From: Aurantiochytrium sp. KH105
Lineage: Eukaryota; Sar; Bigyra; Thraustochytrida; Thraustochytriidae
Assembly: GCA_003116975.1 (NCBI GenBank)
Contig: BGKB01000210.1
Location: forward strand, 62,001-126,000
DNA: 64,000 nucleotides
Direction: 5' to 3'
Positions 1 through 64,000 of the stretch are shown piece by piece; position 1 is the first letter of the stretch; the number at the start of each line of letters is the position of its first letter. A program made the translations under genes and the position numbers. The notes below the pieces were generated by a model. It worked only from the letters and a program-made list of their open reading frames with translations. It was not told the DNA's origin and searched no databases.

Positions 1-120
1 CGTGCCGTGTTGGCTAGTGTCGTGCTGTGCCGAGCAGGGAGGCCGCGCCGTTTCGACACGTGAAAAGTCGGCAAGACCGCTCGGGCGACGCAGCATACAG
101 GCAGACACGGCGGCTGCGCG
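1..120. other. Upstream region of the kinesin-like gene
   Basis: Short GC-rich leader at the window edge. It holds an in-frame TGA at 61-63 that fixes ATG 121 as the first start in the kinesin-like frame. No other gene is supported here; whatever lies to the left is cut off. Confidence 0.4.
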
Positions 121-3100
121 ATGGCCTCAGCCGCGGGAGGCGCTGCGGCATGGTCGGTGGGGTGCCGGCTCGTGCGGCCTCCTCGCGAGGCGCCCGCGAG
201 ACGTTTGGGGAAAGAAGGCCTCTCGAACCTGGACAACCCCAGCTGGTCCCGGCCGGGCAGCAGCAGCAGCAGCAGCAGTAGCAGCAGCAACAAGATCGGC
301 GAAAGCGATCGCTTTCTTGCGGCCAAACCCGAGGGATTGGGCATTCCCACAAGCTCGCCCTCGTCCCTCACATCCTCTGCGCGATGGAAATGTGCGTCGC
401 TCGAGGCCGAGCGCACGGTGATCATTCAGCAACGCCTCGGCACCGAAGATTCTCTGCAAAAAGTGAGCGGCTTTGACCGCGTCTTTCGCGAACAAGTCAC
501 TGATGAGGTCGTTTTCCAGCGTACTGAAGAACCTCTCCTCAATGACGTTTGGAATGGTGCCGACACTTGCGCAGTGGTTTGCGGCGCGGTCAGGGAAAAA
601 AAGGATGCCGCTGCCGCATCGCTGCAGCGACCGCTCGAATACTTATTCACGCGCATCGATGATGCTACAGATACAGCCGCAAGTGTTTTACGCTTCAAAG
701 TTTTCCTCTCCGTGCTCTATGTATATCCCGATCAAGTTGTCGATGCCTTAGCTCCCGCGCCTCGTCGCCTTCAGCTCGGTTCAGACGGTGCAGTCAACCC
801 ACTGCCAAATGCCGTGCAAATCGACTCCGCCGCAGAAGGTGTCGATCGCATCGCAGACTTACAGCCACCCATGCGGTCTCGCACCGCTGCACCTGCTCCC
901 ATGCATAGAGTCGTCTGCCTTCGTCTCGAGCGGTGGGTCCGCTCACGAAAAAGGGGTCTGCTCACCCCGGATCGCGATCGCATTGCTTTACGCGACATGG
1001 GACCACCGCCATCCGAGCTTCTTCCCGAGTCCACCGACGATTGGACCGTGACCAGCTCCGTCTTTCGCAAAGTCAATGTACAGCTCCTCGAGGCCAACCT
1101 CTCAAGCACAAGCAACCCCGTCGCCGATGCACTTGGTGCGCATGCGAGTGCGCACAGTCACAAGCTTCATCGCGATGTAGCGCAGACACTTACCTCTTTC
1201 TGCCGCTGTTTGCAGGAAGACGGAGGGCCCTTTCGAGATGCCAAGCTTACCCATGTGCTCAAGCCCGTTTTTCTCGAAGCTTCGCGCTGTTCGCTCATTG
1301 CCTACGTGGAAACGCCTTCAAATAGCTATTGCAAGAGTGCCGGGCCGCTGCGCTTTGCAGAGCGCGCATTGCGTGCCGTACGCGCGCGGCAAGCTGCACC
1401 GCGGTTGGAAACTTCTTCAATTGACATATCTCATGCCACTGACACTAATCCCGACGGTGCGTACCTACTTGACGATGGCACAGGATTTCGTCACGAGAGT
1501 CTTCTTCTCAATACTTCTCCTCGAAGAAGAGGAGGTCGAAGACGCAACGCTAGCTTCAGCAGCATGACCAGTAGTGTGGAGACCAAGCTTGATCGCGGGT
1601 CAGACTACAGTCGACCAGGAACAGGATCATCGGCAACGCGGGCCTTCGAACGCTCACGCACTCGTGTTCTCGACATTCTGCAGGATCTACGCCAAGATTT
1701 ACAAACAGGAGACGAAGACGCGCATGATGGAATCACCAAATCACTTGGCCAGCAGCATCAGCGACAGCAAAGCCTACCATCCTCCCCGCGACGTTGCTTT
1801 GCCGAAGCAGGTACCGGTGTTGGCAGTCTAGATGATGAGGACCTTGCAGCATCGAGAGAGGCCCTGCGCCAGCAGCTCTCTCGCTTCCAAGTCGAAAAGG
1901 AACTTCTTGCAAAGATACGCGATGGACCACGCGCTCTTGTGCCGGACGAGGCCAAAGAAGCTGTCGGCGACCTTGTGCAGCGCTTGGAAGATGAACGTCG
2001 GCAAGCGCTCGAGAAAGCACGTGCCTTGATGCAGCAAGTCTGGCAACTCGAAGCCGAAAAGGGTGACGCGCAGCGCAAGTCCCGCGTGCTTCAAGAGCGC
2101 GTCGACATCCTGGAGGCCGACCGGGACGCTCATGAAGCAAGTTTGCCGCAGCTGCGCGCTCAGCACGAAGCCCAACTCGAGGCACTCAAGGAGCAACACA
2201 CCACTACGCAAGAGCAGATGCGTCGCGACGCCGATGCTCGCCTTCGCAAGGCTCGTGCCGATGTTGCAGAGCTTGCGGCAAAAACAGAGGCAGATCGCGC
2301 CAAAGTGGTCGCGCAAGAACGGAAGCGAGCCAAAGAGCAACTTGAAGCCCTCGAGACTCGTCATAAGGAAGAGATTAAATCCTTGAGGGAACGCGCTGAG
2401 GATCGCGAGGCTGCCTTTCGCCAGCGCCTCAAAGAGACGCAGTCCGAGGGCCGCAAGCACATTGAGCAAGCCACCCTGCACGAGATCGAGCGAGACCGCA
2501 CGCTGCGCGAAGCCCAAGATTCTCTTGCTGATGCTGAGGCCGCGCACCGCCAAGAACTCGACCGCGTTCGCAGCGAAATTGAGGAGGAGCGTTCCGACAT
2601 GGAGCAATTTCGCGCCGAAGAACGCGATCGCGCGGAGCAAGCGCTGCGTGATCTCGAGATGGAGCGCAAGCTCCGGCAAGAACGCGAGGAAGCTCACCAT
2701 GCCGCAGCCGCAGCCGCGCAGCGCCGTATCTCTGCGCTTCAGGATGACATAAGTCGGCTCAAAGCGTCTCACAATTCAAGTGGAGCCGCAGGCCCTGCGA
2801 CTGCATCTGCCTCTACATCTGGGAGCGCTCTTGTGGCACGTGTGCAGCAGAGCGAAGAACTCACGCGTCTCAGACGTGCATTGCGCGAAAAAGATGCCGA
2901 ATTGCAAAGAGTGCTTGCGCAGCTTCAGGACGAGCGCTCGCACCGCAGCGTGCTTGAGAACGACGCTACACGCTATCGTACTCAGCTCGCCGCGCGCGAC
3001 GGAGAAAATCAAGCGCTCAAGGTGGTCTCCGAGGAGCTGAGCGCGGCCCATGAGGAGGCTTGCCGTGATCTTGAAGCCGCGGTGCAGCGCGTCGACCTCC

Positions 3101-3957
3101 TTGAGCGCGAGGCAGCCGGCAAAACACATCTCCAGGCGGATCTTGCACGCGCTGGTCGCGAGGTCGCAAATCTTCGCGAGAATCTCGAAGACGCGCAATC
3201 TTCACTCGAGACGCAGGACCGACGTGTCTCTGCAGCAGAAACGCGAGCTTCTGGGCTTGCTTCTCGCCTTCGGGAAACAGAACGCCGTCTCGAAGACGCA
3301 TTGGTCGAACGCGATCGCCTCGTCGAGGAGGTTGAAGGCCTTCGTGACCAGGTCATCCGGGCAGAGGAGGAGGCGGCGCAGCATGTCCGATCCAACGAAG
3401 AACTTGCAGTCCTCCGCGAGCGACTTCGCGCCGTCGAGGCGACAGCGCGCCAAGACCGTCCTCAGCATCATTATGAAGACTATCGCCCACTTTCGCGCGA
3501 AACATGGAGCCGGTCTTCTCGCGCGCGCCCTGGCTCTTCGTCGCATATCGCTTCATCCCCACGACGGACGAGACCGTATCGAGACGCAAAGCCACGTACC
3601 CCGCAATTATCGCGGCATCGAGGGCCACCGAGGACGCCCCCATCATCGTCGTCGTCGACGTCGCGCCGAATCTCCGGCCCGCGCTCCCCTCGCAGTGATG
3701 CGCTTACGGAAGAAGACATGATTGAACGCGCGGCGCGAGCAGCTGCGGACCACACGGTAGCTTCGCTGAGCAACGCTCTGAACCGAAGCAGCCATCAAGG
3801 CGAGGTTCGAGGCGCAGCTTCTGAAGCAGCTTCGGATGTCGAGGATGATCCTGTTCGAGATGCCTTGGCGCAGAGTCTCCGGGATAAGGAAGCAGAAGTC
3901 AAGCAACTTAAACGTCGCATCGACGCTCTTGCACATACCAACATCACTTTTGTGTAA
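121..3957 (+). CDS. Kinesin-related protein with degenerate motor domain and long coiled coil
   Basis: A 1278-residue protein in one uninterrupted frame. Residues about 90-430 follow the kinesin motor fold. F-D-R-V-F is at 118-122. Then comes a stretch matching the 'EYLFxRI...F.V...YxxQVxDxL' segment, and R-D-A-K-L-T-H at 372-378 stands for the kinesin helix-4/5 signature RDSKLTR. It is followed by the usual 'P....Y......LRFAERA' end of the motor. The Walker A loop, normally GQTGSGKT, reads CGAVREKKD at 154-162. I find neither a switch I NxxSSRSH nor a switch II DLAGSE; the corresponding site reads roughly V-N-V-Q-L-L-E-A-N. The protein should therefore not hydrolyse ATP like a motor. Residues about 575-1085 are a charged coiled coil, then a Ser/Arg/Pro-rich linker and a short final helix. 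The N-terminus has a Ser run from an AGC repeat (258-289), so translation could start downstream. The kinesin relation is by eye; a divergent coiled-coil protein is the alternative. Confidence 0.72.
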   Translation: MASAAGGAAAWSVGCRLVRPPREAPARRLGKEGLSNLDNPSWSRPGSSSSSSSSSSNKIGESDRFLAAKPEGLGIPTSSPSSLTSSARWKCASLEAERTVIIQQRLGTEDSLQKVSGFDRVFREQVTDEVVFQRTEEPLLNDVWNGADTCAVVCGAVREKKDAAAASLQRPLEYLFTRIDDATDTAASVLRFKVFLSVLYVYPDQVVDALAPAPRRLQLGSDGAVNPLPNAVQIDSAAEGVDRIADLQPPMRSRTAAPAPMHRVVCLRLERWVRSRKRGLLTPDRDRIALRDMGPPPSELLPESTDDWTVTSSVFRKVNVQLLEANLSSTSNPVADALGAHASAHSHKLHRDVAQTLTSFCRCLQEDGGPFRDAKLTHVLKPVFLEASRCSLIAYVETPSNSYCKSAGPLRFAERALRAVRARQAAPRLETSSIDISHATDTNPDGAYLLDDGTGFRHESLLLNTSPRRRGGRRRNASFSSMTSSVETKLDRGSDYSRPGTGSSATRAFERSRTRVLDILQDLRQDLQTGDEDAHDGITKSLGQQHQRQQSLPSSPRRCFAEAGTGVGSLDDEDLAASREALRQQLSRFQVEKELLAKIRDGPRALVPDEAKEAVGDLVQRLEDERRQALEKARALMQQVWQLEAEKGDAQRKSRVLQERVDILEADRDAHEASLPQLRAQHEAQLEALKEQHTTTQEQMRRDADARLRKARADVAELAAKTEADRAKVVAQERKRAKEQLEALETRHKEEIKSLRERAEDREAAFRQRLKETQSEGRKHIEQATLHEIERDRTLREAQDSLADAEAAHRQELDRVRSEIEEERSDMEQFRAEERDRAEQALRDLEMERKLRQEREEAHHAAAAAAQRRISALQDDISRLKASHNSSGAAGPATASASTSGSALVARVQQSEELTRLRRALREKDAELQRVLAQLQDERSHRSVLENDATRYRTQLAARDGENQALKVVSEELSAAHEEACRDLEAAVQRVDLLEREAAGKTHLQADLARAGREVANLRENLEDAQSSLETQDRRVSAAETRASGLASRLRETERRLEDALVERDRLVEEVEGLRDQVIRAEEEAAQHVRSNEELAVLRERLRAVEATARQDRPQHHYEDYRPLSRETWSRSSRARPGSSSHIASSPRRTRPYRDAKPRTPQLSRHRGPPRTPPSSSSSTSRRISGPRSPRSDALTEEDMIERAARAAADHTVASLSNALNRSSHQGEVRGAASEAASDVEDDPVRDALAQSLRDKEAEVKQLKRRIDALAHTNITFV
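258..293 (+). repeat. AGC/CAG trinucleotide repeat
   Basis: An imperfect CAG/AGC run that encodes a Ser-rich tract near the N-terminus of the kinesin-like protein. Its length is likely variable between strains. Confidence 0.85.
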
Positions 3958-4109
3958 AGAAGTATTCGTCACCCTGCTGTCTCTCGTCAAACGGGATTGT
4001 TAAATGTGGAATTTAATCTGCACTCAGGCCCAGGCCTTGGCTCAAAGAATTTCTCTACATAGACGGACCTACGTCTTCTTTGTACTATCATTGTTTACCT
4101 TGTTGCTTG

Positions 4110-7100
4110 TTAGCGGCGAGCTCTGGATCTCGAATGCGGTGCTCGAGTCGGACTACGTGCAAGTGTAATCGGATGTGCATCACTTCGATGCAACCAATTG
4201 CAAAATGCAGCAAGTGCTGCAGGTAGTTCCTTGCGCTTTTTCAGGCTCACACAAAGCATTGGATATCGAGTAAAGGCGTCCCAAAACGTCATTTCTGCCA
4301 AATTTCTCCCCAGACTCACCTTGTGACTCTTTCCATAACGAGTCCACGCGTCTGTATTCCGTGAGCTCGCTTGTCGCGCACCTCCATGCCCTTCCTCGTC
4401 AGAAGACACATCGTCGCCATCCGCATTGTCCAGAGGAGGTTCTGCCTCGAACCACGCTGCAAGCCGGGCAAAGATTTGCAGGTGCGCTTCCGTGGCATCC
4501 CGCTCGAGTCGATCCTGCCAATAGTGCAAATAAGGAAGGTCATCAATATGAACCGAACGAAACGATTTGCGCGCGTACCGACCACAAAAGAGAAACAGGT
4601 TCTCGCCATCCTGAGCCCATGTCTCGCGCGAGTCGTACGCAGGACGTTTGCTGGACGACTTGCCTTGAGCTTGAAGTTTCTTTAGTGAAAGAGGAAGCAC
4701 GTGCAAAAGGGCATCGAGGGGCTCAACAAGGATATCCCATGTTGTGCGGGATTGCAAATGGTAGCGCGCTTCGGGAAAAACCAAAAGCCTCTGCATGGAC
4801 CTCTGCACGATCCCGAAAATTCGTGCAATAAGTTGCGTTCTCGATCTGCTCTCAAAATACTCTTGCGCGGAACTTTTGGGCGAATGTCTTCGCCCAACGA
4901 GCTGCCGCACGTATGTGTTGATGAGGCCGTCTCTTGACGCTCCAAATCCATCAAGATGGGGGCTAAAGAGTCTGTGGCGCTCTAGAACGCGAGCTGCCTT
5001 GAACTGCTTGCTAGGAGACACGTTGTGAGCTTGCAGCAAATGCTGCGACACAGCATCAACACTTGTAAAGCACATACCTGCGGCACCGACGAGATCGCCT
5101 CCGTGACAGAAAACATCAATTGGGTCCGGCAATACACACGCTGCACTGGGGAGAAACCTGTTTTGATTTGAGTCCGCGACTAGGTCGTCAATCGCCCATG
5201 CGTAGCAGATGGGACACACATGCAGCTTGCGCGCCAAACTTGTGTCCTTGCTTTCATGGCGCACGCCCAGATGAACTTCAGAGGGTTCTTTGATCCATAC
5301 GGATGAGCCGCATGCGGCCTCACGCAACAAGTCTTTACGCGATTGGCCAGCGGGCTCGAACTCGGCTGAAAAATCGATGACGAGACCTACACCTTGCGTC
5401 TTTCCGCTCTCTTCGGACACATGAACACTATTCGAACTTTTGCTGGTCTCCTCCCTTGTCGAATGATTCTCTGTTGCCTCCACCAGACTTGCGTACCGTA
5501 CGCGTTTGGAAGCGGACGTCTTGGAAAGCGTCTCAGATGAAAGAGGTGCCGGCATCAGAGATCGCGCCGTCCCGTGGTCGCTTCCCGATGATGCGGTGAA
5601 CGTTGAAGGGAGCCTTGAAGCTGTAGCTGTTTTAGCTTCTGCTCCTTTCGCTTTGGCGGCTCCCGAACGAGGTCCAGCGAGCGTCGCATCTGCGTCCTGA
5701 GCGGTGTTCAAGGCATCCCTCTTCCTCTTACCGCGAGTTTGCTCCTGATTTTGCGATTTGCTCGGCAAATCTGGTCCATGCTCAGACCCCTTTTGCTCCT
5801 TGTCTTCATCTGTCTCGGTGCAGCGTGATTTTCCCTTGACGGCATCATCATCTTCAAGCATATCACGAGTCAGATCGCACACGGAGCGAAGTTCCATCGC
5901 TGTCAGGTCCGTTCGACTCGTCTTTAAGGCATTCTTAGAGCGAAGTTGGGCGAAAAAGGTCGGCAAGTGCGACGGAGAGGTCGTGGCTGAAAACACGCCT
6001 CGTTTCCCCGAGTCTGCCCGCTCAATGCGGAAACGTCCGAAATCCTCCGTGACAGCAGCACTTTCGAGAATGTACTCACGAAGTTCTGCTTCGTTTTCGC
6101 GGCCGACAAAGTCTTGCCCTCGTACAGATGAAGCCACTTTGAAGCGATGTTTTGGCCTGATGAGAATCCCCGTCTCACTCGCGTCTTTGCCGCCTCGTCG
6201 CTGTAGGCTTCCAAGAGCCCAGCCTTTTGCGACAAAATAGTCCACATAATCTTGACAACGCAACGGGCCGAGCATGTCAAGAAAGAGAACACGTGCTGCT
6301 CGGTTGTTAAAGGCCGCTTCTTGTGTATGAGATGTTGATGCACTGTTACTGCTCCGACTCGATGACGCAGCCGACTTTTGCATTTTGGCAAGCGCAGTGT
6401 CTGCGCTGCCGCCGTGAGCGCGCACGAATGCCGCAAATTCCTCGCGAAGCTCAGGAAACTCGGTCAAAGCAGACTCAAGGTTGGTATCGACGTAGAAATA
6501 GTCGTGCTCTCGACGCGAGGTTCCCTCGCGATAAATATGCCCTGGTCGCAGAAGCGCATCAATCGTAAAGGGGGGCTCAACGTGTCCAAGAACAAATCCC
6601 TGGCGTTTAAGAAAAGCCAATAGTAAACGCTCTCTTGATGGGTGATCATCAGAAATCACGGCAGATTCTTCATTCTCAGAGGGGGCGGAGTCAAGTTCAC
6701 GTACTTGGCGTGCCGTCTCCGTGGCTGCCGACTCTGCCGACGATGCAGTCCGTTTTTGCGATGGTGAGAGTTGTTTATCATGCGCGCTTGACGCGGATTT
6801 TGTTGCCGCTGGCGTCACAAGCTCGTCGTCATTGTCATGAGGGGATTCGTCGTCCCGCTCGTCGTCAGCTCCTTGAGTTTCTCTTGCACTCGCCCCGGGT
6901 GGCGAAGCAATCGAATGCTGGGCGTTGACGCGAGGTGATGCGGTGTCCGGCAAGTTTTCGAATTCCCCGTCGAGTTTAGCGCTATTATGTGTAGCAGCAC
7001 TAGCATACGCGAGATGCTCTGCTTCCCGGGTAAGATGAAGGTTTCGCTGAGCATCTGCAAGGTCTTCGAGTTCCTCGTGGACGTCCTCTTCGCGGGAAGC

Positions 7101-7829
7101 AGCAGCGGCATCCGCAAGATCGTCTGCGCTTTGGCTGAGAATAGCCTCGCGCGAAGCAGCGGCCGCACGCCGCGCCTCGATTCGTGCAGCATCGGCAGTG
7201 CTAAAGTCAACAACAAGTCGACTGCAGTTTTTCTCGGCATTTCGTAATAGGCGAACGTGATAAACTTCGATGGGGGCTCCAACGTCTCGCGCATCCTGGT
7301 TTTCTTCATCCGAGAATGCAATGCGAATGTTTCGCCCACGTAAACGCCAATCCCAGTTCTCGAAGCGCAACTGCGAAGCTTCGAGAGGAACATGCAATTG
7401 CTGCAAATCTGTTGTGGCTTCCTGTGGCTTCGCTTGGCCTAAGTTTGCAACAAGTGCTTCTTGTTCGCCGCGACTCCCTTCTATTGCTGGGCCAAGCCGA
7501 GAGATGATCTCGCCTATCCTAACCTCGCGCGCCTCGCCGTTTGTGATTTCATTGGCAATTTTATCGAACATGCGCAATTTATGCTCTTCAACGACGAGCG
7601 CAGCTTTGGCAATCTCGTGTTGCAATTTACGTTCTTCATGAATGCGATGCAGAATTTGACCTGCAACATCAGACGGGACGCGTGCATCTCGATAGCGACT
7701 TTCACCTGCGATACTTTGCCGGATCGCAGCAGAGGCGGTCGTGTTCTGCGAACCCTCATTTTCCTGTGAAATATTGTCCGACTGATGGCCTGTGTCGATC
7801 CATTCGTCTCGTTGATTTGTGTTTGCCAT
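4110..7829 (-). CDS. Large hypothetical protein with duplicated domain and zinc-finger-like motif
   Basis: A 1239-residue protein that I do not recognise, converging on the kinesin-like gene with 152 bp between stops. The first ~370 residues are polar and helical, rich in Ala, Glu, Asp and Ser. Two ~65-residue segments look like copies of one domain, at about residues 400-470 and 510-590. Each has an aromatic/Gly start (KRQGFVLG and AKGWALG), then LLRPGH or LIRPKH, then an acidic/Leu helix. A long disordered Ser/Thr/Lys-rich linker follows. Near residue 880 is C-P-I-C, with a later cysteine and H-L-L-Q-A-H, suggesting a C2H2-type metal site with a long insertion. The C-terminal ~200 residues are Arg-rich and helical, ending in SRSRARR. 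Start ATG at 7827-7829. A nuclear role is possible given the basic tail and zinc-like motif, but this is a guess. Confidence 0.7.
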   Translation of the reverse strand: MANTNQRDEWIDTGHQSDNISQENEGSQNTTASAAIRQSIAGESRYRDARVPSDVAGQILHRIHEERKLQHEIAKAALVVEEHKLRMFDKIANEITNGEAREVRIGEIISRLGPAIEGSRGEQEALVANLGQAKPQEATTDLQQLHVPLEASQLRFENWDWRLRGRNIRIAFSDEENQDARDVGAPIEVYHVRLLRNAEKNCSRLVVDFSTADAARIEARRAAAASREAILSQSADDLADAAAASREEDVHEELEDLADAQRNLHLTREAEHLAYASAATHNSAKLDGEFENLPDTASPRVNAQHSIASPPGASARETQGADDERDDESPHDNDDELVTPAATKSASSAHDKQLSPSQKRTASSAESAATETARQVRELDSAPSENEESAVISDDHPSRERLLLAFLKRQGFVLGHVEPPFTIDALLRPGHIYREGTSRREHDYFYVDTNLESALTEFPELREEFAAFVRAHGGSADTALAKMQKSAASSSRSSNSASTSHTQEAAFNNRAARVLFLDMLGPLRCQDYVDYFVAKGWALGSLQRRGGKDASETGILIRPKHRFKVASSVRGQDFVGRENEAELREYILESAAVTEDFGRFRIERADSGKRGVFSATTSPSHLPTFFAQLRSKNALKTSRTDLTAMELRSVCDLTRDMLEDDDAVKGKSRCTETDEDKEQKGSEHGPDLPSKSQNQEQTRGKRKRDALNTAQDADATLAGPRSGAAKAKGAEAKTATASRLPSTFTASSGSDHGTARSLMPAPLSSETLSKTSASKRVRYASLVEATENHSTREETSKSSNSVHVSEESGKTQGVGLVIDFSAEFEPAGQSRKDLLREAACGSSVWIKEPSEVHLGVRHESKDTSLARKLHVCPICYAWAIDDLVADSNQNRFLPSAACVLPDPIDVFCHGGDLVGAAGMCFTSVDAVSQHLLQAHNVSPSKQFKAARVLERHRLFSPHLDGFGASRDGLINTYVRQLVGRRHSPKSSAQEYFESRSRTQLIARIFGIVQRSMQRLLVFPEARYHLQSRTTWDILVEPLDALLHVLPLSLKKLQAQGKSSSKRPAYDSRETWAQDGENLFLFCGRYARKSFRSVHIDDLPYLHYWQDRLERDATEAHLQIFARLAAWFEAEPPLDNADGDDVSSDEEGHGGARQASSRNTDAWTRYGKSHKVSLGRNLAEMTFWDAFTRYPMLCVSLKKRKELPAALAAFCNWLHRSDAHPITLARSPTRAPHSRSRARR

Positions 7830-9298
7830 CCTCTCTTTTTCCTTTTGCGTGAAGGTGAAATATAGAAGAGAATCAGACGAATTTTATCTCTTGCAGGCGG
7901 CACAACTCCTTTACAGGCGCGTATTTGCGAGCAATTTCAAAGATCTTAGTCGGCGGGGACCAATGGCCGGATCCGTTGCTGCCAGTCTTGTTCTTGTTGG
8001 TGATTATTGTTTCTCCCCCTTTTTTTTTCTTGACAAGAGCACACCGCGGTTCCGAGGTTGCAAGCTCGGACGACTCTCTCTATCGTCGGGATCGAAGCTG
8101 TCGCGCGCGCGACAGAGGAAGGGGCGCGTATGCGCCTCTGTTCAGCCCCACGTTCCCAGTACCGACTTGTGTCTCGCGAGCGAGCACAGAGCCGGCCTGG
8201 GAGACGAGGAAAATTGTAGTGTCCTTTATTTCTTTTCTCTGCTGATGACTCGTGCAAGGCTCCGCGTGGCCGCTCTCCGCAGGCTCTGGGTCACAGCCAA
8301 CCTCTGTAGCTGATAATAGACGGCACGAGAGCCACGTACAGGCCTCTGAACACGTTTTGTCGGCAATGAAGACTCGACCCAAGTTGCCTTGGTCCTGTCT
8401 CACTCACTGTCAAGTTTCGTGTCTGCTTTTCGCAATGAGACTGAAAGAGCTTCACTTTTCGGGTCGTAGCGTTAGGCCCAATGAGCGTGTTTCAAAACTA
8501 GGCTACCGTTCTCGGCAAAAGGAAAAAGCGAAAGGAGGGCGCCATCGGAGAGTGAGGTAGACCTAGGTGGTGTTCAACTGTCAACATCTTTCATCGTTAT
8601 CATTTTTAAGTTCGCCATTCATCAAAATGCTCTTGTCGCAAAGGCGCACAGTGAGAGCGCAAATCAAATCATCACCAGCCGCTTAGCGCTTGAACTGACG
8701 GAGACGGCCAGGCCGAGAGACAAAGGTAACGACGACGAACTCGACGGCCTTGTCGTTGAGTGTTCCAAGAAACTTCGCTCCCACTCTACAGCTCGTTTCG
8801 ATCCTGCTTCGGGGCATTAAAGTGTGTCGGTCCCCTGAATTCTGATTCTGCCGCCGGTCTCTTTCGACGTATGTTCTTGTTCTCAGGGTCGTCATCGTTG
8901 GTCGAATTTTCATCCAAGTTCTTGTCGTCGCTGCTTGTATTGCCCAACAAGGTCGTCGTAAGCAGAGGCGTGTCGCGATCCGGAGCTAAGTCAACAAGTT
9001 CAAAAAGGATAGCCTTATTTCGCTGTCGACATCAAAAGAAGAAGACGTAGAAGACGTAAGAATGCTGGGCATTGATGCAAGCCTAGGTCGACTTGACCTG
9101 ACTTTCTTCATCCACAGCATCAGATGGAGTGATGCGACTAGAACGGCCCGGACTTTTTCTTGCGCACAAAGGTCGATCTTTTCCGCTACATTCAAGACCG
9201 AAATAAGCGCGAAACTGTTTGCACCTCCGGCAGAGCACACGCCGACACTTTTCTCCTTTCTCAAGCACCCATGGGCTGAGTCTCTCCTTGTCTTCACC
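7830..9298. other. Gap between the hypothetical gene and the polycystin fragment
   Basis: About 1.5 kb with no long convincing gene. The left part should hold the promoter of the minus-strand hypothetical gene. It contains pyrimidine runs near 8015-8035 and only short, composition-driven open frames. The right part (8786-9022, minus) contains a possible terminal exon, listed separately. Confidence 0.4.
8786..9022 (-). other. Possible 3' exon downstream of the polycystin fragment
   Basis: On the minus strand a pyrimidine-rich tract ends in CAG at 9023-9025, a good splice-acceptor shape. It is followed by 78 open codons to a TAG at 8786-8788. The peptide is Asp/Asn/Glu/Lys-rich (it contains ELVDLAPDRD and IRRKRP), which looks more like a protein tail than random frame. 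It is in the same phase as the channel fragment at 9299-10033, separated from it by in-frame stops at 9299 and 9083. A phase-0 join would need a donor inside the S6 tail; a GAT|GTGAAG site exists after M-S-E-A-Y-E-D. I cannot confirm the join. Confidence 0.25.
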
Positions 9299-10033
9299 TC
9301 AATAAATTGCCATGTACTGCCTGAAGCACCAGCTTGCTTCTGCCGTTGCCTTCACATCCTCGTACGCCTCACTCATGACCGCAATGAGCAGGTTGAGAAG
9401 GAGAATCACCAAGAGCACGGCTGCCAGCATCGTCATGCCCGTACCGACAGCCTGGTCCATCTTGTACTTGCCGTCAAAGTTCAGCTCACCCAGGGCTCCT
9501 CGCAAGGCAAAGACAAGCGCCTTCATAACTGAGTTGACAGGCGCATACTTGAGCCCGAAAACTACGTAGTCGAAGATTCCAAAGGCGAAAATAAAGACGG
9601 CCAAGATGGCGAGAAAGCTCATCAGCTTAGCAAGCATGCCAGTGACAATCATGACTTGAACTGCAAAGGTGCTGGATACCCGTAAATATTCGAGGGTCTT
9701 GAAATAGCAGAGAAAGACAACGCTCCCGAGCAGGTATTGCCGAGCCATCGAAAGCCGCATCAGATCTGAAACGTCGTTAAACACATCACGCTCCGCGTTT
9801 TCCAGCCAGTCCGAACTCCTCTGGGCAGCACCATGGATGAGCTTTATATGCGTAACCGCCAACAGAAAGAAGAGAAAAATGATGCTGAGGTCCAAGTAAT
9901 TGAAAGGGTCCGCCCAATACGCAGTCAGGTCAGCCAGGACCTGTTCGCACGTTCTCACAATTCCATTAACTCGAACGCTTTGCCATACCCTTTGGGAGGA
10001 ACGATCAAGGCTTATCCTGTGTGTTCCCGGCAG
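9299..10033 (-). pseudogene. Polycystin-type cation channel fragment, 5'-truncated
   Basis: An open frame that encodes only the back half of a PKD2/TRP-like channel. Recognisable parts in order: an S3-like segment beginning N-Y-L-D-L; an S4-like segment with F-L-C-Y-F-K; a long S5 helix; a pore helix with selectivity-filter-like G-E-L-N-F-D-G; and an S6 with L-L-N-L-L-I-A-V-M, followed by the typical S-E-A-Y-E-D-V-K tail. S1, S2 and the large extracellular polycystin domain are absent. The frame closes upstream at 10034-10036 with no ATG, and only about 110 bp separate it from the stop of the acetyl-CoA transporter on the same strand, so there is little room for more exons. It ends at TGA 9299-9301 soon after S6. 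This is probably a gene remnant. An intron-containing gene with unusual structure, or an assembly break, is the alternative. The family call is firm; the gene status is not. Confidence 0.65.
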
Positions 10034-10146
10034 TCAGGCGGCGGCAAGGCCTTTGGCTGAAGCGCGGAATTTCGTAAGTGCCAAGTCAAGTCTCCGTATC
10101 AATTAGGAAAAATCATTCACGTCCTACATTCAGACGATCTTTAAAA

Positions 10147-11775
10147 TTATACGCGGCGCGGCGCAATGCGCCACATGGAAATATCAAGGTTCTGAAGTCG
10201 GTCGAGGCGCTCCGCGAAGGCCATGTACCAGAGACAGCCGAGTAGCACACAACCAATAGACACGGGAACAAAGCCATCGATCCAGACCGGGCAGGTCTCG
10301 CCTGGGAGTTCCTTGCCCGTGCATGAGCGAATGGTGAGATGATCAACGATAAAGAGAACGAACTGATTGGGCCACTTGCTGCCGAGATTGGCAATGGTGT
10401 TCAGCAGCGTCATGTAGGTGCCGCCAATCGCCGGGTCGGAGACTTGTGCAAAGAAACCCATCATTGCAACAAACATGGCTGTCGAAAGAATCGAATGAAC
10501 CACTAGCAGGCAAAGAAGCACGAGCAAGAAACCCCAGGGCAGACCGTCCGGATGAGCAGCAAAGTCGGGCGCGCCAATGACGAGAAACATGGAAAAGAGG
10601 CCAACAAAAACGCGCGGCAAGTAGGCGTTCTTGAAGAGCCCAGACAATGGGCGCCCCGAGGTTTCGCGGGAAATTATGCCTGGCAAAAGAATATTGAGCG
10701 GCGTGATAATAACGGTGAGGGAAGCAACGTGTTCTTTCTTCATGCCGCGTTCGATGAGCTTGCGCTGCGCAAGACTGTCAGCTGCGGCAAAGGCAACCCC
10801 TCGCGTTGCGAGAATGACCAAGAGCTCTCTTACCCCTGGGAGCGTGAGTACTGTGCGCATCTGGGCGTACGCCTCGCCAATCGAGTCTGGGATATCGCCA
10901 GCTTCGTGAGCTACATTGAGCTCGCCGCCGGCCTCGGCGGCGCTCATCATCATCATCTCCTTGCGCTCTGCGGCCGCGCGCTCCTCTTCGCTGCGTTCGT
11001 GTTTGAAGACGGCAATAAGGAGTGTGGAAGCAATAAAGATCCAACCCCATATCCTCATAAACGTCGCGAGGTCACAATAGCCGTACATTTCTAGTCCCAT
11101 GAACCCAGTGAACGCAAGAAAGAATCCAAACGTCTGACCCACGGCATTGCATGTCGAGGCGTAGCCGATGTTTCTCCGGGCCAGCATCGTCACGGCCCAT
11201 CCGTCGACAGCCACGTCCTGCGTAGCGGCGAGGAGATAAAATATGAAAAAAAGCGTTGTGAGCTCCATGACTTTGGGAGCGCCATCGGTCTCGCCCAGGA
11301 GAGTGTCGAGCTGGGAGGGCGCCCAGATGAGGAGGATTCCGATTAGAATTTGCGTTGGGACGAGCCAGGACTTGCGGCGACCAAAGGCTCGAAAAAATAC
11401 TGTGTCAACTACCGGTGCCCAGAGAATCTTGAGGCTGTATGGCCACGACACGCTGCTAAAAATGCCTTGCTGCTCGAAGCTCAGACGTTTCTCTTGCAGA
11501 ATGAGGTCCATGGTCTGGCTCAGGCCCAAGGGAACGCCTTGCAGCGTGTACAGCACTAGCAGGATGGCCACGTTCACGTAGTCTCCCTGAAGGCCCCGTT
11601 TGTCCGTCTCCGTGCCGGCATTGGACTTGCTGGGCCCAAGCCTTGCAGTCGCCTCGTACTGGTCCACAGGGTCTCGGATGTGGTCGTAACCGTGTTGACT
11701 TTGGCCAGGAGCGCCTCGCCGCATGCCGGCTGTTTCTTGGTTCGTGGGCGCAGGTCTTCTTCGAGGGGCACGCAT
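10147..11775 (-). CDS. Acetyl-CoA transporter, SLC33A1/AT-1 family
   Basis: A 542-residue multi-spanning membrane protein, close to the ~550 residues of animal SLC33A1, which moves acetyl-CoA into the ER/Golgi lumen for acetylation of glycans and proteins. Family features: the first membrane segment with Y-T-L-Q-G-V-P-L-G-L; then S-W-P-Y-S-L-K-I-L-W-A-P-V-V-D and a basic G-R-R-K-S-W loop; next A-A-T-Q-D-V-A-V-D-G-W; and later S-D-P-A-I-G-G-T-Y-M-T-L-L-N-T near the C-terminal half. About twelve hydrophobic segments are visible. The N-terminal ~65 residues are polar and Arg/Gln-rich, with no signal peptide. Start ATG at 11773-11775; in-frame Met 18 is a possible alternative. The substrate is inferred from the family; bacterial AmpG-type permeases share the fold. 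Confidence 0.9.
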   Translation of the reverse strand: MRAPRRRPAPTNQETAGMRRGAPGQSQHGYDHIRDPVDQYEATARLGPSKSNAGTETDKRGLQGDYVNVAILLVLYTLQGVPLGLSQTMDLILQEKRLSFEQQGIFSSVSWPYSLKILWAPVVDTVFFRAFGRRKSWLVPTQILIGILLIWAPSQLDTLLGETDGAPKVMELTTLFFIFYLLAATQDVAVDGWAVTMLARRNIGYASTCNAVGQTFGFFLAFTGFMGLEMYGYCDLATFMRIWGWIFIASTLLIAVFKHERSEEERAAAERKEMMMMSAAEAGGELNVAHEAGDIPDSIGEAYAQMRTVLTLPGVRELLVILATRGVAFAAADSLAQRKLIERGMKKEHVASLTVIITPLNILLPGIISRETSGRPLSGLFKNAYLPRVFVGLFSMFLVIGAPDFAAHPDGLPWGFLLVLLCLLVVHSILSTAMFVAMMGFFAQVSDPAIGGTYMTLLNTIANLGSKWPNQFVLFIVDHLTIRSCTGKELPGETCPVWIDGFVPVSIGCVLLGCLWYMAFAERLDRLQNLDISMWRIAPRRV

Positions 11776-12300
11776 CGCGTCGCGAGGCCGCGCCTGAGCG
11801 GCTGTTCACCGCGCTGCGCCACTCCGCGCCGCACTTGACTGGCCGCCTCAGCCTTTTCCTTCGCCAGTCTGGAAGAGGTTCTGGTTGCGCGACTTTTTAC
11901 CCTTTTTTTCGCTTTTTTCCTTTTTTATTCGTAGGAGCCTTCAGGGCAGATTGACTGTGAGAACAGCCGGTCTGCTGTGCAGGCCAGGCTGCATACCGAG
12001 GGAGAGAGAGAACGAGAGATTGAGAGACAGAAAGAGCAGATGTGCGTACGATGCAATCCGAAGAAGAGGCCCGCTTACCCATACGGACGGAGGTTTACAT
12101 CATCCGTCCCGGCGCCGCTAACGAAGTCTCAGGAAAGCACAACATGAGAAACAAAGCACGAAGACGAGAACATGGGACAGATTTGCAGCTGGCTCGTAGC
12201 ACTACAAGGATTTTCACAAGAGAAGGCAAGAAAGGGAACAAAAGGAGTACTATCAGCGAGAATGATATGGCTTTCGAACAGGGCAAGGGTGTGAAGGAAG
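11776..12300. other. Upstream region of the acetyl-CoA transporter
   Basis: A 525 bp spacer on the 5' side of the transporter and the 3' side of eIF3c, both minus strand. It has a poly-T/pyrimidine stretch at about 11893-11930 and a purine-rich GA stretch near 12000-12030. No gene is supported. Confidence 0.4.
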
Positions 12301-15300
12301 CTAAAGAATGGGCACACGATCGGTGCGGCCGCCGCCGCCATATCGGCCACCAAAGGCGCCAGTGCGGGGACGGAAGCCGCCCCGGTTGCGACCCCGACCA
12401 CGGCCACGGCCGCCACGGCCGCCAAAACCGCTCGAGAAGGCACCACCGCTACCGCCGGCGGCACCACCAGCGCCACCGCTGTTGAAGGCGCCGCCGCGGC
12501 CGCCACCGCGGCCGCCACGACCACCACGGCCGCCGCGACCGCCACCACGGCCTCCCTTGGTCTCATCACGGTCCCTCCGGCCACGGTTATCAGCAAAGGC
12601 GTCAAAGTTAAGCAGACGCTCATTACCCTCCACAAGGACGTTGAGCTGGTCAGAGAACTGGAGCGCAAGCGCCTGAAGATGGGTCGGCTCGCGCTTGTGA
12701 AGCACCAAGGTGTCGGTGATCTCGTCCCACGAGGCATAGAGGTCACCAGTGATGATGAGCTTGGAAATGACAGCGTGCACCTTGGCGCGCTCCATTTCGA
12801 AAAGCTCGCAAAGGTAGCTACGACGCACGGTGCGGTAGAGGCTCGAATAAGTGTACGCCCAGACGCGGAGGGCCTCCTGCTTGACCTTTTCCTGGATGAG
12901 CTCGCGAACCGCCTTGGCGTTAGGCATCAAGTCCCAGACGGGAAGCTTGAGCAAGAGCTCGTTGGCACCGCGCCAGTCGGCCTCCTGGAGCTTTTGCGCA
13001 GCCACGAGAACGTGGTCGCGCGTGGACTCTGGCTCGCCTGTAAAGGCCTGGCGAGACTGAATATCGAGAAGGCGCAGGAAGGAGCGCGAGTGCACATAGC
13101 GGGACTCAAACTCGATTGCCAAGGTAGGCACCTCGAGAAGCATGGCCGAGGTGAGAAAGACAGCATCGAGAAGCTCGAGCGAAAGGTGCTGGTGGAAGGG
13201 CATGAGGCGACGCTTCTCAGCAGCCTCCTGCGAGAGGTTGCGGTCGTGAAAGTTGCGCCAGCCGAGGCCCTGCGCGAGAAGCTCCTTCTCCTTCTTGTTG
13301 CCGCAGATCTCCATGAGACAGGCGTGCGCCTCCTTGTGAAGGCCGGCGCGGAAGGCCGCGAAACCGAGCATGACAAGAGTGCGGTTGTGCATGATCTTGG
13401 TCTCGATGTCGGCGTTGCCAATGTTGTCCTGGAGTCGGCTCATGAGCAAGAGATCGCGCGCCTTGTGAAAGTCGTCGTGGTGGGCGTGGTAAAAGATGGA
13501 GCAGAGAAGAGCACGCGCCTGCGAGCGCGAGTCACCCTCCTGGTAGATAAAGGTCGAGAGGTCCTCGAGGAGGTCACCGGGGCTGAGCTCAACGGGGAGC
13601 TGGGCGGCGATCTGGCTCGGGGCGCCAAGCGCGGCGGCCGGGTGGGTCTTGGTGAAGTCCATCTCACCGCCCTCGCCGGCATCAACCCAGCTGGCAGGGT
13701 GCAGGGCCTCGCGCGCACCGTAGATACGCTGGAACTCCTGCTCCTTGGCAAGCTTGAGGGCGATGGCATCAAGCTTGTAGTAAATGTGTTCGACGCAAAT
13801 AAGCGCAAGACGGCTCGCCGTCGCGGGAGCCTCGGCGCGCTTATAGTACTCCATGACCTCGAGCGACACCTCGACGAGGGTGCCCTCGTCCGAGAGGCGG
13901 GAAACGTACTCTTGCGAATGCGGGTCCGACTGGCGGAGGCTCTTGGTGTACTCCTCGGCAAGGCGCTCGACAAAAATGCAGAGGTCACCGACCACGCGCA
14001 CGGTCTTGCCGTCGCCAGCGTCAAGGAGGGATTCGCCAGCATCGCCCTCTTCTTCCTCCTCCTCTTCGTCCTCGGCCGGGTCCTTTTCCTCGTCGCCCTG
14101 CTCGCGCTTGCGTTCGGCGGCAAGACGCTTGCGCTCCGCGGCGGCCTTGGCCTTTTCGGCCTTGTCACGTGCAAGGCTCGAAAGAGCACCAAGCTCGTCG
14201 CCGGTGAAGTTGGCAAGACGCATCTCCGGGTTCTCGGAAAGAATGCGAAGAACGAAGCGAATGTCCTTGACGGTTTGCTGCCAGAGCTGCGCGGGCATGT
14301 GCTCGTCAATTCCGGTGCGGATATCAAAGGAAGCCGAGATGCAGTGCATGAGACCACCAATCATCTTGGCAGGGCCAAGAGGCAAGAGAAGGTGCACAAG
14401 CTTGCGCATCTTCTCGAGATGCTCGTAGCGGTTGATACCCTTCTTACCACGTGAGGCGACAAGGAGCATGAGACGTTCATCAATCTGGCGGGGAGTGAGC
14501 ACCTCAACCTCTTCGGTCTTGGACTCCTTGGCCTTGGCGGCCTCCTCCTTGAGACGCTTCTTCTCTTCGAGCTTGCGCTGGCGCTCGGCGGCCAGGGCAG
14601 CCTCTTCCTCCTTGGTCAGACGCTTGGTGGTCGAAACCGTCTGTGTGCGCTTGACCCAGCGGGCGCGGCCAGTGAGCTGAACGCCCTCATCCTCGTCGCT
14701 GCTCGAGGACGAGGTATCGCTCATCCAGTCGGGCTGGTCCGAGTCGTCATCGCTGCTGCTCGAGCCGGACTCCGAGTCGGACTCGGAGCTCGACGAAGAA
14801 GATCCAGACGAAGACGAAGACGACGAGGACGACGACGAGTCGGAGTCCGAGTCGGAGTCCGAGCCCTCATCTTCCATGTCCTCCTGCTCTTCGGCCTCGG
14901 CCTTCTCTATCAAGTCCTGGTATTCGGCCACCTGCTTGGGGACACGCGCGCGAAGCCTGTTGTAAGCCTTGTTGTTGGTCTTGCTCAGCTTCTTGAGCGC
15001 AGGTTTGTCCAAGAACAAATTAGTGATGGTCTCGTTGAGGTCCCTGATCATAATAAGAAACGGCGCCACATGCTCGTTGTTGTTTGCGCGCTTGGCCTTT
15101 TCGGCCTCGGTGTTGAGCGTCGCGTACAGATCGAGGGTTTGATTCCAGTCGTTAATCTTGATCGCGTTTCGCAGCTGCTTGCTCACCTTGCGCACGGCGT
15201 CCGTGGTTTTGACATCGGCGGTCTTGACGACGCGGGCTTCGTCCTCATCGTCGCTGTCGCTGTCGCTGTCCACGGCCCAGTTGCGCGAGCGCTCCTGCTG

Positions 15301-15378
15301 CTGCTGCTGCTGCTGGACCTGTTGCGACTCCTCCTCCTCGTCGCTGCTGGCGTCGTCGCCGCCCCAGAACTTGGACAT
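12301..15378 (-). CDS. Eukaryotic translation initiation factor 3 subunit C
   Basis: A 1025-residue eIF3c/NIP1 homologue, a core PCI-domain subunit of the eIF3 complex that scaffolds pre-initiation factors on the 40S subunit in the cytosol. It starts M-S-K-F-W, like the M-S-R-F start of animal eIF3c. Next come a Gln run from a CTG repeat (about 15295-15320 on plus) and Ser/Asp stretches. The conserved N-terminal helical region includes N-D-W-N and F-L-I-M-I-R-D-L-N. A very acidic Ser/Asp/Glu tract lies at about 170-230. The PCI/winged-helix part is at about 700-900, with V-H-A-V-I-S-K-L-I-I-T-G-D-L-Y-A-S-W. The last ~95 residues are an RGG-type tail. Length is slightly above the usual 860-930 because of the acidic and RGG insertions. 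Start ATG at 15376-15378. Confidence 0.96.
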   Translation of the reverse strand: MSKFWGGDDASSDEEEESQQVQQQQQQQERSRNWAVDSDSDSDDEDEARVVKTADVKTTDAVRKVSKQLRNAIKINDWNQTLDLYATLNTEAEKAKRANNNEHVAPFLIMIRDLNETITNLFLDKPALKKLSKTNNKAYNRLRARVPKQVAEYQDLIEKAEAEEQEDMEDEGSDSDSDSDSSSSSSSSSSSGSSSSSSESDSESGSSSSDDDSDQPDWMSDTSSSSSDEDEGVQLTGRARWVKRTQTVSTTKRLTKEEEAALAAERQRKLEEKKRLKEEAAKAKESKTEEVEVLTPRQIDERLMLLVASRGKKGINRYEHLEKMRKLVHLLLPLGPAKMIGGLMHCISASFDIRTGIDEHMPAQLWQQTVKDIRFVLRILSENPEMRLANFTGDELGALSSLARDKAEKAKAAAERKRLAAERKREQGDEEKDPAEDEEEEEEEGDAGESLLDAGDGKTVRVVGDLCIFVERLAEEYTKSLRQSDPHSQEYVSRLSDEGTLVEVSLEVMEYYKRAEAPATASRLALICVEHIYYKLDAIALKLAKEQEFQRIYGAREALHPASWVDAGEGGEMDFTKTHPAAALGAPSQIAAQLPVELSPGDLLEDLSTFIYQEGDSRSQARALLCSIFYHAHHDDFHKARDLLLMSRLQDNIGNADIETKIMHNRTLVMLGFAAFRAGLHKEAHACLMEICGNKKEKELLAQGLGWRNFHDRNLSQEAAEKRRLMPFHQHLSLELLDAVFLTSAMLLEVPTLAIEFESRYVHSRSFLRLLDIQSRQAFTGEPESTRDHVLVAAQKLQEADWRGANELLLKLPVWDLMPNAKAVRELIQEKVKQEALRVWAYTYSSLYRTVRRSYLCELFEMERAKVHAVISKLIITGDLYASWDEITDTLVLHKREPTHLQALALQFSDQLNVLVEGNERLLNFDAFADNRGRRDRDETKGGRGGGRGGRGGRGGRGGGRGGAFNSGGAGGAAGGSGGAFSSGFGGRGGRGRGRGRNRGGFRPRTGAFGGRYGGGGRTDRVPIL

Positions 15379-15602
15379 CCTGCCGCTGCCGCTGGCCCTT
15401 CGCCGCCGCTGCTGCTGCTGCTGCTCGCACTCGCTCGCTCGCTCGCTCGCTGTCGCCTGCGCGCGAGGAGACGGCGCTGTTGCTTGGTTGGTGGCCTAGA
15501 TAGCTCGCCTGCCTCGGCTGGTGGCGGCTCGCTCGCTCGCTCGAGCTCGCCGCTGACTGGCTGGCGCGGCGGCGCTCGGGAGCGTGCCGCTGCTCGCGCG
15601 TG

Positions 15603-15654
15603 CGGGGCGGGCGGGCGAGGGAGGGAGGGCGGGCGGGCGGGCGGGCGGGCGGGG
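15603..15654. repeat. GGGC/GGGA tetranucleotide repeat
   Basis: A G-rich microsatellite of GGGC and GGGA units upstream of eIF3c. The four-G spacing could form a G-quadruplex on the plus strand. Confidence 0.8.
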
Positions 15655-16118
15655 CGCGCTTCCGCGGCTGCGCTCGGCCTGGCGTCCGCGCGTGTCGCGG
15701 GGCGCGCAAGAGGTCTGGCGGCGGCCTCCTTCGGCGCGAGCGATTTGAACGAGCGGCCGCGGCCCCTTCTCTGCGCGCCCCTGCCCGATCCCCGCGGGGC
15801 CCTTTGCGCCGCTTTGGCCCACTTGCGCCGCGCGATAACGCACTTTCCCCGCGCGATAGCCTACTTGCGCGCGCCCTCGCGCCAGCCTCGCAGGCGCCGC
15901 CAGCGAATGCCGCACTTGCAGCCGTCGTCCGCAAGTGAAACTCTCGCGCAGCCGCCCTGTATGTGGCACGATGGGTGCGTAGTAGCGCGGTAGGACGTCG
16001 TGGCCGCAGTCAAGCAGTCACTGGCAGCCAGCCAGGGCTTCGACGCGCAAGTCGGCTTTAGCCGCTTGCCAAGTCGACTTTGGCCCAAACGAGCATTGTG
16101 CGCTCGCCGGCAAACTAC

Positions 16119-16134
16119 CTAGCTCGCGAGCTAG
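16119..16134. repeat. Perfect 16-bp palindrome
   Basis: CTAGCTCGCGAGCTAG reads the same on both strands and is flanked by further GCTAGCTCG copies to 16150. It could be a chance product of the local GCTC repeat or a dimeric factor site. Confidence 0.6.
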
Positions 16135-17187
16135 CTCGCTAGCTCGCTTGCCCTGTAGTAGATAGTAGGTAATCTTGGGCCGAAAAGAAATGAAATGAAA
16201 CGAAATGATGCTGACCGACCTAACCACCGGCGAGGCCAGGAGAGAAAGACGATCTTTTCGAGTTCTTCTCGCGTAGACGGCGCTCACGAGACGTTTTCTG
16301 CTCGCGGGCCGCGCAAAACGCTAGCTTGTCGTGGACTCAAGCGGGTGTCCGCCGCAGGTCTTGCTTGGCCTCGCCACGCCGTCGCAGGACCAGATTCATC
16401 TCCTTCTTTTCGTCGGCATGTGCTGCATGACGCCACGGTTAGGCTGGCTCACTTCGTTCGGAAAAAAACAGGGATTGCAAGACTCCGGCGCAGAATAGCG
16501 CCCAAAAAGGACATCCTGATCACAGAACCGATACAGAACCAAGAGAGAACCGATGCAGAACCAAAAGAGAACCTCAATTTTTATTATTCTTTTTTTTTTC
16601 AGGGCGTCATCATCATCATCATCAGGCTGGCAAAGGACTGCATTTTATTTGCAAAAGGGGAGCTCGGCAAAAGGGGAGCTCGGTATGACGAGTGATTCGA
16701 TGCTGCCGCCAGTTTCTTGACTAACGCAGATAAGAACAAATTCTTGGGCTTCCGTCCGTGGGATGGAGCGGCATTGTTTCATGACAGTAAAAGATTCTGG
16801 GCTAGCTGTCTGGCGAAATGCTGGTCACCACTGCCGCTGCCGCTGCCGCTGCAGCTGCTGCACGGCTATGTGTAAAGCGTCGGCGTCTCCCTAGTTTCTT
16901 TATTCTCCTTTTATTTGTGGCGATGTCCATACCGTTCATTTGGCACAGCTACCAGCCAGAGTTTCCAGCCCCACTGCCGATTCATCGATTTCTTTCGGGA
17001 CGTGGAAGACCAACGCTCTCGAAAGGCAACGCCTTCGATCGAGGTTCTCGATAGTTCACACTGCGTTCACGGCGCCGTTTGCAATGCTTCCAGCCTCCAG
17101 TCATTCGTACGTACACATTCATGCATTCGCCACACATTGACCAGCCACAGCCAGCCAGCCAGATGGTCTCGGCCAAACTTGCCTCGT

Positions 17188-17235
17188 CCATTCCATTCCA
17201 TTCCCATTCCCATTTCCATTCCCATTTCCATTCCT
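17188..17235. repeat. ATTCC/ATTCCC repeat
   Basis: An imperfect tandem array of 5- and 6-base pyrimidine-rich units in the region upstream of the P-protein gene. Confidence 0.8.
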
Positions 17236-18052
17236 AAACGAGTTTGGTCGGTCGGTGGGCTAATCATGACAACTCGCGGAGGACGGACACCTCTTTCCCC
17301 AAACAACATGTGACTGACAGTGACAGTGAGCCGCGCTTCCTTACTGTAGTACACGCGCACACGCCTCTCTAGCCAATGGTCGCACCGCACGGCACGGTGA
17401 AAAAGATTCGCGGCACGAGATGCCGAAAGTTGGCCTTGGTTAGAGAAGGAAGGGGCTAGTGCGTGCGTGGCCACCACCACGGCCTGCCAACCCATCGAAG
17501 CCCGTTGAATGCCGGTCAAGACTTCTTCTATAGGCTGGAATTAGGCCGTAGAGCGAGTGAGCGAGCGAGAGCGAACGCACGCACGTTCTGCGCGCGATGA
17601 CTCACGTCGTGCGGGGCGTCGCCAGGCGGGGCGAAGGCCGAGAGAAGACAAAAATCAGGGCGCTTATTCCAATACAACCAACGTGCGTCCTTACAGTTAG
17701 TAGGGCAGGTCGATGTATATTCCACTTGCAGCTCGAAAAGTTTCACTTGCCCTTTCTGTGTCCGAATCGCTTCTTGGATCTTTCTTTCTTTCTTTCTTTT
17801 TGAGAGATAGTAGTAGTGTACTGCTGCTGCTGCAACTTGCCAGGTCCAAAGTCTAATATCGCCTTGCGTTCGCGGTCCGCTCCTGCTGGCCGCCGCTCGC
17901 ACGCGACCCCGCGAGCGCGCCGCCGCCCCCCTCCCCTCCCCTCTCTCTACCTCCAACCCCCCCCCCCCCGCGTCCGCTCGTCGCGGGGCCGCGGGGCCGC
18001 GCAGACACACGACTCGGTACGTGAACCCCCGCCGGGCCCGGATCTACGAAAG

Positions 18053-21000
18053 ATGCTGCGCCTGCGAGGTGCCGTCGCGAAGAGGGCGCAGCTCTCACTG
18101 AGTGCGCGACGCGCGACGACGCTCGGGTCGTCGATCGGAAGCCGCGCGCTCGCAACGGCCAAGCCCCTCGACGTCTTCCAGCCGCGGCACGTGGGCCCCG
18201 ACAAGAATGATCAGGCGGAGATGCTTCGTACGATCGGATACGACTCCCTCGAGAGCATGACAGCAGCCATTGTACCCGAGGATATCCGGTCCAGCGGCCA
18301 GGAGCTCGAGGGCGTGCCAGATCCTCTCGCTGAGATGGACGCCATGAACGAATTGCGCTCCATCGCTCTCAAGAACAAGCTCATGCGGTCCATGATCGGT
18401 CAAGGCTACTACGAAACCAAGACGCCGGCCCCCATCCTCCGCAACATGCTCGAGAACCCGGCATGGTACACGGCATACACGCCGTACCAGTCGGAAATCA
18501 GCCAGGGCCGTCTCGAGATGCTGCTCAACTTTCAGACGGTCGTCTCCAGTCTCACCGGAATGGAAATCGCCAATTGCTCGCTGCTCGACGAAGGAAGCTC
18601 TGCAGCCGAGGCCATGAACATGTGCTTTGCGCTGTCAAGGCAGAAGCGCCCCAAGTTCTTTGTCGCTGAAGACTGCTTCCCTCAGACCATCGGATGTGTG
18701 CAGACCCGTGGCGAAAGCGCGGGCGTCGAAATCATTGTCGGCGACCCCGCCAAGCTCCTTGACGGGTCCGCTGGCGTGAGCATGGAGGAAATTTGCGGCG
18801 CTCTCATCCAGTACCCCAACGTTTACGGTTCGCTCGGTGGCAATCACACTGTTTTTGCAGATGCTCTGCACAACGCGGGCGGCTACCTTGTCGTGGCCGC
18901 CGATCTCATGGCCTGCACCGTCGCAAAGCCGCCCGGTGAGTTCGGCGCTGACATGGTGGTCGGCTCGGCCCAGCGCTTTGGTGTTCCCATGTTCTATGGC
19001 GGCCCCCACGCTGGTTTCATGAGCGCCCGCGACAGCCTTAAGCGTCTCATGCCCGGTCGCATCATTGGCGCCTCCGTCGATTCGCAAGGTAACCGCGCGC
19101 TGCGCATGGCTCTGCAAACACGCGAGCAGTTTATTCGCCGTGAAAAGGCCACCTCGAACATTTGCACAGCCCAGGCGCTCCTCGCAAATGTCGCCGCCGC
19201 CTACGCCGTCTACCACGGCCCCGAGGGACTCCGCCGCATCGGTGCGGCCATGCACGAGAACGCGCGTGGCGTGACTCGCGCCGCGGAGAAACTCGGTCTC
19301 ACGCCCATGCACAAGGACGGCTTTTTCGACTCGGTCACACTGCGCACAGACAGCGCGGATGCCCTTCTCGATGCGGCGCTGCGCCGCGGCATCAACTTGG
19401 CGCGCCTTGGCCCGGATCTCGTCGGCATCAACATCGACGAGCTCTTTAGCGAGACGGACGCCCGGAACCTCATTGCCGCTATGGCCGAGACTACTGGCGC
19501 AGGCGAAGACGCCAAGGCCCAGGCCGAGGCCGCCTTCTTCTCCGAGGACCCGGCGGACAACGATGTGGCCGTGCCCTTCCCGCGCCAGTCGGCCTTCATG
19601 GAGCACCCCGTCTTCAACCGCTACCACTCGGAGACGAAGCTTCTCCGATACCTGAGCAGCCTCGAGCGTCGCGATATTACCCTCCGCGAGAGCATGATCC
19701 CCCTTGGATCGTGTACCATGAAGCTCAATGCCGCATCTGAGCTCATGCCCATTTCCTGGCCAGAGTTTGCCGGTATGCATCCCTTTTGCCCGCCCGATCA
19801 GGCTGCTGGCTACACAGAAATGATTGGTCAGCTCAACGGCTGGATCACCTCCATCACGGGCTTTGCCGCCGTCTCGACGCAGCCGAACTCGGGTGCAACT
19901 GGCGAGTACGCTGGTCTGCTCTGCATCAAGGCCTACCATGAATCTCGTGGTGAGAGCCATCGTAACATCTGCCTGATCCCGAACTCGGCGCACGGTACGA
20001 ACCCGGCGAGTGCAGTCATGTGCGGCATGAAGGTCATTGGTGTAAAGAACGACGAGAATGGAAACATTGACGTCGCGGACTTCGACGCCAAGGTCGAAAA
20101 GCACTCTGCCAACCTCGCGGCACTCATGATCACCTACCCGAGTACCTACGGCAAGTACGAGCGTGGCGTCAAGCAGCTCATCGACAAGGTACACGAGCAT
20201 GGTGGCCAAGTGTACCTCGATGGTGCCAACCTTAACGCTCAGCTTGGTCTGACCTCGCCAGGCTACATTGGCGCCGATGTTTGTCATGCCAACTCGCACA
20301 AGAGCTTTGCCATCCCGCACGGTGGCGGTGGCCCCGGTGTTGGCCCCATTGGTGTCGCCGAGCACCTTGCTCCCTTCCTTCCTGGTCACATGGTCCAACC
20401 CTCGAGCGGTGAAGGTCGCAACACCCAGGCCAAGTCGAATGGTGCAGTCGCAGCCGCGCCGTACGGAAGCGCTGGCATTCTGCCCATTACCTGGATGTTC
20501 TTTCGCATGCTCGGGAAGCCTGGCATGAAGGAGGTGTCCCAGGTCGCCATGCTCAACGCCAATTACATTGCCAAGCGTCTCGAGTCCACTTATACGATTC
20601 TCTTTCGTGAGGACGGCCTCTGTGCTCACGAGTTCATTATCGACTTTTCCTACCTCAAAAAGGACGGTAAGGGTCTCACCGAGACGGATGTGGCCAAGCG
20701 CCTTACGGACTACGGATTTCATAGCCCTACCACCAGTTGGCCTGTCCACTACAGTCTCATGGTCGAGCCCACGGAGTCAGAGTCCAAGGAGGAATGTGAT
20801 CGCTTTGTTGACGCCATGCTTGCCATTCACGAAGAGATTCAAGAAGTTATTGACGGACGCGCCGACCCTGACGACAATGTGCTCAAGAACGCCCCGCATA
20901 CTGCTGAAATGATCATGGAAGACGAATGGACGCACGCCTATTCGCGTAAAAAGGCGGCCTTCCCCTTGCCTACCATCAACAACCAGTCAAAGTTCTGGCC

Positions 21001-21082
21001 AGTTGTCTCGCGCGTTGACAACGTTGCTGGCGACCGCAACCTCGTTTGCTCTTGCCCTACGGTCGAGGAGCTTAGCGAATAG
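18053..21082 (+). CDS. Glycine dehydrogenase (decarboxylating), P-protein of the glycine cleavage system
   Basis: A 1009-residue PLP enzyme that decarboxylates glycine and passes the aminomethyl group to lipoyl H-protein in mitochondria. The open frame begins earlier (17816). ATG 18053 is the best start: it opens a typical mitochondrial presequence of Arg, Ala, Ser and Leu with few acids, ending near F-Q-P-R-H-V-G-P. Both halves of the long single-chain form are present. The first contains Y-T-P-Y-Q-S-E-I-S-Q-G-R-L-E and A-Q-R-F-G-V-P-M-F-Y-G-G-P-H-A. The second contains I-P-L-G-S-C-T-M-K-L-N and the PLP site S-H-K-S-F-A-I-P-H-G-G-G-G-P-G, with Lys at residue 750. The usual Thr after this Lys is Ser. 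Length matches plant and animal P-proteins. Codons are strongly C/G-ending, suggesting high expression. Confidence 0.97.
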   Translation: MLRLRGAVAKRAQLSLSARRATTLGSSIGSRALATAKPLDVFQPRHVGPDKNDQAEMLRTIGYDSLESMTAAIVPEDIRSSGQELEGVPDPLAEMDAMNELRSIALKNKLMRSMIGQGYYETKTPAPILRNMLENPAWYTAYTPYQSEISQGRLEMLLNFQTVVSSLTGMEIANCSLLDEGSSAAEAMNMCFALSRQKRPKFFVAEDCFPQTIGCVQTRGESAGVEIIVGDPAKLLDGSAGVSMEEICGALIQYPNVYGSLGGNHTVFADALHNAGGYLVVAADLMACTVAKPPGEFGADMVVGSAQRFGVPMFYGGPHAGFMSARDSLKRLMPGRIIGASVDSQGNRALRMALQTREQFIRREKATSNICTAQALLANVAAAYAVYHGPEGLRRIGAAMHENARGVTRAAEKLGLTPMHKDGFFDSVTLRTDSADALLDAALRRGINLARLGPDLVGINIDELFSETDARNLIAAMAETTGAGEDAKAQAEAAFFSEDPADNDVAVPFPRQSAFMEHPVFNRYHSETKLLRYLSSLERRDITLRESMIPLGSCTMKLNAASELMPISWPEFAGMHPFCPPDQAAGYTEMIGQLNGWITSITGFAAVSTQPNSGATGEYAGLLCIKAYHESRGESHRNICLIPNSAHGTNPASAVMCGMKVIGVKNDENGNIDVADFDAKVEKHSANLAALMITYPSTYGKYERGVKQLIDKVHEHGGQVYLDGANLNAQLGLTSPGYIGADVCHANSHKSFAIPHGGGGPGVGPIGVAEHLAPFLPGHMVQPSSGEGRNTQAKSNGAVAAAPYGSAGILPITWMFFRMLGKPGMKEVSQVAMLNANYIAKRLESTYTILFREDGLCAHEFIIDFSYLKKDGKGLTETDVAKRLTDYGFHSPTTSWPVHYSLMVEPTESESKEECDRFVDAMLAIHEEIQEVIDGRADPDDNVLKNAPHTAEMIMEDEWTHAYSRKKAAFPLPTINNQSKFWPVVSRVDNVAGDRNLVCSCPTVEELSE

Positions 21083-21315
21083 ATTTTCTCTTTACTCGCC
21101 CCGATTCTCTATTCATTAACCCTTGCGCGCGAGTAACGATATCATGTTTTTCGGAGCAGCAGCGCAGCTCTCTTTCCCTCAAGAACCCTGTTCTTTCTTT
21201 CATTCTTTCTTTCTTGTACTCACCATGCGTGGGCTCTCCTTCTCGTCTTGACCGTTCCCATGCACCAAGCCTAGCCAGCATGCATGCATGCTATCCCATA
21301 GCATACGTTCACTCG

Positions 21316-21360
21316 TTCATTCATTCATTCATTCATTCATTCATTCATTCATTCATTCAT
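21316..21360. repeat. TTCA tetranucleotide repeat, about 11 units
   Basis: A perfect TTCA array about 230 bp after the P-protein stop, followed by repeated CCTAGG units. Confidence 0.9.
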
Positions 21361-23042
21361 CCTAGGCCTAGGCCTACACGCCATTGTTGATCCTGGCCAC
21401 CTTGCATCACATTCAACGATCATATCCGGATCGTTGGGACGCTCTCAGAACTTGTTAGTTGGATCGCCGCGCGCCATCTAACGGTGAACATGCGGATGTC
21501 TCGCTGTTATCGGGTCCATCACGACTCTCTCGGCATTCCGCATCATGCGCGCAACCAAGTTGTCGGTGCGTCGGACCGCCGGAGTCCGAGCAGCCGAGCA
21601 CGGCACGCGCGCCATGTCCACCCGAGCGGGCTCCACTTTCGGTCGCGTCTTCAAAGCTGAGCGGCGTGTATCGTTGAGAACCCAAAAATCAAAGTGTTAC
21701 GGGCACCTTTGCAACCCAACGGACTTCTGAGGGGCGTTGGGTCTCAGATGAATGGCTCTCTCCCTTCAGAGTCTTTATCCATGGGAGCCCATTGCAGCTC
21801 AACGTACCTGTCGCTGGCATGCGACCGGCGAAGACGATCAAATTGCACAACAAATCGTGAACGCTGTCATCGGGCAAACCTTTTGCGAACGAGGTTGCTT
21901 TCGTTGTTATGAGGCTTTGTCGAGATGATTGCACATGACGAACCATCGCTTCGCAATGGCAGTCAAGCCGTATAGTCGTGCAAGCATCTAGGTGCCATGC
22001 AAGCATTCAGACAGACAAGCAAGCAGACACATAGACAGACAGGCAGACAGATAGGGCAGAAATACTGCCAAGGAAGAGAGACAGGCAAGTCGACAAGTAT
22101 AGTCAGACTCAAGGAGGCAGGCAGACATGCAGACCTCGAACGAACAATGTCGATGCCGTCATTGCTGAATGTCGCTGGTCGCTGCCTATTCCTTGTTGTA
22201 GTCTTTCCTCATTTTCTTCGACACCAAGAGCCTATCCTATCCCAACGCATCATTCGAGATCCTCTCCTCTCCTCTCCTGTCCTGTCCTCTCCCGTTCCCG
22301 CTCATACTCTGATCTCCATTTTTGCCTGTCAAATATGTCGTGTGCAATCTCCTCCCATCGTGTGAGGCAAGCCAACATCGCAATGTCCTCATCATGAGTA
22401 AGAATCATGATGACGAAGGCGCCGCGAGGCGCGTGGGGTGGGTGATAGGCCTGATTCCTTTCTTTTGCCGACATGACGAAAAGGTTCAATCCATCCGCTT
22501 AGCTCGGCTGGGCTGTCAGTGCGTCGGTCGCCCACTCGCTGCAGCCCATGTATTTCGTCGCCCAACAAGCAGGCCGAAAGGCAGCACGAAAGGAAGGAAG
22601 GAGGTGGGTCGGTCGCTCGGTAGCTCGATCGCTCGCTCGCTCGATCGATCGTTGTCGCCCGCCGGGTCGGTGCTCGATTCGTTGCTCCTTCCTCGCTTGG
22701 TGCGACCGCGAGAAGGCCGCGTTCGTCGAAGAAAGCTGGCGCGCGCGTTCGAGGCGAGGCACTCGCGCTCTCGCTCGTCGCCTCCGTTGACCCTGCCGGG
22801 CGCCGACCCCGCCTTCTGAGGTGGCGGTGGTGGTATGTTGTGTCTGGGTGGGGTGGCCAGCTAGCTTCTCACGAAAAGGTCTTTCATGGCGCCCGGAGCT
22901 GTGAATGAACTTCACTTCTCTGGCGAGTAGGCAAGTGCTGAAAGCAGCAGGAAGAAAGATAGACGCAGGACTGGAACGGGCGCTGGCTGGAAGAACTTTG
23001 CAATGCTCGAGGGGCGAGCTAGCCTTGGCTCTGGTGCATGCA

Positions 23043-23043
<1 letters not shown>

Positions 23044-23095
<52 letters not shown>
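23044..23095. repeat. CTG trinucleotide repeat, about 17 units
   Basis: An uninterrupted GCT/CTG run in non-coding sequence. Homopolymeric Gln, Ala, Leu or Cys frames seen across it are artefacts of the repeat. Confidence 0.9.
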
Positions 23096-23096
<1 letters not shown>

Positions 23097-23671
23097 GATC
23101 CGTGCGTGCTTCTGCGCGGCCTGGGCTGCTGGCTGCTGTCGGTCATCTGTCTCGCTACGACCAGGCTGCCTTGGCTTCCCATTCTCTCCTGTCCTCTCCG
23201 CCCCTTTGGGTGTGTCTGGTGTGGTTTGTTTTGACAGAGAATGCAAACGAACCGGCCCTCCCTCGGCGAACCTGTCTTGTTTGGTTGCGCCGAAGCGCCA
23301 CTTCTTCGCGCTCTCGCTGCGCTTCGCTACGCTCCTGCTGCCGGTGCGACGAGGAGGGAGGGCCTGCGGCGACGCCAGCGCATCGCGGGCACAGCTGCAG
23401 CTGCGGCAGCCTGTCGTCCTAAGCAGGCACTGATGTGAAAGACCGCCAAAGAGAAAAGGCAGAGGTAGAAGGAGACAGACGCGGGAAAAAGCAACGACAA
23501 AGACAAAAACAAAACAAAACAACCCCAAAAAACGAGCCACCAGCATAACGGAGCTGGCGCCCCGCGCCGGAATCGAGTACGCTTGGGACTTGGCGCCCCA
23601 CGTCCGCAATTGAGTGCGCGCCGTGCCTGCAGGGGGTTTAAGTTGTTTGCTCCCCGAGGAGGCGCGGCAAG

Positions 23672-23698
23672 CGATTGGATTGGATTGGATTGGATTGG
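23672..23698. repeat. GATTG pentanucleotide repeat
   Basis: About five tandem copies of ATTGG/GATTG in the gene-poor region. Confidence 0.85.
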
Positions 23699-24206
23699 CC
23701 ACGGCGGACGGGCGAATGCTTCTGCAAGGCAGCCACGAGCGGAGGCGTCCGTCGCGAGCCTGGTCTCGAGGAGCACTGCAAAAAGAGCAACGTTAGCTCC
23801 CTTTGTTCCGCAGTGCAGAGCGGTTACGCGGGGTACGCAAATCAGGCGTCTCTTCTGGAACCGGTTCTGGTACGCTTGGATAGATAAAAGGGTTAGGACC
23901 TGCGCGGCCTTTGGGTTGCGCGTACCGGTCGGGCATGAACCTTTTGGGATGGAGCAACGCCGGCAAGGACTGGCTTGGACTTCGTTTGCGCCACGGTCTC
24001 CCGCTGAGCTGAGCGATTTCTCCAACATGAGTCTGTGCACCTCGCCCCCCCCCCCCCTACCTGGCTGGACTGGGACTAGCCCGGGAACGGCGACAATTTT
24101 AAAGACCAGCTCTTTGTAAAATGGCGAGGAATACGTCTCATAGTGAGGACGTACGGCATTGCGATGTGGCTCGAGCTTCTTCGGCTTTGCTTGCTTGCTT
24201 TTGCTT

Positions 24207-24286
24207 TCATGCATGCATGCATGCATGCATACTGGCCTGACGTGCCCCCTCTTCGACGTACGTGCGTGCGTGCGTGCGTGCGTGCG
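24207..24286. repeat. TGCA and CGTG tetranucleotide repeats
   Basis: Two adjacent arrays: ATGC units at 24207-24230 (self-complementary, so able to form cruciform DNA) and CGTG units at 24258-24286, separated by unique sequence. Confidence 0.85.
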
Positions 24287-25188
24287 CTCCGGTGGCCCAT
24301 GCCATCTCATGCCGAAGCCGTTTCATGTGCCCGTGTGGCAGTGGCGTGCGCCGGCGAAAAGTTTCCATTCGCATCCTCCATGTCAGCTTCCGAGTCCTCT
24401 TCCAGGACTCCACTCTTGATCCTAGGACGTCTCTCTCGCAGTTGCAGCACGGACGTGACTACTCGCCCATGCAGCCAGCCAGCCAGCCAGCCGGCCGACC
24501 AGCTAGCTCAGCCGTGGCGAGCGTGCCTTGTCTTAGCCTGGCTTGGTAGCCTCAGTCTCTCGCCCAGCTTGCGACTCGGACGAGGGCTTCGTTCTTGTCC
24601 CCTTCGTACGCTTGCGAGATCGAAAGAAAGACGAAGCTTTCGCCGGACGCAGCGCCAAGCACGCTCATAGACATACATGCATATGTATATTCCATTCCTT
24701 CCACCCACGCTCCCCCGACAGGCGCGAGCAGTGCATGCATGCATGGCGAGCGGTCTGGCCCTCCCACCGTGCGCGGCCAACGCCCGACGCAGTGCGAGGT
24801 ACCGAGGGCCGGCCGCGCGAAACCGACGGCGCCGGGTCTTCGCCGCCGCCCCGCTGAGTGCGACTCACGCTTTTTACAGCCAGCCAGAGCAAGCGAGCGA
24901 GCGGCGGCCGACTGCGACAACACGTCTTCTCCGTGCTCCGAGCCGAGCCGAGGCGAGTCGAGTTCGATTTCGAGACCATATGGGGTGTGCCATCGTGCAT
25001 GCAAGGCATGGCACGCAGCGCTCGCCATCAGTGCGAACCCAGGCCGGCCGAGACTTTTTTTGCGCATCTTGCACGCATCGCATTTCCCACTGCACCTTCA
25101 ATTTTTTCATTTGTTCTTGCATCCCATGGCAAGCGCGAACGAAACCTCCACCGTGAGCCGGCCGGCTGGCTTGCTCGCTTTTGTCGGT

Positions 25189-25213
25189 CGATTCGATTCG
25201 ATTCGATTCGATT
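25189..25213. repeat. GATTC pentanucleotide repeat
   Basis: Five tandem copies of CGATT/GATTC in the gene-poor region. Confidence 0.85.
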
Positions 25214-25450
25214 AATCACCATCACTATCGACAAGCCCACCAGCCAGGCAACCAAGCCAAACCCAGCCCAGCCCATGCCTCGGCGTTCCTCTCGGCTCTT
25301 GCCAATTTCTTCAACCAATCCGCTGCTGCACCTCGGCGTCGTCGTCGGCGTCGATCGATCGCTCGTCAAGCCCCCCTCCCGCGAGAACGCAAGAACCGAC
25401 CGGAGAAGAAAAGCCAAAGCGGCGCCGCTGCAGCGCGTCCCGGTCTCCAG

Positions 25451-25516
25451 AGGGGCGAGGGGAGGGAGGGAGTGAGGTAGGGAGGGAGGAAGGGAGGGAG
25501 GAAGGGAGGGAGGGAC
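25451..25516. repeat. GGGA/GGAA purine repeat
   Basis: A purine-only array of GGGA and GGAA units. It is capable of G-quadruplex or triplex structure, about 650 bp upstream of the MYB start. Confidence 0.8.
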
Positions 25517-25940
25517 GGGCAGGAAGAAGGCGCTTCGGGAGGCGCGAGGAGCAGAAGTTCTGGGCTCTCGCTCTTATCATATCACATCTGATCGCAACGG
25601 ACGTCGCAGATTCCGGAGGCATCCATACATCGATCGCGCCGCACGACCGACCGCCCAGGAGCCAAGCCTAGAGGAGCGAGCGAGGGGGAGAGCGAGGGAG
25701 GCAGGGAGCCGGCGGACGCGCGCGAGCAGGAGAGCGGGCAGCTCTGAGCGCCTTGCCGAGCGCGAGAGCAGCGGAGCGACAGCCAGCGCCGGAGCCCCGG
25801 GCCGCCGCGTGCCGGCCGCTCTCGAGTCGCGACGGCAGTGCGCCAACGCCCCGCAACGGAAGTTCCAAACCGGGAAAGGAGGGAAAAGAAAAGGAAGAAA
25901 AGGAAAAGAAAAAGAAAACGAAAAAGAAAGAAGAAAAACA

Positions 25941-25966
25941 GTCCCAGTCCCAGTCCCAGTCCCATA

Positions 25967-25998
<32 letters not shown>

Positions 25999-26010
25999 GA
26001 GCGAGCAAGC
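25941..26010. repeat. CCAGTC and AAGC repeats in the MYB leader
   Basis: Four CCAGTC units followed by about eleven AAGC/GAGC units, within ~150 bp of the MYB start codon and so probably transcribed in its 5' leader. Confidence 0.75.
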
Positions 26011-26162
26011 AGACCCACACGCGCGACGACGGGCCGGGCGCGCCGAGGCAGACGAGGCCAGCGAGCGAGCGAGGGAGCGCGCGCGAGCGTGAACGGGCCG
26101 GCAAGGAGAGAGGGCCGCGAGAGCGCCGAGACGAGAGAAGGGGGCAGTCCTCCTTCGTTTGT

Positions 26163-28652
26163 ATGGTGAACGAAGGCGAGCAGCGCGTCCCCTTTGAGGA
26201 GCAACAAGACCGTGTGAGCCCCGTGAACAGCAGCGTCCCGTCGCCTGCGGACTCACCGCCCGCGCAAGCGATCGAAGCGACAAAGACAGAGGCTCGCACC
26301 ATGCCCGCATCCTCCGCAGAGAATAGCAACCACCACCATCACCACCAAGCGGCAATCAGAAACCCAACCGCCTCCACAATGATGAGCAACAATAACAGCA
26401 GCATGATGCAGCAGCAGCAGCAGCCGCAGCCGCAGCGCCACCTTCAGCAGAATCCCACACATCCTGCATCGGGCGCAAGTGCAGGTGCCGCCCCCGTCAT
26501 CGGGAAAATGCACCCTTCATCAGCGGGAGGACCACCCCTCCCCGCGATGCCTGCGCCCGCTCCCCCATCGTCGGCGACCGCCGCGGCTGCAGCAGCAGCT
26601 GCTGCGAGACGGAGTCAGGATGACCAGCTGCAACAAGGCCGCGACTGCGGCAAGTGGACAAAAGAAGAGGACGCGATGCTGAAAAAGGCAGTCGACACGA
26701 TTGGCGCGCGCAACTGGAAACGCATCTCACAAGAATTTCTCAATGGAAAACGCAGCGACGTTCAGTGCCTGCATCGCTGGCAAAAGGTTCTCAAACCGGG
26801 TCTAATCAAGGGCCCATGGACCAAGGAGGAAGACGACACCATCATGGAGGCCATTGAGAGCGGTGTCACCAAGTGGTCCGAAATCGCCACCCTCATTCCT
26901 GGTCGTATCGGCAAACAATGCCGCGAGCGATGGTTCAACCACCTCGATCCGAGCATCAAAAAGGGCGGATGGACCGAGGAGGAGGATCGCATTCTCGTCG
27001 AGTACCAGGAAAAGCTCGGCAACCGCTGGTGCGAAATTGCAAAAGTTCTGCCCGGTCGCTCCGAAAATGCCGTCAAGAATCGCTGGAATTCAGCTATGCG
27101 CCGCAAATTCCAGCAAAAGCGAAGTAAGCAAGGCCCTGCAGGCGTGCTTAGCAACATCAAACTCCAACACTCGAACGGTCCCAAGCAGCGCAACAATGTG
27201 CGACTCCCTCCAGAGGCCATTCTCGTCGAGCAGCCCACAAACCGCAACTCGGTCATTGCCGCACGCGAAAAAATCAAACGCCATCAGGAACTCATGAAGA
27301 CAAGCTCACCTTCACCCTCCGCGGCATCCACGGCGTCGGGATCGGGCTGCTCGTCTGTCAATGGATCCAAGGACCGGAACGCGGCTGGTGCTCCCTCAAG
27401 TAGCGCCGCCAGTAACCGCATCTCCTCCAACGGTGTTCTTGCTGCCGCTGCAGCAGCGGCCGCGGCTGTCAAAGAAGATCAGGCCGCGGCGGCAGCAGCC
27501 GCTGCTGCCTCTGGTCCTGGGCCCGTTCCTGCCGGCAGCGTAAATGGTTCCTCGGGCAACAAGAAAAAGAAGAAGATGCCTTTGCAGAATCGTACCAACG
27601 CCAAGGGCGAGAACTGCAAGGCGCTTTCCAATTCTGCTGCGGCCGCCAAAAAGCGGGCTGCACCAGGCAGCGCCACTTCGGCGGGAAGCATGTCTTCCAT
27701 GGGCACAACATCGGCAACCTCGCCGGTCTCGGCAACTACGGCCGCTTCCTCTTCCTCAACGACGTCGTCTTCCAAAAAGCGTCAGGCGCCAGGCATTAAC
27801 CCAGGCACAGAAGCTGGTTCTTTGGACATGTTCGGAGCAGAAAACACCGATCCGGATGTTGCCAAAGCTACTAGGCCCAAGAAACGGGCAAAGAACACCA
27901 ATGGCACAAAACACTCCAAGGCCGTCATGAACTTGCTTCGATACGATGCGTTTGTCCGTGAGCTCGGCAAGCGCAAGGCCTTTGCCAAGATGACGTTCGA
28001 TGATGCACAGCGGCAGTCGATGCATCAGGAGGTGCTTCGTTTCATCGAAGATGCAAACCAGAGCGGCACTTCGCTTGCGGTAAGCGCGGTCTGGTCTCAC
28101 ATTCAAAAATCACTGGCTGCAAGCGCCGCGGAACCTCATCCCCTCGATGATGACTTCCCACTCTCGCTCTCGCCTACAGCCTCCGAGACCCGTCTCAAGC
28201 CGCGCACCAAGAGTGGCGGGATTAGTGGAGGCACGGTGCGTGGGTCGCGCAAGTCCACCGGCGCTTCCAACCGACCGCGCGATCTCCGGGTGCAGTGCAA
28301 CTTGGCTTGCAGTATCAACCCGTGCGAGTGGACGCTTGAAGGCGGCACACCGACCGTCCTCGGCCAGCAAAACACTCCGGTCAGCGATATGCTCAACTTC
28401 ATTCCCTCGCTTCCGTCCATCAACACGTGCATCTTTTCACCGACGCCTCGCGGCGGTCACGGCTGCCCAACTCCGCTCAATGCACTGCCAACGCCGACTG
28501 GTGTTGACATGAAAAAGATTGATGTCAGCGTCTTCGATGATGGGCTTTTCGGCGACAACATCTTTTTGGAGCCACTGACCCTTCAGAGCAACCCCCCTGT
28601 ACTCTCGCCCATTCTGCGTCAGCCTGTGCACCAACTCCTCTCTTCGGACTAA
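26163..28652 (+). CDS. Three-repeat (R1R2R3) MYB transcription factor
   Basis: An 829-residue nuclear DNA-binding protein. Three MYB repeats lie in tandem at about residues 161-212, 213-264 and 265-315. Each begins with W-T-(K/E)-E-E-D and ends with the regularly spaced tryptophans and an R-W-x-x-x-L/W-N core: C-R-E-R-W-F-N-H-L in R2 and V-K-N-R-W-N-S in R3. This is the c-MYB/plant MYB3R arrangement, which in other eukaryotes controls G2/M or cell-cycle genes. The N-terminus has His, Gln and Ala runs; the middle is Ala/Ser-rich with basic patches. The C-terminus contains several S-P and T-P sites, including C-I-F-S-P-T-P, that could be CDK targets. Start ATG 26163 is the first in the frame. 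The cell-cycle role is inferred from family architecture only. Confidence 0.93.
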   Translation: MVNEGEQRVPFEEQQDRVSPVNSSVPSPADSPPAQAIEATKTEARTMPASSAENSNHHHHHQAAIRNPTASTMMSNNNSSMMQQQQQPQPQRHLQQNPTHPASGASAGAAPVIGKMHPSSAGGPPLPAMPAPAPPSSATAAAAAAAAARRSQDDQLQQGRDCGKWTKEEDAMLKKAVDTIGARNWKRISQEFLNGKRSDVQCLHRWQKVLKPGLIKGPWTKEEDDTIMEAIESGVTKWSEIATLIPGRIGKQCRERWFNHLDPSIKKGGWTEEEDRILVEYQEKLGNRWCEIAKVLPGRSENAVKNRWNSAMRRKFQQKRSKQGPAGVLSNIKLQHSNGPKQRNNVRLPPEAILVEQPTNRNSVIAAREKIKRHQELMKTSSPSPSAASTASGSGCSSVNGSKDRNAAGAPSSSAASNRISSNGVLAAAAAAAAAVKEDQAAAAAAAAASGPGPVPAGSVNGSSGNKKKKKMPLQNRTNAKGENCKALSNSAAAAKKRAAPGSATSAGSMSSMGTTSATSPVSATTAASSSSTTSSSKKRQAPGINPGTEAGSLDMFGAENTDPDVAKATRPKKRAKNTNGTKHSKAVMNLLRYDAFVRELGKRKAFAKMTFDDAQRQSMHQEVLRFIEDANQSGTSLAVSAVWSHIQKSLAASAAEPHPLDDDFPLSLSPTASETRLKPRTKSGGISGGTVRGSRKSTGASNRPRDLRVQCNLACSINPCEWTLEGGTPTVLGQQNTPVSDMLNFIPSLPSINTCIFSPTPRGGHGCPTPLNALPTPTGVDMKKIDVSVFDDGLFGDNIFLEPLTLQSNPPVLSPILRQPVHQLLSSD

Positions 28653-28956
28653 AAGTGAACGCATCTGTGAATATCCTTCCCCTTTTAAACCTAGCGAATC
28701 GAGCGAACGAGTCCTCGTGCAAGATTCCATGTCGTCCTGTGCATCGAAAACGCACATTTTGCCATCTCTTCCCCCCCAAAAAACTAGAACGCTAAAAACA
28801 AGCAAACTCTTTTCTTTTTCGCCTCCTTCGCCAGGCAGTATGGACAACTACAGCTTCAAGCATGCGTGCGCTTGGGCTGCTGCTGTTCCTTTGACTGATA
28901 AATACCATCCTCGAGACAAAACCCATTTCGTCACGGAACAGATTTTCAATCACTTG
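28653..28956. other. Convergent 3' spacer, MYB / PH-domain gene
   Basis: 304 bp between two convergent stops, with poly-C and poly-A patches near 28770-28800. It must hold both 3' ends. No gene is seen. Confidence 0.4.
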
Positions 28957-31900
28957 TCAATCCTCCTCACAATCCTCGAAAGCGGCGTCACTTATGTCGT
29001 CCTTCTCAATTTCATTGTCTGCCACATCGTCGCGGCCATTGAAACCTTCTGGTGGGTCGGAAGGTGGCTTTCTCGATGGAATTGCAGGAAAGGAATCCGA
29101 CTCAGCGCGCGCGCGCTCAGAGCTGGGCAAAAGAGTAGAAGAACCTTCAAAGTAGGCAGGTCTCAAGGGTGCTGGACGACGCACGGGTGGAGGCGCTGCA
29201 GACTGCATGTCTTCAGCAGCATGTCGCAGAACCCTCGCGGCTTTCTCCAGCTGTCGCAGTCGTTCGTCATGTTCAAGAGCAGGGTCAGGCTGCGACAAAG
29301 GCGCAATCATCGGAGGACTGGCCACGCCGCCGCGCCCATTCTGTCTTTGTTTCACGAATGATGCATGGCTCTCCTCTGGCCCCCGAAAGGCACGCCCGTA
29401 CCTGCTCCCGCTGGACGCACCGTCCATGAAACCAGGCGACAAAAGCTGGCCCTGGCGACCAAAGGTGCTGCCACCGTCGGCTTCTGAAGACGCATCGCCC
29501 ACATCAAGCGGAGGAGGTGCCGCCATGGAAGAACGGCTACTACTCCGACTGACGCTGGTGTCTTGCATGCTGCCCAGTGTGCTTGCAGAACCCCGACTGC
29601 TTGCTCGACTCGGGGCAAAACGTCCGGCTGACGGCGGTGGGGGAACGGCTTGCGACCAAAAGCGAGTTACTTGCGGTGATGATGCCGGCTCCGCGCCAGC
29701 AGCTGCAATAACGAAGCAGAGGTCAGCAATCCAAGTGTCAACCTCCTCCTTCGAATTCGTGTACAGCTTCCAGACCTTGTCTCCCGACCGCAAAACGATG
29801 CAAAGGGCCGACCGCTCCAGCCCGCGCGCAACCGTCGCGCCTTGCAAAGCCACATGGCCAACCTCAGTTCGTCCGTCAGCGGTGGACAGCAATAGCTCCG
29901 AGGTCCTGGGTTGCGCACCAAGGAGCAACTTGGCGTACAGCTCGCGAGTACCAGACCCAGTTTTTGCCTGGGTGCGAAGAGCACCTTCTCGAACAACAGT
30001 TTCGCTGCGACGAAGAGAAATACCCCGGCGCGTCAGGCTTTCCTCGTCCGGGTCAGCACCTGGAAATACTTCAGTGAATGCACGTGGTCCTGTCCGAGGT
30101 GACGCACGCGAAAATTTGGAGGAAATCATGCGCTCGATGGCAGCGTCAAGATCCAGAGGTGACCAAATTGCAGCTGCTAGATCCGAAGGGGTGGAAATGG
30201 CACGTTCGCGAAGTCGAGATTTGAGTAACGCACAATCTTGCGAGGGAACCTTTACCGTAAGACTGGCGACGGCGGACTTGCTAACGCCGCTCTCTGTATC
30301 TGCCTCGCTGGGCCACATCGGCCCTGAAGCCGCGTTGCCGACCTTGGAAGCGTTCTCATCCGTGTCGGTGGCGCCTGAAGTAGCAGCGACGCGTGCCATA
30401 TCAACGTATATCTGCTTCTCATCGCGTCCAAGACTGTCCCAGAGCGTTGAGATCTGGGCGTGAGAGAATCCAAAGAGCTTGGACTTTTCCGCTTCAAAAA
30501 GTTTGAATCCCTCAATTATCTTGGCGCCGTCGCGTTGCTGCAACGTACGACCGGGAGATTGCGGTGAGGGCGCGAATAAAGTTGCTTCCTTGTCTTGGTC
30601 TGCATCTGACACCGAGAGATTCATACGGTCATCAGAAGGCAGCTGATCTGCGCTTCCGGATCCTTGAGGCTTACCAGCTAGCGCTCCTCCTTCGCTCGCC
30701 ATCTGTGAATGTTCTTGTGCACTACGCGAGCGACCGTGACCTTGTCTGCTACCGCTCCCGTTTGCGGTCGCTGTCTTTGTGGTGTTATTGCCCGCGCTGT
30801 CATTTCCATTGTCGTCCAAAGCCTCCAGATCGATCATGTAGCGCGCAACGCTATCAGACGTGGAAGATTCTGCTTCGGCCAAGGGCTTGCTCGTTGCAGA
30901 GGTCCCTGGGGACTTTCTGCGGCCGTTGGGCATGAGAGCTCGCTGCGACGTGGGCCGCGGCGAGGGTTCGGGTGCAGTAAGATCTTCGCCAAAAAATCGC
31001 ACTATAAGAGCGTCGAGCTGGGCGCTGAAGCGAGCAACGACGCGCTCCACGAGACGCTTCCATTTTGGCTGCGAGCGCGCAGCGCTTCCTCGTGCAAATG
31101 CTTTCCACAAGAGACCTATGTCCTCCTGCGATCCCCATTGGCGGCCCTGCACGTGCTTGATGAGACGGATACGAGGACCTTGAACGGCAAGAAAACGCGC
31201 GAGTGCCACCATCGTTCCGTCCTGACTGCCACCACCAATTGCGCGGCGTACAGCATCATTCCAACAAGCAGCAACATCGGCAAAGACGTCTTCATGCGCG
31301 CTCAAAGTTACAAGAAGACGTTGCAAGCCCATGTCATCGAGCGTGAGCGGGCGCGGTGATCCAAGAGATCTCGACCGATTTGGGGCATACGAGTCTGCCA
31401 AGCGAAGACAATGAGCTTTGAAGCGACCCAATGTGAGCACGCCGTCTTGCACATCCTCATTGCCAGCGAGACGCCGCATGGTTGCAACGGCAACCTCCTG
31501 GAGACGAAGGCTGGTCATGCGGCTGCGCAACGCGTATGTTTCCTCGGCCGAGAGGCTAGCACGCCGATTCTCCCAGAGATCAATCTCTTGCGTCAGTACG
31601 AGACCCAGGACATCATCGAGGGATACGAATCCACGCCCTTCGCGGTCGAGGCAAAAGAACACCTTTTCGCAAAGCGCGAGACGCATGCGCGTCTTTTGCA
31701 GTCGTTCAGGCGACTCCTTGACGGCCTGAAGGATTGTGCGATTACATTCGTTCACTACCGTGGCAAACATGAGCGCCAATTTACGTTCGCTGAGCTCTCT
31801 CGCCCCCAGCTCGGTGCAAAAGGCAGCCTTGGACACCTTGACATTGCGCTGCCCTGGCTGGCTCTGGTTCTGGCTCTGGTGCTGTGCATCCGAGCGCTCC

Positions 31901-32094
31901 GCTTTGGGTTTGGTGGTCCATTTTCTGAAGATCTGAGCAAACTGCGGAGCATCAAGGTCTCCCTCTACGCGGCTCTGTAGGGCGTCCAGCATGCGTTTGA
32001 GGGCACCAAGAGTTGCATCTTCATGCGTTTCCACGAGCAAAGCCCACCAGAGCCCCTCCGCGAGGCCCAACCATCGCGGCGAGGGCGCCAGCAT
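28957..32094 (-). CDS. PH-domain protein with EF-hand-like N-terminal region
   Basis: A 1045-residue protein from ATG 32092-32094. The frame stays open to 32166, but only with a GTG, so I use the ATG. The first ~330 residues are helical, with one EF-hand-shaped loop at about 148-165 (C-L-D-R-E-G-R-G-F-V-S-L-D-D). A long disordered Ser/Gly-rich linker follows. Residues about 700-803 look like a pleckstrin-homology domain: a basic strand with L-Y-A-K-L-L-L-G, paired strands, then the final helix with the conserved Trp (E-V-D-T-W-I-A-D-L). The tail is Ser/Pro-rich and ends in a short acidic stretch. PH domains usually bind phosphoinositides or partner proteins at membranes. The exact family is not recognised. 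It lies head-to-tail behind the next gene, with 131 bp between them. Confidence 0.7.
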   Translation of the reverse strand: MLAPSPRWLGLAEGLWWALLVETHEDATLGALKRMLDALQSRVEGDLDAPQFAQIFRKWTTKPKAERSDAQHQSQNQSQPGQRNVKVSKAAFCTELGARELSERKLALMFATVVNECNRTILQAVKESPERLQKTRMRLALCEKVFFCLDREGRGFVSLDDVLGLVLTQEIDLWENRRASLSAEETYALRSRMTSLRLQEVAVATMRRLAGNEDVQDGVLTLGRFKAHCLRLADSYAPNRSRSLGSPRPLTLDDMGLQRLLVTLSAHEDVFADVAACWNDAVRRAIGGGSQDGTMVALARFLAVQGPRIRLIKHVQGRQWGSQEDIGLLWKAFARGSAARSQPKWKRLVERVVARFSAQLDALIVRFFGEDLTAPEPSPRPTSQRALMPNGRRKSPGTSATSKPLAEAESSTSDSVARYMIDLEALDDNGNDSAGNNTTKTATANGSGSRQGHGRSRSAQEHSQMASEGGALAGKPQGSGSADQLPSDDRMNLSVSDADQDKEATLFAPSPQSPGRTLQQRDGAKIIEGFKLFEAEKSKLFGFSHAQISTLWDSLGRDEKQIYVDMARVAATSGATDTDENASKVGNAASGPMWPSEADTESGVSKSAVASLTVKVPSQDCALLKSRLRERAISTPSDLAAAIWSPLDLDAAIERMISSKFSRASPRTGPRAFTEVFPGADPDEESLTRRGISLRRSETVVREGALRTQAKTGSGTRELYAKLLLGAQPRTSELLLSTADGRTEVGHVALQGATVARGLERSALCIVLRSGDKVWKLYTNSKEEVDTWIADLCFVIAAAGAEPASSPQVTRFWSQAVPPPPSAGRFAPSRASSRGSASTLGSMQDTSVSRSSSRSSMAAPPPLDVGDASSEADGGSTFGRQGQLLSPGFMDGASSGSRYGRAFRGPEESHASFVKQRQNGRGGVASPPMIAPLSQPDPALEHDERLRQLEKAARVLRHAAEDMQSAAPPPVRRPAPLRPAYFEGSSTLLPSSERARAESDSFPAIPSRKPPSDPPEGFNGRDDVADNEIEKDDISDAAFEDCEED

Positions 32095-32225
32095 GTGAGC
32101 CCTCGCGCTGCGCACAGACTGCAGCTCCTGCAGCTCCTGCAGCTCCGGCGGCGGCGGCTGCGGCACAGGTGCTCCGTGCTACGCTTTGCTGCGCAGGTGC
32201 AGCCAGGCGCCGCCGCCACCTCACC

Positions 32226-35200
32226 TCACGCGCTCGCCTCGTCGCGCGCGTCGCCGCTCGCCAGGGCGAGCGCGCGCGCCAGTCTGCGCGCCGACGGCTC
32301 TCCCGTCGCCTCGCGCGCGGCCGCCTCCAGGGCGCGCGCGTGCGGCCTCCAGTCCTCCTCGCCCGCGAAGCGGCTTTGTGCAGCGGCGCCGGCATGGCGG
32401 CCCTGACGATCGCCATCAGCAGGACCCGAACCCGCGCGCGCTGGCGGGCCTCGGCCGGCCAGACGCTCCAGAGGCGGCGCCAGCGCGGCGGAGGCCACGC
32501 GGAGAACTGCCGGCGAGGACGGGGACGAGGGCGACTGCAGCAGCAGCGCGTCCACCGTCACGCGGAGACAGCGTGCGAGATCTTGGCTCGTGAAGTGGCG
32601 GCCCGCGAGATCGAGCACGAGCGAGGGTGCGGCGGCCGGCGCAGGCGCCACCGCGAGCGAGGCTTCCTCGAGGACAGCGGCAAGGAGAGCGGCGGGCGAG
32701 CTTGAAGGGAACCAGGCACGTCTTGCGGCGTCCGTCCAGCAGCACACGGCGGAGAAATCGCCGACGTCTTTGTTGCTGCTATTGTAGTCGCCTTGAATCC
32801 CGATTCCTGAAATCAAGGCTTCCCAGCGAACCCACGTTGAGAGCGGCGGCGGCACGCATGCGTTCGCAAAGTTTGCTATGCTCGGCTGAGACGGAGCCGT
32901 TGCTATGCTTGTACGTGGCTTGCTTGTTTCACCTTGCAGGAAGGCTCTTCGCTCTTGCAGCCAAAATAACGCCTGGGCTAGCGTCTGCAGCGGCGCCGTG
33001 CATCCTTGGCGCGACCACAACTGCAGAATCCGAATCATTATATTTTGAGACGATGAACCACGGGCTACCAACTGGCGCACGACGCCATTAAGGATTTGAT
33101 CACGGCGCCCGAGGTCATCTTGAGGCCACGCAAAGGTCAGGTCCGCAGCGACCATAATGTCGTACTCGTCAATGAGGGTTGTGGACAGCTTGAGTGAAGC
33201 GCAAGTGCGCGCCTTGATCTTGGATAGCAAGGCAGGCCATGCTGCCGCCATCTCTGCGAGAAAAAGTTGCTGAAATGCAGGAGGCCAGGCGCCAAAACAG
33301 GAAACGAGACCGTTGACAAGACCAGGAAGCTCCTGCGCGTCAACATCACTCTTTGCTTGACGTAATGTCTCCCGCAGCGCCGCGCGGCAAGCTAAGTCCC
33401 CAGCGCCCAAAAGTTGAGCGCTTTGGGAAGATTGCAAAAAGCGGTCCACTGGCGAAAGGGTCAGGTCTTGCTCGTGTTCTCCTGCTCGCTCATCGTGCAA
33501 GGTCTCGACCGCTACTCCTCGCTTGGACGTCCACGTGTAGAAGATGTCGCGGCTCACCAACGGCATCGCTGATGAGTTCCTCGTGCCCGAGGAAGCGCTT
33601 GTGCTCTGCATTGTTTCCTGTGCCATGGCAGAAAGGATTCGCAAATGGGCATCACCAGCGCGTGCAGCGTCCTGTAGCCAGGTCGGGTAGCGCAAACTTC
33701 CGAGTAATGAGGATATGACCCAGTTCTTGACGAGCACAGGATACGCGTCTGCTAGCACAAGCAGCTTGTTCGATGTTTCGCGACTGTTGTTATTGGAACT
33801 ATATTGAGGTGCATGCATCATTTCCTCGCGGATGAAGAGGCTTGCAAGCTCGTGAGACGTCCGTGACTGGTTGCGCGTATTTACATCTGATGCATGGGCT
33901 CTAAAGCTATCTTGTTTGATGCCTAGAAACGCGAGTGCATCGCGCAAATGGGCAATGAGGGCCTTCGATTGGGTCGCGTTATTGGACAATCTCGTCCGTT
34001 TCTTGTGGATCACCAAGACGTGTTCGCGAATAGCCTCGACAGATTGATAAGGTGCGATACGCTTCCAGGCAGAGTAAATGTCCTTGTCCAGCTGGGCAAG
34101 ATCGGTCCGTAGCGTCTTGACCCGAAGGCGATTTAACAAGTTTTCGCGAAACCAAGCACGATACGTGGGCGCGTCTGCAGAAATCGGGGTGTTCCAGCTG
34201 ATTGCGGCGATCTGGGCAAGATGCGAAGCAAGCACCAGCTTGACGACGCGTTCCTTCGAAGAAGTACCCAACTCAAACGCCTCGCCAGCGAGACGACATG
34301 CGCACTCCCGCGCATATGTGGGTCCATGCTCTCGATCCGCGTGGACAACAAAGTATAGTGTCAGAATGTCCAAACGCGGCGAAGAGACACTCTTCAATTT
34401 GGTCAGCGCTGTAGTGCTGTTCGTGCTTGCAGCGTGCACGCCGGTCTCGAGCGCGAGGCAAACGTTGATGAGCACGCTGCTCCCAAGAACTGCACCGAAA
34501 CGTGAAAGGAGAAGCGCTTGCGCGATCAAAGCGTTCCCGACATGCCGGGCACCACGCTCGAGATTTTCAAGGAACCAACAGAAAGGTTTGCACGCGGTTT
34601 CCAAAAAAGTTTCAAGCAGAGTCTGGGCAAATCCGGGTCGTGGCGGGTCTCTCAAGCTCTGGCGCAAGATGTCGAGACCTTTGGCCACCTCGTGCGGGGT
34701 GATGTCTGCGTCCGCAAGGCGTGCCTGTACAGCTTCGAGGGCACTTCTGGCCAGCTGTTGTGGAGAATTCTCGTCGACAGTCCCGCGGGCGTCCACCAGT
34801 ACGGCCCATGTCGAGGAATCAGGATTTCCTTTTAGGATTGAGCTTACCAGGTTTACGATTGTCACATCTGGTCGATCTAAAAGCAGACGGATGGCTCGCT
34901 CCGTTCGCATAATGTCGCTGCGTTGCAATGCTTCGACCAGGGATACGAGCAAGCGCGCGTCCTGCAATGGTGCGAGTTCGAGTGCCTTGACAGCGGCAGG
35001 CCCAGCCAGAGCGCTTGGCCTGAGAGCGCGTGCTCGATCCTCCACGCTGGTTGGCGTTGCTTCGGGCGAAGCTGCGGCGCCAAGCAGCATGCGTGCAGCC
35101 TCGACGATACCGCCGTGTCTCGCACGGTCGAGACGTGGTCGTTTCTTGGCGCGATATGGCAGGTTTGTCTCGCGCTCGAGGGTTCCGTCGTTTGCGGTGA

Positions 35201-35339
35201 TGGTTGGACGACTCCCCATGCAACCACGGCTTCTCGTCAAGCTCGTTCTCGACGCCCGCGCGAGCCGGAGCGCCGCGTCCACGTCTTGCATCAGCTGAGC
35301 GCTCTCCGAGCTTGCCACTGTCATCGCGCTTGTCTCCAT
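32226..35339 (-). CDS. Hypothetical large helical protein
   Basis: A 1037-residue protein in one frame that I cannot assign. ATG 35337-35339 (M-E-T-S-A-M) is the first Met. The frame continues upstream to 35453 only through a TTG and a repeat-encoded Ser/Leu run (GA repeat 35412-35432). It is almost entirely alpha-helical, Leu/Ala-rich and without membrane segments, low-complexity blocks or catalytic motifs, resembling HEAT-like or other solenoid subunits of large nuclear complexes. The last ~150 residues are Ala/Pro-rich with much higher GC. It is immediately upstream of the PH-domain gene on the same strand. Function unknown; a repair or transcription scaffold would fit the look but is not supported by any specific motif. 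Confidence 0.65.
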   Translation of the reverse strand: METSAMTVASSESAQLMQDVDAALRLARASRTSLTRSRGCMGSRPTITANDGTLERETNLPYRAKKRPRLDRARHGGIVEAARMLLGAAASPEATPTSVEDRARALRPSALAGPAAVKALELAPLQDARLLVSLVEALQRSDIMRTERAIRLLLDRPDVTIVNLVSSILKGNPDSSTWAVLVDARGTVDENSPQQLARSALEAVQARLADADITPHEVAKGLDILRQSLRDPPRPGFAQTLLETFLETACKPFCWFLENLERGARHVGNALIAQALLLSRFGAVLGSSVLINVCLALETGVHAASTNSTTALTKLKSVSSPRLDILTLYFVVHADREHGPTYARECACRLAGEAFELGTSSKERVVKLVLASHLAQIAAISWNTPISADAPTYRAWFRENLLNRLRVKTLRTDLAQLDKDIYSAWKRIAPYQSVEAIREHVLVIHKKRTRLSNNATQSKALIAHLRDALAFLGIKQDSFRAHASDVNTRNQSRTSHELASLFIREEMMHAPQYSSNNNSRETSNKLLVLADAYPVLVKNWVISSLLGSLRYPTWLQDAARAGDAHLRILSAMAQETMQSTSASSGTRNSSAMPLVSRDIFYTWTSKRGVAVETLHDERAGEHEQDLTLSPVDRFLQSSQSAQLLGAGDLACRAALRETLRQAKSDVDAQELPGLVNGLVSCFGAWPPAFQQLFLAEMAAAWPALLSKIKARTCASLKLSTTLIDEYDIMVAADLTFAWPQDDLGRRDQILNGVVRQLVARGSSSQNIMIRILQLWSRQGCTAPLQTLAQALFWLQERRAFLQGETSKPRTSIATAPSQPSIANFANACVPPPLSTWVRWEALISGIGIQGDYNSSNKDVGDFSAVCCWTDAARRAWFPSSSPAALLAAVLEEASLAVAPAPAAAPSLVLDLAGRHFTSQDLARCLRVTVDALLLQSPSSPSSPAVLRVASAALAPPLERLAGRGPPARAGSGPADGDRQGRHAGAAAQSRFAGEEDWRPHARALEAAAREATGEPSARRLARALALASGDARDEASA

Positions 35340-36979
35340 CCTGCGCAAGCTCTTGTGCGGTTTGTCAGCAAGCAACCTAAAGGCTTGAGAAAATGCTCGA
35401 GAATGAGAACCGAGAGAGAGAGAGAGAGAGAGTGAAAGCACGGACCTTGTCAATAAAGGGCTGCGAGAGATAATTGCACTGTTCGGTCGAAGTAGAAGAA
35501 CAGGTCACCTACGCCCGAGAAAGTAGCAAGAACAGCTGTGCAGCTGCATAGAATAGTTCCGTGGGCACGCGAAAAAAATGAGCTGCATTCAATCCAAGGC
35601 TATAAAATTTTAAAAAAAAAAAGCAAGCTTTGAAAGCATGCGATTCTGTGTCACTCCTTGCTGATCATGACGCCTCTTCGGACGATCTCTTCTACGATCG
35701 GGCTGTACAACACATTTTTATACTTGTTTTCGTAACAGTTTCAGAATCTGGGCGTAAAAGGCCAACGACCGACCAGCTGCAGGCCGTAAGCTGTCTTTTC
35801 TTTTGTTCTTTCGGCTGCCAGGTGTGGCTATCGCTTTTCTCCTTTTTGGTCCACGCAATTTGCCAAGAATTTCTCAGGAGGTGGATCCTACTAGCCTAAA
35901 GATTTCGCGGTCTGTCGCCCCTTTTCTCCCTCTTGCTTTTCGTGCGCACAACAGAACAGCTTCCGGCTCACCGCCTGGCCCTCTCACGCGATATGCCGCC
36001 AAGCCGGCCAGATCCGGTTCGTTCCGCAGATTAGGCCCATCTAGGCCTATCTCCAGCGTGGCGCATTTCATCATTGCATTTTTTTTTTCCACTATCTCGA
36101 CGCCCTCCGAGGCATCGTCTTCGCGCGGCACCCCCCCCCCCGTCCATACCCGAGTCACTCCGCGCCAAATCAGGACCATGACCGCCTCCTCCGCCGCCCT
36201 TCCTCGCCACCGACAGCTCGATCGATGTCGCCCGTCGCGCCGACCCCGGCCACGGCGTCGCAGTCGCTGTCGCTGCCGCAGCATGCAGCTGCTGCTGCTG
36301 CCCGAGCACAAAAGCGGCGCCGGGCCGCGAAGATCAGGCTCGCGCGCGGCCTTGTCGCCGGCAAAGTCCCGATCGGGATGCGCGAGGAGAGGAAGCCCGC
36401 CCGAGCCGGATCCGCGCGGGGCCATCGGCCAGCTTCAGGCTTGATCGGCACGCCGCGCCGAGGCGCAGCAGCAGCTGCAGCAGCAGCAGCAGCAGGGGGC
36501 AAGGCCGGTCGAGGCGGCTGAGAGCGGGCCGCGCGCTCCGAGCCAGGGAGCGGAGGCGGGCTCGCGTCGAGCGATGGAGCGTTTGGCCTGCAGTCCGCGG
36601 GGAGGATCGAAGTGAGGGCCAGCTGCAGCGGCAGCAGCGGCAGCAGCAGCAGCAGCAGGTGTGGATGGAGATCGTGGACTTGGTCTTGGTCTTGGTCTTG
36701 GTCTTGGTCTTGGGCTTGATTGATCTTGCCGGTCTTACTTACATTAGACAAGGTGGCTGCTGCCGCTCGCACACTTTCCTGAAAGAATGTGACTGTGAGT
36801 CCAACCAAGCCAAGGCGGTCCAAGGCAAGCAAGGCTTCTTTCGTGCCACGGGCAGCGGCAGCAAAACGGATTCGGGATCGCGTCGAAATAGCAGCAAGAG
36901 CAGCAGCAGCAACAACAGCAGCAGCGGCAAGAGGTGCAAGAGCAAGAGCAGGAGCAGACAGGAGCAAGGCAAGAAGAAG
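35340..36979. other. Divergent intergenic region, helical protein / galactokinase
   Basis: About 1.6 kb that should hold both promoters. It contains a GA repeat at 35412-35432 and an A/T-rich stretch CTATAAAATTTT followed by poly-A near 35600-35620 (TATA-like, role unknown). There is also a C-run at 36131-36141, CAG/CTG repeats near 36250-36300 and 36470-36660, and a CTTGGT array at 36679-36713. No gene is supported. Confidence 0.45.
36679..36713. repeat. CTTGGT hexanucleotide repeat
   Basis: About six tandem units upstream of galactokinase. In the galactokinase frame it would encode an artificial Leu-Val hydrophobic stretch. Confidence 0.85.
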
Positions 36980-38266
36980 ATGGGGGACGACGTCGAGGCC
37001 CAGGCGCGCAAGCTGTTCGCGACGGCGTTCGAGGGCGCCGACAAGGACGCTGCAGCGCCGGGCAAGGAGAAACTTGAAAAGGCCGTGTGCGTAGTCGCGC
37101 CTGGACGCGTGAACCTGATCGGCGAGCATACGGACTACAATGATGGCTTCGTGATGCCGCTGGCGCTCAAGCTCGCCACCGTCTGCGTGGCCCGGCGGCG
37201 GGAAGATGGCGGGAACTCCTGCAGGATCGTCTCGGCCCTCGATCCCTCGAGCATGTGCGAATTCACGCTCGACGAAACCTCGGACAGCCTGGTGGCCGGA
37301 AAGGACACCTCGTGGGCAAAGTACGTCAAGGGCGTCATCAAGGGCTACATGAAGGAGCTCTCCGCGGCCGCGGGTTCCTCGGACGGAACCGCTGTCGGCT
37401 TTGACGCTGCTTTTGCAAGCGACGTCCCCATTGGCGCTGGTCTCAGCAGCTCGGCCTCCCTCGAGGTCTGTACGGCCATCATGCTTGAGCAGGTCTTTGG
37501 CGTAGATTCCGTCTCCCCCATCGACCGCGCCCTGCGCTGCGTTGAAGCGGAGCATACCTTTGCTATGATGCCGTGCGGCATCATGGACCAGTACATTTCT
37601 TCGTGCGGCGTCAAGGGCTGTGCGCTTCTCATCGATTGCAGGAGCCGCGAACCCACCGAGGTCAACCTCGACGACCCGGATCTTGTCATCGTTGTGGCCA
37701 ACTCCAACGTCAAGCACGAGCTCACTGGCAGCGAGTATCCGGACCGCGTCAAGTCCTGCAAGGCGGCTGTTGCGGCCGTCGACGAGGAGTTCAAGTCCGA
37801 CGGCAAGTCCCGCACTGCGCTGCGCGACGTCTCGATCGAGGAGCTCCAGGCCGTCAAGGACAAGGGAGCTATTGACGAGGTCACCTACAAGCGCGCTTTC
37901 CACGGCGTCTCTGAAGATAAACGCACACTCGAAGCTGTCAAGGCCGCCCAGGCCGCAGACTACGTTACCGTGGGCAAACTCATGGTACAATCGCATGAAT
38001 CGCTTCGCGACAACTACGAGGTCAGCGTTCCCGAGATTGATTTTCTCGTTGACCACTGTCTCAAGCAGGAAGGCGTCTTCGGCTCCCGCATCACGGGTGG
38101 CGGCTTTGGTGGATGCACAGTTTCCCTCGTCAAGAGCGACAAGGCCGAGGCCGTCATGAGCGAGCTCGGCCGTGCCTTTAACGAAAAGTACGGCAAGGAC
38201 TGCGCGTGTTTTGCCACCAAGCTCGAAGCTGGCGCTCGTCTTCTCTGGAACAACAACGAGGCCTAA
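36980..38266 (+). CDS. Galactokinase
   Basis: A 428-residue GHMP-family kinase that phosphorylates galactose to galactose-1-phosphate, the first committed Leloir step, in the cytosol. The galactokinase signature G-R-V-N-L-I-G-E-H-T-D-Y-N-D-G-F-V is near residue 42. The ATP-binding motif P-I-G-A-G-L-S-S-S-A-S is at about 150, C-G-I-M-D-Q with the catalytic Asp near 200, and the third GHMP motif G-S-R-I-T-G-G-G-F-G-G-C near 370. ATG 36980 (M-G-D-D-V-E-A-Q) gives the usual galactokinase length. The frame is open 107 codons further up, but that part is repeat-encoded Leu/Val and Ser/Lys sequence. Codons are strongly C/G-ending. It converges with the WW/IQ gene, 264 bp between stops. No other Leloir gene is in the window. 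Confidence 0.96.
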   Translation: MGDDVEAQARKLFATAFEGADKDAAAPGKEKLEKAVCVVAPGRVNLIGEHTDYNDGFVMPLALKLATVCVARRREDGGNSCRIVSALDPSSMCEFTLDETSDSLVAGKDTSWAKYVKGVIKGYMKELSAAAGSSDGTAVGFDAAFASDVPIGAGLSSSASLEVCTAIMLEQVFGVDSVSPIDRALRCVEAEHTFAMMPCGIMDQYISSCGVKGCALLIDCRSREPTEVNLDDPDLVIVVANSNVKHELTGSEYPDRVKSCKAAVAAVDEEFKSDGKSRTALRDVSIEELQAVKDKGAIDEVTYKRAFHGVSEDKRTLEAVKAAQAADYVTVGKLMVQSHESLRDNYEVSVPEIDFLVDHCLKQEGVFGSRITGGGFGGCTVSLVKSDKAEAVMSELGRAFNEKYGKDCACFATKLEAGARLLWNNNEA

Positions 38267-38530
38267 TTGAAAGGACTTCAGCCAATAATTTACGTTACAC
38301 AGAGAGAGATATCCTGATCTACCTCTCTTTGGTGTCGAGCTTTCTAACATTTTCCGAGCAGAGAAGCAATTGGATGGTGCGCGCCAAAAAGAGCAACAAC
38401 CCTCTCATTATGCTTTATATTTGCAACACACACACACAAGAACAAAGGAAGAAAAATAAGATATCGTGTTGCTCATTTTCGTTGCATCGCTCCATGCGCG
38501 CGCCCCTCTCTCTATCTCTATCTGTCTCTC

Positions 38531-41500
38531 TCATGCGTCCGCCTCGAGGAGCTTGCTCTGACCTTCGATTTCAAGCTGTCGAAGCAACTTCAAAATTCGC
38601 TTGCCCGTGTACGAGACTCCGTCCTCGGCTCTTGGCAATAGCTCCGTCGGAAGCCGAGCGCGCTCGTTCGTACGACTCACAAGCGCCCAGAGCCCCGCTT
38701 TGGGATCACCATGTCCAGCCTGTGATCGCGAAAGCGCCAACAGCGTTCGCACGCACGGCAATGATTCTACCCGACACGCCCAATGCAGTGCAGTATCTCC
38801 CGCCGAATCCTGTGCATACAATGACGCTCCATGACTCACCAAAGACTCAATAATGTCGCTGCGACCCGCACGGGCGGCAACATGGATGGGCCGCGTCAAG
38901 TCGAGACCGCTCTGTGCTGCGTTTGGGTTTGCTCCCTGCACGAGAAGAAAGTTGACGATATCAGCACGCGAATACCAGCACGCGACGTGCAAAAGTAAGC
39001 GGCCCGAGTCGGGATCAGGTTGGTCGAGACTGAACGAGCGCTGCTCTTGGCACATTCGACGCCTTCGCTCTTCTTCGAGAGCCTCCGTAAAGTCCTCCAG
39101 CGTGCTTTTGCTGGCTTTACAAGCGTGCCATGGCGATCGAAACCCGTCTTTACGGACAAGCAACGTTGTCTGCGTTTTCTTCTTGCGTTTCGCCTTTGAC
39201 GGTGATGTCCTCGAGGCTCCGCCAGGTACCGTGCCAAGCTCAACTCGTGCGTCTGGTTCGCTAGCCCTTTCCTCTTGACGTCTGCGCTGTCGAAGCCCCT
39301 TGGCCCAAGCCTTGCGGCACGTCTTCACAAAGGCCCGTCTGCATGCCATCTCGTAATCCACACTTCCTCTCGAAGCCGCAGCTGCGCGCTGATTTGCTTC
39401 TTCAGCCATCATCCTGCGCAATTCGCGCTCCTCTCTCGCTGCTTGCAGACTTTCTTGCGCAAAGAGAAAGAGCTCGCACACTTGGGTCCAAACGTCCAGT
39501 GTCGCCGACATGGCCGCCTTGTAGGTTGGCCACCACGGTGAAGAGCCCTCAATCTTGTCGACAATAAAGCCCAGCTCAGAATCAAAGCCCTCTGCATTCT
39601 CTTGTGCCGCAGCAAGAGTTTTAGCAAAAGCTTCTTCATATTCTTCTGCTTCCAGCTTGGAGATGCGTCGCGAATAATATCGCGTGGTGTACACCACCAG
39701 ACTTGAGCGCCCACTTCTTCGAACTTTCGTCCAGCGCTCCTGCAGCACGGCCTCAGACACCGAGTTCCTATGGGAGAAGATTTGCACGTGCTTCGTACGC
39801 AACTGTGCGAGCTCAACAGCCTCTGTCACGCGATCCTCCTGCATCGCAAGCGTTCGCGAAGTCGCAAGCTCATTGTCCTTTATGAGTCTGCCAATCTCGG
39901 TCAGCTTCGCAAGACTTTTCTCCAAGAGAGCGCAATGCAAAGCAAAGATAGCTTTTGTCGCAAGCATTTGCTGGGCTTCGCAAAAGACGACGGCTTTCAC
40001 GGCTTCGGGAAGTTCTTCTTCTTTGGCAGAGGTTGTACTCGCGGAAGCGACCTTATCGAGCAATGTTTCGGCCTCTTCGGCGGCCAGCTCGGCTACGCGA
40101 ACTGACTGCTTGATCGATTTTGATTTGCGCTCCTCCAAGACTGTCCCAGCGCCGACCGCAGCTTCGGACAACTTCTGGAGAACGTTAAATCGCTGCTTGT
40201 TGATCACCGAAGAGACCTCGGCCATGCGTAGTCTCTGCGCGGCCTCCTCGGACAGACCGGCAGCCCTTGCTTCGCCCTCTGTTTCCTCTTCCATCTCGCT
40301 TTCTGCCTCCGTTTCGCCATCTTCACCTGGCAACTTTGCGTCGCCTTTCTTTAGGTCTTTTCCGCACTCGGATGTTAAAAGACGTTGAGAGGCGCTTTTC
40401 GTGGTTGTACAACTATCCCGCTTTGTGTCTTGGTCTCCGAGGCTGCTGTCATCATCGCTGCTCGCGTCTTCATCTTCTTCTTCTTCTTCTTCTTCTTCTT
40501 CTTCTTCTTCTTCTTCTTCTTCTTCTTCTTCTTCTTCTTCTTCTTCTTCTTCTTCAACGTCAGAATCAGCCTCTATCTTGGATTCAGAGCCTGAATCATG
40601 GCCTGCATCAGCAATTGATTCTCGACTCGTTTCGACATTTGCGTTTGTACCCTCTTGTTTCGAGCCGATCGCCTCTGTCGTTGTGCTTGGACTGGCTACT
40701 GATGAAGCACTTGTTGTATCGTGTGTCTCCTCCTTCTGCGCTTCTGCTCCTGCCTCGTTCGTGCCCGCATTTTTTGGTGCGAGTATTGGCTTATCCGCGA
40801 TCTCTGACTTGCTTACCTCGGAAGAAGAAGATGACGGGTCGGCCGCGTCGTAATCGACAGACAAAACGTTTGGTGAGCTTTTTGACTCAGAATTAAATTT
40901 CACAGCTTCTGGAGCAGACGCTGAGGTCTGAGATTCAATCTCAAAAGCTGGTTTCGTTCCCTGCGCAGTACGATTGGATGGCTCCTTCGACTCATCATTC
41001 AAATCGCTGGTCTCTGATGCACTTGGAGGAACGTTGGTCAAGTTTGCGTCTGCTGCGCGCGCCACTGTCTCAGTGTCTCGTACACCATCACCCAATGTTG
41101 AGACCATCGCACTTTTCTCTTTCTCGTTGCTCAGACTGTCCTTTGGCGACGTAGCATCCTTTGGCTCGTCGCTGTCGCGAGCGACACTGCTTTCAGACTC
41201 CAATGCAGAGACCGCTTTGGCAGATTCTGTCAGAGAGTTGGATTTTTCCGCAGAAGAAGATTTCCGCGAGCTTGCAAGCATCGACCCATTTCGAGATGGC
41301 GGGTCCCAGGAAACTTCCAGGGTGCGTGTGTTGAAAAAGTATGGGTGCCCGGTAAGATTGTCGAGAATCTCCACCCAGAGACGGTCGGATGCTCCCTGGA
41401 AGCGAATAGCGCGAAGCTGGCGCACTCGTCTGCGCGCAATCTTTGCACGAAAAGCAATTTGTATACGAATGACGGCACGTAAATCTTCCTGTAGACGATG

Positions 41501-42685
41501 ATCGAGGCCTTTGGAGGCTGTACCGATATCTGTCAAAGACTCTTCTTCTTGTTCAGGCCGAGACCATGTCGAAACGCCAGTCTTTTGGTTGTAAAAGTAT
41601 GCCTTCGAACTTGCAGGGTCGATCAGTTCGACCCAAGTCCACGATGTAGAAGAAAGGGCCTTTGCAATGTCTTGCGGTGCTTCCCACGTCACTTCTTGTG
41701 TTTCGGTATTGTAGAAATAATCAAATCCGGATTGGGGGTCCGTCAAGACCTGCCAGGGCGAGCTGCCGATGTCATTTCCCTCTTTCGGAGAGGCGGCACC
41801 GAGTTTTAGGCCGCGTTGCTTGCGCATTTCTCGTCGCGCGACTTTTGCGCGCCAGGTATTCTGCACGAGGACGGCAGCGCGGACTTCGGGAGGCATTAGT
41901 TTTTGTCCAATATCTTCCAAGCTAAATTTGTGAAAGGAAGCTGGTTTCTCCCATTGAGAGGACTGCGTTCTGGAATTAAAGTAGTAATTGCGCCCCGTTG
42001 CAGGATCCAAGAGTTCAATCCATTCTTCGGCGACATTTTCCTGCACACTCTCTAGGTCTGTATCTTGAGAAGCTGCACTACCAATGTCTCGAGAGTCAGT
42101 AGTGTACAGGTCGTCTCCTTCACCTGCCAGTGTTTCGCCTTCTGGAAGTGTCCACGAAACCTCTTGCGTCACATCATGGTAAAAGTACTCTGCACCAGAG
42201 GCTGGATCCTGGAGCTTGTGCCAATGCGAGACAGCCGATGCGGAAACGTCTTTTTTCTCTACATATTGTTGCGCCCGCACTTTTCGAACTGCGCGTCGCG
42301 CCTGCTTGCTGCGAAACGTTCCCTGAATGCGCAGAACTGCACGGAGCTCTGGCGGGTATGATTTCAGAGATGAAGCCAAAAGCCCAATTACAGCAGCTTT
42401 GCCTCCTTCGCGTTGGGGTCCGTGATCTTCGCTCTCGACATTGTTTTCTCGCGCAACTTGCAACTCTGCTGGGATTTCGAACTGCGATACTTGCGTCACG
42501 TAGTTGTAGTAATAGTACGAGGACGAGATTGGATCCCAGACCTGACACCAGGCTGTCTCGGGTGAAGTTGGTTCTGCTGTGTCATCTGCAACTTCGGCGA
42601 ATTCTGCTGCGATGTCTGCTGCAAGTTGGTCTTCATCAGGCTCGGGTGCGCGATCCTCGTTCTTGTTATCGCTAGATACCGACAT
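38531..42685 (-). CDS. Scaffold protein with six WW-like domains, three IQ motifs and ankyrin repeats
   Basis: A 1384-residue protein from ATG 42683-42685. The N-terminal third alternates WW-like modules with IQ motifs. WW-like modules lie at about residues 46-76, 152-184, 222-252, 311-341, 348-377 and 436-465. Each has W...DP..(Y/F)(Y/F)(Y/F)N..T...(W/F)..P; the first has Phe for the second Trp. The IQ motifs are at about 108-135, 267-295 and 400-425 (for example V-L-R-I-Q-G-T-F-R-S-K-Q-A-R-R). WW domains bind Pro-rich peptides; IQ motifs bind calmodulin or myosin light chains. A disordered Ser/Glu-rich stretch contains about 27 consecutive Glu codons at about 710-737. A long helical region follows, then ankyrin repeats at about 1230-1330 (L-L-H-V-A-C-W, P-I-H-V-A-A-R-A-G, T-A-L-H-W-A). 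I know no named protein with this exact order. Confidence 0.85.
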   Translation of the reverse strand: MSVSSDNKNEDRAPEPDEDQLAADIAAEFAEVADDTAEPTSPETAWCQVWDPISSSYYYYNYVTQVSQFEIPAELQVARENNVESEDHGPQREGGKAAVIGLLASSLKSYPPELRAVLRIQGTFRSKQARRAVRKVRAQQYVEKKDVSASAVSHWHKLQDPASGAEYFYHDVTQEVSWTLPEGETLAGEGDDLYTTDSRDIGSAASQDTDLESVQENVAEEWIELLDPATGRNYYFNSRTQSSQWEKPASFHKFSLEDIGQKLMPPEVRAAVLVQNTWRAKVARREMRKQRGLKLGAASPKEGNDIGSSPWQVLTDPQSGFDYFYNTETQEVTWEAPQDIAKALSSTSWTWVELIDPASSKAYFYNQKTGVSTWSRPEQEEESLTDIGTASKGLDHRLQEDLRAVIRIQIAFRAKIARRRVRQLRAIRFQGASDRLWVEILDNLTGHPYFFNTRTLEVSWDPPSRNGSMLASSRKSSSAEKSNSLTESAKAVSALESESSVARDSDEPKDATSPKDSLSNEKEKSAMVSTLGDGVRDTETVARAADANLTNVPPSASETSDLNDESKEPSNRTAQGTKPAFEIESQTSASAPEAVKFNSESKSSPNVLSVDYDAADPSSSSSEVSKSEIADKPILAPKNAGTNEAGAEAQKEETHDTTSASSVASPSTTTEAIGSKQEGTNANVETSRESIADAGHDSGSESKIEADSDVEEEEEEEEEEEEEEEEEEEEEEEEEEEDEDASSDDDSSLGDQDTKRDSCTTTKSASQRLLTSECGKDLKKGDAKLPGEDGETEAESEMEEETEGEARAAGLSEEAAQRLRMAEVSSVINKQRFNVLQKLSEAAVGAGTVLEERKSKSIKQSVRVAELAAEEAETLLDKVASASTTSAKEEELPEAVKAVVFCEAQQMLATKAIFALHCALLEKSLAKLTEIGRLIKDNELATSRTLAMQEDRVTEAVELAQLRTKHVQIFSHRNSVSEAVLQERWTKVRRSGRSSLVVYTTRYYSRRISKLEAEEYEEAFAKTLAAAQENAEGFDSELGFIVDKIEGSSPWWPTYKAAMSATLDVWTQVCELFLFAQESLQAAREERELRRMMAEEANQRAAAASRGSVDYEMACRRAFVKTCRKAWAKGLRQRRRQEERASEPDARVELGTVPGGASRTSPSKAKRKKKTQTTLLVRKDGFRSPWHACKASKSTLEDFTEALEEERRRRMCQEQRSFSLDQPDPDSGRLLLHVACWYSRADIVNFLLVQGANPNAAQSGLDLTRPIHVAARAGRSDIIESLVSHGASLYAQDSAGDTALHWACRVESLPCVRTLLALSRSQAGHGDPKAGLWALVSRTNERARLPTELLPRAEDGVSYTGKRILKLLRQLEIEGQSKLLEADA
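40474..40555 (-). repeat. GAA repeat encoding a poly-glutamate tract
   Basis: A near-perfect TTC (plus strand) / GAA (minus strand) array of about 27 units inside the WW/IQ/ankyrin coding region. A purine-pyrimidine mirror of this length may form triplex DNA and vary in length. Confidence 0.9.
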
Positions 42686-43704
42686 TGCGCAGAAATAAAA
42701 GTTTTTTTGAAGAGGTTTTCTGCGAAGTGCTCTTGTCCGCGAGGTTTTCCAAGCACTACTGGAGGCGATTTAGTTGTTTGCTTTTTCGCGAGGTTTTACG
42801 CACGGTGTTCTTGACGCCTGTGTGCTTGCGTGCCGAGTCGAACCAAGCTCTCCTTTGACCTGCCTGCCTACCTGCCTGAGCCTGCCTCCCTGACCGCAAA
42901 ACGCGACACTTATATGAGCCAGAGTCCCGATGGCAACTTGAAGCTTCGTGATCATGGGTCACAATCCAGACACTTACCTTCGACCGCAACAACAACAACA
43001 ACAACAACAAGGAGGAGGAGGAGGAGGAGGAGGAGGAGCAAAGGGAAGAAGGAGCATCTGAGCTCGGGAAGAGTGCTGGGCTAGGCCACATAGTTGTCGG
43101 CATACCTCGGGTCTTGCCTCTTAATCTACCAACGGATAGTTCGAGATCGGTAAATCAGATTTGCCGAAGGACCCCTTGAATACAAGGAGAAAAAGAATGA
43201 TCGGAGTTACTGTTATTATTCCGAAGGCTCAACGGCTCTGCTTGGGCACCTGTTACTCGCGTGTGTGCAAAACTTTGGGTCCCTCTTTAGTTATTTGTTT
43301 GTTTGTTTGTTTGCCTTGCTCGCTCGCGTTCACCAAGGCCACACACGCACACTGACTGTTTTTATTGCTTATTTGCACCTTTACGCAAGGAGAGCGCAAG
43401 AGAGAGAGAGAGAGAGAGTCTGTGCGTACGATAGTTGGTTTACTTTGCTGTCTGGTCAAACCTCGACGCTCTCGACAAGGGCGTCAAGCTCGAGCTCGAG
43501 CTCGAGCAAGAGCTTGAGCTTTATTCGAAGCGCCTGAGGCGCAGCAGATTCGCCATTAAAGGAGTCCGGCGCATTCTGCGCAGCGAGCGCCGCAGCGACC
43601 GTCGCTTGCTTAAGCTCGAGTGCCACTGCTGATTCCACGACGTAAACTAAATTCACACATCGACCGGAGAAGGCCTCGTTTGCGTACGCGCGAGCACAGC
43701 CACG
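42686..43704. other. Divergent intergenic region, WW/IQ scaffold / dynein
   Basis: About 1 kb between two divergent starts, so it should hold both promoters. It has a CAA run followed by a GGA run at 42987-43038, a GTTT run near 43290-43310, a GA repeat at 43399-43418, and an AGCTCG-based inverted repeat at about 43485-43520. A minus-strand open frame at about 43456-43650 looks partly coding but has no start; see findings. Confidence 0.45.
42987..43038. repeat. CAA and GGA trinucleotide repeats
   Basis: Two abutting trinucleotide arrays, about eight CAA units then about nine GGA units. Confidence 0.85.
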
Positions 43705-46700
43705 ATGCGTCCATCTTATGGCGGAAGTGGCGGTGGCGGCAACACTACCCCGCGCTCTCCCGAAAGGCGGCAGCCCCAGGGGCGAAGCTCGTCTCCACGA
43801 AAGCGCTCTCAAAAGCAGCAACTTCACCAAGATCAGCTAAAAGGTGCTGCTGAAGCAACCTCGCCCATCAAAGGTCTACGCAAACAAATCAATAGTAACG
43901 TACGCCATGATCACGCTGGCGCTGGTGTCTTTTCTGCGTACATTTACAACCTGCAGGATGATGAACTTGCCTCCGATAGCCGTGATAGCGGGTCCGACAA
44001 GGGATCATCTCAACAAAGCTGGCACAGAGGTGCTTCGCGCGAGACAAAGATTGCGACCGAACATTCTGAAGAAAAGGAAAGCATTCCGAATGGCGCCGCT
44101 GCCGTTGCTCAAGCTGCCCTTAACAGTATCGTTTGGGAGGAGGCAAGCGTGGCAAGCGCGCTTCGCGCTTGCCATGTATGGCCAACCGGCGAATCAAGCC
44201 TGGATCCAGGGTCCGCGTCCATGCTTCCTCTTTCTGCTTACTACGATAAGCTTAGCGACCCCATCGTTCCGGACAGTATCAACTTCCCTGTGAGTGGGGC
44301 CTCCGTGCTCGCGCGTCCCGAAGACACGGAGTGGGAAGATGCCCGAGTTGAAAGCTATGACGCCGAAACGGACCGCTACGTTGTTGAGACATGCACAGAT
44401 GGGGATAATCGATGCGTACAGGTCCCACGTGTTCGGCTTTACTTCCCGTCCGAGCCCGTAGAGGACTTTGTTCGTCGTTATGTGAGCGCCTATTTCCGTC
44501 GCGAGCAGGCCCATCTTCTCATTCGGTACAACTTGTATGTGGACTGCATGCCAGCCCAAGTCGGGGCTGCCTTGAGTGAGGCGCAGCTACAGCGCATTGT
44601 AAACTATGCTCTTGGGTCCTCCCGTGGGACTGCCAAGGACGCGAAGGCGCGCATGGATGTCGCTTCGATGCTCCGCGAGGTGCAGACTCGCTTCGCAAGA
44701 ACGCTCAACAAGATCGATTTCGACCTGAAAATGAATCGAAGCACACGCGAAGCGTTGCAAAAAGATTCCCTGGAAGAACTTCCTGGCGTGCTACGCGCCG
44801 TTGAGCGAGTCGGCGCTGCCCCCGAACAAGGTTGCCTTCCAGTTCCAAGCTACGATGCCGAAGCCTGCTACAACGACCTTGTCGCCCGAAGTTTCTTTGC
44901 AGATGCTGCGGCACTCGAGGCGCTCGACAGTGTTCACCAGCTTTGCCAAAGGCTAGGCACAGAGGAGTTCAGGCTCTTTCGTGTTTCTCCGGAACCACAG
45001 AGTCTCTCACTTCGCGAGTTTGAGGAGCTTCAACGCGGACAGATCGACACGGTGGCTGTTCTGCTCACCGACGACTGGACTCAGGCGGCCAAGACCGCAA
45101 TCAAGTCAAGCATGGGTCGCGATCCCGCGAGGTGGGACCTCGAGTCCAAAGATCGCGCTGCATACGAGGCCAGTGAGTTGCGTCGCTTCTTCCGCAATGT
45201 GAATCTGCGCATGACAGATGCTCTGCACGACTCAGTCGTCGAGAGCATCGAAAAGTATGGCCGCTTCATTGAGGAGGCGACCCAATACAGAGCTGAGATC
45301 GTCTCCTCTGCAGAAATTCATGTCGACTTTCTTTCCGCGTCTGCGAATTCACAAACGAAGCCACTCTTTCGCGTCGATCTCGTGGAAGAAGTCCGCCTCC
45401 CGCGGCCCAAGGCTGCTGTCGCTGCGGACGCTGAGAACGGAGACGATGGCGATGGTGAGGACGCCGACGAGGATGACGAGGACGAAGAGGCGGGCGGCGC
45501 CGATGACGACGAGGGGACCATGAAGGCATTCTTTGGCTACAGCGAGGACCCACAAGCCTTTGTCGAAAAGGCTCGGAACTTTGTGCGCCTGGGGCTTCGC
45601 GCAGTGCAGGGCGTCCCGCAGGTTCAGCGGCTGGCGATGGATAGACTGTACTGGGGAGAAATTCCCGAGATCGCGACTGTCACGGAGGACGACCCACTTG
45701 TAGAGAAAACGGAAAGCCTCATCAGCACCTCGCTCGAAAACTCGTTCGGAGAGCTTGGCGCTTATCTAGACCAGCTCGACCGTTTCCTTCCCATCTTGCG
45801 CCTCGATGTGGACTCCTTCATGGCAGAACTCGAGGAGCCCTTTCGCGCGGCCGAAGAGCGCCTTCAACGCAAAATCGAGCGCGAAGAGCGCCGTGCGGAG
45901 CAGCAGCGCCTGAAGGAAGAGAAGGAGCAAGCTTTCAAGGAAGAAGTGGCAAAACTTCGTGCCGAGGGCAATGAAACCGAAGCCGCAGCGATGGAGGCGA
46001 AGAAGGCAGAGGAGGACGAGGAGGACGAAGACGAGGACGATGATGATGACGACGATGACGATGATGACGCCGAGGCTCCAACGCTGGACACTGATCAGAT
46101 TGCAAAGTACATCAGCGACCACATTCGCGAAAAGGACCGCGTGGAGCTTCTCATTCCCGAGGCAGCGAATATCGGTCTCTTTGAGATTAACTGCAGCAAG
46201 CTCCGTCGCGCTCTCTCTGAGAAGCACGCTTCGGTGGTCAGTCGCCTGCTCGACTTTGTATCCCGCTGCACGATCGGCCAGTGCAACAACCTCCTCTCGC
46301 GATTTTCTGACATGAACCAGGAGCTCTCCAAATTCCCGCAAAATATTGAAGAGCTCGTGGAAATTCGAAATTATATGGGGACCATCCCCAACAAGCTTGC
46401 CGAAGTTTACGAGGAGATCGCCAAGCTGTGGAAGGGCTATGACCTGCTCGACAAGTACGAGTACAGACTTGGGAGCAAGGTCTTTGGGCAAAAGTGGCGA
46501 CTCTTCGGCGGCACCAAGATGATCTTGGACAAGGTAGAGGTCACGACAGAAATGCTTGACAAAGAGCAAGTGCGATACGCCAACATTCAAAAGGAAAAGC
46601 AGGAGGACTTTCTTGTGCACCTCGACAAGCTTTCGAAAGAGGTCGCCAGTTTCAGCCAATTCTCCGACTTGCGGCGCATCAAGAGCATTGCTCAAAGCGC

Positions 46701-49700
46701 TGCAGACATTGCAGAGAAGATCCGCAAGGCACAGGCCGATGCTGACCTCTTTAATAGTCGCGAAAATCTCTTCGAACAGGAGATGACCGATTACGAGCAG
46801 GTTACCGAAATTGCACGCGCTTTCCAGCCGTACGAAAGTCTGTGGCTGACTGTGAGCGAGTGGATCACAAACGAAGAAGTTTGGAGGACCGGCAAGTTTG
46901 CTGACCTTGTTCCAGAGGATATTGAAAAGCAGGTTACGGAGTCCTACAAGATCATGAATCGCAGCATCAAGTTCTTCCAAAAAGCAGAGCTCCCGCTCAT
47001 CAAGGAGACGGCAGAGACCATCAAAAGCAAAATTGAGGTCTTTCGTCCATACATGCCCATGATTACAGCTCTCCGCAACCCGGGTATGCGAGAGCGTCAT
47101 TTTGACGTTCTTTCGGAAGAACTTGGTTTCGAGGTGCGTGCCGACGAGAACTTCACCCTCGAGCAGGCGATCGGCCTCAATCTTCACGAGCATTCGGAAA
47201 CGATTTCCAAGGTTGCAGGTGTGGCCGCGAAAGAGTTCCAAATCGAGCAAGCGCTCGACAAAATGGAGCACGAGTGGGAAAACGTTTATCTCGACTGCAG
47301 ACCATACAAGGACACGGGAACCTTTGTTCTTGGTGGCATCGATGAAATCATGGCAATTCTTGATGAGCACATCACGATGACGCAGGCCATGCAGTTCTCG
47401 AGCTTCAAAGGTCCCTTTGTGGAGCGTATCGATGACTTTGATCGCAAGCTGCTCATGACTTCGGAAGTTCTCGAGGAGTGGATTGCCGTGCAGCGCAATT
47501 GGCTGTACCTGCAGCCTATTTTTGAGTCGCCCGATATCAACAAGCAACTTCCAGCAGAAGGCAAACGGTTTTCTAGTGTCGACAAGAACTGGCGCACGAC
47601 ACTGCTCCAGGCCTCGCAGCAAGCGAAGGCGTTAGAGTTTTGTCCAAACCCCAAGTTGCTCGCAATGTTTGCCGAAAGCAACAAACTGCTCGACATGGTA
47701 AGCAAAGGTCTTAGCGACTACCTTGAGACCAAGCGCGGAGGCTTCTCGCGCTTCTACTTTTTGTCGAACGACGAGCTCCTGGAAATTTTGTCAGAGACAA
47801 AGGACCCGCAAATGGTCCAGCCGCACTTGAAAAAGTGCTTTGAGGGTATTCGTTCCGTCTTTTTCAGCGAAGATATGCACATTACGGACATGAAGTCAAG
47901 CGAGGGCGAAGTTGTTCCTTTGGTGGTCCAGGTGGACCCGAACGGCAAAAATGTGGAAGTGTGGATGACCGAGCTCGAGGATCGCATGATGGACTCTGTC
48001 AAGGACGTCATGTGGTCGAGCATGCTCAGCTACGTGGAGACCCCGCGTACGGAGTGGCTGCAAATGGTGCCCGGACAGTGCGCATTGAACGCGTCGCAGT
48101 TCCACTGGACCCGCGAGATTGAAGAAGCCATGGACGCAGATGGCAACGCCGGCGTCGGGCGTTGCTACGAGCAGCAGGTTCGCCAGATCAATGACATGGT
48201 GGCTCTTGTGCGAGACCCAGAGCTCAAGTCGAACGCACGTATGACCATCTCGGCGCTTACTGTGATCGATGTGCATGCGCGTGATGTTACCGACAATCTC
48301 TTTCGAGAGGGAGTCAAAGACAAGACCGAATTTTCGTGGATTTCCCAGATGCGCTACTACTGGCTCAATGGCGAGGCCCTCGAGGGCGACATGCGCGTCA
48401 TGATGGTGTCCTCGCTACGTCCCTATGGCTACGAGTACCTAGGTAACTCCTTTCGTCTCGTCATTACGCCTCTCACCGACAAGTGTTATCTGACGCTCAT
48501 GGGTGCGCTGCAGATGAACCTGGGAGGTGCTCCTGCAGGCCCTGCAGGCACCGGAAAGACAGAGACCACCAAGGATCTTGCCAAGGCCCTTGCTAAGCAG
48601 TGTGTCGTCTTCAACTGCTCCGACGGTCTCGATTACCTAGCCATGGGTAAATTCTTCAAGGGTCTTGCAAGCTGTGGCGCCTGGGCCTGCTTCGATGAGT
48701 TCAATCGCATCGATGTCGAGGTGCTCTCTGTGGTTGCGCAACAGATTATGACCCTGCAGGCGGGAGTCACAGCGGGGCTCACTCGTATCGTTTTCGAAGG
48801 TGTCGAAATTAAGCTCAGCGACCAGTTCGCCGTGTACATTACCATGAATCCTGGTTATGCAGGTCGTACGGAGCTTCCTGATAACCTCAAGGCCCTTTTT
48901 CGCCCTGTGGCCATGATGGTTCCCGACTACGCTCTCATTGGTGAAATCATGCTTTACTCGTTTGGCTACGAAAAAGCACGTATTTGTGCCAAAAAAATGG
49001 TTGCGACCTTTCGTCTTAACTCCGAGCAGCTCTCCTCTCAGCCTCACTACGATTACGGCATGCGCGCCGTCAAGACAACCATTGTAGCAGCAGGGAACTT
49101 GCGACGAGACTACCCCAACGAGGATGAGGAGATTCTCCTTTTGCGTGCCCTTCAGGATGTCAACTTGCCCAAGTTCCTCAGCCACGACTTGCCGCTCTTT
49201 CGAGGCATTATTTCTGATCTTTTCCCAGGCAAGAGTCGCCCAGATATCGACTACGGAGCACTGTTGCAGTGCCTACGCGTGGCAAATCAAAATGCGGGTC
49301 TGCAGAACACACCTTGGTTTCTCACCAAGCAGATCCAGCTCTATGAAACCATTGTGGTGCGTCATGGTCTCATGCTCGTCGGACCGACGGGAGGTGGCAA
49401 GTCCCGCAACGTTGAGAACCTTGACACGGCTTTGGGCCTGCTCAAGAAGCGCGGCATCAAGGGCTTTGCATATGAAAAGATCCACCGGTACACGGTGAAC
49501 CCCAAGTCCATCACGATGGGACAGCTCTATGGTGAGTTTGATCCCAATACTCATGAGTGGCAGGACGGTATTCTCGCCAATATCGTCCGTATTTGCGCCA
49601 AGTCGACCACCCCGGACCGCAAGTGGGTCATGTTTGACGGTCCTGTCGATGCCATTTGGATTGAAAATATGAACACGGTGCTTGACGATAACAAGAAGCT

Positions 49701-52700
49701 CTGTCTCAACTCGGGCGAGATCATGGGACTTAGTCCAGAGATGACGATGATGTTCGAAGTTGAGGATCTCGAAGTGGCCTCCCCGGCAACCGTGAGCCGC
49801 GTGGGTGTCATCTACATGGAGCCCAATACGCTTGGCTCTGACCCAATCATCCAGAGCTGGATCGAGTATCGACTCCCAAGCATTGTCAAGAACGAGCACA
49901 AAGCTCTGCTGCAAAAGCTGTTCGATAATTTCCTTCAGAGCGCACTGACGCTTCTGCGTCGAAACCTCGCTGAGCCGGTGCCGACGGTGGACAACAATTT
50001 GCTGGCGAGCCTTTTGCGCATGATGGACGCGCTCTTCAATCTTCACATGAATAGCAGCGGTGGCAAGTCTCGCGAAGATGGAGACGGCGAAGGTGATGCG
50101 TCTTCTGGAGGACTCGACCTCGACAAGGATCTCGAGCCTCTTTTCATCTTTAGTTTGGTCTGGTCGCTGGCGTGCACGGTGGATTCGAGCGGTCGCCGAA
50201 CTTTTGATGGATGGCTTCGCAACCAAATGGAGCAGAACTCGACCCCTTGCCCTTTTCCTCGAGAAGGCCTCGTCTATGACTATGTGTGGGATGTTAAGGC
50301 CCATGCCTGGACAAAATGGATGGAAACGATCCCGCCGTACAAATACGATAAGGATCTCCCCTTTGCCGAAACCATTATTCCAACCTCGGACTCGGTGTGC
50401 TACACATTTCTGCTCGACATCCTCACGTGCACGAACCTGCACGTGCTTATGTGCGGTGACACGGGTACCGGCAAGTCTGTGAACATCAACCGCTACCTGA
50501 GCAACGGCATGCCCGCGGACTACATTCCTCTTTGTCTTGCGTTCTCGGCACAGACGAGCGCTAATCAGACGCAGGATCTTCTGGACTCGAAAATGGAGAA
50601 ACGCCGAAAGGGCGTTTTCGGTCCTCCGGCGGGAAAGCGCTTCGTCATCTTCGTCGACGATCTCAACATGCCCAAGCGCGAGACTTACTTTGCGCAGCCT
50701 CCGATCGAGATTCTTCGTCAGTGGTTCACGTATGGCGGCTGGTACGACCGCAAGGCGCTCACCTTTCGTCAAATTATCGATGTGAATATGGTGGCGGCCA
50801 TGGGTCCTCCCGGAGGTGGTCGCAATCCCGTCACCCCTCGCATGCTTCGGCACTACAATATTATCACTTACACGCCGCTCGAGCAAGAGAGTATGGCCAC
50901 AATCTTTGGCACGATTCTCGGCAACTTTCTTCGTGACTCCTTTGATGGCGCAGTGGCGCCCTTGGCCGACCCAATTGTCGACTCAACCATTCAAATTTAC
51001 GACCGCATTCGCTCCGAGCTGTTGCCTACCCCAAGCAAGTCGCACTATACCTTTAACATGCGCGACCTCAGTAAGGTCTTCCAGGGTATGCTCATGGTGT
51101 CCGCAAAAATTACCAACGGGGTCGACGCGGTCGTCCGACTGTGGGTTCATGAATGCCAGCGTGTCTTTCGTGATCGCCTCGTCAATGACGAGGACCGCGA
51201 TTGGTTCAATAACCTTGTCGTCACCAAGGTTGACAAGGACCTGAAGCTTGACTGGAACAAAATCAAGCCAGAGACAGAGTACATGATCTTTGGAGACCTT
51301 CTCGAGCCGGACAACAAGATCTACCAGGAGATTGTTGAGATTGACACGCTGCTGCCCGCGATCGAGCAATATTTGGTAGAGTACAATGCCGAGTCCAAAA
51401 CGCCGATGCACCTGCAGCTTTTCATGGATGCCATCCAGCACGTGAGCCGCATTGCACGTGTGATTCGCCAGCCCATGGGTAATGCTCTGCTTCTCGGTGT
51501 TGGTGGTAGCGGTCGCAAGTCGCTGACGAGACTCGCCGCCTATATCGGAGACTTTGCAGTCTTTCAAGTCGAAATCGCCAAAGGCTACGGACTCGCAGAA
51601 TGGCGCGAGGACATCAAGGCCTGCCTTCTCAAAGCAGGCGTGGATGATGTTCAGGTGGTCTTTCTTTTTGACGACTCGCAAATCATCATGTCACAAATGC
51701 TCGAAGACATCAATGGTATCCTGAATCAGGGTGATGTTCCTAACCTCTACGCGCCCGAGGACATGGAGAAGATCATGACTGCGTGCCGTGGTGACTGCGC
51801 CAAGCGAAAAATTGCGCCGACAAAGATCAACATCTTTTCTTCCTTCATTCTTCGCGTCAAGCGAAACGTGCACGTTGTGATGTGCATGAGCCCGGGAACA
51901 CCAATTTTCCGGGATCGTCTGCGCATGTTTCCAGCACTTGTCAATTGCTGCACGATCGACTGGTTTTCCGAGTGGCCCGATGAGGCGCTCCGAAGTGTTG
52001 GCTTGGGTATCATGCAGGTCGAGGATCTCCAGTTGGGAGATCATCTAGACAACGTTGTCGAGCTCTTCAAGGTATTTCATCAAAGCGTCGCCAACAAGTC
52101 CCGCGACTTTTTTGAGGAGCTTCGAAGGTACAACTACGTAACCCCGACGTCGTACCTGGAGCTCCTTACTACTTTCAAGAACCTTTTGCAGGTGAAACGC
52201 GATGAGGTGCAGCAGAAGAAGCAGCGTCTCCAAATCGGTCTCGATAAGCTCACGACCACAGCGGCGCAAGTTGCTGATCTGCAGGTCCAGCTCACGGACA
52301 TGCAACCTGTCCTCGCCAAGACACAGGTTGAAGTCGACGAAATGATTGTGCAAATCAAAAAGGATAAGGCTGCTGCGGACGAGACCAAGGCCATCGTATC
52401 CAAGGAGGAAGAAGCTGCTCAGGAAAAGGCACAGGCCACCAAGGCCATTGCCGACGATGCTCAGCGGGATCTCGACGAAGCTCTTCCGGCTCTTGACGAG
52501 GCCGTCAAGTGTCTGAGCAAGCTGAAAAAGGGTGATATTGTCGAGGTTGGCTCGCTCAAGACCCCTCCTTCCGGTGTCAAGCTGACAATGGAAGCCGCGT
52601 GCATCATGTTCGAGGTCAAGCCCAAGATGGTTGCGGATCCAGCAAACATGGGCAAGAAAGTCAAGGATTATTGGGAGCCTGCGCAAAAAACGCTGCTCAA

Positions 52701-55700
52701 TGATGCCAACAAGTTTCTGGAGCGACTCTTTAACTTTGACAAGGACAACATTCCAGACAAGGTAATTCGTGAAATCGAGGCCTACATGCAGAATCCTGAT
52801 TTTACACCCAAGGAAATCGAAAAGGCGAGTAAAGCATGTACCGCCATTTGCATGTGGGTCCGAGCCATGCACAAATATCACTTCATTGCCCTCGGCGTCG
52901 AGCCGAAGCGTAAGAAGCTCGCAGAGGCCGAGGCGGAGCTCAAGGTCACCATGGAAAAGCTCGACAAGGCTCGCTCCGAGCTGCAGGCAGTCATGGACAA
53001 CATTCAAGCTCTCGAAGACGGTTACAACCAGTCTGTGGCCAAGAAGGAGCAACTTGCGCGAGATGTCGAGCAGTGTAGCGCCCGCCTCGACCGCGCGCAA
53101 AAGCTCATTGGCGGCCTCGGCGGCGAGAAGGATCGCTGGACGTCTGCTGTGGCGCAATTCGAAACCGACTACGTAAATCTCTTGGGAGATGTGCTCATCT
53201 CGAGTGGTGCTATCGCCTACCTTGGACCTTTTACTAGCGTCTACCGTTCTGCACTCACCGATGTCTGGATTGAGGAGCTCATGCGTCTTAAGATTCCTCA
53301 TACCCCGGGCGTAGATATCATCAAGACGCTTGGTGAACCAGTGGTCATTCGTGGCTGGAACATCGCTGGACTTCCCGACGATGCACACTCTGTGCAGAAT
53401 GCAATCGTCATGGAGAAGGCCCGCCGATGGCCTCTGCTTATTGATCCTCAAACTCAGGCCAACCGTTTCATCAAGAATCTTGGCAAGGAGAGCGTCAATG
53501 GGATCGAGGTCGTCAAGCAAAGCGACAAGAACCTCATTCGCTGTCTCGAGAACGGTGTGCGCTTTGGAAAATGGGTTCTCATGGAAAATGTGGGTACAAA
53601 GCTGGATGCAGCCTTGGAGCCAGTGCTTCTGCAACAGACCTTTATTCAGGATGGCCAGGTTATGATGAAGCTCGGTGATAACACTGTGCCTTATCACGAA
53701 GAGTTTCGATTCTTTATGACTACCAAGCTCCCCAATCCGCACTACCCACCCGAAGTGGCGGTCAAGGTGAGCTTGCTGAACTTTAGCATCACGCCGCGAG
53801 GTCTCGAAGAGCAGTTACTTGGTATTGTTATGGTAAACGAGCTCCCTGAACTGGAGCAGCGCAAGAATGAAATTGTCGTGCAGAATGCTGAAATGGGCAA
53901 GAAGCTCAAGGAGATCGAGGATACTATTTTGTACATGCTCTCCAACTCGCAAGGAAATATTTTGGACGATGCTGAGCTCATCGAAACGCTTGCGACATCC
54001 AAGGTAACCTCGCAAGAAATCAACACCAAGGTCGCGGAATCCAAGGAGACGGAGAAGGAGATTGATGCAGAGCGTGAAAAGTACCGCCCCTTTGCAAAGC
54101 GAGGTTCCATTCTCTATTTTGCCATTGCCGACCTTTGCATCATTGATCCCATGTATGAGTACTCGCTTCAGTGGTACAGCCAGCTCTTTGCGCAGGGCAT
54201 CCTCAACAGCGAGCCAAAGAGTGATATCGAAGAGCGTCTCCAAGTTCTCAAGGACTTCTTCACCTACATGCTCTATGAGAATGTCTGTCGTAGTCTCTTT
54301 GAGAGGCACAAGCTGATGTTCTCCTTCAACCTCGTCATCAAGATTCTTCAGGGTGACGGACTCGTCGATAGTGCCGAGTACCGTAACCTGCTTACCGGAC
54401 AGGGATCGGGACGCGTCTCAGACCTCGCTAAGCCGCAGGGTGCAGAGTGGGTGACTGACAAGATGTGGGGTGACATCCAGAGCGTCTCGACGCTGCCGGC
54501 ATTACATGGTTTCGAGGACTCTTTCGTCGAGCACGTTGCCGACTGGAACCTGTTTTTTGACTCTGAAACATGTTTTGAAGACCCGCTTCCCGGTGGCTGG
54601 GACGACCGCGTGAACGAGCTGCAGCGCATGCTCATCTTGCGCGCGATCCGCCCCGACAAAATCTCGAACTCGGTACAGAACTACATTGTCAACAGGTTTG
54701 GACAGCGTTTCATCGAGCCGCCTCCCTTTGAGATCAAAAAGTGCTTTGACACGTCCGTGGTTACAACGCCCTTGATCTTCGTGCTCACCAGTGGTAGTGA
54801 TCCGACCAAGTCATACTTTGAGTTCGCAGAGACGATGGGAATGGCGGACAAGCTCAAGAGCATTTCGCTTGGCCAAGGTCAAGGACCCATTGCGGCCCGA
54901 ATGATCGAGGAGGGCATTTCCAAGGGCATGTGGATCCTTCTCCAGAACTGCCATCTTGCAAGTTCCTGGATGGACGAGCTTGAGCGCATCGTCGAAGAGA
55001 TCAAGCCAGAGACCACGAATCCAGAATTCCGCCTGTGGCTGACGTCGATGCCTTCCAAGACCTTTCCTGTATCCGTCTTGCAGGATGGTATCAAGATGAC
55101 CATGGAGCCTCCCAATGGAATGCGTGCCAATCTTCGCGGTGTCTACTTCAAATTTGACGACGATCAGCTCAAGGCTACCACCAAGCCTGGTGTATATATG
55201 CGCCTCCTGTTTGGACTTTGCTTCTTTCATGCACTCATTCAAGAACGACGCAAGTTTGGCCCGCTTGGATGGAACGTCCCCTACGAGTTTAACGAGACTG
55301 ATCTGGAAATCTCGCAGCGTCAGTTGGAAATGTACCTGGACGAATACGAAGAAATTCCATTCGAGTGTTTGAAGTTTCTCACGGCGCGCATTAATTACGG
55401 TGGCCGTGTAACAGACGCCATTGACATTCGCACCATGGATGTCCTCCTGGAGCAATTCTACCAGCCGGACGCGCTCAATGATGGCTTCAAATTCTGTCCG
55501 CGCGAGGAGTACTTTTCACCAGCGGTCGACGAGGACAATCCCATTCGTGGATACCGTACATACATTGAAGGTCTTCCGGTCAACGCGCCACCGGAAGTCT
55601 TCGGAATGAACACAAACGCCAACATCACGTCGGCCCTGCAAGAAACAAATGAGATGCTTGACACCTTGGTGCTGCTTCAGCCCCGCACAAGCTCCGGCGG

Positions 55701-56550
55701 TGGAGCCTCGCGCGAGGACATCATCGAACAGGACATCATCGACTTTCAGCAGCGCTTCCCCCGTCATTTCTCCATTGAAGCCATTCGTATGGACTACCCT
55801 GTCCGATACGAGGAATCAATGAACACGGTGCTGCAGCAAGAGTGCGCCCGTTTCGAGCGTCTGCTCAGCGTCATCGAATCCACGCTCATCGATTTGCGAA
55901 AGGCGCTGCGCGGACTCATGGTCATGTCTGGTGAGCTCGAAGCCATGAGCAACGCCATGTATGCTCAAAAGACGCCCGAGCTCTGGGAGTCTGCCTCTTA
56001 TCCGAGTCTCATGCCTCTGCGAAGCTACTTTGCCGACTTTGTGAAGCGCTGCAATTTCTTGCAAGACTGGATTCGCGATGGCATGCCCACCACGTACTGG
56101 CTGTCTGCTTACTTTTTCCCTCAGGCCTTTCTCACGGGTCAGCTGCAGAACTATGCGCGAAAGCACCAGCTACCTATCGACACAATCTCCTTCGAGTTTG
56201 ATGTCGTGCCCGAATCCGAAACGCACGAATCTCCAGAAGATGGTTGCTATGTGCACGGTCTCTACCTCGAAGGCGCACGCTGGAGCTTTGACGAGTTCTC
56301 CGTGGTAGACTCCCTCCCCAAGCAGCTCTTTGCCGACATGGCACCCATTCACTTTGTTCCAATTCACGGAAAATCGGACAAGGAAGAAGGGTACAAGACA
56401 CCACTTTACAAAACATTACGTCGCGCAGGTACGCTTTCGACGACGGGTCACTCTACCAATTTCGTCATGTACTTGCAACTCCCATCGAATGTGGAATCTG
56501 CAAAGTGGATCAAGGCAGGTGTCGCCCTGTTCTGCGCTCTCAAGTACTAA
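43705..56550 (+). CDS. Axonemal dynein heavy chain, inner-arm single-headed type
   Basis: A 4281-residue AAA+ motor in a single 12.8 kb frame. It drives sliding of outer-doublet microtubules in the flagellum. Order: N-terminal tail (about 1-1300), linker with S-N-D-E-L-L-E-I-L-S-E-T-K-D-P, then the AAA ring. P-loops are G-P-A-G-T-G-K-T at about 1612 (AAA1, followed by C-F-D-E-F-N-R-I), G-P-T-G-G-G-K-S at about 1892 (AAA2), G-D-T-G-T-G-K-S at about 2250 (AAA3) and G-V-G-G-S-G-R-K-S at about 2597 (AAA4). The stalk coiled coils with the microtubule-binding tip span about 2832-3146. The C-terminal region holds G-L-Y-L-E-G-A-R-W. The linker wording and overall length resemble the DNAH3/7/12 inner-arm group more than outer-arm chains; the subtype is tentative. 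Two Asp/Glu-rich insertions, near residues 570-610 and 765-795, are unusual. ATG 43705 opens a Gly/Ser/Arg-rich tail. Confidence 0.96.
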   Translation: MRPSYGGSGGGGNTTPRSPERRQPQGRSSSPRKRSQKQQLHQDQLKGAAEATSPIKGLRKQINSNVRHDHAGAGVFSAYIYNLQDDELASDSRDSGSDKGSSQQSWHRGASRETKIATEHSEEKESIPNGAAAVAQAALNSIVWEEASVASALRACHVWPTGESSLDPGSASMLPLSAYYDKLSDPIVPDSINFPVSGASVLARPEDTEWEDARVESYDAETDRYVVETCTDGDNRCVQVPRVRLYFPSEPVEDFVRRYVSAYFRREQAHLLIRYNLYVDCMPAQVGAALSEAQLQRIVNYALGSSRGTAKDAKARMDVASMLREVQTRFARTLNKIDFDLKMNRSTREALQKDSLEELPGVLRAVERVGAAPEQGCLPVPSYDAEACYNDLVARSFFADAAALEALDSVHQLCQRLGTEEFRLFRVSPEPQSLSLREFEELQRGQIDTVAVLLTDDWTQAAKTAIKSSMGRDPARWDLESKDRAAYEASELRRFFRNVNLRMTDALHDSVVESIEKYGRFIEEATQYRAEIVSSAEIHVDFLSASANSQTKPLFRVDLVEEVRLPRPKAAVAADAENGDDGDGEDADEDDEDEEAGGADDDEGTMKAFFGYSEDPQAFVEKARNFVRLGLRAVQGVPQVQRLAMDRLYWGEIPEIATVTEDDPLVEKTESLISTSLENSFGELGAYLDQLDRFLPILRLDVDSFMAELEEPFRAAEERLQRKIEREERRAEQQRLKEEKEQAFKEEVAKLRAEGNETEAAAMEAKKAEEDEEDEDEDDDDDDDDDDDAEAPTLDTDQIAKYISDHIREKDRVELLIPEAANIGLFEINCSKLRRALSEKHASVVSRLLDFVSRCTIGQCNNLLSRFSDMNQELSKFPQNIEELVEIRNYMGTIPNKLAEVYEEIAKLWKGYDLLDKYEYRLGSKVFGQKWRLFGGTKMILDKVEVTTEMLDKEQVRYANIQKEKQEDFLVHLDKLSKEVASFSQFSDLRRIKSIAQSAADIAEKIRKAQADADLFNSRENLFEQEMTDYEQVTEIARAFQPYESLWLTVSEWITNEEVWRTGKFADLVPEDIEKQVTESYKIMNRSIKFFQKAELPLIKETAETIKSKIEVFRPYMPMITALRNPGMRERHFDVLSEELGFEVRADENFTLEQAIGLNLHEHSETISKVAGVAAKEFQIEQALDKMEHEWENVYLDCRPYKDTGTFVLGGIDEIMAILDEHITMTQAMQFSSFKGPFVERIDDFDRKLLMTSEVLEEWIAVQRNWLYLQPIFESPDINKQLPAEGKRFSSVDKNWRTTLLQASQQAKALEFCPNPKLLAMFAESNKLLDMVSKGLSDYLETKRGGFSRFYFLSNDELLEILSETKDPQMVQPHLKKCFEGIRSVFFSEDMHITDMKSSEGEVVPLVVQVDPNGKNVEVWMTELEDRMMDSVKDVMWSSMLSYVETPRTEWLQMVPGQCALNASQFHWTREIEEAMDADGNAGVGRCYEQQVRQINDMVALVRDPELKSNARMTISALTVIDVHARDVTDNLFREGVKDKTEFSWISQMRYYWLNGEALEGDMRVMMVSSLRPYGYEYLGNSFRLVITPLTDKCYLTLMGALQMNLGGAPAGPAGTGKTETTKDLAKALAKQCVVFNCSDGLDYLAMGKFFKGLASCGAWACFDEFNRIDVEVLSVVAQQIMTLQAGVTAGLTRIVFEGVEIKLSDQFAVYITMNPGYAGRTELPDNLKALFRPVAMMVPDYALIGEIMLYSFGYEKARICAKKMVATFRLNSEQLSSQPHYDYGMRAVKTTIVAAGNLRRDYPNEDEEILLLRALQDVNLPKFLSHDLPLFRGIISDLFPGKSRPDIDYGALLQCLRVANQNAGLQNTPWFLTKQIQLYETIVVRHGLMLVGPTGGGKSRNVENLDTALGLLKKRGIKGFAYEKIHRYTVNPKSITMGQLYGEFDPNTHEWQDGILANIVRICAKSTTPDRKWVMFDGPVDAIWIENMNTVLDDNKKLCLNSGEIMGLSPEMTMMFEVEDLEVASPATVSRVGVIYMEPNTLGSDPIIQSWIEYRLPSIVKNEHKALLQKLFDNFLQSALTLLRRNLAEPVPTVDNNLLASLLRMMDALFNLHMNSSGGKSREDGDGEGDASSGGLDLDKDLEPLFIFSLVWSLACTVDSSGRRTFDGWLRNQMEQNSTPCPFPREGLVYDYVWDVKAHAWTKWMETIPPYKYDKDLPFAETIIPTSDSVCYTFLLDILTCTNLHVLMCGDTGTGKSVNINRYLSNGMPADYIPLCLAFSAQTSANQTQDLLDSKMEKRRKGVFGPPAGKRFVIFVDDLNMPKRETYFAQPPIEILRQWFTYGGWYDRKALTFRQIIDVNMVAAMGPPGGGRNPVTPRMLRHYNIITYTPLEQESMATIFGTILGNFLRDSFDGAVAPLADPIVDSTIQIYDRIRSELLPTPSKSHYTFNMRDLSKVFQGMLMVSAKITNGVDAVVRLWVHECQRVFRDRLVNDEDRDWFNNLVVTKVDKDLKLDWNKIKPETEYMIFGDLLEPDNKIYQEIVEIDTLLPAIEQYLVEYNAESKTPMHLQLFMDAIQHVSRIARVIRQPMGNALLLGVGGSGRKSLTRLAAYIGDFAVFQVEIAKGYGLAEWREDIKACLLKAGVDDVQVVFLFDDSQIIMSQMLEDINGILNQGDVPNLYAPEDMEKIMTACRGDCAKRKIAPTKINIFSSFILRVKRNVHVVMCMSPGTPIFRDRLRMFPALVNCCTIDWFSEWPDEALRSVGLGIMQVEDLQLGDHLDNVVELFKVFHQSVANKSRDFFEELRRYNYVTPTSYLELLTTFKNLLQVKRDEVQQKKQRLQIGLDKLTTTAAQVADLQVQLTDMQPVLAKTQVEVDEMIVQIKKDKAAADETKAIVSKEEEAAQEKAQATKAIADDAQRDLDEALPALDEAVKCLSKLKKGDIVEVGSLKTPPSGVKLTMEAACIMFEVKPKMVADPANMGKKVKDYWEPAQKTLLNDANKFLERLFNFDKDNIPDKVIREIEAYMQNPDFTPKEIEKASKACTAICMWVRAMHKYHFIALGVEPKRKKLAEAEAELKVTMEKLDKARSELQAVMDNIQALEDGYNQSVAKKEQLARDVEQCSARLDRAQKLIGGLGGEKDRWTSAVAQFETDYVNLLGDVLISSGAIAYLGPFTSVYRSALTDVWIEELMRLKIPHTPGVDIIKTLGEPVVIRGWNIAGLPDDAHSVQNAIVMEKARRWPLLIDPQTQANRFIKNLGKESVNGIEVVKQSDKNLIRCLENGVRFGKWVLMENVGTKLDAALEPVLLQQTFIQDGQVMMKLGDNTVPYHEEFRFFMTTKLPNPHYPPEVAVKVSLLNFSITPRGLEEQLLGIVMVNELPELEQRKNEIVVQNAEMGKKLKEIEDTILYMLSNSQGNILDDAELIETLATSKVTSQEINTKVAESKETEKEIDAEREKYRPFAKRGSILYFAIADLCIIDPMYEYSLQWYSQLFAQGILNSEPKSDIEERLQVLKDFFTYMLYENVCRSLFERHKLMFSFNLVIKILQGDGLVDSAEYRNLLTGQGSGRVSDLAKPQGAEWVTDKMWGDIQSVSTLPALHGFEDSFVEHVADWNLFFDSETCFEDPLPGGWDDRVNELQRMLILRAIRPDKISNSVQNYIVNRFGQRFIEPPPFEIKKCFDTSVVTTPLIFVLTSGSDPTKSYFEFAETMGMADKLKSISLGQGQGPIAARMIEEGISKGMWILLQNCHLASSWMDELERIVEEIKPETTNPEFRLWLTSMPSKTFPVSVLQDGIKMTMEPPNGMRANLRGVYFKFDDDQLKATTKPGVYMRLLFGLCFFHALIQERRKFGPLGWNVPYEFNETDLEISQRQLEMYLDEYEEIPFECLKFLTARINYGGRVTDAIDIRTMDVLLEQFYQPDALNDGFKFCPREEYFSPAVDEDNPIRGYRTYIEGLPVNAPPEVFGMNTNANITSALQETNEMLDTLVLLQPRTSSGGGASREDIIEQDIIDFQQRFPRHFSIEAIRMDYPVRYEESMNTVLQQECARFERLLSVIESTLIDLRKALRGLMVMSGELEAMSNAMYAQKTPELWESASYPSLMPLRSYFADFVKRCNFLQDWIRDGMPTTYWLSAYFFPQAFLTGQLQNYARKHQLPIDTISFEFDVVPESETHESPEDGCYVHGLYLEGARWSFDEFSVVDSLPKQLFADMAPIHFVPIHGKSDKEEGYKTPLYKTLRRAGTLSTTGHSTNFVMYLQLPSNVESAKWIKAGVALFCALKY

Positions 56551-56612
56551 CAGTTTTTAAAGACAGCCCCCCCCCCAAAAGAAATCTTCTTATCCAAATT
56601 AGGAGCTTTAGC
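56551..56612. other. 62-bp convergent spacer, dynein / EF-hand gene
   Basis: Only 62 bp separate the two facing stop codons, including a C-run at 56567-56576. Both mRNA 3' ends must lie here or overlap the opposite coding region. Confidence 0.6.
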
Positions 56613-59600
56613 TCAACTCTTCCTAGCAAGACTTGCAGTGAGCACCCGCTGTAGCTCAGCACGTCCAATATCCTCGCCATCCTCGCTGATGAGCCCAAAA
56701 ATCTCGTTCGCGACCTTGGCCAGGTCATTCGGTCGCATATGCGGGCAAAGCTTCCCAAGGGCCTTTCGTAGCGCAGACTGTGATACGCGTCCAGTCCCAG
56801 AGCGATCAAGAGCGCGAAGAACGCGTGAGGCATCAAGCGTACCACCGCCTTTTCGCGCTGTGTCTCGAAGAGCGCGTTTAACAGACTCCAGGTTGGGCTT
56901 GAGGGTTTGAGGAACGGGAAAAACCCAGCGCTGAAGCGTACCAAAGTCAAGACCTTGCCCAGGGGCTGCCGCTTTCTCGAACGTGTGCGCTCGTCCGCCG
57001 CAGATATCTAGCATGAGTGCCTGCGCGCTCCAAGGATTCTCTTGCACCCCGAGATGGCCGAGATCACTACAGACATCGATCAAGTCTTGCATACGTACTC
57101 GTCCCTTCCTTCCACGATCCAGCGCACGAAAAGCACGTCTCATATTTTCTGAAGGCCCGGCGAGTTCTTGAAGATGCGCACGCAGTGTCCTGGCTACCAC
57201 CTTGGTATCGTGCAAGGCTTGAGGATCCGTGTCCGCGTCGACCTCTAGTGCAAGTCCAACAGTGTTGTTCGCGAGAATGCTCTGACGAAAATCGTCCCAG
57301 TGCCAGTCATTTCCCTTGTCGCCGGTGTGAAATTCAAGAAGCCTCAAGAGGACCTCTGCATCTGCGTCGCTGATATCAAGGCCGAGATGACCTCGAATTG
57401 CCGTTTGCAAGTCAAGATGTGCAAAGGAAGCTCGTTTTGCCTCCTCGGACTCCGCGTCGATGCCCTCTCGACTGCTTTTGCGCACTGCGCCGCGCAATTT
57501 GATGACCAACGCAGCGACAGTGCCAGAGGAAGATGCGTTTTCAGCGTTTTCGCCCTTTGCCATTTGCATGGGAGGGTTTGAGGCAGTCTGGGCCTGTGTC
57601 AGTAGTCCGCAAAGTACCACAAGATTTACGTCGTCGCCGAGCCGATCGCAGAGCGCGAGGTCAACGGCGGCCTCCAGCTGCCAGGCCGGCGCGAGAACTC
57701 CGACTTGTCGCAATACACGAAGGGCTTCCGGTCGACTCATCCGCGATCGGTCCCCAGTTTCGTCAGACTCGACTTGTCTTCCAACGTAGCGTTGCATTGT
57801 CTCCAAAAGACTGGACGCGCGTGGATTCTTGGCATGAAACTGGCGAGAAATGACCGCAGTGTCCAAAAAGGCCATGAGGAAATCTGCATACTGTACTTCG
57901 CCGATGTCATTTTGAGGCGAATGCTCGTAGAGTACTTGGAGCTCTTGATCGTGGAGTTTGCAACCGCTGTCGAGCAGCACGGCTTCAAAGGAGGCCTGAT
58001 CAACATAGGCGCTTCGATTCTGGGCAAGCGTCCTGAACGCCTGATAGAGATTTCTGCTTGCGCCTCGAACCTTGCGCATGGCCATGCGAAGCAGCGCATC
58101 GCGCCCACTTTGAGCGCTCATGGTGCCGGGCTTCCCGCTGGTGAAAGCGTCAAGCTCCGCGAAGGAAACCATGCCCGAGCCGTTTGCGTCGAGACGGTTT
58201 ACAAACTGATGAACTTGTCTTGTAGAAAGCTCGACATTTATAGACCGCAGTAGAACTGCGAGCTCCTTTGCTGTAAACGCGTTCTGGTGCGTGGTTGCGA
58301 ACCGCTTCAAGCGTTGGCTTAGGGACGGACCCACGCGTAAGTGCGCCAATTTTCGTCGAACATCCTCGAGAGTTTGCGCACTAAGCTCCTCGTGCTTTCG
58401 CGCGCCTTTGGAGAGGGCACTTTTGTTCTTTGACGCAGGCGCCTTGTGAGGCGTGTGCAGGGCAAAGTGCTGAAAGGTAGGAAAGTCGATCGTTCCCGAG
58501 GCGTTCGGGTCGAGGCGCTTCATTAGAGCAGCTTCCGCACTTGCGGACAGGTGGAAGCCCACACGACGTAAGCTAGAAGCAAAAGCCCGAGACGTAACAA
58601 AGCCAGCACGCGTCTTGTCAAAGGCCTGAAACGCAACGTAGAGATCGCGCTTGCCATCCCCAAGGTCTGCAAGCTTCAAAATAAGTCGCTGTACTCTTTC
58701 TACTGCAAGCTCGACCTCTGCATTCATTTTTTGCGCATCCCGGAGAGGCGAGCTCGGGGTTCCGTGAGCAAATTCATTGAGTTCTTGTTGGCAGACGAGT
58801 CCGTCCGCATTTTGGTCAATCAGTTCCATTACATCATTCTTCTCTGCCTCAGAAAGCGGAACAGTTGCTCGCTTGTCAACAAGGCGGTGAAACTCGCGTC
58901 GGCTCACAGCATCATGGCCAAATGCTTCTTCGAGATCGAGATCGGCAAGGTCCTTGCGTAAACGGTCTTCGAGTATGGCTCTGCGGCGAGGCGAGGACTG
59001 AATGTCTTCGTCAAGCGCGTCGACGAGCTCCAGAAAGTCGGTATATCTGAGGCCTCGGTTGTCTTTTGCGCGCCGTTCCAGTCCCTCGAGGAGAGAACGC
59101 TGCTCGCTCCGCGTGAGGTCCTTTTCTATCCCACAAGAAAGCAAAAGTTGGCGAAGTTCTCGGCGGTCAACCTTGCCATCGCGATTACGGTCCAGGTTGT
59201 CAAACGCAAGACGAAAGTCGATCACGTTTGAGGCGCTCTGCTGGGCGTCGCGCATGATCGCGCTGCGAATTTTTTCTTTGGCCCGCGCGAGTCGTTCTAT
59301 CTTTGAGTCGCTGCAAACAGAACTAAGTTCGCTAAGCGCGTCCTCAGTTTCTTTGCTAAAAGCTCTACGCGAAGCTCTGCTCCGCGTCCCATCTCGTACA
59401 AAAGCTCGACCCTCGTCAAGGCAGTCAATACTCGACGTACTACTTGCAATGCTATTGTCATCTGATGACCAGTATAGCTGAGCGGCAGCACGACGCGAAG
59501 CGCGCCCCTTGCACCTAGCTGCATCAGAACTGGCAAGGGATGCCTCGTCGTCCGAGTCGCTCTCAAACAGAGAACCGAAAGACTTTGCACCCCGGCGGTG

Positions 59601-62600
59601 GTTCGCTCCCCACTCCTTGGATCTTTCGGCGAGCATACGCTTTGCTGAGCTATGGGACGGCGAAAGTGTTGTGGTCAGATGCACGTCAAGGCCTTCGTCA
59701 TGACGAAGGCCGGCAATTGGCCGAACCGAGTCAAGAAACTCGAGGTAGCGAACCTGTCCGTCCCCGTCGCGATCAAACTTTTTTACAATGTCGTCCAGGT
59801 CTGATTCCGACAGGAAGTCCGCAAGACGTGTCTCAAGCGCGCGTCGAAATGAGCTTGCAGAAACAACGAAAAGATTGGCCGTTTCCTTTTCTTCGTCTTC
59901 GGAGCCTTTGAGATTCTCAAGCGCTCGCGCGAGACCCGACAGCACACGTGGTTCGCGAAGGGCAGCCCGCAGACGATCGCCAAGTGTGCTGGTCTCGTAA
60001 AGTCTGGTGTCGTCAAGACCTCCGCGCATAGTAGTAGCTTGATTCTGCGCTGCCTGAGCACGAAGACGACGAGCAAGCCCACTTGAAGCCACGCGCTCTA
60101 CTCGCTTCGTGCTTGCTTCAGGAATACGAGCAGCGAGAGTCTCATCGACAGGTGGGGCAAAACCCGTTTCCGCACACTGCTCCCACAAATGCGTTTCGAG
60201 GTCCCGATTACGCTTCATTGAAAGTGTATAGCTATGCTTAAGGTCTTCGAGCTCGTCAAAGAATCCGTTGTCGAGACCTGCAAGCTCCTCCTTTAAAAGA
60301 CGAAACTCCTCATTGATGTGGTCAGTTGGATAAACCAATGCATCCCGGGGTTCTTCTTTGCTTCGTGTCCCCGTATCATCAGCATTGAGCAAGCCGCACT
60401 TTGAGTTTTTGCTGTATGACCCCATACGGTGATCTACTCGGCTGTATAGCCAGTGTATGAGCTCGAGATAATCCACAAAGTCACCACGCCGCTGACGTCT
60501 ACGCTTCTTTGCAGGAGCACGAAACATGGTTATGAGGCGTTGCACGGAATTCTTTTCTCTTGCGCTGGTTTGCGCCGACGTAGACACCACGCCAAGTGTC
60601 TGCATTGCTCGGCGAAAGTCCTCGATCGAAAGGACCCCGCAGTCGCCCTTGTCGAGGAGCTTGAAGACCTGAGTTACGGCTTTGCGATGAACGAAACCAT
60701 TTTTTTGGCAGCTCGAAAGCATCTCCTGTCGCAGCTTGTCGTCGTCTTCAGAGCCGTGGAGGAGCATCTCGAGGGCCGGGGCATACTCAACGTATGCAAT
60801 ATTCTTTTCCTCAATGACGCATGACTGTACAAGTCCGGAAAGCTTCCAAGACGAGCATGCAAAGTGATTGGTGAGATCCAGAGCGCCATCAAGGACGTTG
60901 TAGAATCTATCGAGAGGGATGCAGGCTCTCGGGAACGCCTTTGTCTTTTGCCTCGTAGATCGTTTCCGATGTTTGCGACCACTGGCTTTTGTCTGGTCGT
61001 CCTCGATTCTTGCGCATCGACGCACAAGTGCTCGCGCCGTGACATTCAGCTCACACGCATGCTGCGCAAGCTGTACGGGTGTCAATGCCCCCTTCAAAGT
61101 AGTCGGCGGCGCACTCGCTCCTTTGTGCGAGTTCTCTGGAATGACCATTAAAAGACGCATAAGATCTGCATAGGAAATAGAGCCGGGTGTACCGAGTTGA
61201 GCAGCGAGACGTTCGGTGAGCATCGTGATCTGCTTTCGTGTCGCTGGCACACGCAGATTTTCCAAAAGATTGCAAAACTGCGATGTCGAGATAAAACCAT
61301 TGCCATCCTGGTCATGCGAGAAAAAGAGGCGCCTCAGCTTCCAAGAATCGACACCAAGCAAGAGCTTCCGTAGATCGTCTTCATGCAATGTTGCAAAGAG
61401 CTGATTGTCCTCATTTTCCTGCGCGACAGATGACGGATGTAAAATCGCACGAATTGCAGCATCGATTTCGATCGAGCCGTGGCCATTGGTGTCGAGCTTT
61501 TGCGCAAGAGCTTCGCGCTCCTCAAGCGTGCTAGGAAACGCCTTGAAGGCAAGCACAAGCTGTTCACGCGAGAGAAAGCCGCAGTCAGTCGTGTCGAAGC
61601 GGACAAGATGCTTCCGAAGCTTAGCACTGGTCCACCCTCTTTTTCGAATGGCGCGCGCCATCGCGCTCGCATCTTTCGAACGGCCAATTACTTTTTTCTT
61701 GGGCGAGTTTCTCGAACGACGGCGTGAGCGATCTGGTTCTCGCTTGGACCTTTTCTGTGAATCAGAAGAAAGTGACGCGTCTGATGAGCTTGTTGATGCA
61801 TCAGAGACGAGTCCGTCAGCTGAAGCATTGGCGGCAATTTTTCCGTACATGAGGACCTCTTGAAAGTCATTGAACTTAAGAACACCATCATTGCTCCCGT
61901 CAAAACGCTCAAAAAGAGGACTGATAACGCGAGTCTTTAGGCGGAGAAAGTGGGACAAGTCCTTTCGGCAGATCGATCCTCGCTGGTCGCTGTCGATTGC
62001 ACGAAAAAGAGCGCGGCTGTCGCGGGCATATTTGCTTTCAAAGAGCTTGTATAGGTTACGCGCAATCCGCTTTGGACTTGATCCCGTTCCTGCAGCTTCC
62101 TCCCCCAGCTCATCATCGTCCACATCGCTATGGCGTCTGTCCTTGTCGCTCGAGTGTGTATTTCTTTTTCCACCACGTCCGACAGCCCGCGCGAGGGCTT
62201 CGACCCTCACTCGGTCATTTATAGTTAGAAGACTGCGCTGCTGAAGAAGGTCTCGCAGGACCTCTTTCGAAGGAAGGATCGCGCCATCCTCTTGCAGAAC
62301 CTCAACGAAAGAGGCAAAGTCGACGTCGTTCCCTCGCTCCGCGGTGCGGACAATGAGATCCTCCAAAGTTTCTGCACAACGCGAGAGCTGAGCAAGAAAG
62401 TCCGCCCAGACCACTCCATTTTCAGCGAAGCACGCCTCTAAAAGACCCATTGTGTCAACCTTGCCATTTTCATTGAGGTCCATTGCCTTAAAAAGTCTCA
62501 TGGCTTCGCGACGCGACGCTGAGGCGTCGAGAAGATCATCAAGGGCTGCACGAAACTCGTCGTGAGTGATGAACGTTTTGTGCTGAGCAACTTTGCGGAG

Positions 62601-63212
62601 AATGTGCCGGGCTTCCACGCGTCCGACCTTGCGCATGTCCTCTGCGAGTGAAAGTTCTCGACCTTGAACTGCAATGGGGGCTATATCTTTTAGCATCGCC
62701 TCGTAGTCAACGTGACCGTCAATAGTATCGATGTACTTGCTTGCAAAGCGCGCGACATGCGACAGGTTACTGACAAGCCCGAGATCCTCGCAGATGATGC
62801 GTTTGACGACATTTGCGGGCAGCACTCCCCGAGAAAGAGGGTCTGCTTCGGCAAGGAGGGCCTCGAACTGATCTCGGTGTTTGGCAAGGGCTTTTTTGAT
62901 CTTTTGTTGCGCATGTGCGCGCGCTCGGGCGCGCTGCGGCGAGGACTCTTCGTCCGAAGACCATACTTTTAGCTGTTTGCGGACGACGTTTGCCGCCGTG
63001 TTACCGAGGTCCCGATCGAGGCGGTTGTTCTCATTGTGCAGCCACTGTCGGGTGCGCTCTAGTTCATGCTGAGCCACCTTGGCCTTGAGCTGTTCCACGT
63101 CGCTCTTGTACTTGCGACGCAGCTCGCTGACGGGCCGATCGTGGGGCAGAACCATCGTCGTTGCAACTTGGCGCGTTCTCCAGTTGCTTACCTTTGCTTC
63201 GCTGACGTCCAT
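56613..63212 (-). CDS. Giant multi-EF-hand protein, EFCAB6-like
   Basis: A 2199-residue protein in one frame from ATG 63210-63212. EF-hand-like 12-residue loops recur along its length; I count about sixteen. Several have full canonical ligands: D-L-N-E-N-G-K-V-D, D-T-N-G-H-G-S-I-E, D-Q-D-G-N-G-F-I-S, D-R-D-G-D-G-Q-V-R, D-R-N-R-D-G-K-V-D, D-Q-N-A-D-G-L-V-C, D-P-N-A-S-G-T-I-D and D-A-N-G-S-G-M-V-S. Others have lost ligands (for example D-T-T-D-C-G-F-L-S and D-K-T-R-A-G-F-V-T). Basic, Ser-rich linkers and short helices join them. The layout resembles EFCAB6 and related axonemal calcium-binding proteins, though it is longer than the ~1500-residue human protein. It faces the dynein gene with 62 bp between stops and shares a 290 bp upstream region with the Chibby gene, supporting a flagellar role (inference). 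Confidence 0.82.
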   Translation of the reverse strand: MDVSEAKVSNWRTRQVATTMVLPHDRPVSELRRKYKSDVEQLKAKVAQHELERTRQWLHNENNRLDRDLGNTAANVVRKQLKVWSSDEESSPQRARARAHAQQKIKKALAKHRDQFEALLAEADPLSRGVLPANVVKRIICEDLGLVSNLSHVARFASKYIDTIDGHVDYEAMLKDIAPIAVQGRELSLAEDMRKVGRVEARHILRKVAQHKTFITHDEFRAALDDLLDASASRREAMRLFKAMDLNENGKVDTMGLLEACFAENGVVWADFLAQLSRCAETLEDLIVRTAERGNDVDFASFVEVLQEDGAILPSKEVLRDLLQQRSLLTINDRVRVEALARAVGRGGKRNTHSSDKDRRHSDVDDDELGEEAAGTGSSPKRIARNLYKLFESKYARDSRALFRAIDSDQRGSICRKDLSHFLRLKTRVISPLFERFDGSNDGVLKFNDFQEVLMYGKIAANASADGLVSDASTSSSDASLSSDSQKRSKREPDRSRRRSRNSPKKKVIGRSKDASAMARAIRKRGWTSAKLRKHLVRFDTTDCGFLSREQLVLAFKAFPSTLEEREALAQKLDTNGHGSIEIDAAIRAILHPSSVAQENEDNQLFATLHEDDLRKLLLGVDSWKLRRLFFSHDQDGNGFISTSQFCNLLENLRVPATRKQITMLTERLAAQLGTPGSISYADLMRLLMVIPENSHKGASAPPTTLKGALTPVQLAQHACELNVTARALVRRCARIEDDQTKASGRKHRKRSTRQKTKAFPRACIPLDRFYNVLDGALDLTNHFACSSWKLSGLVQSCVIEEKNIAYVEYAPALEMLLHGSEDDDKLRQEMLSSCQKNGFVHRKAVTQVFKLLDKGDCGVLSIEDFRRAMQTLGVVSTSAQTSAREKNSVQRLITMFRAPAKKRRRQRRGDFVDYLELIHWLYSRVDHRMGSYSKNSKCGLLNADDTGTRSKEEPRDALVYPTDHINEEFRLLKEELAGLDNGFFDELEDLKHSYTLSMKRNRDLETHLWEQCAETGFAPPVDETLAARIPEASTKRVERVASSGLARRLRAQAAQNQATTMRGGLDDTRLYETSTLGDRLRAALREPRVLSGLARALENLKGSEDEEKETANLFVVSASSFRRALETRLADFLSESDLDDIVKKFDRDGDGQVRYLEFLDSVRPIAGLRHDEGLDVHLTTTLSPSHSSAKRMLAERSKEWGANHRRGAKSFGSLFESDSDDEASLASSDAARCKGRASRRAAAQLYWSSDDNSIASSTSSIDCLDEGRAFVRDGTRSRASRRAFSKETEDALSELSSVCSDSKIERLARAKEKIRSAIMRDAQQSASNVIDFRLAFDNLDRNRDGKVDRRELRQLLLSCGIEKDLTRSEQRSLLEGLERRAKDNRGLRYTDFLELVDALDEDIQSSPRRRAILEDRLRKDLADLDLEEAFGHDAVSRREFHRLVDKRATVPLSEAEKNDVMELIDQNADGLVCQQELNEFAHGTPSSPLRDAQKMNAEVELAVERVQRLILKLADLGDGKRDLYVAFQAFDKTRAGFVTSRAFASSLRRVGFHLSASAEAALMKRLDPNASGTIDFPTFQHFALHTPHKAPASKNKSALSKGARKHEELSAQTLEDVRRKLAHLRVGPSLSQRLKRFATTHQNAFTAKELAVLLRSINVELSTRQVHQFVNRLDANGSGMVSFAELDAFTSGKPGTMSAQSGRDALLRMAMRKVRGASRNLYQAFRTLAQNRSAYVDQASFEAVLLDSGCKLHDQELQVLYEHSPQNDIGEVQYADFLMAFLDTAVISRQFHAKNPRASSLLETMQRYVGRQVESDETGDRSRMSRPEALRVLRQVGVLAPAWQLEAAVDLALCDRLGDDVNLVVLCGLLTQAQTASNPPMQMAKGENAENASSSGTVAALVIKLRGAVRKSSREGIDAESEEAKRASFAHLDLQTAIRGHLGLDISDADAEVLLRLLEFHTGDKGNDWHWDDFRQSILANNTVGLALEVDADTDPQALHDTKVVARTLRAHLQELAGPSENMRRAFRALDRGRKGRVRMQDLIDVCSDLGHLGVQENPWSAQALMLDICGGRAHTFEKAAAPGQGLDFGTLQRWVFPVPQTLKPNLESVKRALRDTARKGGGTLDASRVLRALDRSGTGRVSQSALRKALGKLCPHMRPNDLAKVANEIFGLISEDGEDIGRAELQRVLTASLARKS

Positions 63213-63502
63213 AAGAGAGAGAGAGCAGCCTCGTGCGACGAGACCAGAAGCGTGCGTGTTTCGCGCAGCCCACCTCGATTAGCGCTAGAAGGTAGCTTAG
63301 CTAGGCTAGACCTAGTCCGTCGTAAGGCACCGCCTCGGCATGGGTCCCTCATTCCCAGCCACTGTCTGAAAGTAGAAAGCCGTTAGACCCTTTAATTAGA
63401 CCGCGAGCTTTACCAGAGGGCCCGGAAGGAAGTGAATGATGAAATGAAGGATGGGCTGGCAGACGCTGAAGAAACAAGAAGAGGAGGGACCGTGCGAGCA
63501 CG
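63213..63502. promoter_or_regulatory. Shared upstream region of the EF-hand and Chibby genes
   Basis: 290 bp between two divergent start codons, so it is likely a bidirectional promoter. It holds a GA run next to the EF-hand start and a CTAG-rich stretch near 63290-63315. I looked for an RFX X-box-like pair of half sites, expected for co-regulated cilium genes, and saw none clear enough to call. Confidence 0.5.
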
Positions 63503-63998
63503 ATGTCGAAGTTTGTCAAACGAAGGCTGTCGTGGGGATCCACGAAGAGTGGTGCCTCGAACGGGTCGAGACCTCCAGTTCCCGAAAGCGAATGCACGCT
63601 CAATCTTGACGGTAACAAACTCAGTCTTGACAAAGAGGGACGATGGCGGCTTGGTACGTTTGTTTGAAAAAGGTGAAGTGCTAAAGGGGTTAAGGATTAC
63701 AATTTTGGGAATTGAAATACATGTGATGATCTGACGGAGTTGTTTCTCGCTCAAGACCCTGGGACAATCGGCAATTATGAGGCTGAGATTGATAGGCTTC
63801 ATCAATACATTGAACAACTTGAAAACGAGAAGCGCATTTTGCGCGACCGCTGTGCGCAGAGCAATGGCGAAAAGGAGATGCTTTCCTTCCAGAACGAACT
63901 ATTGATGGACTTGGTACGTGGCCAGAGACAGTTCATCACCTTTCGAAGAGGCTGTTGACTTTATCGAGAAGAGAAAACGCTTTGTGCGAGAGGACTAA
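63503..63998 (+). CDS. Chibby-family basal-body protein, three exons
   Basis: Read as exons 63503-63653, 63756-63913 and 63969-63998, giving about 112 residues (human Chibby is 126). Intron 1 runs 63654-63755: donor GTACGT, CTGAC branch-like site at 63731-63735, pyrimidine-rich acceptor ending CTCAAG. It joins in phase 1. Intron 2 starts with the same GTACGT at 63914 and ends at TCGAG (63968) after a TTGAC. Without it the protein would end at 63956-63958 with a different tail of about 15 residues. The match to Chibby lies in L-N-L-D-G-N-K-L-S-L-D-K-E-G-R-W just before a leucine-zipper coiled coil (I-D-R-L-H-Q-Y-I-E-Q-L-E-N-E-K) ending N-E-L-L-M-D-L, plus a short basic tail K-R-K-R. Chibby acts at the distal appendages of basal bodies in cilium assembly. 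An upstream in-frame TGA at 63467 fixes the start. Confidence 0.68.
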
Positions 63999-64000
63999 CT

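Follow-up and report, generated by a model that had tools for sequence, protein, structure and literature searches.

Genomic Context

The window, i.e., the whole stretch of 64,000 nucleotides analyzed here, corresponds to bases 62001-126000 of contig C210 in a genome of 76 Mb and 367 contigs. Its G+C content is 56%, and it contains long frames without introns. Thirteen of the 22 long frames were run against Pfam, four of which returned no family; a kinesin is among the frames with a match. Close to the end of the window begins a putative three-exon gene, referred to here as the Chibby-like gene (Table 1). It is divergent from the gene of a large EF-hand protein, with the two first ATGs separated by 290 bases, and beyond the latter lies an axonemal dynein heavy chain, for which the best solved relatives carry the labels DHC2 and dynein axonemal heavy chain 1. 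A dual-specificity phosphatase is encoded downstream of the Chibby-like gene, outside the window. The preliminary description of this DNA had spoken of flagellar neighbors, and the axonemal dynein heavy chain bears this out. Elsewhere in the window (9302-10033), a segment matches polycystin-type cation channels (PKD_channel); channels of this type are often ciliary. A scan for bacterial promoters and terminators upstream of the Chibby-like gene, which is inapplicable to a eukaryote, returned nothing.

Table 1. Features of the locus and of the putative partner genes. Coordinates without a contig are those of the window; substitutions are between the two copies of the locus.
Feature	Coordinates	Strand	Substitutions	Remarks
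Axonemal dynein heavy chain	43651..56547	+		One uninterrupted frame of 4299 residues
EF-hand protein	56616..63212	-		Single frame of ~2200 residues; EF-hand accounts for most of the 12 families listed
Exon 1	63503..63653	+	0/151	Residues 1-50 and base 1 of codon 51 (translation)
Intron 1	63654..63755	+	9/102	102 bases; GTACGT donor, internal CTGAC, CTCAAG acceptor
Exon 2	63756..63913	+	1/158	Bases 2-3 of codon 51 through codon 103; the single change is at a third codon position and synonymous
Intron 2	63914..64056 (63914..64000 within the window)	+	15/143	143 bases
ACTAAC	63994..63999	+		Possible branch site of intron 2; same motif in the second copy
Exon 3	64057-64152 in extended numbering (G000:C210:126057-126152; L005:4057-4152)	+	0/96	Beyond the window
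FAM92/CIBAR BAR-domain protein	C134:31174-31704 (L007); C128:53786-54313 (L008)			Profile search
DZIP1 N-domain	C54:71464-71817 (L010) and five further places			Over the cut-off

Exon–Intron Structure of the Chibby-Like Gene

The frame opened by the ATG at 63503, when joined from 63653 to 63756, translates into 103 residues that comprise a basic N-terminus, the segment TLNLDGNKLSLDKEGRW, and a leucine coil ending in LLMDL. By translation, exon 1 encodes the basic N-terminus and the strand/hairpin motif, while exon 2 encodes the coiled coil, in which Leu 65, 72, 79, 93, and 100, with Ser at 86, keep a single heptad register up to the LLMDL end. The join across intron 1 preserves the frame, and the Pfam match discussed below spans the junction. 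Exon 3 comes after TGTGTCCCAG, and the protein ends in ...KWELGKWLTPT. The three-exon model thus gives a protein of 134 residues that has no basic tail, since its last 20 residues (KEALRTEALKWELGKWLTPT) include four basic and three acidic ones. The gene is presumably transcribed and spliced.

The start codon, the donor, the acceptor end at 63755, and the CTGAC of intron 1 are all present as first described, and the divergence of exons and introns agrees with them. The ACTAAC motif in intron 2 resembles a branch site and may act as such. The splice signals proposed for the Chibby-like gene fit those of the genome, as judged from the intron of a B9-domain gene that also occurs in two copies. Its donors read CTTG/GTACGT in one copy and CTTG/GTAAGT in the other, and both copies carry GAACTAACTCAC within the intron as well as a CTAAC motif.

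In the list of open reading frames, those containing the sense pieces are 65 and 80 residues long, with an antisense frame of 162 residues (63410-63898) overlapping the pieces; the earlier statement that no open frame exceeds about 70 residues was therefore inaccurate.

Exon Test with the Second Copy of the Locus

The locus is present a second time in the genome (L006, C114:210693 onward), with DNA that is 94% identical across 9 kb. The exons differ at 1 of 405 bases and the introns at 24 of 245 (Fisher p = 5e-10), and the 134-residue protein is identical from both copies. The longest identical runs in the same 9 kb (307 and 217 bases) both lie in neighboring genes, so that identity alone would not pick out exons, whereas the sharp alternation between exons and introns does. 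Judged by this alternation, exons 1 and 2 and the intron between them are real. The 307-base run (L005:5506-5812) is located in the downstream dual-specificity phosphatase gene and includes part of an apparent intron.

Pairing extends to other genes, as the best matches in the B9, DZIP1, FAM92, and EF-1A searches are also paired at near-equal score. The paired copies look like two haplotypes, two subgenomes, or a hybrid; the inter-copy sequence comparison covers the Chibby-like locus and one B9 intron.

The same comparison bears on where the gene ends. The preliminary description proposed a protein of ~112 residues with a basic tail, ending within the window. It gave no coordinates for the third exon, which was probably 63969-63998, as KRKRFVRED followed by TAA yields exactly 112 residues. 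This exon differs between the copies at 5 of 30 bases, compared with 1 of 405 for the supported exons, and its first codon is TAG in the second copy. A related third exon starting at 63951 (63951-63998, 118 residues) differs at 6 of 48 bases and contains TAG in the second copy. The 111-residue version (63972-63998) has no stop in that copy, but still differs at 4 of 27 bases, with two residues altered. In terms of the family profile, the 118- and 134-residue models score equally (21.8 bits), such that the Pfam score cannot tell the exon 3 choices apart. The in-window models further imply a second intron of 55-58 bases versus the 102 of intron 1, and their stop TAA (63996-63998) falls within ACTAAC. 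All three starts (63951, 63969, and 63972) were dropped because of the high divergence between copies and the TAG in two of them, and a gene ending within the window is very improbable. Exon 3 as placed in Table 1 is the supported one, and given the end of the protein that it encodes, the “basic tail” is intron sequence and does not belong to the Chibby-like protein.

The 162-residue antisense frame is open and longer than either sense piece, and could thus be proposed as the real gene. However, in the second copy it is interrupted by a stop codon and differs at several amino acids, with the differences clustered at the intron of the sense model. As a gene common to both copies it is refuted, and as an explanation of the locus it has practically no standing.

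Probable Assignment to the Chibby Family

The best Pfam family for the 134-residue protein is Chibby (PF14645), with E = 2.1e-4 and 21.8 bits over residues 31-115, corresponding to positions 42-111 of the 114 in the profile. This score is 3 bits under the curated Pfam cut-off of 24.8, and the claim is therefore limited to that of a divergent homologue, the cut-off itself reflecting curation and not biology. The significant full-length profile match envisaged in the preliminary description was consequently obtained only in part. Human CBY1 scores 153.9 bits in the Pfam control.

The coil half of the protein also matches other families weakly, namely TMF_TATA_bd (E = 0.0097), Tho2 (0.036), and Sf6_terminase (0.054), with Chibby ahead of the next family by a factor of ~46 in E-value. 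None of four full shuffles and one reversed copy matched Chibby. Shuffling the N-terminal 51 residues (one version) lowered the Chibby score to 8.9 bits, whereas shuffling the coil with its hydrophobic pattern kept (one version) still left 18.1 bits. The match thus appears to rest mainly on the hairpin half with its conserved Trp and not on a generic coiled coil, contrary to a concern raised when the gene was first described.

A PF14645 profile search run directly on the genome found nothing; given that introns interrupt the gene and that even the complete protein stays under the cut-off, this is not read as absence. Among solved structures, the best match to the 134-residue protein has only E = 0.29, and human CBY1 itself returns none at E up to 0.001.

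Comparison with CBY1 and Other Chibby Proteins

For all comparisons, a hand-entered sequence of human CBY1 was used. BLASTP against it gives 21.6 bits with E = 0.002 (single comparison) and 18 of 70 residues identical. Local alignment gives a score of 78, a value that none of 2000 plain shuffles and none of 2000 shuffles keeping the hydrophobic pattern attained (means of 31 and 36). When the halves are aligned separately, the score of the N-terminal half was reached in 219 of 5000 shuffles and that of the C-terminal half in 111 of 5000.

The Chibby-like protein resembles CBY1 in its small size, its basic N-terminus, its T-x-N-L-x-G-x-x-L...G-x-W hairpin segment (present as TLNLDGNKLSLDKEGRW, with the motif as in human CBY1), and its leucine-heptad coil terminating in an LLxxL cluster. 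The heptad leucines of CBY1 are L77, L84, L91, and L98 according to the available text of PMC12269497. The layout originally described therefore holds for the basic N-terminus, the T-L-N-L-D-G-x-x-L...G-x-W strand, and the leucine coil with its LLMDL, leaving out the basic tail.

There are also several differences. The Chibby-like protein has 134 residues versus 126 in human CBY1, its coil is about two heptads longer (hand alignment), and its hairpin has one residue more. In an AlphaFold-based model, the FAM92-binding cage of Chibby1 is formed by Pro43, Phe54, and Trp59 around a Met of FAM92A (PMC8983713, available text). In the Chibby-like protein, the Trp of this cage is kept and Phe54 aligns with Leu; Pro43 aligns with Cys by ungapped extension, while the global alignment has a gap there. 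Finally, a basic tail is present in CBY1 and absent here. The basic C-terminal tail of CBY1 is a nuclear import signal, and it is regarded here as belonging to the nuclear function rather than as defining the family. CBY3, a testis-specific Chibby paralogue, has N-terminal similarity and the coil in common with CBY1 (PMC12269497, available text).

The resemblance to Chibby could alternatively have arisen by convergence in the hairpin and the leucine zipper, in a short coiled-coil protein that is specific to this lineage and perhaps belongs to the basal body. Such an origin would be in line with the score below the Pfam cut-off, the weak matches of the coil half to unrelated families, the two of three cage residues that differ, and the marginal score of each half alone against CBY1. 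It accords poorly with the ~46-fold lead of Chibby in E-value, the dependence of the score on the N-terminal half (18.1 versus 8.9 bits, one shuffle each), and the silence of the shuffled and reversed controls, and both the order of the parts and the partner genes in the genome agree with Chibby. Convergence is accordingly an improbable explanation, and the gene likely encodes a divergent homologue, i.e., a relative, of Chibby.

Putative Partner Genes and Search for Wnt Components

In animals, Chibby works with FAM92 and DZIP1, and profile searches of the genome returned candidates for both. FAM92 has two loci over the cut-off (29.1 and 27.7 bits versus 23.6) and one weak match below it; the two best solved relatives of this protein are CBY1-interacting BAR domain-containing protein 1, with E about 1e-5 (best 9e-6). 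The DZIP1 N-domain has eight matches, six of which exceed the cut-off and form three pairs by score (best 103.6 bits versus 27.9). All 12 B9 matches are over the cut-off, with four of them being halves of apparently two copies of one split gene. The CEP290 CC5 family had no match in the genome profile search, which is a weak test as intron-split genes can escape it.

A search limited to the Wnt ligand found no match in the genome; it is likewise weak, because introns split genes. Six DIX-domain matches, all marked as over the cut-off (e.g., C137:176499-176735), coexist with the lack of a Wnt ligand match. The 14 control genomes are prokaryotes, and their silence is uninformative for eukaryotic families. 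The matches to several eukaryotic families show that such searches do succeed here, although intron-split genes can still be missed, as was the case for PF14645.

Homologues of all three proteins of the DZIP1-CBY-FAM92 transition-zone module of Drosophila and mammals thus occur in one genome. DZIP1 is called evolutionarily conserved in Holozoans in a figure legend of PMC7793253 (available text), whereas the putative module is encoded here in a genome with an EF-1A that is missing the insertion of its yeast and mammalian counterparts.

Placement of the Organism

The EF-1A of the genome (L014) aligns over its length to yeast and mammalian EF-1A, from both of which it differs by the absence of a 12-residue stretch. 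This 12-residue insertion is a marker of opisthokonts, i.e., animals, fungi, and their kin. An EF-1A without the insertion, together with an axonemal dynein and B9 proteins, points to a host that is probably a non-opisthokont flagellate, neither animal nor fungus. Frames that are long and free of introns, along with the G+C content of the window, may hint at a thraustochytrid.

Proposed Function

By homology with the animal proteins, the transition zone is the probable site at which the Chibby-like protein acts together with FAM92 and DZIP1. Its coiled coil would form a dimer, and the basic N-terminus, together with the small strand/hairpin domain, would bind FAM92/CIBAR, keeping this BAR protein on curved membrane. 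DZIP1 would fix the Chibby-FAM92 pair at the distal basal body, such that the three proteins jointly would attach the basal body to the membrane and start the flagellar transition zone. The dimer, the binding, the cell location, and the role are all proposed on the basis of homology with the animal proteins.

Several studies describe the corresponding steps in animals. CBY1 uses its N-terminal region to bind the BAR domain of FAM92A, with an affinity that increases more than tenfold upon coil-mediated dimerization (PMC12269497, available text). In flies, the N-terminus of CEP290 recruits DZIP1, which in turn recruits CBY and Rab8 (PMC7793253, available text), and Cby together with Fam92 helps to anchor the CEP290 N-terminus at the membrane (PMC10914257, available text). 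A simple transfer of the animal mechanism is weakened by the cage, of which only the Trp is kept, and by the hairpin, which is one residue longer. Taken as a whole, including this proposed working at the basal body, the reading of the locus as a three-exon gene for a divergent Chibby-family protein of 134 residues in a flagellated, probably non-opisthokont protist is held with considerable confidence.

Evolutionary Implications

Chibby came to light as an antagonist of Wnt; the fly and mammalian proteins belong to the basal body and transition zone. The public family databases probably already hold some non-animal Chibby entries. In the available text of the literature on Chibby/CBY1, a selection consisting mostly of open-access titles, no protist Chibby was seen. 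Specifically, the available text of PMC2375033, PMC2959043, PMC5374602, PMC6904220, PMC7793253, PMC7833213, PMC8983713, PMC10914257, PMC11500687, PMC12269497, and PMC12383261 contains no Chibby outside animals. Three small exons that fall under the usual open-frame thresholds, combined with a score just below the cut-off, mean that such homologues are easily missed in the annotation of protist genomes.

The preliminary description had argued for an ancestral role at the cilium without Wnt signaling. The ancestral part gains support from FAM92, DZIP1, and the non-opisthokont EF-1A, while independence from Wnt is plausible for the Chibby-like protein. The findings suggest a role for Chibby at the ciliary base that predates animals. 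On balance, and with less assurance than for the gene itself, the whole DZIP1-Chibby-FAM92 membrane module seems to predate opisthokonts and to work without Wnt in this flagellate, with the beta-catenin role being a later animal addition. The interest lies in the presence of the complete module outside opisthokonts rather than in the Chibby-like gene alone. If true, the co-occurrence of Chibby, FAM92, and DZIP1 in such an organism would be an argument for the priority of the membrane-docking module, and would provide a single-celled test case for it.
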